Under the pieces are notes generated by a model that had not been told where the DNA came from, ran no database searches, and worked only from the letters and a program-made list of their open reading frames with translations. This document shows positions 1 through 64,000 of a DNA stretch of 64,000 nucleotides, piece after piece; position 1 is the stretch's first letter, and each line of letters starts with the position of its first letter. The position numbers and the translations under genes were made by a program. The DNA is from Physcia stellaris (taxonomy: Eukaryota > Ascomycota > Lecanoromycetes > Caliciales > Physciaceae), in assembly GCA_018902385.1 (NCBI GenBank), contig JABSSW010000001.1, forward strand, positions 1,240,001-1,304,000. The letters run 5' to 3'.

Positions 1-2
1 CT

Positions 3-218
3 GCTTCAGAGACTAATTTCGTGCAGGACAACTTGGGAGATCACTCGGGCCCTTACTATTCTGCACACTATACTGGTGGGCTGGGCGAGACGTCGCCTAT
101 GCTATCGGGGGAGCTGGTATGCTGGGTGTGTGTGCATTGGTCTTCAGCGGGCTGAAAGCTCCTCCGAACTCGATACAAACGAAATGATTCCCCAGCCTAC
201 AACGTCGCAATTGAATAG
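3..218 (+). CDS. possible 3' end of a gene entering from the left edge
   Basis: The third frame is open from the window edge to a good donor (GTATGC) at 117. A 42-bp intron ending AG at 158 would lead into a short last exon that stops at 216-218. The peptide is polar, rich in Gly, Ser and Tyr, and I recognise no domain in it. A 42-bp intron is near the lower limit for filamentous ascomycetes, so both the splice and the gene are uncertain. The sequence to the left of the window would settle it. Confidence 0.25.
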
Positions 219-1296
219 AAAATATATAGACATTTCGCGCCTCAAATCATTGCATGGGAGCAGCTGCAAGGGCTGCAATAATGAGCGACTTTGGAAACCG
301 ATACCCCCTTTTGGAACGAAACCCCCAGGACCGATTGTGCCGGCTATCCCGGCCCATGGTTGATGATTCTGCATCAAGGCACTCTCGATATATCAACTAC
401 GATCGTACCCGCTGTACTTCTGCGTCAGCCTAGCATGCCATGCGTCCACTTCTCCGGCAGCTCACGATCTCCTTCGCGTGCGGTACGACGAAATCGCATT
501 GCACGATGTAGCTTCTCAGTCCTCTATTGACACAGTCCAAAAAGTACTCTCTCCTCTCCTCTCTTCTCAAAAACCCTCCCAAGACCACGAGGTAAGATGA
601 TTGCAAGAATCTACCTTATGTCCCAATTACATTACCTAAACAATCCTCCGCAATTCCGACACTTCAGATCCACATGCTTCTACCAGATAAGGTAAAGGCA
701 GCAGCTGGTGCATTTTGGGGGCGCCGGAGGAGGGGTTTCTAACAGTGCCAATAAGCGCAGAAAGATCGATACAGCTGAACGGTATCGTGCATTGCTGTCA
801 TGGACCGGTAAGGTCACAATCCTTACATGCCAGAAATGGAAGTGGACGAGATTTCGAAAACGGATCCGCCAGCTTCTTTTGCAAAGCAAGCCTCACTTTC
901 TCTTTTTGAGAGGCTGGTTAAGGTATCAGGACAGGGTAACCATCTTTGAATAATAGTGGGAGCTGTCGTATACATCTCTACATTCTTCTGGGAAGCCACA
1001 ATTGCGGCAGAGTGAAGAGATTGGAAAAATCGAAGCACTCTAGCTTTCAGCACAATGGAGCCCGAATACTGATGAGCCTTTCACAGTAGGACTATTTACT
1101 AACAGCAAAATCAGATGGCAAAGGAGGTATTGCGTTCCCAGCGCGATGAGCGGAAAGATATCACACAAGGGGAACAAGCCGACGAGGTCAAGATCAATTT
1201 ACCCACTGCAGGGTAACAATAATTGATAGTCAGAGACAGCGGAGAGAGAGATAGAGAGAACGCTGAATCCGACGATCCAAAACATTAATGTGGTGG

Positions 1297-1304
1297 CTTG
1301 CTCA
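1297..1304 (+). promoter_or_regulatory. candidate copper-responsive element, copy 1
   Basis: The octamer CTTGCTCA differs by one base from the TTTGCTCA element bound by Mac1-type copper-sensing activators in yeast. It lies about 490 bp upstream of the Ctr start codon, and the identical octamer recurs at 1493-1500. The match is short, so the call rests mainly on the repeat and on the gene it precedes. Confidence 0.3.
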
Positions 1305-1492
1305 ACAAGGTACGCCTCAGAGCCTAAACAACCAGCAGCAACATCCGTAAAACCCTACCTAACCTACTAAATGATAAATAGCAAAACCCCCCCATCACAG
1401 TAAATGCCCTTGGCTCAACGAGCCCTACCTCGAAAATGGGGAGCGAGTCAGAGGTCGAAATAAAGTCCCAACGCTGCGATGTGACGGAATAA

Positions 1493-1500
1493 CTTGCTCA
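1493..1500 (+). promoter_or_regulatory. candidate copper-responsive element, copy 2
   Basis: This is the second CTTGCTCA octamer, in the same orientation, about 290 bp upstream of the Ctr start codon. Paired elements are typical of Mac1-regulated copper transporter promoters in yeast. It is only inferred that this fungus uses such a regulator. Confidence 0.3.
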
Positions 1501-1792
1501 AACTAGCGCCAATCAACGCTGGGGGAGGTGCCACGAATGGACCATTTTCTTGCCGACAAAGCTGCAAGTTGCCGAGATCCTAACTACATGTATGAGGAGT
1601 CCAAACCTCAAAGGTAGATGTAGTTTCTCGGATTGTTGCATATCCAGGACATCTGCTACTCAACCATCATTCCCAACCACCAAAAGGCAAGGAAGAAATC
1701 GCAAACGCTCGTTCGTACTCACTGAGTAGCCAGCATCGCCAGCCCAGTCCAGTCTGACCGACCAGTCTTCGTGATACGTAGCGCAGACAATT

Positions 1793-2778
1793 ATGGATAT
1801 GCAATCGAGCATGGTGATGAGTTCCACCGTAGCTGGTATGGGCTCCATGGCGATGGGCACGCCAACAGCGATGAGCAGCGCGATGCCAACCGCAACCGCA
1901 GCGATGAGCAGCTCCATGGACATGGACATGGACATGGGCTCCTGCAAAATCTCCGTAAGGCCCCATTCAACCCATCCACCTCCACCTCCGCCTCCAGACC
2001 CCAAACCCACTAACCACCATCAAACCGAACAGATGTTATGGAACTGGAACACCATCGACGCCTGTAAGCCCCCAGTGTCAGCGCGGAACGAGCAGGGTAA
2101 TTGGCTGATAAACGGGTGTCAGGCTTCATCTCCTCCTCCTGGCACATCACCTCCAAAAGCATGTTCGCCGGCAGCTGCATCGGGGTGATCCTCCTCGTCT
2201 GCACCCTCGAGCTCCTCCGCCGTCTCGGCCGCGAATACGACCGCTACATCATCCTGACCGCCAGCTCCTCCAACCTAGTCCTCTCACGCGACATCGCCAG
2301 CAAAACCGGCACCACCTCCCGAGTCGAAGGCGCATCCAGCAGCAGCGACGACGACAGCAGTCGATTCCCCGCTCTGCCTCTGGGCCGGCGGTCCCGACCG
2401 ACGCTGCCGCAGCAAATGGTGCGCGCGGTGCTGCACATGCTGCAGTTCGGGGTCGCGTACTTCATCATGTTGCTGGCGATGTACTACAACGGCTACTTCA
2501 TCATCTGCATCCTGCTCGGGGCGCTCATTGGCGCTTTTGCGTTTTCGTGGGATCTTTCTCTGCCCGCGGGTTCGGGATCTGGGGGTGTTGCGGCGAGTAA
2601 GGGTGGGAGGGAGAGAGGGAGGGAGGGTGGGAAAGAGAGACTTTTTTATGAGGAATTCTATGATGGGGGTTGGGCGGGTGGTGGGTTTCATCGGACTTTT
2701 ATGATGTATGAGATGGTGATGGAATTAACGGTCGATTCGAGGCTCTTTTCCATCTATCTGGGGATCTGTGTTCGTTAG
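1793..2778 (+). CDS. Ctr-family copper transporter (SLC31 type)
   Basis: High-affinity copper(I) uptake protein of a cell or vacuolar membrane, working as a trimer. Three exons fit: 1793-1954, 2033-2063 and 2123-2778, with introns of 78 and 59 bp (GTAAG donors), giving about 282 residues. The N-terminus is Met-rich (repeated MD pairs followed by MGSC), as expected for copper capture outside the membrane. The splice joins MLWNWNTIDAC to FISSSWHITSKSMFAGSC, the family signature before helix 1. Helix 2 carries the MxxxM copper motif (MLLAM) and helix 3 the GxxxG packing motif (GALIG). A hydrophilic loop rich in Ser and Asp separates helices 1 and 2. The tail after helix 3 is unusually long and Gly/Arg-rich, encoded by a GA-rich tract near 2580-2640, so a further 3' intron or an earlier end is possible. 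Confidence 0.88.
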
Positions 2779-3367
2779 ATTTCAAGGATTCTTTCCTTAG
2801 CGACTTACCCTTAGCCACCAACTAGAAACATCTCAAAACGTGGGACCTTGCGTCAACGAGAGTTCTTCCTCGCTGCTAAATGCGAGGGCTGCTTTCCTCA
2901 CGCACAAAACTGCTATCGATTGTCTGAGGGTGACATTGCCAGCTCGATGAGTATTCGTTTGCGCTATGTGATCTTTGCTTAGAACTGGGTATTCCAGACT
3001 AAGAAGATGATTCTCATAGAGGAGGCGAGTGTTCCGATGTCTGTATGACAAACAGTCAACGTGTGGATTGTCAAACTAGTCAGGAGAAGGGAATGCCCAG
3101 AGTCGATCGAGGTCAGCAAGTAATGATTTTCCCTACTGATATGGGAGTCTCTGTAAGAAATCAGCCATCGCAGGGTATCAAGGTAGTATCTTGCCAATTG
3201 CTCAGACAACGGAAATATCTTGAACATAGCTTTCAAGCATACTGATTCCATCACCCAAACAGCGACAGCCCGGTGCACCAGAAGCAAAGCCCAAACCGGG
3301 TATCTGCCACCCCCTATATCTACAAAGTGAGTATAGCTAGATCAGCAACCCCCAAATCTTCGCTTGT
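2779..3367. other. intergenic region between convergent genes
   Basis: This is the shared 3' space of the copper transporter (+) and RFC3 (-). I see no gene, RNA or repeat in it. The short frames lack any recognisable domain. Confidence 0.5.
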
Positions 3368-4825
3368 TCATCCAGCCTTTGTCCGCTTGGGCAGTTTATC
3401 TCCCTTTTCCATAAGCTCTACACCAGCTCTGACCACACCGACCAAACCCCCAGTCTGCACCACCTCCCCTCCTCCCCCACTCAGCCTCCACTCGATCTCC
3501 GCCAGCCCTTCCAACCAGGCTACCCTTGTCTGCACCGGAACGTCCAGCTTGCTCAGTTCTTCACCCAGGGCAGTGAGAATGTCGGCTAGAGCGAGGCCTT
3601 GAGAGGTCTTTAGAGAATTGATGGTGGAGAGGCAGGAGGTTATATCGGGGTTGGAGAGGAGGGTGGTGAGGATGGTTTCAATGGCAGCGGGCGGCGGGGC
3701 AGCGATGCAGGTATATATTGTGGAAAGTGTGATTGGATCTGTCGAGGGAGCAGGCTTCGGGTTGGTCTTTGTTGGTAAGGGCGTGTCTGGAGGAAGGAAT
3801 CTGTTAGTATCTACATTACCCGATTGAGAGATTTAGAGAAGAGGTTGAAAGACGATGATAGATGCAATGATTGACATACTGCTCGCTTGACACGCTTGCA
3901 ACACATTCAACGCTCGTCGCATGTCGCCTTTGCTAAGCCTGACCAACGCTTCAATGGCATCTTGCTGGATGGTCACAGCCTCTTTCTCAATCACCAGATC
4001 CACCAATGACCTGATGTCAGGCTCCTTGAGCGGACTAAACCGAAACCTTGTACATCGCGATAATAGGGCAGGTGATAGCTTGTGGGTGTAATTGGCGATA
4101 ATGCAGAACCTCGTATTGGCGGTATATTTCTCCATTATTCTTCGCAGAGCCATCTGTGCAGTCGAGGTCATGGCATCGGCTTCGTCAAGGATGATGAGCT
4201 TGAAGGAGGCAATAGAGGGGTGGTCGGAAGGTTTGGGAGCGGAGGTGAAGATCTGCTTCGTACCTGCGGTTGCCATGAGTTTCTGTACCGGTATTCAACT
4301 GGTAAAGTGCGACGAACTTGCGAATGTCTTGATTTGCTCGCGTACAACATCAATGCCTCGATCGTCGCTGGCGTTGAGCTCCAGAACCATTTGTCGCATA
4401 TTTTTGCTGCCATATATTCGTCGTGCGAGCGCAAGTACTGTGGAGGTTTTACCTGTCCCTGGCGGACCGTAGAGCAGAAGATGCGGTAGTCTCTGGATTT
4501 CCCTTCAGCGATGTATAAACCCCTTGGAATGGGTGCCTCACATTGGTGTCGACGAATCGGTTGATGGTTGCTAGGATATCTTGGTGGCCGGAGACATCGT
4601 CCAGAGTATCTGGTCTGTATTTCTCTACCCTAAAACCGTCAGCATATCAATTAAGCTGTAAAGTTGATCGGAAGATGCTCACCAGGGCAAGTTGTCCTCA
4701 GCTTCAACGGGCAAATTCGCAGCGCTCCGCTTTCCTTTCGAGTTGGTATTGTTCGAACTGAACGTTACAGACTCCTTCACAGGCGGTGCATCAATATCCA
4801 TCTCATCATCTTCAAAGTCGGACAT
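3368..4825 (-). CDS. RFC3: replication factor C subunit 3 (clamp loader small subunit)
   Basis: AAA+ ATPase subunit of the RFC complex, which loads the PCNA ring at primer-template junctions during nuclear DNA replication and repair. Five exons fit (4825-4683, 4629-4542, 4492-4318, 4263-3880, 3786-3368), giving about 402 residues. Visible family blocks are [18 protein letters not shown] at the start, Walker [28 protein letters not shown], Walker [11 protein letters not shown], the sensor-1 region RFCIIANY, the SRC arginine-finger motif [10 protein letters not shown] and [11 protein letters not shown] of sensor 2. The C-terminal collar domain follows ([13 protein letters not shown]). The order and spacing match yeast Rfc3 and human RFC5. 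An acidic N-terminal extension of about 45 residues, absent from yeast, is common in filamentous fungi. An insert of about ten residues lies before Walker B. The exon 5 acceptor was chosen because only it keeps the collar in frame. Confidence 0.93.
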
Positions 4826-5200
4826 GATGAAAGCCAAGACAGAACTGTATGGTGGCGACAGCAGTAGATCGAGTAGAGGTCCAATATTCCAAACTGAGAT
4901 CTGGGAGACGCGCTCCTACGCGATTGTTAGCCTGTGCCGGGAAGTGCAACACGCGTCCCCCGCAGCACCCTTTTAATACGCCAGATCTTGGCATATCACG
5001 ATCGTCTCTGATTCAAACGTTGACGGTTCATATCAAATTCTAACGACATAGACAGACCTCGAGGCAAGACAGGTGAACAAGACACCAAGAGATACTGTCT
5101 CTTAACAGCCCAAATGTCTGTGGCGTAATATGCCCCACTCCGTCTTGACTACGATAAGTAGATACATAATTATTATTCTCACTGAGATCAATCCAATCGC
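4826..5200. other. intergenic region, RFC3 promoter side
   Basis: This gap lies between the RFC3 start (-) and the 3' end of the 2EXR-like gene (-), so it should hold the RFC3 promoter. Nothing else stands out. Confidence 0.5.
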
Positions 5201-6894
5201 CTATCCAGTGATAAAAATGCCGCCCGGCTTCACAAGGCCCGCTCGAAGCTCGTCAAGGGTTTGTTGATGCTGGATCCCTTTAATAGTCAACTTGTCGAGT
5301 AACCCGGACTCGCTGAATTTCTTGACGAACGCTTTTGTCTAATGAAGAAGTTAGTCAGCACAGACTTGAGCAGAATGCATCAGTCGATGTTAGTCGTCTG
5401 TCTATCGGTATCTTAGACTACTACCACGAAATACCATTGATCCTGCCAATGGCCAGGCCGTACAAAATTGAGTGCGGATAGAAGATAGGAACCGCTAGTC
5501 AGATCACGGTTACCCGTCTTTGGAATCAAGAGCGTATTCCAATATGGATGGAGGTCTACACTGGCCGTGCTTCCGAAGTCGGGCTACCATTGGTTCATTC
5601 GGTGTTGGGTGGATAATTGTGGGTAGGCGGGATGAGAGTCGCACTCCATTCTGCCAGGGTCGAGTTGACGAGGGAGAGTACTGCTTACCATAAGCCCTTC
5701 ATCTTGGGCCAACACCCAATCCGTAAAATCCAATGTCAAATTTTCCAACGCGGGAAACACCACGAAATCCCCATAGACTCCAGGCAATCGGCCATCCACG
5801 CACAGTAATCTCCCCCAATCATACAGCAATGTAGACCGATGTGGAGGACGCGGAGGACGCTGTGGTATACTAGGAATGCTCCAATTATTTCTCGACGTAT
5901 CCATAGAAGTCAGCTTTAGCACTAGCTGGCGGATAAGCGAAAATCGCCCGGCTTGTGAGACTTGAAAGTTGAAGACATTGCCAGTCAAAAAGCAAGCGTC
6001 GCCAGTCGGCAGAGCTTTGGGAAGGTCGTCGCCAGCGAATTCCGAAATAGAGTGGCTGGAGTGGAAGAAAAAGGTGTTGCGGCCATAGAGGACGAGGAGT
6101 GCCTCATTGTAGATCTCTCGGCATGTGCGGAGAATGACAGCATCGATACCCGGGACGGGATGGTAATCATTTGTTAAGAGAGGCGTTTTTGAGGCGAGAA
6201 GTCGACTAGGTGATTCGATGGTGTCACGAGAGACTAGGAGCAAAGCCCAGATCATGTGGCGGATTTCTGGAGGAAGGACGGTGAAAAGAGGACAGTCCTT
6301 CTGCACCTTCATGTCTAGCATAGGCTCCATCTTAATTTTGGTTAGCATGTCATTAATGGAGGCTTGCTTGCCAATGAATGCGCCAAGTATGAACATATCG
6401 TGCGTAGCAAACAAAAGGAATACCAAAGGAGATTTGGTCGAAAATGGTGTCACGGAAGAGAGGTATAACCAGTACACGCTAATGGAGACTAGCTCGATGT
6501 TTTCTTGTGGATTGGGATAAAAAGCAAATTGAGGTGATGAATTTATCATAGATGAAGCGATTAGACTAACCGTATCGGTTTTCATTTCGATAAGTCTTCC
6601 CTTTGGCCCTTGACACCGGACATGGTACTTCGTTACCTCCTTGGTAACGGTCTTCTGTACCGGCTTTCGCGGACCGATCCGAAGACTGAAGTCGAACCAA
6701 TCCTTGTATCCGAAGCGAAATAATATACCCATGCTTGCAGACTCAGGCTCGGGATCCTTATTGGATTCGAAGATCCTCGCTCTGGACCATCGGCGTAATT
6801 GACGCCAATCAGCGTCTTCTCGAACACGGCGGCGCGTAATCGCAAGATCGTATCTCGCAAGATCGTATCGACCAAAGGCCCAGGATTGAGCCAC
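5201..6894 (-). CDS. 2EXR/F-box-like fungal protein of unknown function
   Basis: The protein carries the fungal hallmark LPPEIRHMIWALLL followed about 50 residues later by ILRTCREIYNEALLVLYGRN, the layout of the 2EXR and related F-box-like families that are expanded in Pezizomycotina. Function is unknown; a role as a substrate adaptor is only a guess. The last intron (5688-5339, phase 0, GTAAGC donor) leads to a short final exon ending at 5201. At about 350 bp it is some six times longer than neighbouring introns because a small inverted-repeat transposon fills most of it. An additional intron near 6510-6570 is likely, because that segment reads as low-quality protein. The N-terminus is uncertain: the first ATG opens a tandem RYDLA repeat, and the Met at about 6735 is a good alternative start. 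Confidence 0.65.
5446..5668 (+). mobile_element. MITE family 1, copy B (non-autonomous DNA transposon in an intron)
   Basis: About 220 bp bounded by inverted repeats: AATTGAGTGCGGAT on the left and a diverged inverse on the right (ACTCCATTCTGCCAGGGTCGA). It aligns along its whole length, in the same orientation, with the better preserved copy at 26545-26761. Shared internal blocks include GTTACCCGTCTTTGGAA and TCGGGCTA. It carries no coding sequence. It sits inside the last intron of the 2EXR-like gene, close to the donor. The exact outer ends are blurred by divergence. Confidence 0.75.
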
Positions 6895-7893
6895 TTGAGC
6901 GATTGGTGGAGAAGTTGACAGATAAGCAGAAGATAAGATTAAGAGTATCCGTGAACCTCATCAGCTATAAAGAACCCCGGACTGTCAAAGAATCATCACT
7001 CGGAGCGTGTATACATGTGATGCAAGATGTGATAGCCTTTAAAACTGACGTGATGAATAGATACGCATGGAGATTGAGTCCAAGCAGCAAACAAGCTAAG
7101 CCTATTTAATTTTATCTCTGCTGCCGCTCGGCTACAGCCGCCAATTGAGCAGCGGGCCGCCACACCGCTTATCTCATGCATCTACGAGAGTGTAGATGGA
7201 GGATCATCACCAACCGAAGACGCTCCCCTTGAGGATGAAGGAGTATACGAGGTACGCTCGTACAGTCAGCGTTCTCTTCAGAGGATAGCGCTTATTTGAT
7301 GCAGCCACGAAACGCCTTCGGTATGGTAGCCCAACCAAATTTAATGAGCTCATAAGATGTATTATGAAACGCGAACTTTGACAGCCGATATGCAAATTAC
7401 CGGGTCACGTGGTCGCATTGGATTATGAAAACACGCCATTCTATCGACGAGTAAGATACCAAGTTCAGGAAGTGGTGCGGTGAGGTGTGGAGCTTTCGTA
7501 GTATGGTACACCGCGGAAAAAAGGAGGTGTGGTGGGGTACGAAGCCGCCGTTATACGATTGGTACCATTATTGGGCGCCTTGGCCTTGAGCTGGTCAGCG
7601 GACCTTCCTGGGCCTTTTCAATAGGAATAGGCTTCCAGGGGCGCCATGAATGTTTTCGGGCCATGCGAAGATGGCGTGGTTAAGGCAGATGGATGGCCCC
7701 ATTGTCCACAGACCTGTGTCATTTGTGGTGTATCAACAGCTCGCCCAACAAATATCCTTTGATTCCAACTTTACACTTAATCCATCATTTTATTTAGCAC
7801 AATCCCAAGTCGCCAACTTTAAAAAGTCGAGTTTTATAGACCGACCGCGGTACTGATTAGACATTTACAACAATCGGTCCATAACACTTCGCG
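6895..7893. other. intergenic region between divergent genes
   Basis: This gap lies between the 2EXR-like gene (-) and the DUF4419 gene (+) and should contain both promoters. Short frames are present but none has a recognisable domain. Confidence 0.5.
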
Positions 7894-9210
7894 ATGCCGG
7901 TAACCATAAATGTGGCAAGCCATCTGGGTCGACCATGGACCCACCCTCGCCCAGTTGTTTCCTCCGAACAGCTTCTTGAGCAATCCTGCCCGGTGGAACA
8001 TAAAAAATGCAAAACGGTCATCCAGTCTTCCTTCGGCGATATCTCCAACGCATCGATCTGCGGGTCCAAGAATGGCTTCGTCCGAGCATGCTATCACGCC
8101 TACAGTAATCACCACCACCTGACCCTTCGCCCAGAAGACATCTGGTTCGCCATCCTCACCCAGCTAAGCTTCCACATAAATGCGCACGCCGAAGAACTCC
8201 GTTCCTTCTTCGTTGCCCATGAAGGTCGAGAGGAGGTCGAGGTGGTTGACGGTGGAAACATCAAAACTGCCGACTTCGGTCACTTGGCTGTTCAAATGAC
8301 GAAGGAGATGGATAAGTTTGTTGTGGATCCAGATCTGCGGCAGTGGGTCATGCCGGACTTCACCACGACCACCGATACGGATACGGTCACTGCCGCGGTG
8401 CTGATGATGGGCGCAATGCAAGAGTATTTCTCATATAAGATGACCTTGTGCTGTGGAATTCCATCCGTCACCCTGCTTGGTGAAAGAAATGATTGGATTA
8501 AGATCCAAAACCGGCTCAAGAAGTGGCCACAATTGGGGCCGGAACCGGAGCTATTCGCTCACTTGTTGAGACCTGTACTGGAGAATTTCGTTCGTTCTTT
8601 TGATTCCCCGGATGATCCTGGAGTGCGTTCGTTTTGGAGCAAAATAGCCCATCAAAATGGTGGCTCGCAACGCCATTTCCTATCAGGTTGGATCACAGCG
8701 TTCTGTTTCTGGGACGCAAACGGCAAGTGTCTCTACAACTCACCCACAGGTCCTGTTGACCGGCGCGGATATTATTCTACGAGACCAGGGTGCGATATTG
8801 ACGGCATTTTATACCATCAGGTCGACACCAACGATATCCCAAATGGATATGTCTCGCTTCCAGTCACCGTGGATGACAATGGCGTTATACACAAAACTAG
8901 GATGGTGGCTGGTTCCGTGGGCATCCAATTAAGCACCAGCGGGCTGCCAGTGGACGATAGTCGAGCATACTCATATGGATCAAGCTTTAGTTGGGGGCCA
9001 AATGGCGAAACTACAGATACATATGGTGGAACTGGTGTTGGATATCCTGTGGACTTGGATACAATCCAGCCTGTGTCTGGGTGGTGGATCTATGAGATCA
9101 TTGGTGAATCCAGCTTGAAGACGCCGAGGAAGCCGAGCAGGACAGATACTAAAGCTGACGACGGATGGCCAGCGAAGAGATTCCCGTCTTTGGTATCCGG
9201 CAATGCATGA
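7894..9210 (+). CDS. DUF4419 domain protein
   Basis: A single open exon of 438 residues. It shows the typical DUF4419 blocks in order: FVRACYHAYSNHHHLTLRPE then DIWFAILTQLSFHINAHAEE near residues 60-100, an HEGREE motif, MPDFTTTT near 150, YKMTLCCGIPSVTLLGERND near 180-205 and a Trp-rich SGWITAFCFWD near 265-275. The family is common in fungi and amoebae and has no established biochemical role. There is no signal peptide or membrane segment, so a cytosolic protein is likely. Its neighbours give no functional clue. The ATG at 7894 is the first in frame and gives the conserved N-terminus enough length. Confidence 0.85.
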   Translation: MPVTINVASHLGRPWTHPRPVVSSEQLLEQSCPVEHKKCKTVIQSSFGDISNASICGSKNGFVRACYHAYSNHHHLTLRPEDIWFAILTQLSFHINAHAEELRSFFVAHEGREEVEVVDGGNIKTADFGHLAVQMTKEMDKFVVDPDLRQWVMPDFTTTTDTDTVTAAVLMMGAMQEYFSYKMTLCCGIPSVTLLGERNDWIKIQNRLKKWPQLGPEPELFAHLLRPVLENFVRSFDSPDDPGVRSFWSKIAHQNGGSQRHFLSGWITAFCFWDANGKCLYNSPTGPVDRRGYYSTRPGCDIDGILYHQVDTNDIPNGYVSLPVTVDDNGVIHKTRMVAGSVGIQLSTSGLPVDDSRAYSYGSSFSWGPNGETTDTYGGTGVGYPVDLDTIQPVSGWWIYEIIGESSLKTPRKPSRTDTKADDGWPAKRFPSLVSGNA

Positions 9211-10114
9211 CACATATGGAAGATGGTTCGTGAGCCAAATTATGCATGCCATTGGGTGGTTGTGAGTTTTCTATTCAATCCTACTGGAATGATCCTAACC
9301 GAAATATGATAAAAAAGACATATTTGCATGAAGTGGCCTGATGTGGTTGTTCATTATCTGTAAATCGTTATTCGATAAGAAGCATGTTTGGGTTGATAGA
9401 AGTCTTGATCGTCTGCTATGTCCGTCAGGACCCTTTGTCCTGGACAAAAAGATCAAAGCAAATCACGCTCCTAGCCTGAATTGTTACTTCTTCTGGCAAA
9501 CCCTGGATATAAACCGATACTGTAAGACAACTTACCCCTGAGATGTCCGTCTATGGTCGGGGCAATATTCTCGTTGTCCCGTCACCTCACATTAAGGACC
9601 CACGAAGCGCCATCTGCCCAACCATTACAAGTCACCTGGAATCATCATGCACCATCCATGTCCTCCAACCACGCGGTGACAGCCGAAACCAGCAGTACCA
9701 CATGAAAGCAGGAAAGTCCAACGCATGCAACACAGCATACGAGAACCATGTTCCCATCAACAAGCTGCAAATAGAAAGGGATCGTCTCGAAGAGGGTGAT
9801 CTCAAGCGAGGCCGCAGATTGCCAAGACACACCATCAGTCCAAATATTACCGATTAGGATAGAAACCGTGGAAGGCTGTGATAGCAGAGAAGGAGCGTGG
9901 GGGTGTCTGTGTACTCACCTACAACCCGTCGTGAAAGAACATATAAGCCTCGGTGCTTAACGTGACTTCGACAGCTGCATTTTCCCAGTGATCTGACCGT
10001 CCAGTGCTACGCGTCAATCCCAAGCTCACAGTCCACGACCATTCGTCAGAACCGCTCACCTTAACCTTTAACAAAATCCCCGCTTCAACAGCCACGGGCA
10101 AGCATATTCAAACC
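9211..10114. other. intergenic region
   Basis: No convincing gene, RNA or repeat is visible between the DUF4419 gene and the small secreted protein gene. The largest frame, around 9543-9857, has no recognisable domain. Confidence 0.5.
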
Positions 10115-10409
10115 ATGAAGGCCGCCCTCATCGCTCTCTCAGTCCTCCCCGCAGTCATATCTAACGCGATCCCAGGTGCTCTCCTCCAACCCCTTGCTCA
10201 AACCCTTCTCTAACATCTTTTCAAAATCCACACTAGTCCTAGCTCTAGCTCCGCTCGCTCGACCCAGCTGCCAAAGCGTCGCAGACTGTCAGAAGTACGC
10301 ACAAGACACCTGTCCCACGCCTTATGTGCGTTGCTACATGAATCAGTGTCTGTGCTATTCGTGTTCGTCGGCGACGCCGTTGCCGCCGTACAGCGTGCGC
10401 TGTCCGTAG
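10115..10409 (+). CDS. small secreted cysteine-rich protein (effector-like)
   Basis: Two exons fit: 10115-10175 and 10237-10409, separated by a 61-bp GT-AG intron, giving about 77 residues. The first 18 or so residues form a clear signal peptide (MKAALIALSVLPAVISNA). The mature part holds eight cysteines, an even number suited to four disulfides, with a CxC pair (QCLCYSC region) near the end. I recognise no family. Short length, secretion signal and cysteine content match the small secreted proteins that plant- or insect-associated fungi use as effectors or that act as antimicrobial peptides, but that is inference. An alternative acceptor six bases downstream keeps the same frame and would remove two residues. 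The gene is too short to be found without modelling the intron. Confidence 0.7.
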
Positions 10410-11518
10410 GTGCATGAAGGATTGGAGTTGTGTCAGTGGCGGGGAGCTTCCGAGAAATGGAGGGAGAGATGAGGATTGAGACGGATTTAGTGGAATGAAC
10501 AGGAAAAACGAATGCTAGAGAAGGGAGAGCATAGAAATGGACGGGAAGCGGGCGATTTACGTACGCTGTAGAACGAGGTTTTGTTCATGAATCCGTGGCT
10601 GCGGAGATTTTGAGTGAATCAAGACAGCTGCTCTTCATTGGAATGGAAAAGATAAGTTCTGCCACTATTTGGGGGATGAGAGCACAAAGTAAGAAATTAT
10701 CCGCTTTTTTCTTGAAGACGAACGACAAACACAAGTAATAAAGAGCATGAAAATCACGTCTACTAATTTCGCTTTAGTTTTATCTTCTTTCACGTGTGTC
10801 CAATTATTTGTTCTTCCTCGTTTGGCGGTACTCCCACTGTGCTTCGGATTTGATGACAAGTTAACGCTTAGAGGGATCATTGAGAGTTCTATCCAGGCTT
10901 TTGACTTCTAGACAGGCTTCGGAGCAGATCCTGGGCGTCAGCGGATCCAAACAATGAAGGATATTCTCACTGGAAGTGGTAAAAATACTGCTCCGAACTA
11001 TCAGATGCTTCTCCAGCCCTGGTCCCTAAAGCACAACGCTGATAGTGCTTTGGACCTACTTGTTGTTGTCATTCAGTAGCGATTGTAGCGCAAGTTTTAC
11101 TTCCCTCCCTCAAGCCAATGATCACTTTACCGGCTCTCAAAGTTTCTGCGCTTCTTCTACGCTTGTTTAGCTGATCGATCGGTGACTCTCAAATAACACC
11201 TTCGTCGCTGGGAAGAACCTCCCTATTCCTTTTTGGGTCTCCTTCATGTCGCTCTCCCGGTCATAGCACGGATGGAGACCTTCTTCTTGCTGGTCAAAGT
11301 GCCACTAGAATGATACCCTTTTCCTGTCATCTGACTCATCCGTCAAAGTCTGTCTTGAATTCACATCCACCCATGGCCGGCGGCAAAGTTCGCTCCATCA
11401 CCCAGAGACAGCCCCTGAAAGGCACAAAGCCCAAGCATGAACAAGAACGTCTCCTCATCCGTATCATAGCTCCGCAATATTTCCTTTCTCCCGCTCATCC
11501 ATCCCTGTTCTTCTGCGC
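10410..11518. other. intergenic region between convergent genes
   Basis: These 1.1 kb lie between the small secreted protein gene (+) and the DUF7704-like gene (-). Nothing recognisable is seen. Confidence 0.5.
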
Positions 11519-11971
11519 CTACATCTTCTTCGTCCCCTTCCCCATCCCAACCCCCATCAAAAACGCGCCCCTAACAACCGCCACCCCAACAGTAATCATA
11601 TAATTGCCCCACTCCTCTACCCTCAATCCCGCAACCTCGCCCAATCTCCCCTGACTCCCCAACGCCCTCGTATAAGCCGCCAAGAGGCCAAAGTCCACAA
11701 TCAACATCGACCCCTGCACCGCTCTCCAAACTGTGAGATCGTGTGCCTTGGCCCGCAGGAGGTATACTTGGAGGAAGATGTAGCCGCAGAGGAAGGCGGC
11801 GACGGTGTCGAGACAGAGGATCGTTTCGATTGTGGGGGAGTGGTAGGTTGGGGAGTAGGAGTGGAGGATCGTGGATGGGTGGAGGATGTTGAGGTAGATC
11901 CCTGAGAAGGACACGAGGGGGTCGATCAGGGTGAACCAGATTCGGTAGAAGGAGGGGGGTGTGAAGGACAT
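11519..11971 (-). CDS. DUF7704-like small membrane protein
   Basis: A protein of 150 residues beginning MSFTPPSFYRIWFTLIDPLV, with four hydrophobic segments. The start FYRIWFTLIDPLVSFSGIYL and the later LLRAKAHDLTVWRAVQGSML followed by VDFGLLAAY are typical of the DUF7704 family of fungal membrane proteins, whose function is unknown. The frame is open for 46 residues upstream, but those lack family character, so I chose the internal ATG at 11969-11971. No signal peptide is needed because the first helix follows closely. Confidence 0.7.
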   Translation of the reverse strand: MSFTPPSFYRIWFTLIDPLVSFSGIYLNILHPSTILHSYSPTYHSPTIETILCLDTVAAFLCGYIFLQVYLLRAKAHDLTVWRAVQGSMLIVDFGLLAAYTRALGSQGRLGEVAGLRVEEWGNYMITVGVAVVRGAFLMGVGMGKGTKKM

Positions 11972-12671
11972 TTTGTCAAGAGTGAGAAATGGGTTGATGC
12001 CGTTCAAATTGGTGTAGGAGCCGGTGCAAATGCCAGGGAGTCGCAAATATCGGAAGAATCCGCCGATGACGTAGGCTGACACGCTAATATTTCGTGCGTC
12101 CGAAAACAATTATGTACAATCAAGACGTGATGTTTGTTTACATAAATCAAATCAACAAATCAAACATAATTATCGATTGGACATTTGATTCGATCGCACG
12201 TTGCAATCGTTTAACGAAAAATTTTGTGTAAATCAAGGCAACTAGTATCACAAGCTACTGTAGGGCACTAGATGATCCTATAGAGTAACATAGAAACCTC
12301 CCTAGATAACGGTATCTAATGATAAAAGCTGGGATAAGGAACCAAGTGATACAAACGAAAATGACGTTGAACAAGTTTCGGACGCCATCCATTCATTATG
12401 TCTTGATAATTGACCTATACCAAGAGCCCGAATGAGAATGTTTACAACGTCTGAAGTGCTGCACTCTGTGACCCTGAGAACAGACTATCTGGAGACCGGC
12501 ATACGGCACCTAGTCTCCACCAAAGTGTTTGAAAAGGAAAGCTTGGTCTAATGCCAGTTGTCCGCCTCTCAGGTCTTGTTCTCGATCAACCATTTCACCC
12601 AATAGACTCTCCGGAGCTCCATCCCTATCGAGCACATATCGCAAAAATAGCGAAGAAAACAAGCAAGGCTG
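11972..12671. other. intergenic region
   Basis: This gap lies upstream of the DUF7704-like gene and downstream of the ABM-fold gene, both on the minus strand. The 12100-12400 part is AT-richer than its surroundings, and no gene is visible. Confidence 0.45.
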
Positions 12672-13204
12672 CTAGATCGGAGCTTCCTGTCTATCGCCAA
12701 TCCGAACCATCCTCCACCCAGCATCCAACCGCTCCAAAATCCTCAACTCCCTCGGTTTGATCCACAACGGCTCGGTCTTCTCTATATACGGCTTATAGTA
12801 GTCCTTCGTCAATTGATTCTACGCCCCGGGCACGTTATGTCAGCATGTACATCTCACCAGCACCAGAGCGGGCCTCTATATCACTCGCTGCCTACTTCTG
12901 GTTGTGGAGGGGAAAGGGTGAAATGAAATAAACCCCCCCTCGAACTAAAAATACAAAAAAGAGATAAACTGACCTTAATCAACCATTCCTTATCCCTCCT
13001 CCAGTTCTCCACAAAACGGAAACAGCCTGGCTGTTCGGGATCATGAAAAACCTCAAAGGACGCGCACTCTGGTTCGGCCACCACGGCTTCGAAGCATGGC
13101 TTCAGGTATTCAAGGAACCTGTCGGCGTTCTCGGGTGCGACGACTATCGTCACGTGGAGACTGGTGCCATGGAAGGCCTTGGAGGGCTGTGATAAGGTGG
13201 ACAT
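12672..13204 (-). CDS. ABM (antibiotic biosynthesis monooxygenase) fold protein
   Basis: Two exons fit (13204-12974 and 12818-12672), with a phase-0 intron of 155 bp, giving 125 residues. The order HVTIVVAPENADRFLEYLKP, FEVFHDPEQPGCFRFVENWR and then KPYIEK is the ferredoxin-like alpha/beta barrel pattern of ABM proteins, in which a strand-helix unit is followed by a Phe-Glu-rich strand and a Trp. Such proteins are cofactor-free oxygenases of aromatic or quinone substrates, or act as small-molecule-handling dimers. It lies at the left end of a run of metabolic genes beside a zinc-cluster regulator, so a tailoring step on a phenolic product is a reasonable but unproven guess. The second exon is taken from frame continuity and the strong acceptor GCGTAG. 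Confidence 0.78.
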
Positions 13205-13781
13205 ACTCTATGGAGAAAACTGAGAAACAGTGGAAGGTGGCAAAAGGGAGGAGTGGTGAAAAGGACAAAGATAAAGACGAGGGCGAAGGGAGACTTCTTA
13301 TAATACGCGAGAACGAGTGCGAAGGACAATTTCCATATATGATGCGTGTCATATCTGATGAGAATTTTTAGGTGCTTGGCTTGCACCCCAGAACTCGAAA
13401 TGACTCCGGCTGTTACCATATGATTGGCCAAAACCTAGTGGAACGCCTCTCGTAGTGCTTACTAAAGGAACTAATAAGGTGAAAGGATTCCGGGACGTCA
13501 TCCCTTCTTACCTGGCAAACCTTAAGGGAAACAATTCTGGAAAGGGATTTTCTGTCCCATTTCTGATACAATCGAGTCCGGACTAGCAGTTGGGAGGTTG
13601 GGATGCGCTTTTAATACGATACTCCCCTACATAATGTGGAACACGCGGTAAAGCTCATGTTGGTATAATGCAAAGAATCTCAAATTGCTGCGATGATTGT
13701 CCGGAGTGGTGCAACCAGCAACGTGTATCAGGTTCCTGTCGGCCTATAAGTCACGGATGCCACTTTCGTGGAGAGGCCAGT
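13205..13781. other. intergenic region
   Basis: This is the promoter side of the ABM-fold gene (-) and the 3' side of the zinc-cluster gene (-). A purine-rich stretch lies near 13240-13300. No gene is seen. Confidence 0.5.
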
Positions 13782-15217
13782 CTAGAAGATCTCTCCACTT
13801 TGCCTTGCCCGCGGCGGATCGCCCGCCAGGTCCAGATTCGAAGAATCCGTTGATGTGCAGGCTCCTTGTATGATACTTCCAGCCTTCAATTCCCGATTTC
13901 TCGCATCCCGTGAAATAAGAAACACAGCAACGTGTCTTAGTATCGTAATGCTGAGCCCACCGACCCACCACCTGTCTTTGTACATTCTAAGCATGACCGT
14001 CCAGTACGCAAGCAATATCAGAGCTATCGGCTCGCGCCTCTTCACTAACGGAAAGAACTGTGGATCCAACAGATTGGACCACACCATGACAATACTCTCG
14101 TGCTCAGGGTTCGCTGCGACAATAGCAAAGGACGCTCTGAGATACCTTAGTGCCTCGTGGAATATCTCTTTGTCGGCTTCAATCGACGTATATTGGTCGA
14201 TGACTGACGCAAGGGTATCCAGTGCGGACAGTACGTGCGGTGAGACCAAACGTCTAATCTGACTTTCGACGTCGCCCCCGACACCATCCTTAGAATCTTC
14301 CACACGGCGATGAGTGAGCAAAGGCTGCATAATGCCTTCCTTCATACTGGTACTAGCATTCTGGACAACGATATTGACGCCCCGGACTAGGACAGAGATT
14401 TCCAACCAATCATCAATGGGAGATGAATCCTGGGGTCGAAAGCCTAACGGGTAATGACGCTTTTGCGTTGAAGCTATGGCGTTGAGTGACAAGAGAGCTG
14501 AGGCAGCGCAGAGAGCTTCTTCATTATGACTTGACAGGTCGCAGACATTGGGAATATATGTTTGAAGCGCGAGACGTTGCTGTTCCATAGCCAAGCGTTC
14601 GTAGCGATTGCTCTGCGATGTTTGCCATTCAGTAAGACTGGTTGAGGTACTGTGGGATGCGAGCTCGATGATCGATTCTTTATTGACAGATGATACGTCT
14701 AGTGATCGCTCTAGTTGCGAATCTAAAGGCTTGACATACTCACAGCTCATATGGTAAGCACTTGTTGATAGAATGATGTGCATGAGAAACGGATGATTTT
14801 TGGCTAGATGGGGAATTTCAAGCCACATTCGCCGTAGATGATCATGAGGTGAGATGATTGGCGCCACATAGCTGCAGTAATGTCCAAGAAGGCGCAGTTC
14901 CAGGTCCGAGATTCCCACTATCGTGATTCCAGTTTCGAAGGGTGACAGGCTTTGCACTCCCAATGGTGAAGAGACAGATACTTCCGAGGCTGAGGATGAG
15001 GAGGATGTGATAACGGCCCTGTCCGGCAGAAGAGAGGTATTGCTGCAATACTCGGTTCGGCGTGTGCAGTGCTGGCACGGAGCTTTGCCATTACACTGCG
15101 ACCTTAGCACAATATCCAACAGTGAGGTTATTCACAAATGAGTCTCACCCTGACCCGCCTAGCTTTACAGCGGTCGCAGCCGTGTCTGGTCTTAGTGTGG
15201 AAGCGTCGTGAAGGCAT
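13782..15217 (-). CDS. Zn(II)2Cys6 fungal transcription factor
   Basis: Nuclear DNA-binding regulator of about 460 residues. Exon 1 (15217-15149) encodes basic residues and the first half of the zinc cluster (GCDRCKARRVR). A 53-bp intron (15148-15096) is spliced exactly before the fourth-loop segment CNGKAPCQHCTRRTEYC. Together they give CX2CX6CX5CX2CX6C, the perfect binuclear zinc cluster that typically binds CGG half-sites. The rest resembles the fungal-specific transcription factor regulatory region (Fungal_trans_2 type), with LRLLGHYCSYVAPIISPHDH near residue 95. It lies between the ABM-fold gene and the MFS exporter, all on the minus strand, and is the natural candidate for the pathway-specific activator of the cluster. 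The 3' end (Arg/Ser-rich) was taken at the first stop. Confidence 0.9.
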
Positions 15218-15934
15218 AGCTCATGACTGTGGGAATATGCAGTACCTTCGTACCCAGCAGACTGGTGTTCATTGGACCGTACATTTTGAAGTACGCGTGT
15301 GGCATTGTGCCTTTGACCTGTATTTTCAACGAAGACCAAGGCCCTCAGAGCGAGTGGACGAAGGCTAGGCCAGGTTAGGCATAGTGTACGAAGAACTGCA
15401 GCCCTAAAAATAGTGTGTGTGTGACGGAATCTCGGGAATACCTTAATCTATGGCGGATGGATAAACGCACTCAGTGATACTAATCGAGACACGACCTTCC
15501 TAACACTTTCCACAGTTAGTACGCATGAATTGTAATCCAAAGCCCCACGATGGTTGTGCTTTAGTTCTAGTTCTCCTTTGGTTAGAAGAGCTCCGTCGGA
15601 ACCAAGATCCTTGGAGCCACGAGTTGGAACTTCATCCGTATGCTATGTTCTGGTGCGGTACTAGTTTTGCCTCTCATGCATCACTACTTACATGCCCAAT
15701 GCAACAAAAGATGTAATCATCTTTGACAAACAATGATTGAATGTAAGATAGAAATGACATCATTTTCAAAATTTCGTCCCAAGTCGGGTAATCGCAGGTT
15801 TGTCGGAGAATATCATAAGAAATGATATATCACAAAAGATTAGCACCACCAAGTACCAGACCCTGGGATAGTGCTGGCTTGCTACGCCCCTGTCAGCGAC
15901 TCAAAATTTTCTCCCGCACGAAGCCTTCATGTGG
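15218..15934. other. intergenic region
   Basis: These 0.7 kb lie between the zinc-cluster gene and the 3' end of the MFS exporter. No recognisable gene or repeat. Confidence 0.5.
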
Positions 15935-18101
15935 TCACAAATTAGCTGCGGCTTCCAGGGTGCGATAGGGGAACTCACCGCTGCTAATTGCTGCAAGGGA
16001 TGCAATAGCGATCAGCAATCCAAACCCGGCGGTTATTGCATTTCCGTAACACTGTCTGATAAGCTCCTGGATCGCCGGATCAAGGGTCTTGAGGTATTCC
16101 AGACTTTCACGGACATTTCTCATAATCGTGGCTGCGTCATCGCTACTCCCAAGCTTCTCCTGTAGCTGATGCCTCAAAGCTTGCTGCACCACGGTTGAAG
16201 TGAGCGAGATGCCGACTACTGATCCTAACGAGCGAAAGAGGTACGAGCACGCGGTAGCAACGGCTTGATCCTCTTGTGTGGCATTTGCGATTAAACCGAT
16301 AAGCGTGGCGGTGACCCCGATCCCGTTCGAAATCCCGACAATAACGAAGCCCACTGCAATACCGTAAGTATTATTCGTGGCCATGCCTGTGCATAAAATA
16401 ATCGGGATCATTTCAAGTATTTGAAATATATATGCCCAAATGGTAAGCCAGTAGTATCTGCCTGTCCTCCGAATTATGAAGCCGCCATATAGAGACCCGG
16501 TTACACCTGCTACCACACCTGGCAGCAGCCTGATACCAGCTTGAGCGGCAGACAGGCCATCTGAAGCCGTCAGCTAACAGATTGCTCAGAGATGGCTAGT
16601 AGCTCCTAGAAATTACTTACCGCGAGCTTGAAAGAAGAGTGGCAAGTAGAACAAGACTGCAAGGTAGCATCCTAAGCTGAAAAAGTTACAAAGGTAGCAT
16701 GCAAAGAGGCTTTTTCCAAACACCACGCGACCAGGAGCGAATGGCTCGACAGCGATCTTCAATTCGATCAAGACGAACAAAAAAAACGCAACGAGAGACG
16801 TGCAGAGCGATGCAATGGTGACTAATGCTCCCCACGATTCATTGCTGCCACGGTCGAGCCCCAACAAGAGTGTGAAGACTGCGCCGACGAGTACGAAGGC
16901 ACCAAGAAAGTCGACACGCTTGAGCTTCTTCTTCCAGTGCGAGCTATCAGCTTTGGGCAGTTTCAGCACAAAAGCTACTGCCACGAATGCTAAAACGCAC
17001 AAGGGTACTTGGCCCAGGAAAGCCCTATCAAAGATTTTAGCTGCGTTTGTCTGTGATGATCAATGCTTACTACCATCGCCAACCGATTGAATCTGCAAGG
17101 ATACCTCCTGCAGAACATTAGCAATGCCCAGGAGCCGAAGCAAACACTGATACATACCCAATGGAGCCCCACAACCGGCCCCAGTAGCGCTACAGTAAGA
17201 CTAGAGTCAGTATCTCCGCTCTCAGCTAGACGTTGTACTCTAAGATTTGCCACTGGTGTGGTGACCAAAAAGAGTTCTGACAAAGGTAGAAAAGAATCCG
17301 ATAAAACCTACTAGATGATATTCACGATGCCTTGCCACACGCCTCTTTCCCTGAGCGTGACGACGTCACTCATCAGGATCGAGACAACGGTGGTCATGCC
17401 GCCACCGCCGATGCCGGCAACCATCTAGGTATCTCTCAGTGGAATGTCCTTCATCTTCCACAGGTATTCTCACCCTTGCAGCTACCAACTCGCCCATGTT
17501 TCTTGCCAAACCACAAAAGAGGCATCCAAGGCCAAACACTGCATAAGCGAAGAGCAGTGCAGACTTCCGTCCAAATATGTCACTGAGCTTTCCGTACAGT
17601 GGCTGGAACGAAGTGAGGGTAAGGAAGTAGCTAGACGCGTGCCGCAATTAACATCTTAAACTGTACAGGCTGCTGGATCAATATTACTGACCTGGTTGCG
17701 ATCCACGAGGTCTTGTTCAGCGCCTGCAGATCGCTACCAATCACTCCATAGGTGCTGACGATAATAGTCTGGTCACCGGCAGCTAAGAAGATCTATTCTT
17801 TTCAGCTCATGTTCCATTCCTCTAAGGATTGGTTTAAACGTACTCCAATAGCTACGGCGGGAATGATGTATCGAAGCTGCTTTTTCACCTCAGGCAACCC
17901 CTGGTACTGTTCATCATTATTCTCCTCCCCATTGGACTTCCCTTGCTCTTCATTTATGGACTTGAGGTCCTCCTGGGCGTGAATATTAGTGCAATTTGTA
18001 TTCGACAAGACCCTGTTGGGCGTCTCAGCTGGCTCAGAGCTAAGGGTTTTCCCTTTGGGTAGCAAAGGCGAAGTCTCCGACGCGGTACGTCTCGCTGTCA
18101 T
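15935..18101 (-). CDS. MFS exporter, DHA2 family (14 transmembrane helices)
   Basis: Proton-coupled efflux carrier of the plasma or vacuolar membrane, related to fungal multidrug and toxin exporters and to vacuolar basic amino acid transporters. Seven exons join in frame with GT-AG introns. Visible family motifs are AAGDQTIIVSTYGVIG in helix 1, the loop 2-3 motif GKLSDIFGRK, VAGIGGGGMTTVVSILMSD in helix 4, and GAGCGAPLGGILADSIGWRW (antiporter motif C) at the end of helix 5. AFLGQVPLCVLAF and a long C-terminal half follow, with LPLFFQ and GIGVTATL. The cytosolic N-terminus is about 85 residues and hydrophilic. The ATG at 18101 was chosen because the 23 codons upstream in frame look non-coding. 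All exon joins are clean, so the gene looks intact. Its place between the zinc-cluster regulator and 3-dehydroshikimate dehydratase suggests it exports the cluster's product. Confidence 0.9.
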
Positions 18102-19300
18102 GATAGTCAACTCTTGGTTCGTTACTGTCAGCTGCCCTTGCAAGATGGTCGAGGAATGTGCCCAGTACAAAGCAGACTTCCTATAATCTGGGGTTTTTGG
18201 TCTTCAACAGCGCTTGGTCTGGATTCACTAGTCCATGCTCGATTGGGGATCACCTATCTAGCATCGTCGGACTTATAACCCCGTCAGTCAGATTTGCTTT
18301 TGGGGAAAATCAAAGAAGGATTCAAAAACGTTAGCTTTGGACTCAAGATTGATCTTCGTGATGATGTTCTAAAGTGCGGAGTCGAATCACTGATATGACG
18401 TTGCATGGTCTCATGCTTAACTAAGGTAAGTACCAGATCGAGATCCGTTGCGTTGGCTCAGATTTACTCGTCGGTCGTCTGGTTGCCGAAACCGGGGATG
18501 TAACGGGGTTTTCGTCCAATTATGCCGTCTTCGGGTTTTCATGGTAAGCGCTATCCTTTTATCGTCCTCAGGGTCTTTGGCCGGATTCATGAACTATTAG
18601 CAGTCCATAATAATCTCTTCTACCTACGTACCTTCACATTCACGCATACTATTTCCTGATTCTGCACATTCGTGTTGGTTCCGCACCTTGAGATCTCCGA
18701 GTACTTTGTACATTGATGTGCATGAACGCACCTTACAGTCCACGATCTCAAAAACACCACCTGTTGCCACACAGGTGCACGGGCTGGAAGATCCTCTTGC
18801 ATGTTGGCATTCGCTTTTGCTTCAAGCGTGCGAGTAAAGGATGAGAACAAGCTGTTGAAATAAAATTATGGCAAAGTATGAGAACAAATTGTTGGAATAG
18901 ACTGGGAATGTCACGGAGAGGCTCGGCCCCGTATTCTCGTACCGAGACGCTAGTGCACAGGAAGCAAAGCGGAGTAAAGAAACAAATGGACCTCCAACAC
19001 AAAGCGTCTGCAAGATCGAGCCACTCTCTATTTCTTGCGAGATTGAGCGCTTTACATGGAAGGAATATCTTTTATGTCACCAGGAATGCATTCTTTAGGA
19101 TACTAGAGGCAAAACGTGTACGGAGATGAGACCAGGAAATTGGACCAAGTGTCGAGAAGGTCGCCATTGGACACACCAGAGAATTCACAGATTCCCCTAG
19201 GTTACAAGGATACCGTTTCCATCCGAGCCTCCAAAGACCGCCGTCGGCAATGATTCCATCTCGCCATCATGACTAGCTTCCGTCAGGACTGTGTCAGCCT
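18102..19300. other. intergenic region upstream of the MFS exporter
   Basis: These 1.2 kb should hold the exporter promoter and the 3' region of the 3-dehydroshikimate dehydratase gene. Short frames around 18620-19130 show no domain, and I see no gene. Confidence 0.5.
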
Positions 19301-20347
19301 TCAAGCAAGCTTCGAAGAAGCTTTTTCCTCGGTCTCAAGATTGCAATCCTTGACCAGTCGCTTCCAAGCCCCCGCTGCTCGCTTTGCATGTTCTGCGGGA
19401 GTTGCGGGGTCAGGGTTCCACACGCTGCGGCTGAACAGCTCGTTGATGACCCACCCGCGGAAACCCAACCCGTGAAAGATGGCCTGCGCAACGTCTTTGA
19501 TCGGTAAGTAGGCCCCCTTCGTCTCCTCGCCGTAGAACAGGCGGCAGTTGCGAGACCAGCTCATCCGCGCAGCTTGTTCGGCGGAGTAGTATTCGTGGCC
19601 CTGGACCAAAGGGCTAAATAGCCTCTCGGCGTCCGCAACCTGGACCAGGAAGACCTTCTTTACCTCGACTGTTCGGACTAACCGCTCTATGGACGCTCTG
19701 AGTTCCATTTCCCCGTTCGGCGTCTTTCCTGATGGGTCTGCCGGGTCCGCGTACACTCTGCCCGCAATATTAAATGTGTCCAAGCAGATGCCGAAGTTTG
19801 GCCTGTCGACATGTTCTACAACCTCCCAACAGGCGTCCCAGGTATCGACATGAGTTCCCCAACAGAGGCCTTCGTAGGCGAATCGGATGATTGGGGTTTG
19901 CTGGGCACCCAGGTCGGCAGCCTCGCGGAGATCGGCCACTCTGGCTTCGAGTTCGGGGAACAGAAGATCTGCTGAAAGAAAAGTGGAAGGAATTAAAATA
20001 ATGTCGGTGTGGAGGATTTGAGCAAGCTGCATCCGATGCTTAAGCTGCGCAACCCGAGAGCGGTGCTCCAACGGGTTCCTGATACCCTCATCGTACCAGA
20101 AGGGTTGAAGACAGACGATGGTGATGGAGCGCTCATCACAGAGCTGGCGGAGAATATGTGCTGCTTCGATTTCGTTCTCCGGTGTGAGGCCCGAAGGCAA
20201 CGCCTTGGCAACATATTCTAGGTCTTCGTGGAATAGCTCGATGCCCTTGATCCCGTGTTTTTCTGCCTGGAGAAGCTTAGTTGGGAGGTCATGCACTGAG
20301 GCGCGCCCGAGGGATAGCGACGATATAGCTGGCCTGCAAACCACCAT
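19301..20347 (-). CDS. 3-dehydroshikimate dehydratase (QutC/QA-4 like)
   Basis: Converts 3-dehydroshikimate to protocatechuate, a TIM-barrel metal-dependent lyase of the xylose isomerase/AP endonuclease 2 superfamily. From the ATG at 20347 it is a single exon of 348 residues, matching the usual length of fungal QutC and QA-4. The first residues AISSLSLGRASVHDLPTKL fit the family start. GIKGIELFHEDLEYVAK carries the first metal-binding Glu, RFAYEGLCWGTHVDTWDACW the second region, NFGICLDTFNIAG an Asp and His-free barrel strand, and GWVINELFSRS the last metal Glu. The frame stays open 119 codons upstream but shows no family character. In quinate catabolism this gene sits in a qut/qa cluster, but no quinate dehydrogenase, dehydroquinase or quinate permease is seen here. 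It is paired divergently with a short-chain dehydrogenase, which suggests a role in making protocatechuate for a biosynthetic or detoxifying route. Confidence 0.9.
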   Translation of the reverse strand: MVVCRPAISSLSLGRASVHDLPTKLLQAEKHGIKGIELFHEDLEYVAKALPSGLTPENEIEAAHILRQLCDERSITIVCLQPFWYDEGIRNPLEHRSRVAQLKHRMQLAQILHTDIILIPSTFLSADLLFPELEARVADLREAADLGAQQTPIIRFAYEGLCWGTHVDTWDACWEVVEHVDRPNFGICLDTFNIAGRVYADPADPSGKTPNGEMELRASIERLVRTVEVKKVFLVQVADAERLFSPLVQGHEYYSAEQAARMSWSRNCRLFYGEETKGAYLPIKDVAQAIFHGLGFRGWVINELFSRSVWNPDPATPAEHAKRAAGAWKRLVKDCNLETEEKASSKLA

Positions 20348-21597
20348 TATGAATTCCTCTGACGGTACGACTTTGTCTTTGCTCGGCGAGATTATATGGA
20401 CAATCAGAAAGACCACCGACAGATCGAGCGATGTGACACCAGGAATGCAACGAGATAGATCGCATGTACGGACAGATTGATTTAAGTGCGGGCACTTTTC
20501 CGAATGGATTTTCACTCCTCCCAGCCATTGTACAAGAGCACATAGCTTGCATACTGGAGCGATGGTTGTTGGCGGTGTGATCAACTCAGTGATCCAATCC
20601 CTGTTCAGCGGGGGAGTATCTCCGTGGCACTTCACGTCTTTGAATTCAAGCAGAGATGATCGTTTCCTACACTGGCAAGCCGCTGTGGAAAAGACTGTAC
20701 ACATGCATCTGGAAGCAAAGGAAAGTCCTTAAAGGCGATGTGATTTAGCAGCGTATTTCGACTCTCGATGAGGTGATCCATGAAGTCCAGTCGGAGTCAG
20801 TCTGTGATTGGCCTGGTTACATCGGGAAGGATCCGCCACTAGGGACTAAGCTTGAGTGAAACCCTGATAGACACGGCCCGCAGGCTAGCCCGCAAAGCTT
20901 GGCAATCTTCGGGTAAAACCTGGCTACATGTAGATAGTTGCGTGGCGAGCGGGGCTTCAAGCCGCTCATCCTATCATGAACTGATTGACCAGCAGTCCAC
21001 CCACGTACGTCTCGGTTGAGTGAAGGTCGGAGTCGTGCGAATCAGTCGTTTATGACCCGATAACGTCATACAGGCGCGTTCAATGCTCGTGAGTCATGCA
21101 CGATGAGTTTGATTTGCATTTAATTCATATGCATGATGCGCTTTTCAATCCTCGAATGGGGAGACTCGGAATGGGCTCGTGGAGACGTGGACTGGCGGCT
21201 AGTATCTAGCGTAGTTCTAGCGGACCTACGAGAACCTGGCTCAGATCTCCCGTATTGTGGGGCGTGGGGGGGGTAAAAATACAGTAATTGAATACAAGGT
21301 GTCTGGATTTACGAACAGGCTGGCCCTATCGTCTCCTAATCGATGAACGGAACTCCTCATTTCCAGGAGCGGAGCCCGAAAAAACTACCATGCAGTTAAG
21401 GTGGGGTTGGAACACAACTCCTCATTCCCAGGAGCAAGGCCCGAACCAACTACTATGCGATCAAGGCGGGGTTGGAACCAGGTGCCAATGAGGTCCTCAA
21501 GGCCACATTGTGCCTTTTTCAAAATTCGATTCGAGGGTCGGAGTGATATCCGAGACGAATAACGCAGCAGATCCTGTACTCCGTACCTACGCCCTCC
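20348..21597. promoter_or_regulatory. shared divergent promoter region
   Basis: These 1.25 kb separate 3-dehydroshikimate dehydratase (-) from the short-chain dehydrogenase (+) and must contain both promoters. A 65-bp tandem duplication lies just upstream of the dehydrogenase and is listed separately. I see scattered CGG triplets but no convincing inverted-repeat operator for a zinc-cluster protein. Confidence 0.5.
21351..21480 (+). repeat. two-copy 65-bp tandem repeat in a promoter
   Basis: Two adjacent units (21351-21415 and 21416-21480) each begin AACTCCTCAT, continue with TCCAGGAGC or CCCAGGAGC and a GCCCGAA block, and end GGGGTTGGAAC. They differ at about ten positions, mostly transitions. 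The repeat ends 117 bp before the ATG of the short-chain dehydrogenase. Each unit contains an imperfect palindrome (CTCATTTCCAGGAG), so it could carry a duplicated binding site. Confidence 0.85.
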
Positions 21598-22464
21598 ATG
21601 CCTCGAGTCTTCTTCATCACAGGCTGCTCCAGCGGCTTCGGAGCCTCGCTCGTTCAAACCATCCTCTCGAACGGCGACATCGCCGTAGCCACAGCTCGCC
21701 AGGCCGAAACCCTTCACCCCCAAGGCGCCACCGCCGACAACTTCCTCGCTCAGCGGCTCGATGTAACCTCTCCGGAGAGCATCGCCTCCGCCTTCGCCAG
21801 CGCGGTAGCCAAATTCCACCGCATCGACGTCGTCATCAACAACGCGGGCTACGGCCTGGCCGGCGTCCTCGAAGAGCTCTCGGACGAGCAAATGCAGCAC
21901 GAGATGGACGTCAACTTCTTCGGCGTGGTCCGAGTCACGCGGGCCGCCATCCGCGTGATGCGGGAGGTGAACGCCCCGTGCGGCGGGCTGATAGTGCAAA
22001 TCACCAGCATCTGCGGGCAGCTGGGCATGCCGCTGCTGAGCTCGTACTGCGCGTCCAAGTGGGCCGTCGAAGGGCTCACGGAGAGCGTGATGAGGGAGAT
22101 GAAGCCCGAATGGAATATACGCTTCATGTGCGTCGAGCCGGGCGGGTTCCGCACCGACTGGGCGCACCGATCGATGAATTATCCCGAGGAGGCGAAGAAA
22201 TTGGCGGCGTATGACCATCTGGATGCGAAAAAGGGGATAAAGGCCATGGCGGAGGTGCAGGGGGGTGATCCTGTGAAAGGGGCGGAGGCGATCTATCGTC
22301 TGAGCTTGTTGAAAGATCCGCCACTCAGGGTGCCGTTGGGCTCGGAGGCTTTTGATGCAATGGCGTGCAAGATCAAGACTTATGGAGACACGTTTAGCGA
22401 GTTCGAAGGCGTGTCGAGGCATACCGATATTAGTCCGCTGGATGGAATAAAAGTTCAGTCTTAG
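21598..22464 (+). CDS. short-chain dehydrogenase/reductase (classical SDR)
   Basis: NAD(P)-dependent oxidoreductase of 288 residues in one exon, presumably cytosolic. The Rossmann motif TGCSSGFG lies near residue 8, the NNAG motif near 80 and the catalytic SICG...YCASK near 140-154. The VEPGGFRTDW turn typical of classical SDRs follows. The TGCSSGFG form and the overall length match the fungal SDRs often annotated as retinol- or benzil-reductase-like. The substrate cannot be told from sequence. Divergent pairing with 3-dehydroshikimate dehydratase and nearness to the A-T-R reductase suggest it acts on an aldehyde, alcohol or quinone derived from protocatechuate. GC-rich third positions in the first half contrast with the second half. 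Confidence 0.9.
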   Translation: MPRVFFITGCSSGFGASLVQTILSNGDIAVATARQAETLHPQGATADNFLAQRLDVTSPESIASAFASAVAKFHRIDVVINNAGYGLAGVLEELSDEQMQHEMDVNFFGVVRVTRAAIRVMREVNAPCGGLIVQITSICGQLGMPLLSSYCASKWAVEGLTESVMREMKPEWNIRFMCVEPGGFRTDWAHRSMNYPEEAKKLAAYDHLDAKKGIKAMAEVQGGDPVKGAEAIYRLSLLKDPPLRVPLGSEAFDAMACKIKTYGDTFSEFEGVSRHTDISPLDGIKVQS

Positions 22465-22712
22465 CATATAATTCTTTAGGGTCAAGTACTGCACGTAAGA
22501 AAACCTCCGCAATCATGTAGATAGTGAGAGCGAGACAATGGCTACGTAGCTAGCTAGACTCGAAAAGTGCTCCTCCAGGCGGGTCAGTCCACTATAAAAG
22601 TATTTGAATACATCATCATCATTCATCGATCGGCTTTAGTGAGAAATTAGACCAAAGGTATTGTATAGTGGGACATAACATCATGAAAATTGAGTACCTA
22701 AGTAACCGACCT

Positions 22713-22908
22713 TATCTTATGGTAGCAAGTGGTGCTTACTTCTTTAATATACCGAGAGATCCACACTTAGGACGAAATCAGAAATTGATGCTTCTTTCAC
22801 GTCGTCTTCATATGTCTTGTGCCAAACACGGGTACGCGTCTTGTCATATTGGATGTATTGGTGGCGATGCTTGGGGGAGGGATAGCACCACCCCAGACCA
22901 TTGGGATA
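22713..22908 (+). mobile_element. MITE family 2, copy 1
   Basis: About 196 bp that align with the copy at 32156-32399. Shared blocks include AAGTGGTGCT, GGACGAAATC, GCCAAACAC followed by GGTACGC, and GTCTTGTCATATTG followed by ATGTATTGGTGGCGATGC. The right end GGGATA is the inverse of the TATCCC that opens the family. No coding capacity. It is followed two bases later by a second, partial copy. Confidence 0.65.
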
Positions 22909-22910
22909 TA

Positions 22911-23090
22911 TATCCCATGGCATGGTTTTAATTTTTTAGTATATAACTTGACAAACCTACGAGTACCCGATTTTGGGACGAATTGCAAATATGATGTCTT
23001 ACTCGAGTCAGATTAATATGATTTGCGTCAAAGCCGAGTACGTTTCTTTCACGGCCGTTTCGAGGCTGCCCACTGTACAATGCTTTTGGC
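22911..23090 (+). mobile_element. MITE family 2, copy 2 (partial, adjacent to copy 1)
   Basis: Begins TATCCCATGGCATGG, matching the left end of the copy at 32156. It then shows the TTGGGACGAA, TTGCGTCAAAG and GAGTACG blocks in the family order, in the same orientation as copy 1. The right end is not recognisable, so the limit given is approximate. A tandem pair of such elements sharing a TATA junction suggests insertion of one copy at the edge of another. Confidence 0.5.
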
Positions 23091-23250
23091 CCATTCTCTT
23101 ACGATTTCTCAAGATGCCTTCGGTGAGAACAAGTCTTGTAAATCTGAGCTGTTTGAAAATAGCGCAATCCCAACCCTAATGAAGTTTTTGTGGATACATA
23201 TGATGCATTTCACCTTACAGCTTGACCAACTACAAGGTAAGTTATCGAGC

Positions 23251-26200
23251 TCAATAGCCCCATTGCTTCAGCCAAATTTTCATCCATTCCACCTTTACCG
23301 GCTCCAAGTCCCGCAGAGTCTTGCTGCACTGCTCCGTCTCCGAAGTCGCCAAGCGCACAGATCCCCTTGCTCTCTGCCCATCTCTTACCATGCCTTGGAA
23401 GAAAGCCATGAGTTTCAGGCCAGGATTGGCATCGGCATGCATCTCTTTCCCTCCGATAGAGTCTTGCAACTTCTGAACCCATCCCTCAAACGGTATCACC
23501 GGGAAATCTCGTCCGAGGCTCTCCCGCACCGTCGGCAGCAGATCCTGCCACTCACATGACCGTGGATTCACAGCGTGGAACATGCGCATCAGCTTTCCAT
23601 CCTGCGGCACTCCTGCTGTCACGCTCACAGGCGTCAACGCGAGTTCCACCAGGACTTCTGCCATGATGTCGACGGGGACCCAGTCGATGGTGTTCATCGT
23701 TGCCAGATCTCCCGGCAGACAGCGGAGGAATTTGGACGTCGAAATCAGCGTCGGGAGCCATTCGTGCGAATTCCAGGCCCCCGCTAGAGATCGGACTGGC
23801 CCGGAGATTTGCCCCACGCGGATTACTGCGCCGCCGATGCCAGAGGTTCTGCTTGCTTCCTCTAAGAGCATGCTCGCGACGGCTTTGCTCTGGCCGTAGC
23901 CTCCCACTGGGAGAGTGAGGTCTGGGAGGAAGGACTCGGGCACTTTACGGCTACGGTGGTCCCAATTGTGGATGGTGCTGACACTGGACATAAAGAAGAT
24001 CCGGGCATTCCGAGTGGAATTGATGGAGAAGTTGATAAGATTACATGTTCCTTGAATGTGCGGCTCGAAAGAGGAGAGGATGAGGTTGAAATCGACTTGC
24101 CATTGATTGTCTGCGGATAAGACAGCTTTCAAGTCAGCTTTCAAGTCATGGAAACCTGCGAGGATCAAGAAGGGGTGCGACGAACGTAGAATGAGGTTGA
24201 CCTCGGTGGTCATGACTTCGTAAATGCTTCGCTCTAAGTGGAAACGAGGTTTGGATAGATCGGCATGTAGAAAACGAACATCTTTTTGTGACCAATCTGT
24301 TGACAATCCTCTTGCTTCATTACTAGCGGTTTGTCTCTTCTTTCCGTCCGCTGTCCTGTTCAAGCAGTAGATTCTTAATACGTTCTCTTGCCTCATTAGT
24401 GTGTCTAGCAGATACGATCCGAGAGAGCCGGTGCTGCCGGTCAAGATGACAACAATGGAATCCATGGATGGGATCGAACATGTGCGACCTTTCTTGAGTA
24501 GTTGTTTACCATACTTATCCATCATTGTGCGCATCTCAACGGCTTGTAATGCTTTCTTCGGTGGAATTCCACCACAAAGGGTTTTGGTCAGCCCAGAGAG
24601 GGATAATACTAATTTATCGATGGTCGGATATGAGTACATCATGCTGGGCGTGACGGCCTCGAGTTGCATTTCAGCGGATGAGAGTCTCGATCTGATTTTC
24701 TGTACGCCAATGATCACTTTCAACGAGTCTGCGCCAGAATTGAAAATGTCTGCATCATCTGCGAGCTCTTTATTCTTAGTCATTTCCAGGCATACACTTC
24801 GTATAAAGTTATGCAATGCGGATTTATTCGTAACGTCAATAGTATCGGATGAGGCTTCTCCACTTTCCATCTTAGCGTAAAGATCGTCGAGCTCCTCCTT
24901 ATACGTGTCTAACGTCGCAGATCTCCTGATCGTTCCTTTTCCCGTTCTCTGGAAAGGCTTTTTCGCATCGCTGAGCATGACATGTGACTTAGCTATCTGA
25001 CAATGAGCAGGAGAATCCGAGTTGGCCTCCACAACCAGGGGCCAGATGTTGTCAATCATCTGCGCTTTAAGTAATTCTGATTCAGACACAGAATCTTTTA
25101 ATTCAATGATGACCGCTGGTTGCAATCGACTCTGACCAGCGATCAACACCATGCTCACCAAAGGATGTCTGCGGATGTGTGCCTCCGCTCCGCAAGGATT
25201 CCATTTCTCACCATTGGCGAAGACGATGACATCGTCCGCTCGCCCCTGAAATAGCCAGTGATTAGTCTTTGTCGGATGCTTCGTATACAGATCTTTAGTT
25301 CCGAATTCCTGAAGCTTCGGGAACATCTTGAAAGCCCCTTGGTGTATGGAAATATTGGAATCACGAACAACAAATTGCTCATATAGACCCTTCTCAGGTG
25401 TCTCTCGAAAGGTTATCCCGTTTCGTTTGACGTTGAAATGGAGATACTGAAAGTCTTCGGGATCCGTGTCGTGGGTTATGAGCACGACGGATTCTGTAGA
25501 CCCTATTTGGTTGAAGAGACGAGTCCTTTCAGCTATGGCACTTCCAGCTGCGCGACTTACAGAGGCACCGCCGTAATAGACTGCGTTTAGAAGACCTAAC
25601 CTTTGCAAAGCCACTTCTGACTTGCTCATTTCCTCCAATATGGAAGGGGGAAGCATTGCACATGTGACATTCGCAGTTGCCAAGATCTGCTCAACTAAAG
25701 GCACACTCACAGGGCGGTCCCCTGGACCGAAAACAACGACGGAATTCGAACAAAGTGATAGAATTAATGCTATGGAGAATCCAGCCATATGGAAGAAAGG
25801 CATAGCCAGGTATATTCTTCGATTTGCTGCCATTGTTCTCAAGAAACACTCTCGCCCGTCAAGTGGAGGCACGAGCCACAGGGCATCCATTGTCGCCAAT
25901 GCATCGTGGGTTAGCACGATCCTTTTCGGGTAGCCGGTAGTCCCTGAGGTGTGGAGGACCAGACACGGATCGTGTCGAGCCTCCGCAAATGACTTCTCGA
26001 ATGGAACCACGGGCACAACATCTTCATTGAGTAAGTCCTGCAGTTCTGGTACCAGCAAACTACGCATCGATCTGTGATCCAATATGCTTCGGACGTTATT
26101 GAAGGGGGTATGTAGCATGATATCACATTCTGTTGCCTCTAGAAGCCTCAAATGACCGCTAAGACTGTTCTTAGGAGAACTGAAGAAAATCTGAGGCGGT

Positions 26201-26540
26201 AGGTATCAGTTTCTCCTTCCTGCCAAGACTGGGCATTGATTGTCCTCACCTTATAGCCTGTCTTGACAGCCGCTGCAAAGAAAATGAAATATCGGGCGTC
26301 ATTCAGACCAATGTATAGCAGCGTTCCAAAATCCGTACTTCTACCACACCGAGACTCTATCCAGAGCGCCGCGCGATTGACGGCGTTGGCGAGGATACTA
26401 TAACTGACATCCCTGAACCCATCTGCTAGATTTGACGAGACAGGTACAGATATCCAAGGATTATCAGGCTCATCCCGGGCGAGCTGATCAATTAGACTGG
26501 GTATCAGGCGTTTGCCGCATGATGGTTTATATGGAACCAT
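23251..26540 (-). CDS. NRPS-like carboxylic acid reductase (A-T-R)
   Basis: Activates a carboxylic acid as its AMP ester, loads it on a phosphopantetheine arm and reduces it to the aldehyde with NADPH. Two exons (26540-26250, 26190-23251; 59-bp intron) give about 1076 residues, the usual size. The adenylation domain (1-520) has LHTSGTTGYPKRIVL near 179, the A5 motif NQIGSTES and the A8 region FQGRADDVIVFANGEK. The thiolation domain has IFNSGADSLKVI near 582, with the Ser that carries the arm. The reductase domain starts with ILTGSTGSLGSYLLDTL near 678 and has the catalytic YGQSK near 860. There is no condensation domain. Fungal relatives reduce aryl acids or L-amino-adipate-like substrates. 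With 3-dehydroshikimate dehydratase nearby, protocatechuate or a derivative is the obvious candidate substrate, but the specificity residues were not analysed. The start ATG lies only four bases from a MITE insertion. Confidence 0.9.
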
Positions 26541-28001
26541 GGTACACTCGCCCCGGACAGAATTGAGTGCGGATAGAAAAAATAGAAATCACTTGTCAGA
26601 TCAAGGTTACCCGTCTTTGGAAGTCAGAAGGTAAACAGATATGAATGGAGTTCTCAATTTGCCGAATCAAGTCGGGCTATCATTGACTTATTCGGTTTGC
26701 GGTGAATAATTGTTGATCACGTGGGATGAGATCCGCACTCAATTTTGCCAGGGGCGAGTGGTACATTGAATCATACAAACATGGCATCCAAGCTGGAATC
26801 CCACATCGTCTAGGGCTCAATAATGTGACCTGAGGGCTAAGTAGCAGCTACAACCAAGGGCCATTATGTTCGGTCGATCGCCAATCCGATACGTCTTGAA
26901 CAGCGGCCCTTCCCCACCTCAATCGGGCTTGCTTTCTTCTTCGTCGGGAAATGTCAGAGTCTGAATGGCATTGCATTGGTGTAGGTATCTAGCCGATGTT
27001 GTTTTGTTTTCCATGCGAGGGTCCTGAGCCTAGTCAATGCTAAGAGCCTGGGGCATACTAACTCCTAACAGGAGACTTGATCCATCAGTGCAAATTGCTT
27101 TTTCGCACGTCATTGTCGTCGTCGGTGCCCGTGTCCGCAGTCTTCACGATGGATGTAGATCTGCGTTTGCATATACAATTTCTGCTTTTTTCCATGTTGA
27201 AACAAGAGGAGTCGGCATGCACGATGCCTTGGTGGATCAGGAGTAAAGATATGAAAGGTCTGGCAGGCCAAGTACTTTTGCGCTTTTGCATAGCCGTGCA
27301 CCCTGCAGTGCATCTTCAGGTCTGCATCATGCGAACTCCGCTTCTCGAGTGGGGTAGGCATACATGATGCAATATAATGGCTGATGTTGCTGTGGAGTAT
27401 GTGGATGTACAAATTTTTGTTTGCGTTCTCGTAGAGGGAGGCGAGAGTAGCTGTAGCCGTGGATTCGGGATCCCACTACTCGCTTCGGTTAGATGAGATT
27501 ATATTAATAATACTCGCAACTAACTTGTAACGGCTAATAAGCGTCCTCGGTACCGGGTGAGTCCGCTTGGAACCGCAAAGTCAAATGAGTAGTAGGGGCC
27601 AAAGCTAACTACAGTACATGACTACATACGTTATGCCACCGCCACCTCAGCTACCTCCGATGCAGGCGATCGGTGGATTTAGTGAACGTAATGTATCATG
27701 ATGCCTGCAGTTTGAAACATACAATACGCACCGTCTGCGTTACGTAGATCACATCGTCACAGAGCAGAGTAGGCGTCAAAGTTTGCCCAAGTGGAGACGA
27801 GAACGAAGCGTGAGCGGTGCTACATTGTTGCATTCCTTTTCAACATGCGGCCAAAGGAGTTGAGAGGTCCGCACAAATATCCGGACATCGCGTCCGGGCT
27901 TTACCATGGAAATCAATTGACATTGAATCCTGCACTGGTCAACTTGGGTCTACCACCCTGAAACACTCCACGCCGGGCTCTTCAACGACACGATTGCGAA
28001 G
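26541..28001. promoter_or_regulatory. shared divergent promoter region with a MITE
   Basis: These 1.46 kb separate the A-T-R reductase (-) from the intradiol dioxygenase (+) and must contain both promoters. The left 217 bp are a MITE, listed separately. The remainder shows no gene; the frames around 27037-27412 have no domain. Confidence 0.5.
26545..26761 (+). mobile_element. MITE family 1, copy A
   Basis: A 217-bp element flanked by TA on both sides. Its ends form an imperfect inverted repeat of about 30 bp: CACTCGCCCCGGACAGAATT and on to GAGTGCGGAT on the left, mirrored by ATCCGCACTCAATTTTGCCA then GGGGCGAGTG on the right. The TA flanks fit a Tc1/mariner-type target duplication. It has no coding sequence. 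It matches the element in the intron at 5446-5668. It lies four bases upstream of the reductase start codon, so the reductase transcript must begin within or beyond it. Confidence 0.85.
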
Positions 28002-29126
28002 ATGACAGATCACACAAAAACGAATGGCGTGGTCCACCTGCCAACGAGCAAGGACCTTACCATTGACAACATCACCGACAATGTCATCGCTTTCAACTCG
28101 CAGGGCAAAGATGCACGCTTGGCCTATGTCCTCGAGCGTCTCGTCACCCATCTCCACGACTTCGCCAGAGAAACACGTCTGAGCACGAAAGAATGGAGAT
28201 ACGGCCTGGATTTCCTGGAGCAAACAGGTAAAATGTGCACGGAAGAGCGGGCGGTGTGTGTCCATCCCATGCATGTGAGAAGATAGCCCGTTCTAAGCAG
28301 TCTTGTCTCCCCAGGAGTTCATCACACTTTCCGACGTTCTCGGGCTATCAGCCCTCGTCGATGCAATCGACCACCCCAAACCGCCTGGTGCAACCGATGG
28401 CACGATCCTCGGCCCCTTCCATACGCATGAGGCAGAGGTAATGCAGAATGGCGATTATCTGATGCGTGACGGCCACGGGGAGCCTTGTCTAATGGTTGGT
28501 GCGGTCGTCGATACTGAAAACAAGCCGGTTGCAGATGCCGAGATACACATCTGGGAGGCCAATTCGGAGGGGAAATACGATGTTCAGCTTCCAGATAGGA
28601 AAGGGCCGGATGGGAGGTGCGTGCTGCGCACCGATGAGAATGGGTTGTTCTGGTTCAAGGCCATTGTCCCTGTACCGTACCCTATCGCGCAAGACGGTCC
28701 TCTGGGAGTATTGTTCCGTGCGGTGGGCAGACATCCGTATCGACCGGCGCACATGCATTTCATGTTCGAGAAGCCTGGTTTCGACAACCTCATCACGTAG
28801 GTAGTCTCAGAGACGCGACCAGTGGACCAGCAGGCTGACGTGTTCGTCGTTATAGTGCCCTGTACCTCCGCGACGACCCTTACGAAGGATCAGACGCGGT
28901 CTTCGGCGTCAAGAGCTCACTGATTGTCTCCACCGCGGACATCGATGCCGAAACGGCGAAGAAGTTCGGGCAGCCGTCGGACAGCAAGGTGATCCGGTGG
29001 AACTTCGTGCTAGCATCGGAAGAGCAAGCAAGTGTGCTCCGGGATCAGAATTCTATGAAGGCGCTCAAGGACTTGGGCAGGAGGGTGAAGCTGATGAATC
29101 ATCTGCCCGTGCCAGACGTTGATTGA
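28002..29126 (+). CDS. intradiol ring-cleavage dioxygenase (catechol/hydroxyquinol type)
   Basis: Iron(III) enzyme that splits an ortho-diphenol between its hydroxyls to a muconate. Three exons (28002-28253, 28315-28796, 28856-29126) with introns of 61 and 59 bp give about 334 residues. The N-terminal helical dimerisation domain (FLEQTGKMCTEERAEFITLS) marks the catechol/hydroxyquinol 1,2-dioxygenase group rather than protocatechuate 3,4-dioxygenase. The catalytic part has ILGPFHTHEAE, EANSEGKYD with one iron Tyr near residue 171, and RHPYRPAHMHFMF near 224 with the second Tyr and the two His ligands. All four ligands are present, so it should be active. The first donor was chosen to keep EER-A-EFITLSD in frame; an earlier GT does not. 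In the cluster it could cleave a hydroxyquinol formed from protocatechuate. Confidence 0.9.
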
Positions 29127-29710
29127 GCGCGTCAGTCTGCACTTTACGGTTCTAGGAAATATTGCTTCACAGGATTGCTGTTAGAAAACTACTATAAGTA
29201 ATCAGACAACCGATGAAAGTGATTTGAACGATCATATCTACCTGGGAAAGTATCAGTCTTGTGCTTCTTGAAGCATACGTTGCGTACATCTAAGATCGAC
29301 TTTCTGTGTTCGTAATCAAGATTTAAAATGCATACATATAGGGGAGTAGTGATGGATCGACATAGGCTAGCCTACTGTAACCACAAGGGCGGGCACGCGG
29401 CTGTCCACTTTACTTACCCCGAAGTTTTCCGATATGCAATTATTGAGGATTCCTATCAAACATTAACGATGTTCGAGAATCTCCGTACCCATCTCGCCCG
29501 GTTCCCCACTCCGTACAACCGATTGCCACCGCACTGGCCGCCATCCCCACGCCGACTGCTGTACCGAAGCTTCTGGTCTCCTGCAGACATGCTGGGCCGA
29601 AGAAGTCCATACCCCAACACCGCGAGATCGTACAAGTATGAGCCAGAGACAAAAGCTTCTCTGTGCGCACTGCCTCACTTTCAGAAGGATAAGAAATTGT
29701 CCTGTTAAAA
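29127..29710. other. intergenic region
   Basis: This gap lies downstream of the dioxygenase and upstream of the glutamate-cysteine ligase, both on the plus strand. A frame at 29328-29708 has no recognisable domain. Confidence 0.5.
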
Positions 29711-32005
29711 ATGGGCGTCCTGTAAGTCTTCGCCAATGCCCTTCAACTGTCAAGCTTACTCAGAATACTCTAGGTCCGAGGGAACTCCTCTTACATGGCC
29801 CCAAGTCGAACAAAATGTGGCCTTCATCCGTCAGTGCGCGGTTGATGTACGCAGGAGCTTCGGTCCTTGGGCTTCAGATGCTCATCGATGACTTAGCAAT
29901 TACTTGGACTGTGGAAGAGGTCAAAAGGGAGAGATGAAGACCCTGCACTCTGGGGAGATGAGGTATGCTATCTGCTGCGATTGCCCCTACAGGATTACTA
30001 ATGCTCAGAAGATTGAATATCTCATCGTTTCAATTGACAATGCAAGAAGAATTGCAAAGCTCGCTCTACGGTCCGCAGAAATATTGCCATTGGTGACGGA
30101 GAATGGCCCGTGCAGCGCAGATGGCGAATTTCCGACTTTCCAGACAGAGTTTTGCAGCTTCAATCTTGAGTCGACACCGGGCAAGCCGTGGACAATGTAC
30201 CCTGCTGATCTATTAGACGTGGAACCCAATATGAGATTTAGGTTGGTCTTACTTCCATGGTTCTACCCGCATGGCCAAACCCACGCAATGACCATCAATC
30301 TGCAGGCGAGCTATTCTCGAAAAGTACATGAAGCACAACGAGTATCCCATAACCCTCACCAACTTCCCTCGATTTGGACTCAAGCATTCGACCATCCCCG
30401 AATATCCACCCTCGGGGCCGCAGCTGAAATCACAATTCATATCTGACTTAACCACGACCCAGCGCACACGATACATCTCAACCGCGAAAAGCGTTAGAGC
30501 TAGACGTAAGCGCAAAGTTCAGATCAATGTACCAATTTTCAGGGACGAAAAAACGCCATGGCCATTCCACGACCCATCGGTAGACTACAATCTTCACACC
30601 TACCCCGAAGACGAGGAACCTCGTAAGGGCGCTGCTAAACCCAACCACATCTACATGGACGCACAGCCGTTTGGGTCAGGGACGTGTTGTTTGCAGGTGA
30701 CGTTGCAGGCGAGAAATATCGACGAAGCGCGAAAGCTCTACGACCGGCTCCTCCCTTTGGCTCCCATAATGCTCGCCTTGACGGCTGCAACCCCGATATA
30801 CAAGGGGTTTTTGGCAGACACGGATGCCCGGTGGAATACCCTTGTTGGTGCTTCTGATGACAGAACTCAGAAGGAGATTGATCAAAAGGTATGTTGTCGA
30901 TTTCTCACTCACCGTTTGCTTCTAGATGAGAGTAGCCTAACCATTGAAGACGCTCTCTCCCAGATTCGGATGCAACACATCCTACATCTCGCTTGATCCC
31001 CGACTGCGAGCCCAGCACAACGATCACACCATGCCGATCGCGCCCAAAATTAGACAAAAACTCATCGCTGGGGGTATGGATGACCTCCTCGCCTCTCATT
31101 TCGCCCGGATCCTAGTCCGTGACCCCCTCATCCTCTGCGCCGAAGACCTTACCCAAATCGATCTCACCACGTCAAACCTGTTTGAAAAATTTCAAGGCTT
31201 AACCTGGCAAGCCGTGCGCTTCAAACCGCCGCCGCCCAAGAACGTCCACGACATCGGCTGGAGGGTCGAGTTCCGAAGCATGGAAGTGCAGCCGACGGAT
31301 TTCGAGAACGCGGCCTTCTCCATCTTCATCATCTTGCTCACACGTGCTATCCTGGCTTTCGATGTGGACTTCTACATGCCCATATCGCTGGTGGAGGAGA
31401 ACATGGAGACAGCGCACGCCCGCGACGCCGTGAATTGCAAGGAATTCCACTTTCCAGCCACCTGGATGACCGAGTACGCTCACGACGCCGACTCCCACGG
31501 TCCCACTGACGGACTCGCCACTACCTCATCAGCATCAGATCACGCACGCCATGATCCCCCATCCTCAATTACTGCTCTCAACGGACACGGCAACCACACT
31601 GAATACCCGCCAACTCCGATATCCACCCTCATCAACGGCCCTCCGTCCTCAGCTCCGACCGCTTCTGCACCGGGCCTCCTCTCCCTCATAAGGCGATACC
31701 TCAACAGCCTCCCCATTACACATCTCACGCCCGTTCAGCGCATAAATCTCGAGCCTTATTTGGAGCTTGTGGCGCGGCGCGCGGATGGGCTTGACGTTAC
31801 GCCGGCGACGAAAATTCGAGATATCGTGAGGCGGAGCGGGGAGTATGCGGGGGATAGTTACGTGAGTGAGGCAGCGCAGTGGAGGGTTATCACTGAGGTG
31901 GGGATTGGGACTGGGGAGTGTGGGACGGGAATGGCGGAGGCGGTTCAGAATGGTGGGATCGGGATCGGTTGCGGAGAGGGAGGGGATCATAGTGTGGTTC
32001 AGTGA
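29711..32005 (+). CDS. glutamate-cysteine ligase, divergent form
   Basis: ATP-dependent first enzyme of glutathione synthesis, cytosolic. Six exons fit (29711-29721, 29774-29840, 29897-29962, 30009-30241, 30306-30888, 30950-32005), giving about 671 residues. Family blocks in order are GTPLTWPQVE, DPALWGDE, EFCSFNLESTPGKPW, NEYPITLTNFPRFG, HIYMDAQPFGSGTCCLQVTL, LAPIMLALTAATPIYKGFLA, GWRVEFRSMEVQPTDFENAA and IRDIVRRSGEYAGDS. Every exon join keeps frame, so the gene looks intact. It departs from the usual fungal form in several places: the conserved KFYFR region reads KEFHFPATW, a Ser/Pro/Thr-rich spacer of about 60 residues follows, and the last 35 residues are Gly-rich and unlike the normal C-terminus. 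It may be a second, specialised copy beside the normal gene, perhaps serving the neighbouring cluster, but one window cannot show whether another copy exists. Confidence 0.85.
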
Positions 32006-33475
32006 CCTGCGGAGACTCATCCCTGGTTTAAATAGAACCCAATACGGCTTTGCTCGGCTTAAGTTGATCCCATTGTTGAGAATATCGTCCCTAGATTGTC
32101 TAACCTTTTCTCCATCTTGGCGCACGACAACAAAGAGCTCCATCATGCGCGGAGCTATCCCATGGTGTGGCAGTAAGTGGTGCTAGAGAGTAATTTCCAT
32201 GATAAACCGCCAGATCTGTGATGTCCCGACTTGGGACGAAATCGAAAGATGATGTCGGCTTCGTATGCATTGCGCCAAACACAGGTACGCAGTTTGTCAT
32301 AACGGAGGATAGCACAACACCACACCGCGTCTTGTCATATTGAATGTATTGGTGGCGATGCATGGAAGGCAGAATCGCACTACATCAGACTATGGGATAC
32401 TCTCCGTTTCAGGAATACGGCAACGAAGTAAGACAGTGAACTGGAGAAGAGACGATAATGTAAAAGAATAAGGACAGAAATCTTACCATCTCATTAGGGC
32501 GGTTGTTTCGGTGCATAATCCTTCAGATGTCATGGCAGAGGGAAATTGCTCCGATTACACTTCCATCCTTTGCTTCTTGACCGGTTGTTCGTTCTTGTAA
32601 CAACTCTCCTCACACACTCTGCTGATGTTTATTCCCATCATTTGGTACAAGAGGCATCGTACACTCATCCGATGTTGCATCCATTAGCCGGCTCCCAGAA
32701 GCCCTCCTCTTGTGCGCAATATCACACGAATCATCCAGCTCCAAACACGAACAATCACAAGCTTCTGGCACAAGATTCAAGTTTCGTTCATGGAAATATC
32801 TAGACGGGGAAGCGGATCACTAAAACATAGGATAGGAAGACAGCAAGAGTACTAGAGTAGAAGTAGAGGGTTGAAGCCAAGGACGTGGAGAGATTCGATG
32901 AAAACGTGGTCCAACAGATTTCCACAAGAGACCTCCTAACAACACCGTTCATATCTTTACATCTTCCATTCTTCCAGGTAGCTCAGAATGAAATTGTAAA
33001 TGGCTTCGCCGTAATATGCCATTTTCTCCTGCAAGTGGCGAGTAGGCTTGCCGGCTTCACGGAGACAAAGGGCGACGTTGAGCTCGGCTTCAGAGCGGGC
33101 AGAACATCAGGATGTAATCACTGGTTTCGTTGTTTCATTGACGATTGCATAAATATACTGTATTGGTTGATTCTGTCGAGAGCTGGAGAGCAGAAGTAAA
33201 AACTTGTCTCAGCGCGTGATGAGATGAACGCACGAGACGCGGTACCTCCGTACTCGAGCGCACGTGATATCATATCACTCGGCTTACTGCCGAGTCCACT
33301 CCGGGTACAACATCGGGGCCATCTCGTACCCGGGGCGGAATTGGGATTACGCGAGCGAATCTACTGAGCAAACCCGACCTCATATGCTAGAGCACGTCCA
33401 TTGATACCTGGTCCTGATCGTGAGCCTACCTCCACCTCCTATCGTCAGTCAGATAAATCGACAGCAGTTGCAGAA
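32006..33475. other. intergenic region with one MITE
   Basis: These 1.47 kb lie between glutamate-cysteine ligase and ARPC3. A MITE family 2 copy occupies 32156-32399. The rest, including the frame at 32885-33199, shows no recognisable feature. Confidence 0.5.
32156..32399 (+). mobile_element. MITE family 2, copy 3 (best ends)
   Basis: A 244-bp element with terminal inverted repeats TATCCCATGGTGTG and TATCCCATAGTCTG (two mismatches in 14), counting the bordering TA that may be the target duplication. Internal blocks match the copies at 22713 and 22911. Compared with copy 1 it has an extra segment of about 38 bp after GGTACGC. There is no coding sequence. It sits about 150 bp past the stop of the glutamate-cysteine ligase gene. 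Confidence 0.65.
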
Positions 33476-34475
33476 ATGCCAGTAAGTAAACCGTCGCTGC
33501 AAGTCCGTAATAAAACCTGACCGCCGCCCACCAGGCCTACCACTCCATCTTCCTCAACGACCAAGATGTCCGCATAATAGGTACGTCACCCCGAACTTCC
33601 TTCCCCTCTTACCTCTCACCCCGAACTTCCTTCCCCTTTTACCTCTCCACTACTCCTCGTATCCCAAACCCAACTAACATCCCCCCTCTCCCCCCAGGAA
33701 ACATCGCCCTCCTCCCCCTGCGCACCCGCACCCGCGGCCCCGCCTACACCCTGCCCCCTCTCCCCTCTGGCACCTCAGAGCTGGACATTGACGGAAATGA
33801 CGAGTCCTACGACCCCCTCGACGAAATCCTCTCGCTCTTCCGCGCCAACACGTTTTTCGCAATTTCGAGATCAAGGGGCCGGCGGATCGGTTGCTGATTT
33901 ATGGGATTTTGTTCGTGAGTGAATGTTTGGGGAAGGTGAAGGGGACCATGGGGAAGAAGGAGGCGGAGAAGGTGCGTTGTCTGGCGGGTTGCTTGGTTGA
34001 GTGGGGTGGAACGGAGGGGTTGTGGGGGTGTTCAAGTTGGGGATTGTAAAGTGGGGAGAGCAAAATAAGTGGAGAGAGGAGAGGATGTTGGGATCGGGTG
34101 TCAAGATATATGCTGATGGGGGACATCTACAGGCATTGCTGAATACGGCGCTCGACCAATTCGCTATACCAGGGGATGCGAGCTTTCCATTAAATCAGGC
34201 TTTTGAGGCACCGAGGGATAGGCAAGATGCGGAAACCTTGAGACAGTATGCTTGGTCCCGAGACTATAGTCGAGGGTGTGACGGCTGATCTTGCGGCAGA
34301 TATCTATCACAGGTACGACAAGAGCTGGCTATGAGGCTACTTGCCAGGATATATGCCGATGGGCCTACGCCATCTAAGGTAGGCGGAACCTGACACGGTT
34401 CTTGAGTGCATAGCTAATCTGATTCAGTGGTGGCTGAGTTTCACGAAACGAAAGTTCATGGGTAAATCATTATGA
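33476..34475 (+). CDS. ARPC3: Arp2/3 complex subunit 3 (ARPC3/Arc18), with an apparent frameshift
   Basis: p21 subunit of the Arp2/3 complex, which nucleates branched actin at endocytic patches. Exon 1 is only ATGCCA; exon 2 (33535-33580) gives AYHSIFLNDQDVRIIG; exon 3 starts at 33698 with NIALLPLRTRTRGPAYTLPP. Later exons give ALLNTALDQFAIPGDASFPL, QVRQELAMRLLARIYADGP and the end WWLSFTKRKFMGKSL. The match to the family is strong along the whole length. In exon 3, however, the frame changes around 33853-33860: after RANTFF the expected RNFEIKGPADRLLIYGILF is found only in the next frame, one base short. This is either a one-base error in the assembly or a real loss. The second intron carries a 31-bp tandem duplication. 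Confidence 0.85.
33587..33648 (+). repeat. two-copy 31-bp tandem repeat inside an ARPC3 intron
   Basis: The unit CACCCCGAACTTCCTTCCCC plus TCTTACCTCT occurs twice in a row, nearly identical, within the second ARPC3 intron. It is pyrimidine-rich and may only lengthen the polypyrimidine tract. It is the reason this intron is about 117 bp. Confidence 0.85.
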
Positions 34476-34569
34476 TTCATGAGATTTCCAGCAATGGCAT
34501 GCATTGAAGTGTCTTCTAGTCATTGATGTGCATATCTACATGTGAGATATCGGCCGATCACAGTCAATT

Positions 34570-36385
34570 TCATGAAGTGATTGTACTATCTTCCTGCTCT
34601 GCGGCCCCTCCCATGCGATCAAGCGATGGCTCTGAAGCCTCAGAGGGCCCTGCCGCAGTCCCCTCCTCCACCCTTCGCCTCTTGAAATTTCCCCTTGCTT
34701 CGATTTTCCCTTCCGCTGGAAGTACTCGGGTCGCTGCGAAAATGTAGCCTTCAGATCCGCCTCGTCCGGTCATAAATGGATGCGTTCTACCAGGGAGAAC
34801 TTGCCATGGTCTGCATTTTACCGTATGAATAGTGGCTGCTAGAAGTAAGGTCGGGTCAAGGGGGAAATCCGCTGTAGGCAATGCGCCTGAGTCAGTCATA
34901 TCCGTCACGAATGCTGTTCGCCTTGCCGAGGAATAGTAATCTGCAATTTCTACTAAGGGCTCGACCGTGGGCGAGTAGATGACTACTTGAGCTGCGCCGC
35001 TCAGCAGAGGTAAGGTGTGCTGCAAGACGGTCGTGAGATCCATTGCCGTTGCAATGATCAGTCCATCGAACCCGCCGGCTCGCGTTTCATCGACTATCGC
35101 TTTGATCCTCTCCCATCGCCTGCGCTTACGGTAGTAGTTCCCTCGTCGACCGCTCTTCCAGCTATGGATGACTTCATCCGGGAAAGAGTCTGGCTCTGTG
35201 TAAGCGAGATCGTCTTCTGGAGCCAATAGTTGGAGCCATGACAGTGTCTTCAGATGCTGTGAGAGTGGGTGGGTAGGCGGTGGATTAGCTTGGTCAAAGT
35301 CAAAGTACCTAAGCAGAGCTAGGTTTGGCTGCGAATTTGCATGAATTACTGTTATCGTGTTTGAATGCGCAAGACTGGACGTTTTGTGAGTTCTTGAAGG
35401 CCTTGAGGTCGAAATTTTCGTACCCTCGTCGTTGGAGAGATTTTCATCAACATGACCGTTCGTCTTCTGATCATCGAAACCCATAGTAGGCGTTAGATGA
35501 TGATCGGGCTGATCGAGCAATCCCATTTTCTCTGCAGCAGATGCAACTAACAATCCACCGGTCTCATCAATCATAAGCCATCGTCCACTTTTGGTGATGC
35601 TCCCACCACCACCAGAAGTAGAGTTCAATGGTGTACAATGGATGTTTGACAAGCTGTCCATGAGAGCTAGGGTCTCCTCCCGGAGCTCCATAATCTTCGT
35701 TGCCTCTTTGTCTGTAAGCATCCAGTGTGCCAGTAACGGCACATCCACTGGCAGTACTGTGAATTGCCTCAGGTATTTCTTAGTCTTCCGAAGGGTGTAC
35801 TTTGCCAGTGCAAAGGCAGTTTTCTGATCAAGTGCAATGTGTGAGTCTAGAATTTTCTGGATCAATTCTTTTCCAGAGCCAGTACCTTCGGCTTTCAAAG
35901 ATTCTATCTCAGCCATGGTCATGGTTTGGCTGCTGGAATCGTCGATGATTGCACGATTAGTGCGTAGAACCACTTCACCATCTTCACCAACGACTTCATA
36001 CTCTACGCCGTCCTTGGCTTCCCCTTCATTAGTACTATTGATTTCCGAGGGAGATGAGGCATCCTCCTCTCTTAAATTAGCATATTGCTCTGCTGCTGGG
36101 ACTACTCGCACGCCGGATTTTGTTGCACTGTCAGTTTTGTTCGAGATTTCAAAAGTCAGATAGTACGGTCGGCCAACGATATCGTTTGCGTGGAAGCTCC
36201 CATATTTTCCAATAGATATCGAACTTTGTAAGGGTCAGTCTCTATGTATGCATGGAAAGATGGTACTCCATTGCTCACTCAAGCTATATCACATACGTAT
36301 TGGGCACGATCCGAACGACCTGTATGGCGTCTGACGGTAACCGCAAACCCACATAGGAGTTTGCTCTGATAAGACCAGTTTTCAT
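34570..36385 (-). CDS. TRM6: tRNA m1A58 methyltransferase non-catalytic subunit TRM6 (Gcd10)
   Basis: Partner of catalytic Trm61 in the nuclear enzyme that methylates adenosine 58 of tRNAs, needed to stabilise initiator tRNA. Two exons (36385-36297, 36223-34570) give about 580 residues. The N-terminal barrel shows YVGLRLPSDAIQVVRIVPNT and SISIGKYGSFHANDIVGRPY. The central block QKILDSHIALDQKTAFALAKYTLRKTKKYLRQF is diagnostic of TRM6. The C-terminal Rossmann-like domain has GLIIATAMDLTTVLQHTLPL and IYSPTVEPL but no S-adenosylmethionine-binding motif, as expected for the non-catalytic subunit. A low-complexity insert separates the two halves. It shares a 284-bp divergent promoter with RVB2 and is convergent with ARPC3 (94-bp gap). 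The ATG at 36385 is the only one in frame with the conserved first exon. Confidence 0.93.
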
Positions 36386-36669
36386 CGCTCATGCACAGGT
36401 TACTAATGCCTTCAGTCGCTTGCGCAAGTCCAAAAAATTGGTTGAAATAATATGTGGCTGTCACAGCGGCTGCTTGAATTTAGAGAAAGATCTAATCTTA
36501 TCAATCGCGGTTTCTCATCCGTTGACGCGCGATGACAGCGCGTGTATAAATTACGGCTAGTAATTTATGGACTCTCAAGAGTGGAGCTCGAAAGTATCTG
36601 AGCTTCTTTGAAATCCTTATACCACTTCTCTGTTATTCGTCTTTGACCTAATACGGCGCTCTACTAAGA
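36386..36669. promoter_or_regulatory. bidirectional promoter of TRM6 and RVB2
   Basis: The 284 bp between two divergent housekeeping start codons must hold both promoters. No specific factor site is recognised. Confidence 0.6.
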
Positions 36670-38178
<1,509 letters not shown>

Positions 38179-38357
38179 GCTTTGAAAGGGGGACCAATGG
38201 CGTCACGGTGTTGGACACAAAAAGTATTAGACGCTATAGATCCTGTACATTAGCAAACTCGCGACTGAGCGACGAGAAAACAACGGAGGAGAATGTATTG
38301 CGTACAACTTGCTTTTTATTATTTTCCTTCTAAGCTTTCTTAAGCTGTCATAGGGTA

Positions 38358-39755
38358 TCATATAAAATCCACTGATCTACTCCACTCGCCGCCTTCTCCA
38401 GCTCTCCGAAACTCAACCCCTTCACCAAAGAAGCCAGCATCATTCCACGACACCATCATGGCTCCATCGTATGGTCCATGAGCTTGCCCACCGTCTCTTG
38501 CATCTGACCATCTATACTCCCATTGCTTTAGCTCCCTCGAGCCATCTGGACCCTCTTCATCCGCTTTTGCTGGTGGATCAACCCAGTCGACTCCGGTCTC
38601 GCGTCTGTATTGCCGCATAAGAGCCTCTCTTTCTGCTTCGTAGATATCCGACTGCCCTCGGGTAAATAGTTGAGTGGCCGCACTAGTGATTGCTTCAACA
38701 GCTTCCCTTCGCCTCGTCTCAGCAGGGTCTTCGGCTTCTTTGTCCATATCCATAGCATCTGCTGCATTACGCTTGTTCTTATTATGCCATTTCGGCTTCT
38801 TCTTTGGTTGCCCTTTATTCAACCGCGCAAGAGCTTCCAGAATGGTTTCCCCTCGCTCTATGTGTGGGATGAGGCCCTTCAATACGTCGCTGGTTAGGAC
38901 AGAATCATCCTCAATGGCTTTCTGTCGCCTCTCTTCGTCCCGCTTGTCGGCAGCTTCCTTCGCCTTCTTCACATCCTTCTTCGACAGACCCTCAAGCCAA
39001 GTGTCATGCTGTGCATCTGGGTCCGCAGCTTTTCGGACAAAATTCCCCTGCGCATCAAACCTACCCTCTTCTTGCTCCGACTTCATGTTGAAGGCGTCAA
39101 GTTTGGGTGCGTGCGCTTTCTTCGCCCCAGCCCCCAGCTCTTCGTCGACATCGCCGACATCTGCCCTTTCTTCGTCGTCGACGTCGCTTTCGCTGCTGCT
39201 TTCATGATCTCCGCCTTTGCCTCGTAATATTGCATTTGGCCCGCTCTTCCCTCCACCTATCGAGAAGTCTGCACTGACATGCCCGCCTCCTTTACTCCCA
39301 GCGACTTGACCTTCTATCTCATCCGCCTCTAAGAAGCGCACGTTCTTCTTCTGCTTCTTCCCCTCGCCCGCTAGCTCCTCGTCCTCATCGCCATCATTCA
39401 AGCCGTCCTCCAAATCTGCAAACATGTCCGCCTCCTCTTCATCCTTAGATCCTGCCCCATTCGTGCCATTCTTCTGGACTTCCTTGGCTTTGGCATCGGC
39501 TCTAGCGTCAAAACCTTCGTTGGAACTATCAGACTCGTAGCCGTCAATGTTCACCGCATTGCGCTTTGTCTGTTGCCCGCGCTTGCCGATCTCGTCGGCT
39601 TCTAGGATGGCGTCTTCTTCGGGGGCATCCGGGACCAGAGCAGAAGGATTGCGGACATCGAAACGAGGCTTCTTGGATGGGCCTTCGTCGTCAAGGCGGT
39701 GGGTGCGGGCGAACTCCTCTCCGCCGCGTTTTGGGCGGGGAGCTGGGCGGCCCAT
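38358..39755 (-). CDS. LIN1: LIN1/CD2BP2-like U5 snRNP-associated GYF protein
   Basis: Nuclear protein linked to the U5 snRNP through its binding of Prp6, homologous to human CD2BP2 and yeast Lin1 (Snu40). A single exon of 465 residues. The N-terminal half is very acidic and lysine-rich, with the conserved block KRNAVNIDGYESDSSNEGFD near 65-85 and KKNVRFLEADEIEGQ near 135. A central family block DTWLEGLSKKDVKKAKEA is followed by the coiled-coil-like RLNKGQPKKKPKW. The C-terminal GYF domain, which binds proline-rich ligands, reads WEYRWSDARDGGQAHGPYDG and ends EWSRSVDFI. GYF is represented here as HGPYDGAMMVSW. It is convergent with RVB2. Confidence 0.9.
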   Translation of the reverse strand: MGRPAPRPKRGGEEFARTHRLDDEGPSKKPRFDVRNPSALVPDAPEEDAILEADEIGKRGQQTKRNAVNIDGYESDSSNEGFDARADAKAKEVQKNGTNGAGSKDEEEADMFADLEDGLNDGDEDEELAGEGKKQKKNVRFLEADEIEGQVAGSKGGGHVSADFSIGGGKSGPNAILRGKGGDHESSSESDVDDEERADVGDVDEELGAGAKKAHAPKLDAFNMKSEQEEGRFDAQGNFVRKAADPDAQHDTWLEGLSKKDVKKAKEAADKRDEERRQKAIEDDSVLTSDVLKGLIPHIERGETILEALARLNKGQPKKKPKWHNKNKRNAADAMDMDKEAEDPAETRRREAVEAITSAATQLFTRGQSDIYEAEREALMRQYRRETGVDWVDPPAKADEEGPDGSRELKQWEYRWSDARDGGQAHGPYDGAMMVSWNDAGFFGEGVEFRRAGEGGEWSRSVDFI

Positions 39756-40289
39756 TCCTAGGAAGCAGGATCTGTAAAGTGATTATGGCGGGATTGACGT
39801 TCTAGTTATTCACTTGCAGACAGAAGAGGTACACACTGTGACATATAATATGCTTGGAAAATGGCACGAAGTGATGAGGGCTGGGGGGTATGACGAAATT
39901 CGTCATTGCCGAGAGGCCTAGACCCTGAGCAAGTCGGAGTAGATATCTACAGTATTATTTCAACTCTTGGGTTCTACATCTTTACTTCGATCTTCCCTTT
40001 ACTTTGCAAACCTCTTTTAGATCAAGTCAGACTCTGCGGCTCGAAGCTTCTCCCCAGCTTGTCTGCGAAGCCCCCAGATTAATCGCACAAAGTGAGCAAT
40101 CATGGTAGGCAACCAATTTTCTTTGATCAGTGTACCACTATGGCTGGCCTCACAAACGCAAGCTTCTTTGCGAGCCTTCTTTCGTTTGTCGCCAATGCCA
40201 ACACCGTCATGTTTATGTTCTAGGAGCCTATGCTCCATACATCGAATCGAGCTCAAGCTAACAAAGCGTATCAGTTCAATCCAGGCTTC
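39756..40289. promoter_or_regulatory. divergent promoter region of LIN1 and UFD1
   Basis: This region lies between LIN1 (-) and UFD1 (+) and should contain both promoters. A 5' untranslated exon or short intron of UFD1 is possible, since the reading frame of UFD1 stays open to 40230 without family character. Confidence 0.5.
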
Positions 40290-41375
40290 ATGGATGAAGA
40301 CGGCATGATGGGTGGAATGTACCAACCATCCATGCTTCGCCGGATGGGTGCAGGTCAGCCTGCCGCTCGCTTCGACGAGTATTATCGCTGCTATCCTGTG
40401 GTCATGCTTCCAGGGCCTGAGCGAGAAAACGTCAACCACGGAGGAAAGGTCATGATGCCCCCAAGCGCTCTCGATAAACTTACACGACTTCACATCACAT
40501 ACCCGATGCTGTTTGAGCTGATCAACGGACACAAGGAGAAGATGACGCACGCAGGTGTACTGGAGTTTATTGCAGAAGAAGGAAAGATCTACCTGCCATA
40601 CTGGCTGATGCAGACTCTTGATCTCGACCCTGGAGACCTTGTCCAGGTTAAGTCCACTGATCTACCTTCTGGCCGTTTTATCAAGCTTCAAGCACAGTCA
40701 ACGTCTTTCCTTGACATCTCTGATCCAAAAGCTGTCCTCGAGCAAGCTTTCCGCAATTTCTCCTGCCTGACAAAAGGCGATGTCTTCACCTTCCCTTACA
40801 ATGATGAGATATACGAGATGGCAGTTTTAGAAACCAAGCCAGGAGGCGAAGGTACCAAAAACGCCATAAGTGTGATCGAGACAGATCTAGAGGTGGATTT
40901 TGCCCCACCTGTAGGCTATGAGGAGCCCAAGAGGAGTGGTACCAGCACGCCAGCAACAGGGCGAGGGATGGGCGGTGGAATGCTACACAGTGCAGGTTCA
41001 ATGGCGCAAGCGATCAACTACGCTTCAATAGCTCCAACATCGTCCAGCGCCGCTGCAGGCGCAAAAGCTGTATCCTCAAACTTCTTACTAGGCGGACAAA
41101 AGCTAAAAAGCGGTAAACCTATTACGCCCAAAGCCTCCACTCCTGTGGCTGGTGCTTCAACCAATCCACCACCGACGACGAGGAGAACGAATGGACCGCA
41201 GCCACTTCGATTGCCCCCTGGGAAGCTCTTCTTTGGCTATGAGATTAAGCCTCTGAAGAAGAAGGATGGGGGACAACAAGTCGCGGACGATTCGAAGCCG
41301 CAGTTTCAGGGTCAAGGCCAATCATTAAGAAATACAAAGAAGAAGCGTCCTGAAGATGACGGGAAGGGGAAATAA
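40290..41375 (+). CDS. UFD1: ubiquitin fusion degradation protein 1 (UFD1)
   Basis: Cofactor that, with Npl4, directs the Cdc48/p97 ATPase to ubiquitinated proteins, for example in ER-associated degradation. From the ATG at 40290 it has 361 residues in one exon. The N-terminal double-psi barrel and alpha/beta roll show FDEYYRCYPVVMLPG, NHGGKVMMPPSALDKLTRLH, YPMLFELIN, THAGVLEFIAEEGKIYLPYW and MMQ-like MQTLDLDPGDLVQV. FLDISDPKAVLEQAFRNFSC and LTKGDVFTF continue the domain up to IETDLEVDFAPPVGYEEP near 210. The C-terminal part is Ser/Thr/Pro-rich, with the conserved LPPGKLFFGYEIKPLKKK and a basic tail, where Cdc48 and Npl4 bind. The in-frame ATG at 40230 is less likely, since fungal relatives begin near MDEDGMMGGMY. 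Confidence 0.95.
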   Translation: MDEDGMMGGMYQPSMLRRMGAGQPAARFDEYYRCYPVVMLPGPERENVNHGGKVMMPPSALDKLTRLHITYPMLFELINGHKEKMTHAGVLEFIAEEGKIYLPYWLMQTLDLDPGDLVQVKSTDLPSGRFIKLQAQSTSFLDISDPKAVLEQAFRNFSCLTKGDVFTFPYNDEIYEMAVLETKPGGEGTKNAISVIETDLEVDFAPPVGYEEPKRSGTSTPATGRGMGGGMLHSAGSMAQAINYASIAPTSSSAAAGAKAVSSNFLLGGQKLKSGKPITPKASTPVAGASTNPPPTTRRTNGPQPLRLPPGKLFFGYEIKPLKKKDGGQQVADDSKPQFQGQGQSLRNTKKKRPEDDGKGK

Positions 41376-41983
41376 GCGGCTAACCAAAGGTGGATAGGTA
41401 ATTGGGAGTGGGAGAGATAACATATGAGCCGTAAAAGTCGATGACTAGGTACCAGCATTTTCCGTGGCGAGGCGTTGGCGGATTGCAGGGCGTTGCATTA
41501 GGAGGCCGGTCTAACCCGGGCTTATCAAATACCCAAGTTAGTCCTTACGAATTAACAGCATTATGCACGGTAATAGAAGAGTCTCATTGGTCTACTTAGT
41601 ACACGCAACATCACTCCGGCTATACTGCACTGGAATGAACGACGTTTTGATTGTTAGCTTGGTAAAGGGTTTGTTACCAAACTGGTAAGTCTGCTGCCAG
41701 ATTTGGCGAGACATTCACGACTTTCTTGCCATCACTTAGGGCTTGCTATCGTCTAAAATTGAGGGCTGTTCAACCTTTTCAAACGCAAATGTTACTATGC
41801 AATAGAACATACTGGGTAAATTCCTCCGACGTTTGCAACACCATCACGAGCATACTCGTCTCCAGTTATGAAGACCGTCTGCCAGCATCCGCTGCTAGAA
41901 GCTGCATGCCCCCTATTCCCTTCGATCCATCTTTTTCCTTGTTGCCAGAATTGTACTCAATGGAGAGGGGAGGACACAAGGGC
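41376..41983. other. intergenic region between convergent genes
   Basis: This gap lies between the UFD1 stop (+) and the Myb-like gene stop (-). The reading frames here are shadows or lack domains, and I see nothing else. Confidence 0.5.
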
Positions 41984-43021
41984 TCAGCCGACGACCTCAT
42001 AACCCTCATACGCGTTCTCCTCATCAGCGTCGTCCTCAACACTAGCGTGTACAACTTGTTTGTCCTCAGTATTCTCCTTGGCGTTCTTCTTAGATTTAGC
42101 ACCGCGAACCGGAGCCGCGACATCAGCACCTTCTGCAATCTCCTTCTTGACTTCGGTCTTGTTCTTCTCCGCAGCAAGTTTGAGCTTCTTCGAGATGGCT
42201 TTGGCACGCGCAGATGTGGGCATAGGAAATTCGGCAGGTTTCTTCTTGTCGCCTTCGTCATTCGCGGCGGCACTGACTTCGTTCTCCTCCTCCATCTTCT
42301 CGACGCTCTTCAACTCAACACCATCATCACTCTCCCCATCACCCTCTTCTTCGACACGCTTACGCTTTCCCGAACCCTTGGCCGATTTTCCAGCTTTAGC
42401 TTTGGCAGCAGCGCGATGTGTGGCTAAAGTAACCTTCCCGTCGGGAGTGGTGGATTTGTTCACAGGGGTGTACCCATCAGCGGCATCTATGGCTTTGCGC
42501 TCACGAACCAGCTTAGACATACGCTCCATGATAGCCTTGGGCGTCGCATCTAACGTATGTCAGCGAGCCTCATCAAGCAAGGTTCACACAAGCATACTGG
42601 GAATCTTTGCGGCGATATGCCCAAAATCGACGTCTTTGGGTGTTGTTGTGATCAGCCACAACATCATCTGGGGCCCTCTTGTCAATAATTTTTCTTGTGA
42701 TGGTACAGTGACTAGCGGTCTTACCTTCCTATCCACCTCTGGAGTCCAAGACTAAGAGAAAAGGATCAGCAAAGTTGCGTAAGATTGTGAACGACACAGA
42801 GAAAAACACTATCGCCTGACTGTGAAATATCCAAAGGGACTTCCATCACAGCTAATATGTATAGTGATTCAGCTTCCCGGGATGGAATTTGAAAAATGCC
42901 GAGGGATCCCAACGCTGCGAGTGTCATCTGGCTGAGAGGTATCTGATGCTCTGGTATCGAGATATATACGAAAGTAGAGGTGAAGTATTCTGAGAATACT
43001 TACTACTCGACTGCCCGACAT
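41984..43021 (-). CDS. small Myb/SANT-like nuclear protein, function unknown
   Basis: The folded part reads SWTPEVDRKMMLWLITTT, DVDFGHIAAKIPNATPKAI and MERMSKLVRERKA across two introns, a Myb/SANT-like helix-turn-helix pattern (Trp at the start, hydrophobic spacing, AAK turn) common in uncharacterised fungal proteins. The remaining 170 residues are Lys/Glu/Ala-rich with nuclear-localisation-like KKRK runs (GSGKRKRVEEE) and no domain. It is probably nuclear and DNA- or chromatin-binding. The start is uncertain: ATG at 43021 with a strong GTAAGT donor after six codons, or ATG at 42848, both feeding the same conserved exon through a weak donor. This is the last ordinary gene before the AT-rich block, whose edge lies about 600 bp upstream. 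Confidence 0.6.
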
Positions 43022-43620
43022 GATAACAACGATTTAGTGATAGACTAGGTGTTGTGCTCGAGCTTTGTCGCTGAATTATATCAGCCACCGGACTCTCAGA
43101 AATGATTTGGAATCTTACTGAAGCTGTTGATTCTTTGGTCGACTGGTGAGAAGAGAGTTGGTCACGGGTAATAAGTCCTCTTTGCTTGTCCCACGATGAC
43201 TTAGCGAGGAAGTAGTAGATGGAAGAGGAAAAGGCTGTTGGGGAAGATTCGATTCATGGTTGCACATATGTTACGGATATGAATCTGTTATTCCATTGAC
43301 TATTCCTAATGACGTGAATGACCACTAATAAATCATATTCACCTTCCCGTCCACTGGCAGTATCATTCACACGTCCTCTTTTCTCTGACATGTTCTCAAC
43401 AAGGAAGACGCCTATATAGACTCATCTAATAGTGAAAATGAGATTTTGACAACATGAGCTATTTACTAAGTACTTTAGGTAATAGGATCGTGTGGAGTAG
43501 ACCTAGGAGAAAGAGAGTATTCTCGCTCTTGCGGCTCATCATTCTTCACAAAGAGTACTGAAGCTCTTGTCACTGATGAATGAAAATCAATGACTAGAAT
43601 CAGAATGCATTGTATGATAA
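43022..43620. other. gene-side flank of the AT-rich block
   Basis: Ordinary composition with normal CC, CT, AG and GG content. It should include the promoter of the Myb-like gene. No other gene is seen. It ends in a run of A at about 43620-43633, where the AT-rich block begins. Confidence 0.5.
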
Positions 43621-44680
43621 AAAAAAAAAAAAAGTTTTTGATAATCAAATGATCACTTATGCTATTGTTAAATTAAATTAATTGAAAAAAATGCATTTTG
43701 CATTTCATCAATTCACATAATAACAAAAAAAAATCTACGATTTCGTAAATAGTTTCGAAATAATCATCGAAATGTGTGTAATTTCAATATTCAATTTTTT
43801 AAATTTGATCGATTAGAATTCGTAATTTCGATTCATTTATAATTCATAATTTTTCATCGTTTTATCATCGTTTCGTTCGTCAATTTGTTGAAATTTTTTT
43901 TGAAAAAATTGTAATTCGTGATTAAATTAATTTTCATTTTTTGTTTAATTTCATTGATTTGTCGATCAATTTGTGATTGATTTAATATGAATTCAACATT
44001 TTTTCAATTTGTTTTTTTTTCAATTTTTTGAAACGTTGTTTTTTGAATTGTTGTTCAATTTTTGTTTTTCATGTATTTTGTTTGATTTTCAAATATTTTG
44101 TTCAATATTTTTTCGATCATTCGTTTTTCATTTTGATTTTCGTCGCAAACGTAATCATGATTATAATTTTAATTTCGAATTCAAAATTGCATTTTGAACA
44201 TTGACATGAATGCGCGTTTATCAAAATCAAAAAATTGAATGATATTTTTTTTGACGATTTAAATTGATTTTTCAATTTTATATAACATCGATCGCATTTC
44301 ATGTGAATGATTTTTGATTCAATTTCATTGAAATGATCGTGCATTTTTTTATTTTCATTCGTGATTTCGTCATCGATTTTCATAACATTTTTGATTTTTT
44401 CGTTGTTCGTGATCATGATTTTTGAAATAAAAAAATTCAACATTTTGTCAATGATATAACAAACATCGAAAATTATCGTTTTGTTATCGATGATTTGTTG
44501 ATTAAATTGCGAAACATAATTTTCATAAATTAAGAAATTTTTTTTTTAATGAATTCGCATATTTTCGTCAACATGTTAACATTGTGAATCAAATTAATGT
44601 TCGTTAATTGAAAATCATTTTTCAAAAAAACGAAATCGATTAAAAAATCGTGAATTATTTTCGTCAATCGTATTTTTTCG
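43621..44680. repeat. AT-rich hypermutated fossil sequence, left of the nested elements
   Basis: Strongly AT-rich with the same missing dinucleotides as the rest of the block. Frames on the minus strand (44117-44443) contain Cys pairs (CDRC, CSKC) that recall a zinc-binding segment, but no family can be named. It is likely part of an older repeat into which the + strand gypsy element inserted, because the same style of sequence continues on the far side from 58947. It is broken and non-coding now. Confidence 0.6.
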
Positions 44681-44685
44681 ACAAC
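44681..44685 (+). other. target site duplication, left (ACAAC)
   Basis: The five bases ACAAC immediately before the left LTR are repeated exactly after the right LTR at 58942-58946. This is the expected length of a Ty3/gypsy target duplication and fixes the ends of the outer element. Confidence 0.88.
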
Positions 44686-44857
44686 TGTTATGAGCAGTCT
44701 AGTCATCAGAATATTTGTTTGAAACAAACTTTCTGATTTACTGATCATTTAGTCAATCGGCGTGATCGACTTATGTAATTATTGTGATATATACTTGAAT
44801 TTTCGATCGTAATTAGCTAATTCAGTTTTTTATTTTTTCACATACTTGTTTCTAGCA
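44686..44857 (+). repeat. left LTR of the outer gypsy element
   Basis: 172 bp, TG...CA ends, aligning without gaps to the right LTR. All differences between the two are transitions. Confidence 0.9.
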
Positions 44858-47800
44858 ATATGATAACATCATCAATTATCATCAGTCGATTTGCATCATC
44901 GCTAGCAAATCATCATATCGCAAGTTTTTTTCATTGTAAATATTTCAATTAATCAAATCATCAATTTTTCAATTTTTTTCGATGTTTTGCATCGTTGCGT
45001 TAAATTACGTCATCGATTCGTCATTCGATGTACTTTTTCAGTCACGCGTTTGTCAAATGAAATTTGACGTCGTTCAAATCTTATTGAATTCTTGTTTTTC
45101 TCGCTTTTCTTTTTTTTTTCAACTTTTCTATTTTTCTGTTTCAATTACATCTCATTTCATCTTTGAAATCACTCTCATTTGACTCTTTGAGAAATTTTTC
45201 ACATTTTTCAAATTGACGAGTCGTTTGTTTTCAATTGTTATTGATATTGTTTTCGATTTTCGTCGATTTTTGAATTTTAATCATCGATACGTTCGTGAAA
45301 TCAACGAAAATATCAAACAACTGATTGTCGTCATAATTTTTGTTAATCAATCATTTGTTTTGTCAATTTTCAATTTTCGAATCATTTTTAAAAACTCGAA
45401 ATTCATTGATTATTTTTCGAAATGAATCATCGATATCATCAAATTTCGACGAGATATTCAAATTTTTCGAAACGTTACAACAGCATATCGATTTTCACAA
45501 ACTTATTTGAATTTTTTGAAATTTAAACACGCGTTTAATTCAATCATCAATGATTTTTCATCAAACGTTCGTTCATCGATAATTTCACGAAATCAACGAT
45601 TTCATCGTTTTTTTGAAAAGCAATTCATACGTGTGTCGAATTTTTCATCGTTTACGTCAAATTTTTTTTCTCGTCGAATAACGATCAACTTTTCGTTGAA
45701 CAATCAATTAATTATTTCACATTTGAAACGTCAATTGTCGAAACATTCGATTCGTTCAATTCAATCAATATTCGAAAAATTTCGATCGAAAAAAACATTT
45801 ACACACATTTTATAAATTTTAATTCAATGATTAACGTTTTTGATTCGAATTTTCAAATTGTCATTGCAACAATCGTCACGCAAATCGTCATTTCAATCAT
45901 CAATGATTTTCGATTTGAAATTCGACAAATGCGAGAATTTGCTGATCAATCAAGACAGCAAGACGAGTTTGAATCGTCAGATTCATCAAACGAAATTGAC
46001 GAAAACGCTGACGAAAACGAAAATGTTGACGAAAATTTTTACGACACATTTTTTTGACGTTCGAAAAAATTAAATTTTTTTGATTTTCATTTGTCAATTT
46101 TTTTTGAATCAAATTTCATGATCAAAAATGACAAAAACATCGTTTATCGTAATGTGCATTTTTTTTGCGAACGAATTCGAAATTTGATCGTTATTAAAAA
46201 ACAAAAATTGATTCGCATCAATTTCAATATTTGTATGATGGATACAGCGTTTATTTGATACATTTCGAAATTGAAAATTTTAAAACGTGTTGATTTTCGT
46301 AATCTCGATTTGAAAAAAAATTGAATCAAAAAATTTAAATTACGTTTCAAATCAAATCATTTTGTTGTCATCAATGTTTTCATCGTCGAACGTTACACGA
46401 TAATCGACGTTCGTAATGAACGTGAATCATTCGATTACATTCAGCAAATCGTTAGTCACGCTATGAACGTCAATTTTCAGAATACGCATCAACAATTCAT
46501 TTGAGTCTGAAAAAATTTCGATTTTAATTTAAAACGAGATATTTCGACGCTTAGCGAAATCATCTCGCTCATTGACTTTCTGAACATAATGAAAAATCGA
46601 AAGAAAATTTGACAAAAAATTTATACACGCGAAAATGATCGAGACGATCGTATTAATGATCGTCGTTTTAATCGTCAAATTAATAAATTCATTTCTCGAC
46701 AAAATGACAATCGTGACGATTATCAGTCGTTCGATGATTTTTACGCTTTTTATTTTTATTATTTTTTTTCTGATTATTATTCAAATCAAAATTCAATTTA
46801 CAATAATCAAAAATATCAATATCGCAATTACGATCGACAATCAAACGACGTCAAAAATCAACAAATTATTTTCGTTTCGATTTTCAATTTGTTTGCTGTT
46901 CGTCAATTTTTACGTATAATCAGCGAAAACGCGTCAAATTTCAAAAATCAAATCAGCAATTCGAAATCAAACGTTGAAAAAAAAAATAACAATCAACAAC
47001 GTGACGACAAGATTAAAATTTATGTAATCGACGAAAAAAATGAAAAACAATTTGAGAAAATATTTTTCAATCGAAAAAACATGAATATCACGTCGAAAAC
47101 GAGAATTTAAATTATTATGATCAAAATAATTATTCGAAAGAAAATGAAATGTCAGTAAATTTCATTTCGTTTGTTTTGATTAAAGTTTTTCAATCACGTT
47201 GTCGTCATTGCAAAAAATTTTCACATTTAACAATGTATTGCATAATCATTTGCGCGTTGATTGTAATTATTTGAATTCGATTGCGATTGTCGAATCGAAA
47301 TTTCAAAATGTCAATAATTTTATCGAAATCTATTTCATCGTAATTTTCATTGTCGAAATCATCAAAAGTCAGTCTAATCAATCTGATCAATTTATTTCGA
47401 TTTCTATTTTTATTCGATTCAATGTTGATTCGACTTTCGAATTGAACATTGATTACGAATTTAAAGATTGAAATTACATTAAGACACAAATTTCGTTGTT
47501 TTCAACGATTAAATCAAGAAATATTTGCATGAACATTGACGCAAACGTCATTCTCGTCGATCGTGTCTTTTACAAGAAACAAATATCAAAAAATACAATA
47601 CGTACAATGACTATTTCACTGAAAATACGCGAATTAGATACGAATCGACACGAAAACTGAAAATACGTCATTTGTGACATTTATTTTGTTGACATTAAAG
47701 TTAAAAATGACAAGTCAATCATTTTCGTGTTACGTCGAGAAATTCATTTAATGAATAATTTCAAAGTCAACATGTTTATAGACAACGACGTGCTTGATTT

Positions 47801-50800
47801 CGAAAATATTATCATAAATTCGATCAAGAAACAAATTCATATTATTAGCATTGATGTCATCATATCGCTGAATATTCGATCGTCAAAAATTTCAATTCAG
47901 CGATTCGTGCATATTCGCAAGATTACAATGATTTCATCACAATTCGAAATGATTGTAATCATACATCACACGACGTTATTCGCAAATAAAGATTTTCTAT
48001 TCGAATTTGCAAACGATATCAATTTCACGTTGTATGTTCATTTAATAAACGTTTTCACGTTTGTTGTTTTTGTTCGCAATGATCGAAATCAGACTATTCA
48101 AATTTTTCGTAATTTTCGACTAAATCGAATATCGAAACTTGACTTTTCTAATGTCTTTCAAATCGATATCGAGAACGTTGATCAAATTAAACATTTAACA
48201 ATTAAAAAAATCAAAATTCACACATCAAAACGATTGATTCAAAAAATTTTTGACAATTTGCGTTACAATTTATATCGTTGTCGTCATCATGAAATTTGCT
48301 GACATCAATGCAATCAATATTGACGTAATTAACGTTGATTTAATTAATGTTAATTTGTTTATTTTAATCGTATTATTGATATCGTCGATAACGAATTTTT
48401 CGATTGAATCATTATCGATTTCGTCAAAAATTTCACAGATTGTCGAATTCGTGCTTTTTAATGAAATTATCATATATCAATTTGAAATTATCGATTCGTT
48501 CATTAAAATTGTGAAAAACTTTTTCAATTTGTGACAAAACATCGATTTCGTCAAAATTTTTGAACAAAATTGAATGCGCATTTCATTAAAATTTGATTGA
48601 AAAAATCGAATGTTTGACAAAATCAAAATATACTCGTTGAAAATTAAAAATAAAAAATTGATAAATAAAATTTTTGACGAATTGCACGTCGTCGACAAAA
48701 TGTTTTGAATCAACGAATTCACATTTTTTTTATTCAATATTTTGTGTTTGAAAATTAAACGCAAATAATCAGCGAAAAAAACGTATCGTTATCGATATTA
48801 AAAATTTGAACGTTATCACACAATCGAATGTTTATTTTTTATCGTTTCAAAGCGAAATTATCGTCGCTGTTCGACATTGTAATTACATTTCGATAATTGA
48901 TTGTTTCGTTTTTTTTATCAATGACGTGTTCATTCGTCAAATCGACACAAATTCACGATAATGAATCATAAAAATCAAGAAAGTTTTAACGTAATCGTCA
49001 TGAAATTCAAAAACTCGTCGACATACGTGTAACGTCAAATTGATCGATTGTTTCGTCAGCACAAAATTTACGTTCGTGTTTACGTTGATGATATCGTGAT
49101 ATTTTCACGTATCAAGAAAAAACACGAAGTTCATTTTCGTGTCGTGTTTCAAATTTTCAAAAAGAACAACGTATCAATAAAATTTATCAAGACTTTTTTC
49201 GATTATTCGTCGATTTCACTTCTAAATCAAAAAATGAATTTTTTAAATTTAATCATTGCAATCGAAAAACTCAAAATCATCGTTAAATTGCGCTTTTCGA
49301 TCAATTTACGTCAATTGAAATTTTATTTAAATTTCATTGATTGAATGCGCGATTACATATCGTTTTACGTTGACATAAACAAATTTTTACAAAAACGAAA
49401 AATCGTCATGTTTCGTCATGATTTTTCGATTGACAACGTTCGTCGAACTTATGTTTTCAAAATTCGTTTGAATAAATTTTTCGAATTGAAAATCATTTTT
49501 TTTAAAATTTTACAAAATTTATTTTCGAAATTTTCATATTTAATTCATTCAAATAGCAGTCGACGTTTCTTTATCGATTTAAATGTTAACAAAAAGTTCG
49601 ATTTCGACGTCATGCTATATTACGTAAAAAATTTTTTTCAATCAATTTATGTCAAATCAATTTTCATCACGTCATGTCATTGAAGTCGATATTTTTTTTC
49701 AATCGATTTTTGACATCAATTGAAACGCGTTATTGATCAATCGAATTCGAAATAATTGAAATTGTATGAATACTTAAAAAAGTTCGTCACATCATCGAGA
49801 CTGACAGTACATTCGCTGACAAAATCGTCATTTACATCGATCACGATGCAGTTTTAAACATAACTAATCAGACATCGTTTATCATTTCGTTCACGAACAA
49901 GTTTAATTTTCGTTTGATCAAAATTTCTGATTATATTCAGCGATTTGATCTGAATATTCGTCATAAATCAGATAAGCAGCACATTGTGCTTGACGTTCTG
50001 TTTAAATTGATTAGCGATAACATCAATGTCTCTGATCACAACGACGAAAAACTGAACGCTTTATTTACAGTTTCGCTAATAGAAATGAGATTTGTCTTTA
50101 AGCAACGTATATTGAATGAATACAAATCAAATTTCAATTGACAACGCATTTTCAGTCAACTTGACGTCGAAATCAGCAACGAAGTCGCTGCAAAACTATC
50201 TTTTTATAAAAAAAAACGAATTTATTTTTCGTTTCGATGATTTCATTACAAAAAATCATGTTTACGAATCACGTAAATTTTGCATATTTCATTCGATCGT
50301 ACAAAACATTCTCGAGCTAATTCATAACGATGATCATTTTGATTATGTTAAATGTTTCGAACATATAATTTCTTCGTGATACATTCGCGATTTATCACGC
50401 TATTTAAAAGATTATTTGAAACATTGTTCGAAATGTCAAATGTATCAAATCAGACGTCACGCATCATATAAATTCATGCAATTTATTTTTACGTCGATTA
50501 TATCTTTTCACATTATTACGATGAATTTCATTTTGATTTTGTCATTTTTTGAAGAGAGTTTTGATATTGCATTTTCGATTATCGACAAATTCATCAAGCG
50601 AATGATCGTAATGTCAAACAAAAAAATTTGATTTGCTGATCAATGAAGCGAGACTTTGTTGAAACGATTAAACATAATCGATTGAAATTTTCTCAAAGTC
50701 ATCATATCAGATAGAAATAAAAAGTTTTTATTCGAATTGTGAACGACTATTTTCAAGAAATTAAACGTCAAATTGTTTTATTTCACAATTTATCATTTTC

Positions 50801-50904
50801 AAACGAATGATCAATCGAAACGAACGAATCAAATCGTCGAAATAATTTTGCGATTTCATCTGATTACTATGAAAAATTCAACTCAATGATCAAAAGTGTT
50901 TTTT

Positions 50905-51140
50905 ATCATGAGTCGTGCTTGAATAAACGTATTATTGACTAGCTAAACGAAGACAATAAGTTTGCAAAAGCAAGTAAATACAAAATGATGAAATTGCAAA
51001 CAGTGTGCGAACGTCAAGTCTCAAATCACGCTAATTTCGTCAGAAAATTAAAACATAATTCGATTCAGACATATCTGTCTAATCATTTATCATATCAATT
51101 ATTTATCTGTCTGATTTATCTGTCAGACATGTTCGTAACA
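50905..51140 (-). repeat. 3' LTR of the inner gypsy element (left on the map)
   Basis: 236 bp, ungapped match to 57428-57663. On the minus strand it begins TGTTACGAACATG. Confidence 0.9.
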
Positions 51141-54100
51141 CTATTTTTTTTTTTTCGCGAACGTCGTTTCGACGATTCGTTGTTGTTTCGAAATTTGAAA
51201 ATTTCGTTGAAAATTTTGTTAATCAATTCGTATGATTGCAAAATTCAGAAATTTCACGATCATCATTTTTCACTTTTTAGTGCTTTATTGTCATTTCAAC
51301 GCTCGATAAGATTTGACGACAATTTCTGAAAATGTTTTTGACACGATTCAGCTCTCTATGCGATGTAAATTTTGACTGTAAATAACATCGAAATGATAAT
51401 AAGAGCTGAATTGTTGAATAAAGATCGTGAAATCAAAAGCGAATGAATGAACATTGAATTCGTGATTTCAAATGTTAATTGAAAATAGTTTCGATTAATG
51501 TCAACATGACGATTTTTTTTCGAAAACGACGACGATTCGTTGAAAAATTTGATTCACTGACGACGATTTGAAATATTGAAATCAACGTTTTGAACGATTT
51601 TGAACTTGCTGTCGTGAAATGATTACGATGAAAATCGTTTATCACATCGCGAACATTATCGAATTTTTCGTTGTCGACATAGTATCACGTTCGATCATGA
51701 AATCAGTTCGATCAATTGACACGATATTGAAAACGATTGTAATGATATCGAAATTTCAAAATATCGTTCATTTCTCATTCGGAATTTTCGTTGACTATGA
51801 CGAAATCAAAAAATTCATTGATTTGATTTTCGAGTGAATCACGAAGATTTTTGCGCAGAAATCAACAGTGAAAAACATCGTAAATACGCATGATTTCAAG
51901 CAATTCGAGTCGATAAAAATTGCTCATACGTTGTAATATTTTGTAGAGATTTAGTTTTTTGTCATCGAATTTGTCAGACGATTTGATCGTTTTGATGTTT
52001 CGTCGATCGAAAAAAACGAAATTTTTTTCGACGTATTTTACGATTTTTCGATGTTTGTTGACTTGAATTGTCATACGTTTTTGAGTTATTTTTGCATGAT
52101 TTCGTACGTAATTAAGAATATTTTGCATCGTGTCGATAATATTCTTTGTTTTGACGATCAGAAGTCGCTTTTTCGTTGTAACATACGAAATAAAATCTGA
52201 TGAAAAACTCATACGAAAATGAAAGTTCTTATTGATGAAAAATGATGATAATTTTGTTGTTGCAAATATCGCGTTGTTGTTTGCAAATTCGATCATGAAT
52301 AATCAAACGTTTCAATCGTTTTGCATGTAATTGCAATATTGTCGCAATTGTTTTTCGATATTCTGATTGATTTTCTCGATTTGTTCATCGATTTCTGAAT
52401 GAAAAGCGATGAAAAACTTACATTTGATGTCGAGAATTTTGCAGAAAGCTTGTCAAACGAGCGATATGAATTGAAGTTTTCGATTTGACGTTATAAAAAA
52501 AAATAATTCATGCGTACGAAACACGTAATTGATAAATATTTTGATCGTGATTTTCGCATTTGTATTTTCATCGTCGACGATGCAAAACACGTAATGGCGT
52601 TTTTTATTAAATTTGTCGATTATCGTGCAAATGACGTTATGATCGTGAACGTCGAACAATTCGATGATAAAATTCATGAATATGTCGATTCAACGTTGCA
52701 AAGAAATGATCAAAGAAATAAATAAGTCATTTTTTCGATTTCGAAAGATTTTCGTACGTTGACATTCATGACAATTGCGTACGTATCGACGAACGAATTT
52801 GCGCATGTTGAATCAATAATAATCGCGACGTATAAAATTTTTCATACGATTGAAATCTGAATGTTTCGAAATCGAAAATTCATGAATTTCTTTGAGAAAG
52901 TCAACGAATAAAAAAACGTCGACAAACATTCATAGTCGATCATTTCGATATAAAATATCGTTTTTTTCATTGCAATTTCGTAAGTCGATTTCGTTCATTG
53001 ATGTGAAATTTTGTTCGATGATTTCACGATATGTCGTGCAATCATCGTCAGTTTTATTGACAATCAAAATTCGTTCGTAAATAAATTCGTCAGATTTTAT
53101 CGCGTGAATTTCGAGTCGTTTTGAAATGAACAATATTTGTTTTCGATATTGATGTCGTTCATCAGTTTCGTTTTTGAATCGAAAATCAAACATACGAATC
53201 AGAACATTTGTTTTAACGTTTTGAATTTCGAATTGAAATTGAATGACAATGTTAAATTTCGAGAGAATTTTTGTTCAACGAGTTTGACGAGAAATGAGTT
53301 TCTTTGACGTCATGAAAATTTTCAGTTCTTTGTGATCGATGAAGATTTTGATCGATTTTTCGATGTTTTCGAGTTCAAAACGTCAATGTTTTAGACAGCG
53401 AATGATGATTAATAACTTTTTGTCATAAATTTCGTAATTGCATTCGGTTGAAATCATGTTGCGACTGTAAAAAGTAACGAGATGCAACATTTTTTCGTCG
53501 TCATATTGAGATAACACTTTTGCATTGACGTAATCAAAAAAGTCGATTTTCAAAATGATTTGTTTTGTTCGATCGTAATGTCGTAATATGAAAGTTTTCG
53601 TCACTGTTTTCTTGAGAAAATTGAAAACTTTTTCGATTTTTTCAGTTCATTCGAAATTCACAAATTTCTTGATCATTCGGATGAAAACTCGAGTTTTTTT
53701 CGAAAAGTCACGAATGAATCGTTTGTAAAAATTGACGAAACTCACGAAAATTTGTATTTTTTTCAGATTCGTAAAACGTTTTCAATTGACAATGATTTTT
53801 ATTTTTTCGAATTCATGCGAAAGTCATTTATCGATAATATGACGTTTAGAAATGTCATTTTTTCTTGAAGAACTCGCATTTCTCAATATTCATTTGTAAT
53901 TCGACTTTTTTGAATCTTTTCAATATTTTACGAACGTGAACGATGTGTTTCTTTTTGAATTTGCTGTAAATGAAAATATCATTTAAATAGATTTGACAGA
54001 AATCGTTCAAAAAATTGAATAACAAATCGTTCATGTAATGCTGTCAATTCGCGAGTTCGTTGATCAATTCGAAAGATAACATTCGATATTTGTACGATTT

Positions 54101-57100
54101 CATGAAAATAACGAACGTGATAAATTTTTCATTTTTTTCATTCATTCGAAACTTGTTGAAAATCGATATGATATTCAGTTTGATCAAATATTTGCAATTT
54201 TGCATTTTAGCTAAAGTTTTTTCGATCAAGAAAATGAAATATCGATTGCGTTTCGTGATGTGATTAAGTCGTCGATAATTCACACACAAACGTAATTGAT
54301 CATTTGATTTGATTGCAAATAAAACGAACGAAACGTATGTTGTTTGATTGAGTACGATGAAATTTTTCTGAAAATTATTTTTCAAGTATTTTTTGAATTT
54401 CTGAAATTTGAATTCGAACAAAGAATATATTCGATTTCGAAACAATGTACTGTTATCGTTTAAAAATTCGATTTTGTGATCGTAAATTCGATGCGACGAC
54501 AATTCAATTGTTTTTTGAAAATCGAATATTTTTGACAAATGTCTGAAATATTTCGATATTTTTTTTATTATACGTTCAAGAATCGATTTGATTTGTTCGT
54601 GTTTCAGAATTTTTTTGATCATGACGACAATTTTCAACGATTCAAGATTTGTTCGCAATGTTTTGAATGCGAAGTCGATTTGATTGATCGTAATGAAAAA
54701 ACATTGCATTTTTTGTTTTCGATTTTTGAAGTCGACGAATAAGCAAAAAAAAATCGCATCAATTATCGCGATATTCATCGAATCGTCTGAGTTCAACTTT
54801 GAAAATGAAAAAATTTCGAATTGTTGTTTTTTGACTTTTCAACGTTTGTTGCGTTGTTTTTTCAAGTTTTTTTTTTTGACGAACGTCGCTTTCGTAATTG
54901 CTGTGATATCAATTTTTGAATGATTTGATTCAATGACGAACGACTCGTCATTTTGATCGACTTTCGAGTGAGTGAAACAATCGAAACATTTTGAATCGAA
55001 TATTTTTGATTCGTCTTGTACATAAGACGCTGAGAAATTAAATTGCGAACGAAATAGAATCGTATATCGAAATTTTATTGTAGCAATATGTTTCGCGTTA
55101 TTTGTTTTCGATAAAGAGACATCGCGACGTCAACTAGATACGTTTCATCGACGATTTGAATCAGGAATTTTCAAACGTCGAATTTGCATTGTTTTGATGA
55201 ATATATTGTCATGATGATTACATTTGAATGATTTGAAAATCAATTTATCGTAAATCATATTCAAAATAATTTTATGCTTGTTCATTCACGATTTTTTTAA
55301 AATTATCGAATGATTGTTCAGATCGATGATAAACAAAGAAATTGTCAACTCGAAATACAAATCAATTGTCAGTTTGAAATAAATGACATGAATTATTGAA
55401 AAAATCTGACGATCGTCGAATTCAGTAATGAGCTTCGATTTCAATAGGAATACGAAATTCATGTTCAGCATGTTGCATACAAATTGCGCAATTTCTTTAT
55501 CAATGAAAACATAATCAATTGCATCAATGTTTATTAAAGTTTTTAGTTTATGTTTATTATCGTTGAATGACAACGTACAATTGATGATTAAAAATCGTTT
55601 GACAAAAAAATCAAACAATTCGTCATGATGAGTAGAGAAAATTTTTAAACATTCATCAATCGCGTTTTTGATGTGAGTTATCAGTTTTTCGAATCAAACT
55701 CGTTCGATTCGTTAATCATGTTCATGTAAAACATTTGCATCTTGTGTCAATGACGCTTTTGATGTTTGTGAACGTTCGAACACTTTTTTTATACGTGATC
55801 GATTTCATCGCAAGTGAAACATTTGTTCGTAACGATCAACTTGTCAATCATCGAGTCACGAATCTTGATTTCAACGTTGAGATGAAAATGAATTGCAAAT
55901 TTCGCGAAAGAAATCGAAATAACAAATTTCACAAAAAACATCGAAATCGAAACGACAAAAATTGATTTGAATTGAGACAATTCAAAACGTTGTTGACGAA
56001 TCGCGATTTTTTCTTTTCGAAAACTCGATTGTCGATTGTATATTTGTTGCAAAATGATTCGGATTTTATCGAACGTGATAAACTCGCGAAAATATACATT
56101 CATCGTTTTTTTCAGATTTCAGAAGATTTTATTCATTAATTTTTCGATCTTGATGACTTCGCTGTAATCGATTGAATTGCTAAGACGAAAAAAAATGAAA
56201 TAAAAAAACTGAAAGTTGTGTGTATTCATGATCAATGTTCGGAATTGAATACGCATATTGCGTTTGAAATCAGAATTTTCGAAAATGAAATTCAGAAATT
56301 TCAACATCATGTGTCAATTTTTGAAATGATTCATGTCGATATCACGTATCGATTGTATGTGATTATCGACATCATTTTCAGTTCAATCAATCACAATGAT
56401 GATTGCGATCATGTTCGTATCGTAATGATCAACGTTGATCGTCATTTTATCATGCATTTTTGTTTTTCAAATTCGTCAAGTAAATTTCATTTCGTCGATG
56501 AATTTAGAAAAATCTGAATGAATTTTCGAGCGTCGTTTGCTTTTATTGAAAAAATTAATTACGTTGATTTCGTCGTCGTTTTTTTCATCGTCGTCGTCAA
56601 GATTTCGTGTACGATCGCGAGTCGTGACTAACAAAACGTCGTGATTTTTCTTGAGAAAAATGTAATCGTGTTGTTTGATTAAAAGTCGATCACGCGTTTG
56701 TTCGTAATTGATTTTCAATGTATTCATTTTTTTACGAATTTCATCGAATTCAGCGTTTGTGTTGATCAGCTCATCACGATCGACGCTGACGATATTGTAC
56801 AAATTTTGATACTGAATCAGAACGTTCAGATAGTTGTCACGATCGATGCGTAATCGATCAAATTCTTTCAAAAAATCGATGACTTTTTGATTGACTCATC
56901 ATTTCAGTTGATCGATGATGACAATGTTCAAAAAATGAATGATTTCATTATTTTTCATTTTTATGAATTCGATCGTTGAAACAAATCGACGACGTTTGAA
57001 CTGTTCGACGAAATTCTCGTCGAGAAAATTGTCATTGATTTCATGCAACATACGATTCACATTGAAACGTAGCGTTTTGAGACGTTGTTTCATCGAAGTA

Positions 57101-57427
57101 AAAAATTCGAAAAAAGTTGTTTCGTGATGACTTCGAATCATGTCTAGAAATGAAGAGTTGAAAAATGATAAAAGAAAAAAAATTAATCGAATCAGTTTTC
57201 GTTTTTTCGTCGTCTTTTATCGTCGAAGATATCGTCGTTTGCGTGAAAATTCGGCTTGTTATTTCACGATTTTCGTCAAGTGTCTCGTCAGAAGAACTTT
57301 TGATCGTTTGTCTGATCAACAAGACTTTTCGTCGTTTGTTTCGTCAAAAAAACTTGATCGATTTGAAGTTTTATTTTTGAACGTTCGCGTATCACGACGA
57401 GCGATAGAATTGGAAATTTATTGTAAT

Positions 57428-57663
57428 ATCATGAGTCGTGCTTGAATAGACGTATTATTGATTAGCTAAACGAAAACAATAAATCTGCAGAAACAAATAA
57501 ATACAAAATGATGAAATTGCAAACAGTGTGCGAACGTCAAATTTCAAATCACGCTAATTTCGTCAGAAAATTAAAACATAATTCGATTCAGACATATCTG
57601 TCTAATCATTTATCATATCAATTATCTATCTGTCTGATTTATCTGTCAGACATGTTCGTAACA
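57428..57663 (-). repeat. 5' LTR of the inner gypsy element (right on the map)
   Basis: 236 bp, ungapped partner of 50905-51140. The outer element resumes directly after it. Confidence 0.9.
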
Positions 57664-58769
57664 TTTTTCAAAATTCAGCGTCATATCAATAATGTCAACT
57701 TTTCTGTCATTGACAAAAATTCAAACGAAACTGTTTATGATTTCACTCTTTTGCAAATCGCTGATTTGTGAAAATTTTTCGCAAATTTTATCGTCGTCGT
57801 CGTCGATGCAAATTCATCGTTATCGTTTGACATTTTCATCGACGTCAATTTCTCATTCGTGATTAAAATTCGAATAAAAATAACAAATTTCATAATTTTC
57901 GCTCAAATGAAAATTAAACGACATTATGACGACAAGCACAAATCAATTTACATGCGCGAAAAAGATTACGTTTTCATTAAATTACATCATGAATACGATA
58001 TATTTTCGACGACGATATTAAAATTCAAATTTAATCAACAATTCGCTGATTCGTTTCGCGTGTTAAAGCGAATGAAACGACTCGTTTATAAATTAAAATT
58101 ATTTTCTCATTGACGTATTTATTCGATATTATTCATTGTTCAATTAAAATCGATTTCTGTTTTTATCGAAAATTTTTTTAAAAAACATAAAATCGAATCG
58201 TTCGAGTTTATTTTCGTCGAAAACGACACGAATAAAATTAAGTTTTTCGAGATTGAACGATTAATGAACAAACGTCAAATTGCACGTCGTGATTCGAAAT
58301 ATCTGATACGTTGAAAAAACTGTGAATCAGAAAATGATGATTGAAAAAATTTTTTTGAATTAAACAACGTTCAAAATTTTGTCGACGATTACGAAAAAAT
58401 CAAACAACGAATTTTTATTCTTTTTGATCGATTAGCGATAAAAAACATTTCGATGATTTCAAAATCGATTAAAAAACGTAAATCAAAACGATTTTTCAAG
58501 AAGTTTTTTGCAATCATTTCGTCAACAATTGTATTCATTTCGTTCGTCGTTTCATCGTTTTCAATTGATCAGAAATTCGTCGTCGTTATTAGAAAATCTT
58601 TTTCAATTTTGAAGTTTTTCGCAATTATCGTCGTTGATTTTTCGATCGTTGATTTTTCGATTCGTCGTTCGTTTCGTTTGCTATTAAACAATGATGATAA
58701 TAAAATTTAAAATAATATGATTAAAATGACAATTGAAACAACGTTTTTTTCTTTTGATTGTGAACAAAT

Positions 58770-58941
58770 TGTTATGAACAGTCTAATCATCAAAACATCT
58801 GTTTGAAACAAACTTTTTGATTTATTGATCATTTAATCAATCGACGTGATCGATTTATGTAATTACTGTGATATATATTTGAGTTTTCGATCGTAATTAA
58901 CTAATTCAGTTTTTTATTTCTTCACATACTTGCTTCTAGCA
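58770..58941 (+). repeat. right LTR of the outer gypsy element
   Basis: 172 bp, partner of 44686-44857, followed by the second ACAAC. Confidence 0.9.
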
Positions 58942-58946
58942 ACAAC
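58942..58946 (+). other. target site duplication, right (ACAAC)
   Basis: Exact repeat of 44681-44685. Confidence 0.88.
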
Positions 58947-60650
58947 AATGTGTTTTTTTTTCGTTTTGATTTGATTTTTGATTATTGCATTTAAATTTTG
59001 TTTGAAATTGATCAAATAAATATAATAATTAATGAAATGAATTTTGTTTTCAACAACGAACAATTGATTTAATTTTAAATTTTGATTGAAATTTAGAAAT
59101 TTTGAAAATGCGACATTTGCAAATTCGATGAATAAATTAACATACGATTTAAATTTGATTTCGAACATTTCGTCGAATATTTTGATGAATACATTTTTCA
59201 AATGTTGATGAATTAAATTTCAAAAATGAATGATTTTTTTTTTCGATTTGAATTAATTGATAAATACATCGTGTTGAATTCACAACGAAAAATTACGAAC
59301 AAATTGATTTTCGAATTTCGTTAAAATTCAATTTTGATTATTTTGATCACATTTTTTTCGTGTGATGTTATTAATTTTTGTTTGTTAATCAATTTAATTC
59401 TTTTTTTGTTTAATTCAATTAATTTCGACTCGTTGATTCGTTTATGATTTTTTGTAAAAATTGATTTAAATGTGATTATTTTTTCGAAAATGTCGTTTTC
59501 GTCGTCAAGTAATTCGTCATTTTCAATTTTTTCGTTTTTGATGATTTGATTAATTTTTTTGCGATTTTTAATTTTGAATTGTAATTTCGAAAAAATAAAT
59601 AAATTTTGTTTTGTGAATTGTTTTCGTGTTTCGATACGTTTAATTTTTTTTCGATTTTTTTTGTTGTCAATTTCGATCAATACATTGATTTTATTGTCGA
59701 TCATTTTATTTGATTTATGTTAAAAAAATGTTTTGTAAAATCGTTAATGTATATCGTTTGAAACAATCGCGAAACAAAATTGTAAAAAAAACAAATTGTA
59801 AAAAAAACAAAGTGAAAATGTTTAATGAATTGCAAAATAAAAATTGAATAATTTCATCGCGATTAACAAACGCGTTAATTTCGATAAAAAAATGTTATAA
59901 CGAAAAACGAAATCGATTCGTATTCGTTGAAAAAAACGATAATGACGAAAAACGAAATCGATTCGTATTCGTTTGAAATTTTTATTTTTTTGTTAATTTA
60001 ACGTCATTGCGAACGATGTGTAATTTTTTTTTAATTGATAATCAGACATAATGTTCGTTGTTCAAATTTAATAATGATTCGTATATTGTCGTAAATTTCG
60101 TTAATCGAAATCAATAAATTTGTCAGAATTGATCGTTGATGATAAATTATAATATTATTGATATGATATTTTTTTGATTTTTTTTCGTGAATTGATTTGA
60201 TGTGAACGTTTTGTTTATAATAAATTTAATTTAATATTATACGAAATTTTAATCATTTCGATTTCAATTTTTTTTCATGTTATTTATCGATTTGATTATT
60301 TTTGATTAAAATTAAATCGTCAAAATTGAATATTTTTTGTTGTCGTTTTTTTTTTTTGATAATCATGAATATAATTGACTGTTTCGTTAATTAACAATTT
60401 GTTTTCTTTTTTTAGTGCGATATATATTTGATATTGATGAATTGACAAAAACTGTTCAACATTTGTTAAATTTGAAAAAATTATTGAATTTATATCGAAA
60501 TGATATTGTTTGAATTCAAATTTTAACATCAACATAATCGAAAAATAATTTAATGTTTTGATTGATTTAATATTCATTGTAAAAATGTGATTTCGAATAA
60601 ACAAAAATCACGAGTTTGTTGTTTCTCGATTTATACAATTTTTTGCAATA
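58947..60650. repeat. AT-rich hypermutated fossil sequence, right of the nested elements
   Basis: Same composition and missing dinucleotides as the left flank. Minus-strand frames (58914-59201, 59321-59704, 60320-60604) are Lys/Asn/Ile-rich and could be decayed gag-like or spacer sequence. I cannot assign a family. It probably represents the older repeat that received the outer gypsy element. Confidence 0.5.
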
Positions 60651-63600
60651 AAATTCAACATTTTTTGAATTGTTTTTTTCAAAAAATCAATCGATGAAAA
60701 ATGCGATATTGAATTTGTAAAATGATTAATGTCATGTTTCGTAAACATTGCGTTAACATCATTGTTAACGAAATGAAAATCATTGTCGATATACGTTTTT
60801 TTTGATCATTCGAAAATTGAACAAATATGTTTTCGTAAAAAATTTAACGTTTTCAAAACAATATGTGTACGATAAATTTTTGTTCAATTGAATTTGTTTC
60901 AATAATTTCGTTTTAAACAAACATATTGAGCATTTGTGATTGAACAAAAAAACGATATAAATTTTAATCAATTTAAATCGATCATGATCATTGATTGAAA
61001 ATGTTGAATGTTAAACGAAATACGTTGAATTGATTTTTTCAATCGACATTGACAAAAATGACAATTTTTACATCACTTTTCGATATTTTTTATTTTTGTA
61101 AATCAATAAATTCGTTTTATCAAAAAATCAAATGTTAAAATTGACGAGAAATGATCGTGATTTTCGTGAATTATTTTGAAAAATCGTGATATTTTTTTTT
61201 CGATTATGCAAATGTTATTTTTTTCGTTTGTTTTTTGATAAAATAAATGAATTGTGATAACGTGTGATAATAAAATGTAAACATTAATTTTATTTTCGAG
61301 AATTTTTATTTTTTTAATTGTTAATTTTTGTTTTTTCAAATTATTTGATTTTTTTTCGAAATATTTCATCAATTGATTATACATTGAAAAACGATAATAT
61401 TTATTCAATTTTTCAAATGACAAAATAAATAAAAATTTCGTTTTTCGTTTCATTTTTGATTTTTGTTCATTATTAATTTTAAATGAATGATCATGTTGTT
61501 CATCAAACAAATAAATGTTAAAATTTTGTAAATTCACATTTAACATTGACATAATTAAACGTTTTTTTTTCGAATAAATAATTACATTTTGCAATTTAAT
61601 GAACATTCGATTAAATTCATCGACAATATTTATATGTTGATTTTTATTGAATCGATGATGTAATTTGAAATCGAACTTTTTCAACATGTTTAATCATGAA
61701 ATTATTTTTTTTTTGTTTGTTTTGTGACGAACATTGATTTCAACGTTTCATGATCAATATATATCATTATTGAAAATTTGTTGTTCATGACTAATCATTT
61801 AATTTCGATTAAATTTTTCATTATAACATAACATTCACGTTCAAAATTCGAATATCGTGTTTTTGCGTCGTTCAAACGATAAAACAAAAACATGAACATT
61901 TTTTTATGAATTAACAATTTCGAAATAATTTCAATTTTTGTTTCAATATTTTGCAATTGAAATAAACAGATTTTCAATTTCGTTTCGTTAACATTCGTGA
62001 TCAAATAAAATTGAAATGTTAAATTTGTTTTTGTCATGACATTATTAATTATAATTTTTTTAATCGATTCGAATGTTTTTTGTTGATTTGTTTTTCAATC
62101 GAAAATATTTTTTTTACATATTTGCGTTGAATGATTGATCGTTTTATTCGAAACGTTTTATGTGATTTGATCAAATTTTCGTCGCATGATTTCATTTTTG
62201 TATCATGATTTTTTTTGAATTTGAATTCGTTTGACATCAACATGAAATAAATTTTTTTCATTTTTAACATTAATTTCGCTTTTTCGAATATAAAAATTCG
62301 TAAAAAAAACGTCAATCATAAAAACGCATTTAATTTTTTTCGATTTTTAAAAACAAATCAATTCAAAATTTTGTTGCGATGTTTGAAAATTGATTTCAAA
62401 TTTTTTGCATTTTTTTTCAAATTTTAAAAAATTTAATTTGTTCGAAAACAAATACGTTTTAAAATTAAATAAATACATTGAATCAAAAACACATTTGAAA
62501 AAATATTGAATGTGCAAAAAATTAAATAAAATTTCGTAATTTGTAATCGACGTTTCGTGATCATTCATAAACATTGCGAAAATTAATTCGTCATGATTAT
62601 TTATCATTGTAATTATTTTGATCACGTCGACGTCGTTAAATAACAAAAAATCAAATATCAAATTCGAAAATTGCGCATAAATAAACGATTTTTTTTTAAA
62701 ATTTTGATTCATTTTTAAATATATTCATTGATCGTTGAAAATAATAAATTCAATTTTATTTTTATTATTTTTTTTTATTGAAATCGCTCAATAATTATTT
62801 GTTGCGTTCGAACAAAAATAAATCGAAAATTTGAATTTCAAAAAAATAATTATAATTTTTTTCATGTGATGCATAAAATAAATTGATTTAATCGTGTATT
62901 TGTTAATGAATATAAAGTTATAAATTATTCGCAATAATTTTGATTTTTTTTTTTGAAAAAAAATTTGATTTTAATTTTTCATGAATTGTTTTTTTTGATT
63001 ATAATGTTTGCATTTTTTAATTTTGAAAAAATTCGATTTGCGAATTTTTTTTTTTGAAAATGTATTTAAATAACGTATTTCGAATTGATTTCGCATTCGA
63101 AATAAAATCGATTGAATGTTCAATAAAATTTGTAATTCGTATGTTTTTAATTGTCATCGCAAAACATTTTTTTCAAATGTAAATTAATCGTTTAATTTTA
63201 ATCATTTTTTTTTGTATTAGCGTTTAATTTTATAATAATTTCACTTTTTTCGAATCATTTTTCAATAACATTCATGTTTTCATTATTTAATTTTCGTTGC
63301 ATTGATTTTCTTTGCGTAAAAAAGTCATTTTTTGTATTTAACGAATATTTCGATAAAGAATAATCTGATATCGCAATCATAAAAATAAATATAATAATAA
63401 TTGTTATAAACGTTGTTGAATGTTGATTAAATATATTAAGATTTTTTTGATCAATTTTGCGACATTCACGATTCAACGAATGATCATTCGTTGAATACGT
63501 ATTCAATTTAATTGTTCATTTAAAAACAATTGACAAACAACGTCAATTAAATCGTTAATTTCGTCGTCGTTATTCATTTTTATCGTTGATAAATCAACAT

Positions 63601-64000
63601 GAATTGAAAAAATTTGAATTGACATTTTTCGTTTTTTTTTTCATTTTTTTCATTTATGATTATTTCGTTTGTGTCATAATGCGAATTAAAAATTATTTTT
63701 TTCATTCATGAAATGTTCAATAACAAATCATAAATTTGATTGTTCACGATATACGTTTTAATCACAATTTTTATTTTTTCGACATTGACAAAAAATACGA
63801 TGTAATTTGTGAACGTTTCAACGTGATTCGTGACTAAATTAATTCGAAAATAATCATTTGTTCGTACAAAAAATGCAAATTTCATGATTAAAAGTTTTTA
63901 ACGATTAATCAATTTCATCATCGATTTTTCATTTATCAATGTTTTTGACAATTTTACATTGTTTATTCAAAAAATAATCATCAAAAATTGTGATTGTTTA
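60651..64000 (-). mobile_element. third gypsy-like LTR retrotransposon fossil, running off the window
   Basis: Minus-strand remnants follow the gypsy order from right to left: reverse transcriptase-like segment about 62.7-62.3 kb, RNase H-like segment about 62.0-61.8 kb (ETRYSN-like RLNDAKTRYSNFERE), and a linker plus integrase start about 61.7-61.1 kb (FKLHHRFNKNQHINIVDEFN and ENHDHFSSILTFDFLIKR). No LTR was found for it within the window, and its upstream part lies beyond the right edge. It is more diverged than the other two, with many breaks. The 3' limit at 60651 is approximate. Confidence 0.65.

Follow-up and report, generated by a model that had tools for sequence, protein, structure and literature searches.

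Repeats of Physcia stellaris hypermutated at CpC and CpT on both strands, with CpA and CpG largely retained

A gene-bearing flank and a nested stack of repeats

The window, which is the whole 64,000-nucleotide stretch of DNA from the lichen fungus Physcia stellaris that was analysed, consists of a gene-bearing flank, whose Pfam matches include UFD1, RuvB-like/TIP49 and an AMP-binding/reductase gene, and a 20.4 kb nested stack of three repeat elements, E1, E2 and E3 (43601-64000). The features were as follows:

1..43600, control flank, gene-bearing and unmutated, 49.9% GC, dinucleotides close to expectation
43601..64000, repeat tract hypermutated at CpY (CpC and CpT), the mutation continuing up to the window end
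43601..44682, left portion of outer element E1 (by nesting the oldest layer), recognised by repeat copies elsewhere
44683..58942, middle element E2, an insertion in E1 that itself contains E3, 176-base LTR pair at its ends
44683..44858, E2 left LTR, 176 bases
50904..57668, minus strand, inner element E3, LTR retrotransposon, youngest layer by nesting, 242-base LTR pair
50904..51145, E3 LTR, one of the 242-base pair
54044..54796, minus strand, remnant of the E3 reverse-transcriptase frame, with no Pro, Gly or Trp, 5 His, 10 Gln and 4 Cys
57427..57668, E3 LTR, the other of the 242-base pair
58767..58942, E2 right LTR, 176 bases
58943..64000, outer element E1, continuation, recognised on the same basis as its left part

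The mutated stretches tested were repeats. Two pieces of E1 each matched five other places at 88-93% identity across the whole tested kilobase, and its first ~110 bases had a copy of 79% identity at contig position 1306466 (window ~66466). The E2 LTRs (176 bases) are 90% identical, and the tested internal part of E2 had only diverged relatives elsewhere, at 65-69% identity. The E3 LTRs (242 bases) are 95% identical, with 346 candidate places for the LTR, of which 40 were scored, every one at 89% identity or above. Reverse-transcriptase relatives were found for the E3 frame 54044..54796, and an RVT_1 match lay at window ~53849-54307 on the minus strand (E=4.9e-12); the frame alone had no Pfam family.

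For flank positions 1-43000, observed/expected ratios of CA, CC, CG and CT were all 0.91-1.09. Across 43601-64000 no CC and 12 GG were left, CpT/ApG was heavily depleted, and CpA and CpG stayed close to gene-region density. Counts for 44001-64000 (observed/expected in brackets) were CT 274 (0.27), AG 318 (0.34), CA 1204 (1.36) and CG 1140 (3.18), with TA at 0.43, CC at 0 and GG at 12, against ~340 CC predicted by base composition alone (arithmetic). The mean CpY/CpR ratio was 1.01 in the flank and 0.12-0.13 in mutated DNA, and mean TpA/ApT was 0.42 in mutated DNA versus 0.66 in the flank. The tract border at 43600, the single border examined, was sharp, falling inside one 100-base bin. Two local tallies in the original prediction were reproduced exactly, 45301-45420 holding CA 10, CG 5, CT 2 and no CC, AG or GG, and 61501-61620 holding CA 11, CG 3 and no CC, CT, AG or GG. 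Its suggested comparison with CpA-based RIP indices flagged none of 39 window stretches, and none of 189 AT-rich stretches from the own-genome loci passed either index set; the usual RIP tests miss the mutation because the target C precedes C or T, not A.

Mutation load tracked nesting age, older layers having lost more CpT+ApG (E1 > E2 > E3): CT+AG per kb was 6.5 in E1, 34.7 in E2 and 44.2 in E3, with 128 in the flank, and CC+GG per kb was 0, 0.27 and 1.48, respectively. The two LTR pairs, reported beforehand to differ at 27 positions, all transitions, differ at 30 (13 + 17), one of them a transversion; the CpT/ApG pattern stood, with 27 of the 30 in that context, one at CpC/GpG and one at CpA. 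The prevalence of CpT among these differences arises because CpC was already exhausted in both LTRs. Few GG remain in E3, and all are on the same strand.

CpY context and both-strand action in repeat alignments

Mutation contexts were taken from alignments to less mutated relatives. For 11 mutated copies, 1.5-3.5 kb each, aligned to L050, an unmutated relative used as reference, C-to-T changes were found at 4234/4340 CpC (0.976), 3922/4552 CpT (0.862), 302/4337 CpA (0.070) and 135/4018 CpG (0.034) sites, which bears out the expected retention of CpA and CpG; of the proposed preference, 'CpY, mainly CpT', the first part stood, and the order was CpC first and CpT next. Among 9000 substitutions, with 16 triplets tabulated, 8853 were transitions and 147 transversions, 8593 of the transitions being C-to-T or G-to-A. 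A strand bias was sought in these alignments and none was found (CpC 0.982 top and 0.971 bottom, CpT 0.865 and 0.860), so that both strands were targeted, as predicted. When neighbours from -4 to +4 other than the 3' base were tabulated for the CpT and CpC contexts, the CpT rate stayed within 0.823-0.905 and the CpC rate within 0.912-0.990.

Two further references gave the same order. Against L051, using the 7 of 19 E3 loci that aligned over ~310 bases, CpC/CpT/CpA/CpG fractions were 0.926/0.825/0.096/0.067; against L064 (47% GC), using 5 of 6 relatives that were far more diverged, with a background of 0.076, they were 0.803/0.651/0.222/0.173. CpA was the dominant mutated context in none of the L050, L051 and L064 comparisons. 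After removal of sites common to most copies, CpA was changed at 4.9% of cells, CpG at 0.95%, and T-to-C/A-to-G at 0.36%; weak activity on CpA is possible.

Ultraviolet or environmental dipyrimidine mutation in a sun-exposed lichen would also fall on CpC and CpT, both dipyrimidines, but TpC is a dipyrimidine too, and TCA (77/1155) and TCG (34/1134) were rarely changed versus ACC (1071/1085) and ACT (616/736); the genes adjoining the tract are normal, and this explanation retains practically no probability. APOBEC-like retroelement editing, in which a deaminase converts cytosines of single-stranded cDNA, would suit the LTRs in two of the three elements and the many mutated loci that are retroelements. 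Against such an enzyme, the strands are equally mutated with no one-strand bias, the deciding neighbour is the 3' and not the 5' base, LTRs of the same insertion diverge later through the same changes, and mutation is heavier in older insertions, making it very improbable.

At the protein level, none of the Pro (229), Gly (242) and Trp (77) codons aligned in the 11 copies survived, His, Gln and Cys codons were mostly retained, and 73 of 79 stops were TGG to TGA; proteins would be disabled by TGG-to-TGA changes together with loss of Pro (CCN) and Gly (GGN) codons. An assembly or base-calling artefact, or AT-richness alone, was weighed in view of the published assembly being a Nanopore/Illumina hybrid at ~30x each (accessible part of PMC7513301). 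Lengths were conserved, with 176 gap columns in total over the 11 alignments to L050, CC is normal in genes of the same assembly, the same Pro/Gly-free signature occurs in proteins from other (ENA) data sets, and AT drift is incompatible with CpA and CpG at nearly full density; we regard either form of this explanation as extremely unlikely. All of these alternatives, from UV and cDNA editing to AT drift and artefact, were rejected.

The genome sample comprised 79 non-random own-genome loci, most from repeat queries and the rest from gene queries, 4 of which overlap the window. As GC fell from >50% to 20% (475 of 477 windows, the 2 with ≥60% GC lying outside the bins), CpA+TpG and CpG stayed roughly level, CpC vanished and CpT nearly did so. 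Within this non-random sample, single-copy AT-rich DNA with such a depletion, the other outcome named beforehand as refuting, was not seen. None of 78 windows of 500 bases at 40-60% GC from these loci had ≤2 CC+GG. Mitochondrial cox1, sought as an AT-rich control, was not found.

Methyltransferase genes and a proposed mutator

A PF00145 search of the genome established the C5-methyltransferase gene set of P. stellaris, for which the original prediction had suggested looking for RID and DIM-2 types: one DIM-2-like and two RID-class genes, with no further matches at E ≤ 0.001. The canonical RID-class gene, L003/P0001, carries PPCQ and EQT motifs, the latter of which we take to be the mark of RID, and clades with named lichen proteins in a tree built from 42 of 237 retrieved proteins and two genes of P. 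stellaris; L001 is a second, divergent RID-class gene. The DIM-2-like gene, L002, has an uninterrupted open frame of 1118 aa (1009 aa inside the locus, cut by the locus end) and matches the solved C5-methyltransferase structure 9bap, presumably Neurospora DIM-2, at E=2e-181.

Long repeats of P. stellaris are probably mutated by a RIP-like, methyltransferase-linked CpY mutator that takes CpC before CpT. Both strands are hit, and the mutator would read the base 3' of the target C, such that a 3' pyrimidine would be recognised (CpC best, CpT at about half the CpC rate) and a 3' purine would not. CpA and CpG, at which repeat mutators of fungi usually aim, are left nearly intact. Successive rounds would use up CpC first and CpT next, until almost every surviving C precedes a purine; the floor for CpY-only mutation is ~25% GC by arithmetic, and 20-30% was observed. 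We infer that the actor would be a RID-class enzyme with altered 3'-base recognition, either L003 or L001, and that the process would be RID-dependent and, as Neurospora RIP is, active during the sexual cycle.

DIM-2 itself might instead be the mutator, methylating CpY in silenced repeats with subsequent deamination, in one burst or slowly over mitotic generations. The long uninterrupted frame of L002 is consistent with this, a 2026 review gives DIM-2 contexts as 'all CpN contexts, CpT preference' (accessible part of PMC13297926), and a Neurospora study reports that in older repeats RIP is abolished only by a RID + DIM-2 double knock-out (accessible part of PMC11969663). Zymoseptoria Dim2, however, ranks CG > CA > CC and hardly touches CT, and raises C-to-T at CA, the opposite preference (accessible part of PMC8016269). 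No DIM-2 sparing both CpA and CpG was found described, and we consider a DIM-2 mutator unlikely.

Known repeat mutators and spared repeats

RIP is usually described as CpA-directed, and MIP of Ascobolus is repeat-directed, with a DNMT1-family enzyme and CpG as its target. Classic RIP, in Neurospora and other Pezizomycotina, resembles the Physcia process in C-to-T/G-to-A changes in repeats, action on both strands, repeated rounds, a sharp edge, the sparing of short repeats and the presence of RID + DIM-2 homologues. It differs in preferring CpA and raising TpA/ApT, whereas Physcia removes CpC/CpT, with CpA changed at 7.0% versus 97.6% for CpC and TpA/ApT at 0.42; the proposal of an unusual RIP-like process holds. 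MIP and the basidiomycete type share repeat direction and DNMT1-family enzymes with Physcia, but CpG, the target of the CpG type, was changed at ≤3.4% in the L050 family and has an observed/expected ratio of 3.18 in the tract. The basidiomycete type mutates repeats at CpG/TCG (accessible part of PMC4352252).

In the accessible parts of PMC4352252, PMC6180176 and PMC10998396, CpT-to-TpT ranks with the most prominent changes for Magnaporthe oryzae, Botrytis, Sclerotinia, Colletotrichum truncatum and Anisogramma. It is the top change for M. oryzae and for one strain of Botrytis, and Anisogramma likewise has two rid copies; unlike in Physcia, CpA is also a target in all, and TpA/ApT in C. truncatum is 0.93-1.68. 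The term 'CpC' is absent from the main texts of these three papers. CpC/GpG depletion is on record for repeats of Stagonospora nodorum, alongside dominant CpA (accessible part of PMC2621366). Cladonia rangiformis, also a Lecanoromycete, shares bimodal GC, sharp edges, less mutated later nested elements and RID + DIM-2 homologues; its RIP was called by GC <35%, its GC peak of ~16% lies below the floor predicted for CpY alone, and the main text contains none of 'dinucleotide', 'CpA' and 'CpC' (accessible part of PMC12542154). Lecanoromycetes are, per a figure legend, among the classes with enriched non-coding k-mers. No CpY-only or CpC-led RIP was found in the literature, mainly openly accessible, and an earlier report could exist.

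The Physcia case represents a nearly saturated, highly specific mutator of a non-CpA kind, unseen by CpA-based indices. That CpY-specific RIP forms a second, purine-sparing type across several fungal lineages beyond Physcia, carried out in Caliciales by the L001 clade with a swappable 3'-base reader, is a tentative idea that we hold to be somewhat doubtful; it would have gone unnoticed elsewhere because standard indices seek CpA loss. Two questions become testable, namely which feature of RID/DIM-2-type enzymes senses the 3' base and to what extent RIP has been overlooked, and cheap detectors are the CpY/CpR ratio in DNA and, in protein sets, long frames devoid of Pro, Gly and Trp.

Some repeats were spared. 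The 119-base 5S genes were unmutated in all 4 loci examined, of 8 matches, three copies being identical and one differing by one base, with 9 CC + 9 GG each; this fits the sparing of short repeats below a length threshold, and selection could also explain it. Two reverse-transcriptase copies free of interruptions, L051 and L052 (52-53% GC), share 95% identity across 3.5 kb and show essentially no mutation though repeated, so either repetition alone is not always a trigger or they are recent arrivals. The differences between them lean slightly towards CpY, where 74 of the 122 transitions with an unambiguous context lie.

Direction and sequence context of the mutation

Substitutions were scored against L050, an unmutated retroelement copy (51% GC) whose family has 11 AT-rich members aligned over 1.5–3.5 kb. 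C-to-T changes were found at 4234/4340 CpC, 3922/4552 CpT, 302/4337 CpA and 135/4018 CpG sites, and transversions made up 147 of 9000 substitutions. The original prediction, that both strands of repeats are mutated at CpY (CpC and CpT), mainly at CpT, with CpA and CpG retained, is borne out for the retention, for CpY as target and for both strands, which are mutated equally, but not for the emphasis on CpT, since CpC was the more completely converted of the two. After dropping sites changed in at least 60% of copies, which include fixed differences, the rates were 4.9% for CpA and 0.95% for CpG, with a T-to-C/A-to-G background of 0.36%. In a second family, L051, an essentially unmutated copy, compared with the seven of 19 E3 loci (the innermost element, below) that aligned with it over ~310 bases, gave CpC, CpT, CpA and CpG rates of 0.926, 0.825, 0.096 and 0.067 (background 0.033), and L064 (47% GC), from a third, more diverged family, gave 0.803, 0.651, 0.222 and 0.173 against five of six relatives (background 0.076).

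Whatever the base at the remaining positions (-4 to +4), the CpT rate was 0.823–0.905 and the CpC rate 0.961–0.990, except at the first C of CCC (0.912), as expected if the neighbouring C had become T earlier.

L051 (C5:1165021-1168497) and L052 (C12:58812-62288) are reverse-transcriptase copies of 52–53% GC, 95% identical across 3.5 kb, whose open frames run to 1024 and 1151 aa; their 175 differences, 42 of them transversions, are mostly ordinary divergence. These long repeats either escaped mutation or arrived recently.

Nested elements and base composition

Normal DNA gives way to mutated DNA at 43600, inside one 100-base bin, and the mutated tract consists of three nested repeats:

E1, outermost, starts at 43601
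E2, 44683-58942, with 176-base LTRs, inserted in E1
E3, 50904-57668, with 242-base LTRs, inserted in E2

The first ~110 bases of E1 have a second copy ~23 kb on, outside the window (79% identity), and each of two tested E1 kilobases matched five other genomic places at 88–93% identity. Only diverged relatives (65–69% identity) match the inner part of E2 that was tested, and the E3 LTR has 346 candidate places, of which all 40 scored were at least 89% identical.

Across 44001-64000 there are 0 CC and 12 GG, with observed/expected ratios of 0.27 for CT, 0.34 for AG, 1.36 for CA and 3.18 for CG; the dinucleotide counts first reported for two 120-base stretches were exact on recount. Residual GpG in E3 is one-stranded (10 GG, 0 CC), although mutation in the L050 family is strand-symmetric. 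Of 30 differences within the LTR pairs, 27 are at CpT/ApG, one at CpC/GpG and one at CpA, and one is a transversion, so that the CpT/ApG dominance first reported stands, and the accompanying total of 27, all transitions, does not. Per kb, E1, E2 and E3 contain 0, 0.27 and 1.48 CC+GG (gene-bearing flank, 121), 6.5, 34.7 and 44.2 CT+AG (128), 121, 122 and 128 CA+TG (137), and 82, 122 and 132 2xCG (113). CpA is thus hardly touched by the mutator across the three elements, and CpG is reduced in E1 only. The remaining CpC and CpT targets track the insertion order given by the nesting, and therefore mutation continues after insertion, with CpC exhausted first and CpT next. In the unmutated flank, the frame at 23251-26151 is that of an NRPS-like reductase, with AMP-binding and NAD-binding (male sterility) domains; its match to a carrier domain is weak.

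A lichen-forming ascomycete of the Physciaceae (Caliciales), Physcia stellaris has a 43.97-Mb genome in 147 contigs, with the 64,000-nt window at C1:1240001-1304000. The survey of composition covered 79 of its loci, fetched by repeat and gene queries and therefore uninformative on the genome share mutated, in 477 windows of 500 bases; L005, L006, L035 and L036 overlap the 64,000-nt window, and a few loci overlap others of the set. From >50% GC down to 20%, counts per 500 bases shifted little for CA+TG (means 53–69) and 2xCG (36–67), and fell from 70 to 0 for CC+GG and from 65 to 3–12 for CT+AG. Two or fewer CC+GG occurred in 371/389 windows with GC <35%, in 1/8 of 35–40% GC, and in 0/78 of 40–60% GC within these loci. 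The GC of genes (50%), of mutated DNA (~27%) and overall (43.3%, from the accessible part of the genome paper, PMC7513301, where no repeat-mutation analysis was found) suggests that roughly a quarter to a third of the genome is mutated.

Coding consequences and relation to RIP

Codon survival was scored in the 321-codon frame of L050, over the aligned codons of its 11 copies. Pro (0/229), Gly (0/242) and Trp (0/77) codons were all lost, His (73/77), Gln (121/132) and Cys (42/44) codons were mostly kept, and 73/79 new stops were TGG to TGA. Stops in reverse-transcriptase (RT) stretches of 26 loci comprised 49 TGA, 3 TAA and 1 TAG; CpA-type repeat-induced point mutation (RIP) would instead favour TAA and TAG. 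Standard RIP indices miss this mutation: 0/39 1-kb stretches of the window and 0/189 AT-rich locus stretches passed either the 0.89/1.03 rule or the stricter RIPper cut-offs, applied at what we take to be their values. The former rule is as stated in the text available of PMC3897900.

The RT remnant in the window lacks Pro, Gly and Trp. A search with it returned 273 proteins, and among the best 120 of these, Pro and Gly were entirely absent from 58/88 with ENA/lgn sources only and 8/32 with jgi/ncbi sources; because the query itself favours such matches, the result establishes the presence of the signature in other data sets but says nothing of its spread. His+Gln+Cys averaged 6.7% and 7.9%, respectively, versus 7.2% in the L050 frame. 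The 32 jgi/ncbi RT-like proteins (P0179-P0237), 21 with <=1% Pro+Gly and normal His/Gln, and a few representing clusters of 32–77 sequences, give a hint of CpC-type repeat mutation in other fungi.

As far as tested, the process has the features of classic RIP apart from two: the CpA preference is clearly absent from these repeats, and L051 and L052, long, similar and essentially unmutated, may be exceptions to the targeting of all such repeats, or recent arrivals. The process is therefore termed RIP-like and set apart from classic RIP as a CpY variant. The 119-base 5S genes were unmutated in the four loci read (8 matches in all; three copies identical, one with a single-base difference), which fits the RIP length threshold mentioned in the consulted sections of PMC2621366, although selection could give the same result. 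In the portions available of the papers compared, CpT is listed beside CpA as a RIP context in several species (PMC4352252, PMC6180176, PMC10998396), CpC depletion accompanies dominant CpA in Stagonospora nodorum (PMC2621366), CpC was not found as the leading context, and RIP in the related lichen fungus Cladonia rangiformis is reported from GC content, the main text giving no sequence context (PMC12542154). No report of CpY-only RIP was found in the literature searched, mostly outside subscription journals.

Candidate enzymes

A PF00145 search of the genome (E <= 0.001) returned three loci, in line with the suggestion that RID and DIM-2 type genes be looked for: L002 is DIM-2-like, L003 canonical RID-class and L001 a second RID-class gene, the classes being named from motifs that we presume to be diagnostic, the match of L002 to 9bap, and a tree of 44 methyltransferase core domains. 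In this tree, L003 falls in a 20-row clade with lichen, Xylona and other proteins, and L001 in a separate nine-row clade (support 100/100) in which Heterodermia is the only other named member. The PPCQ motif is kept in both RID-class genes, and the mutator is probably one of these two enzymes. DIM-2 ranks next as mutator, and is unlikely; a described Dim2 has the opposite context preference (PMC8016269, in the part available). Of the favoured RID-class genes, the one on contig C5 is a 99% match to G7Y79_00005g016670, a hypothetical protein of Physcia stellaris, and L001 (C6:790057-794028) carries the motif EET and seems to have an intron following 'IAS'.
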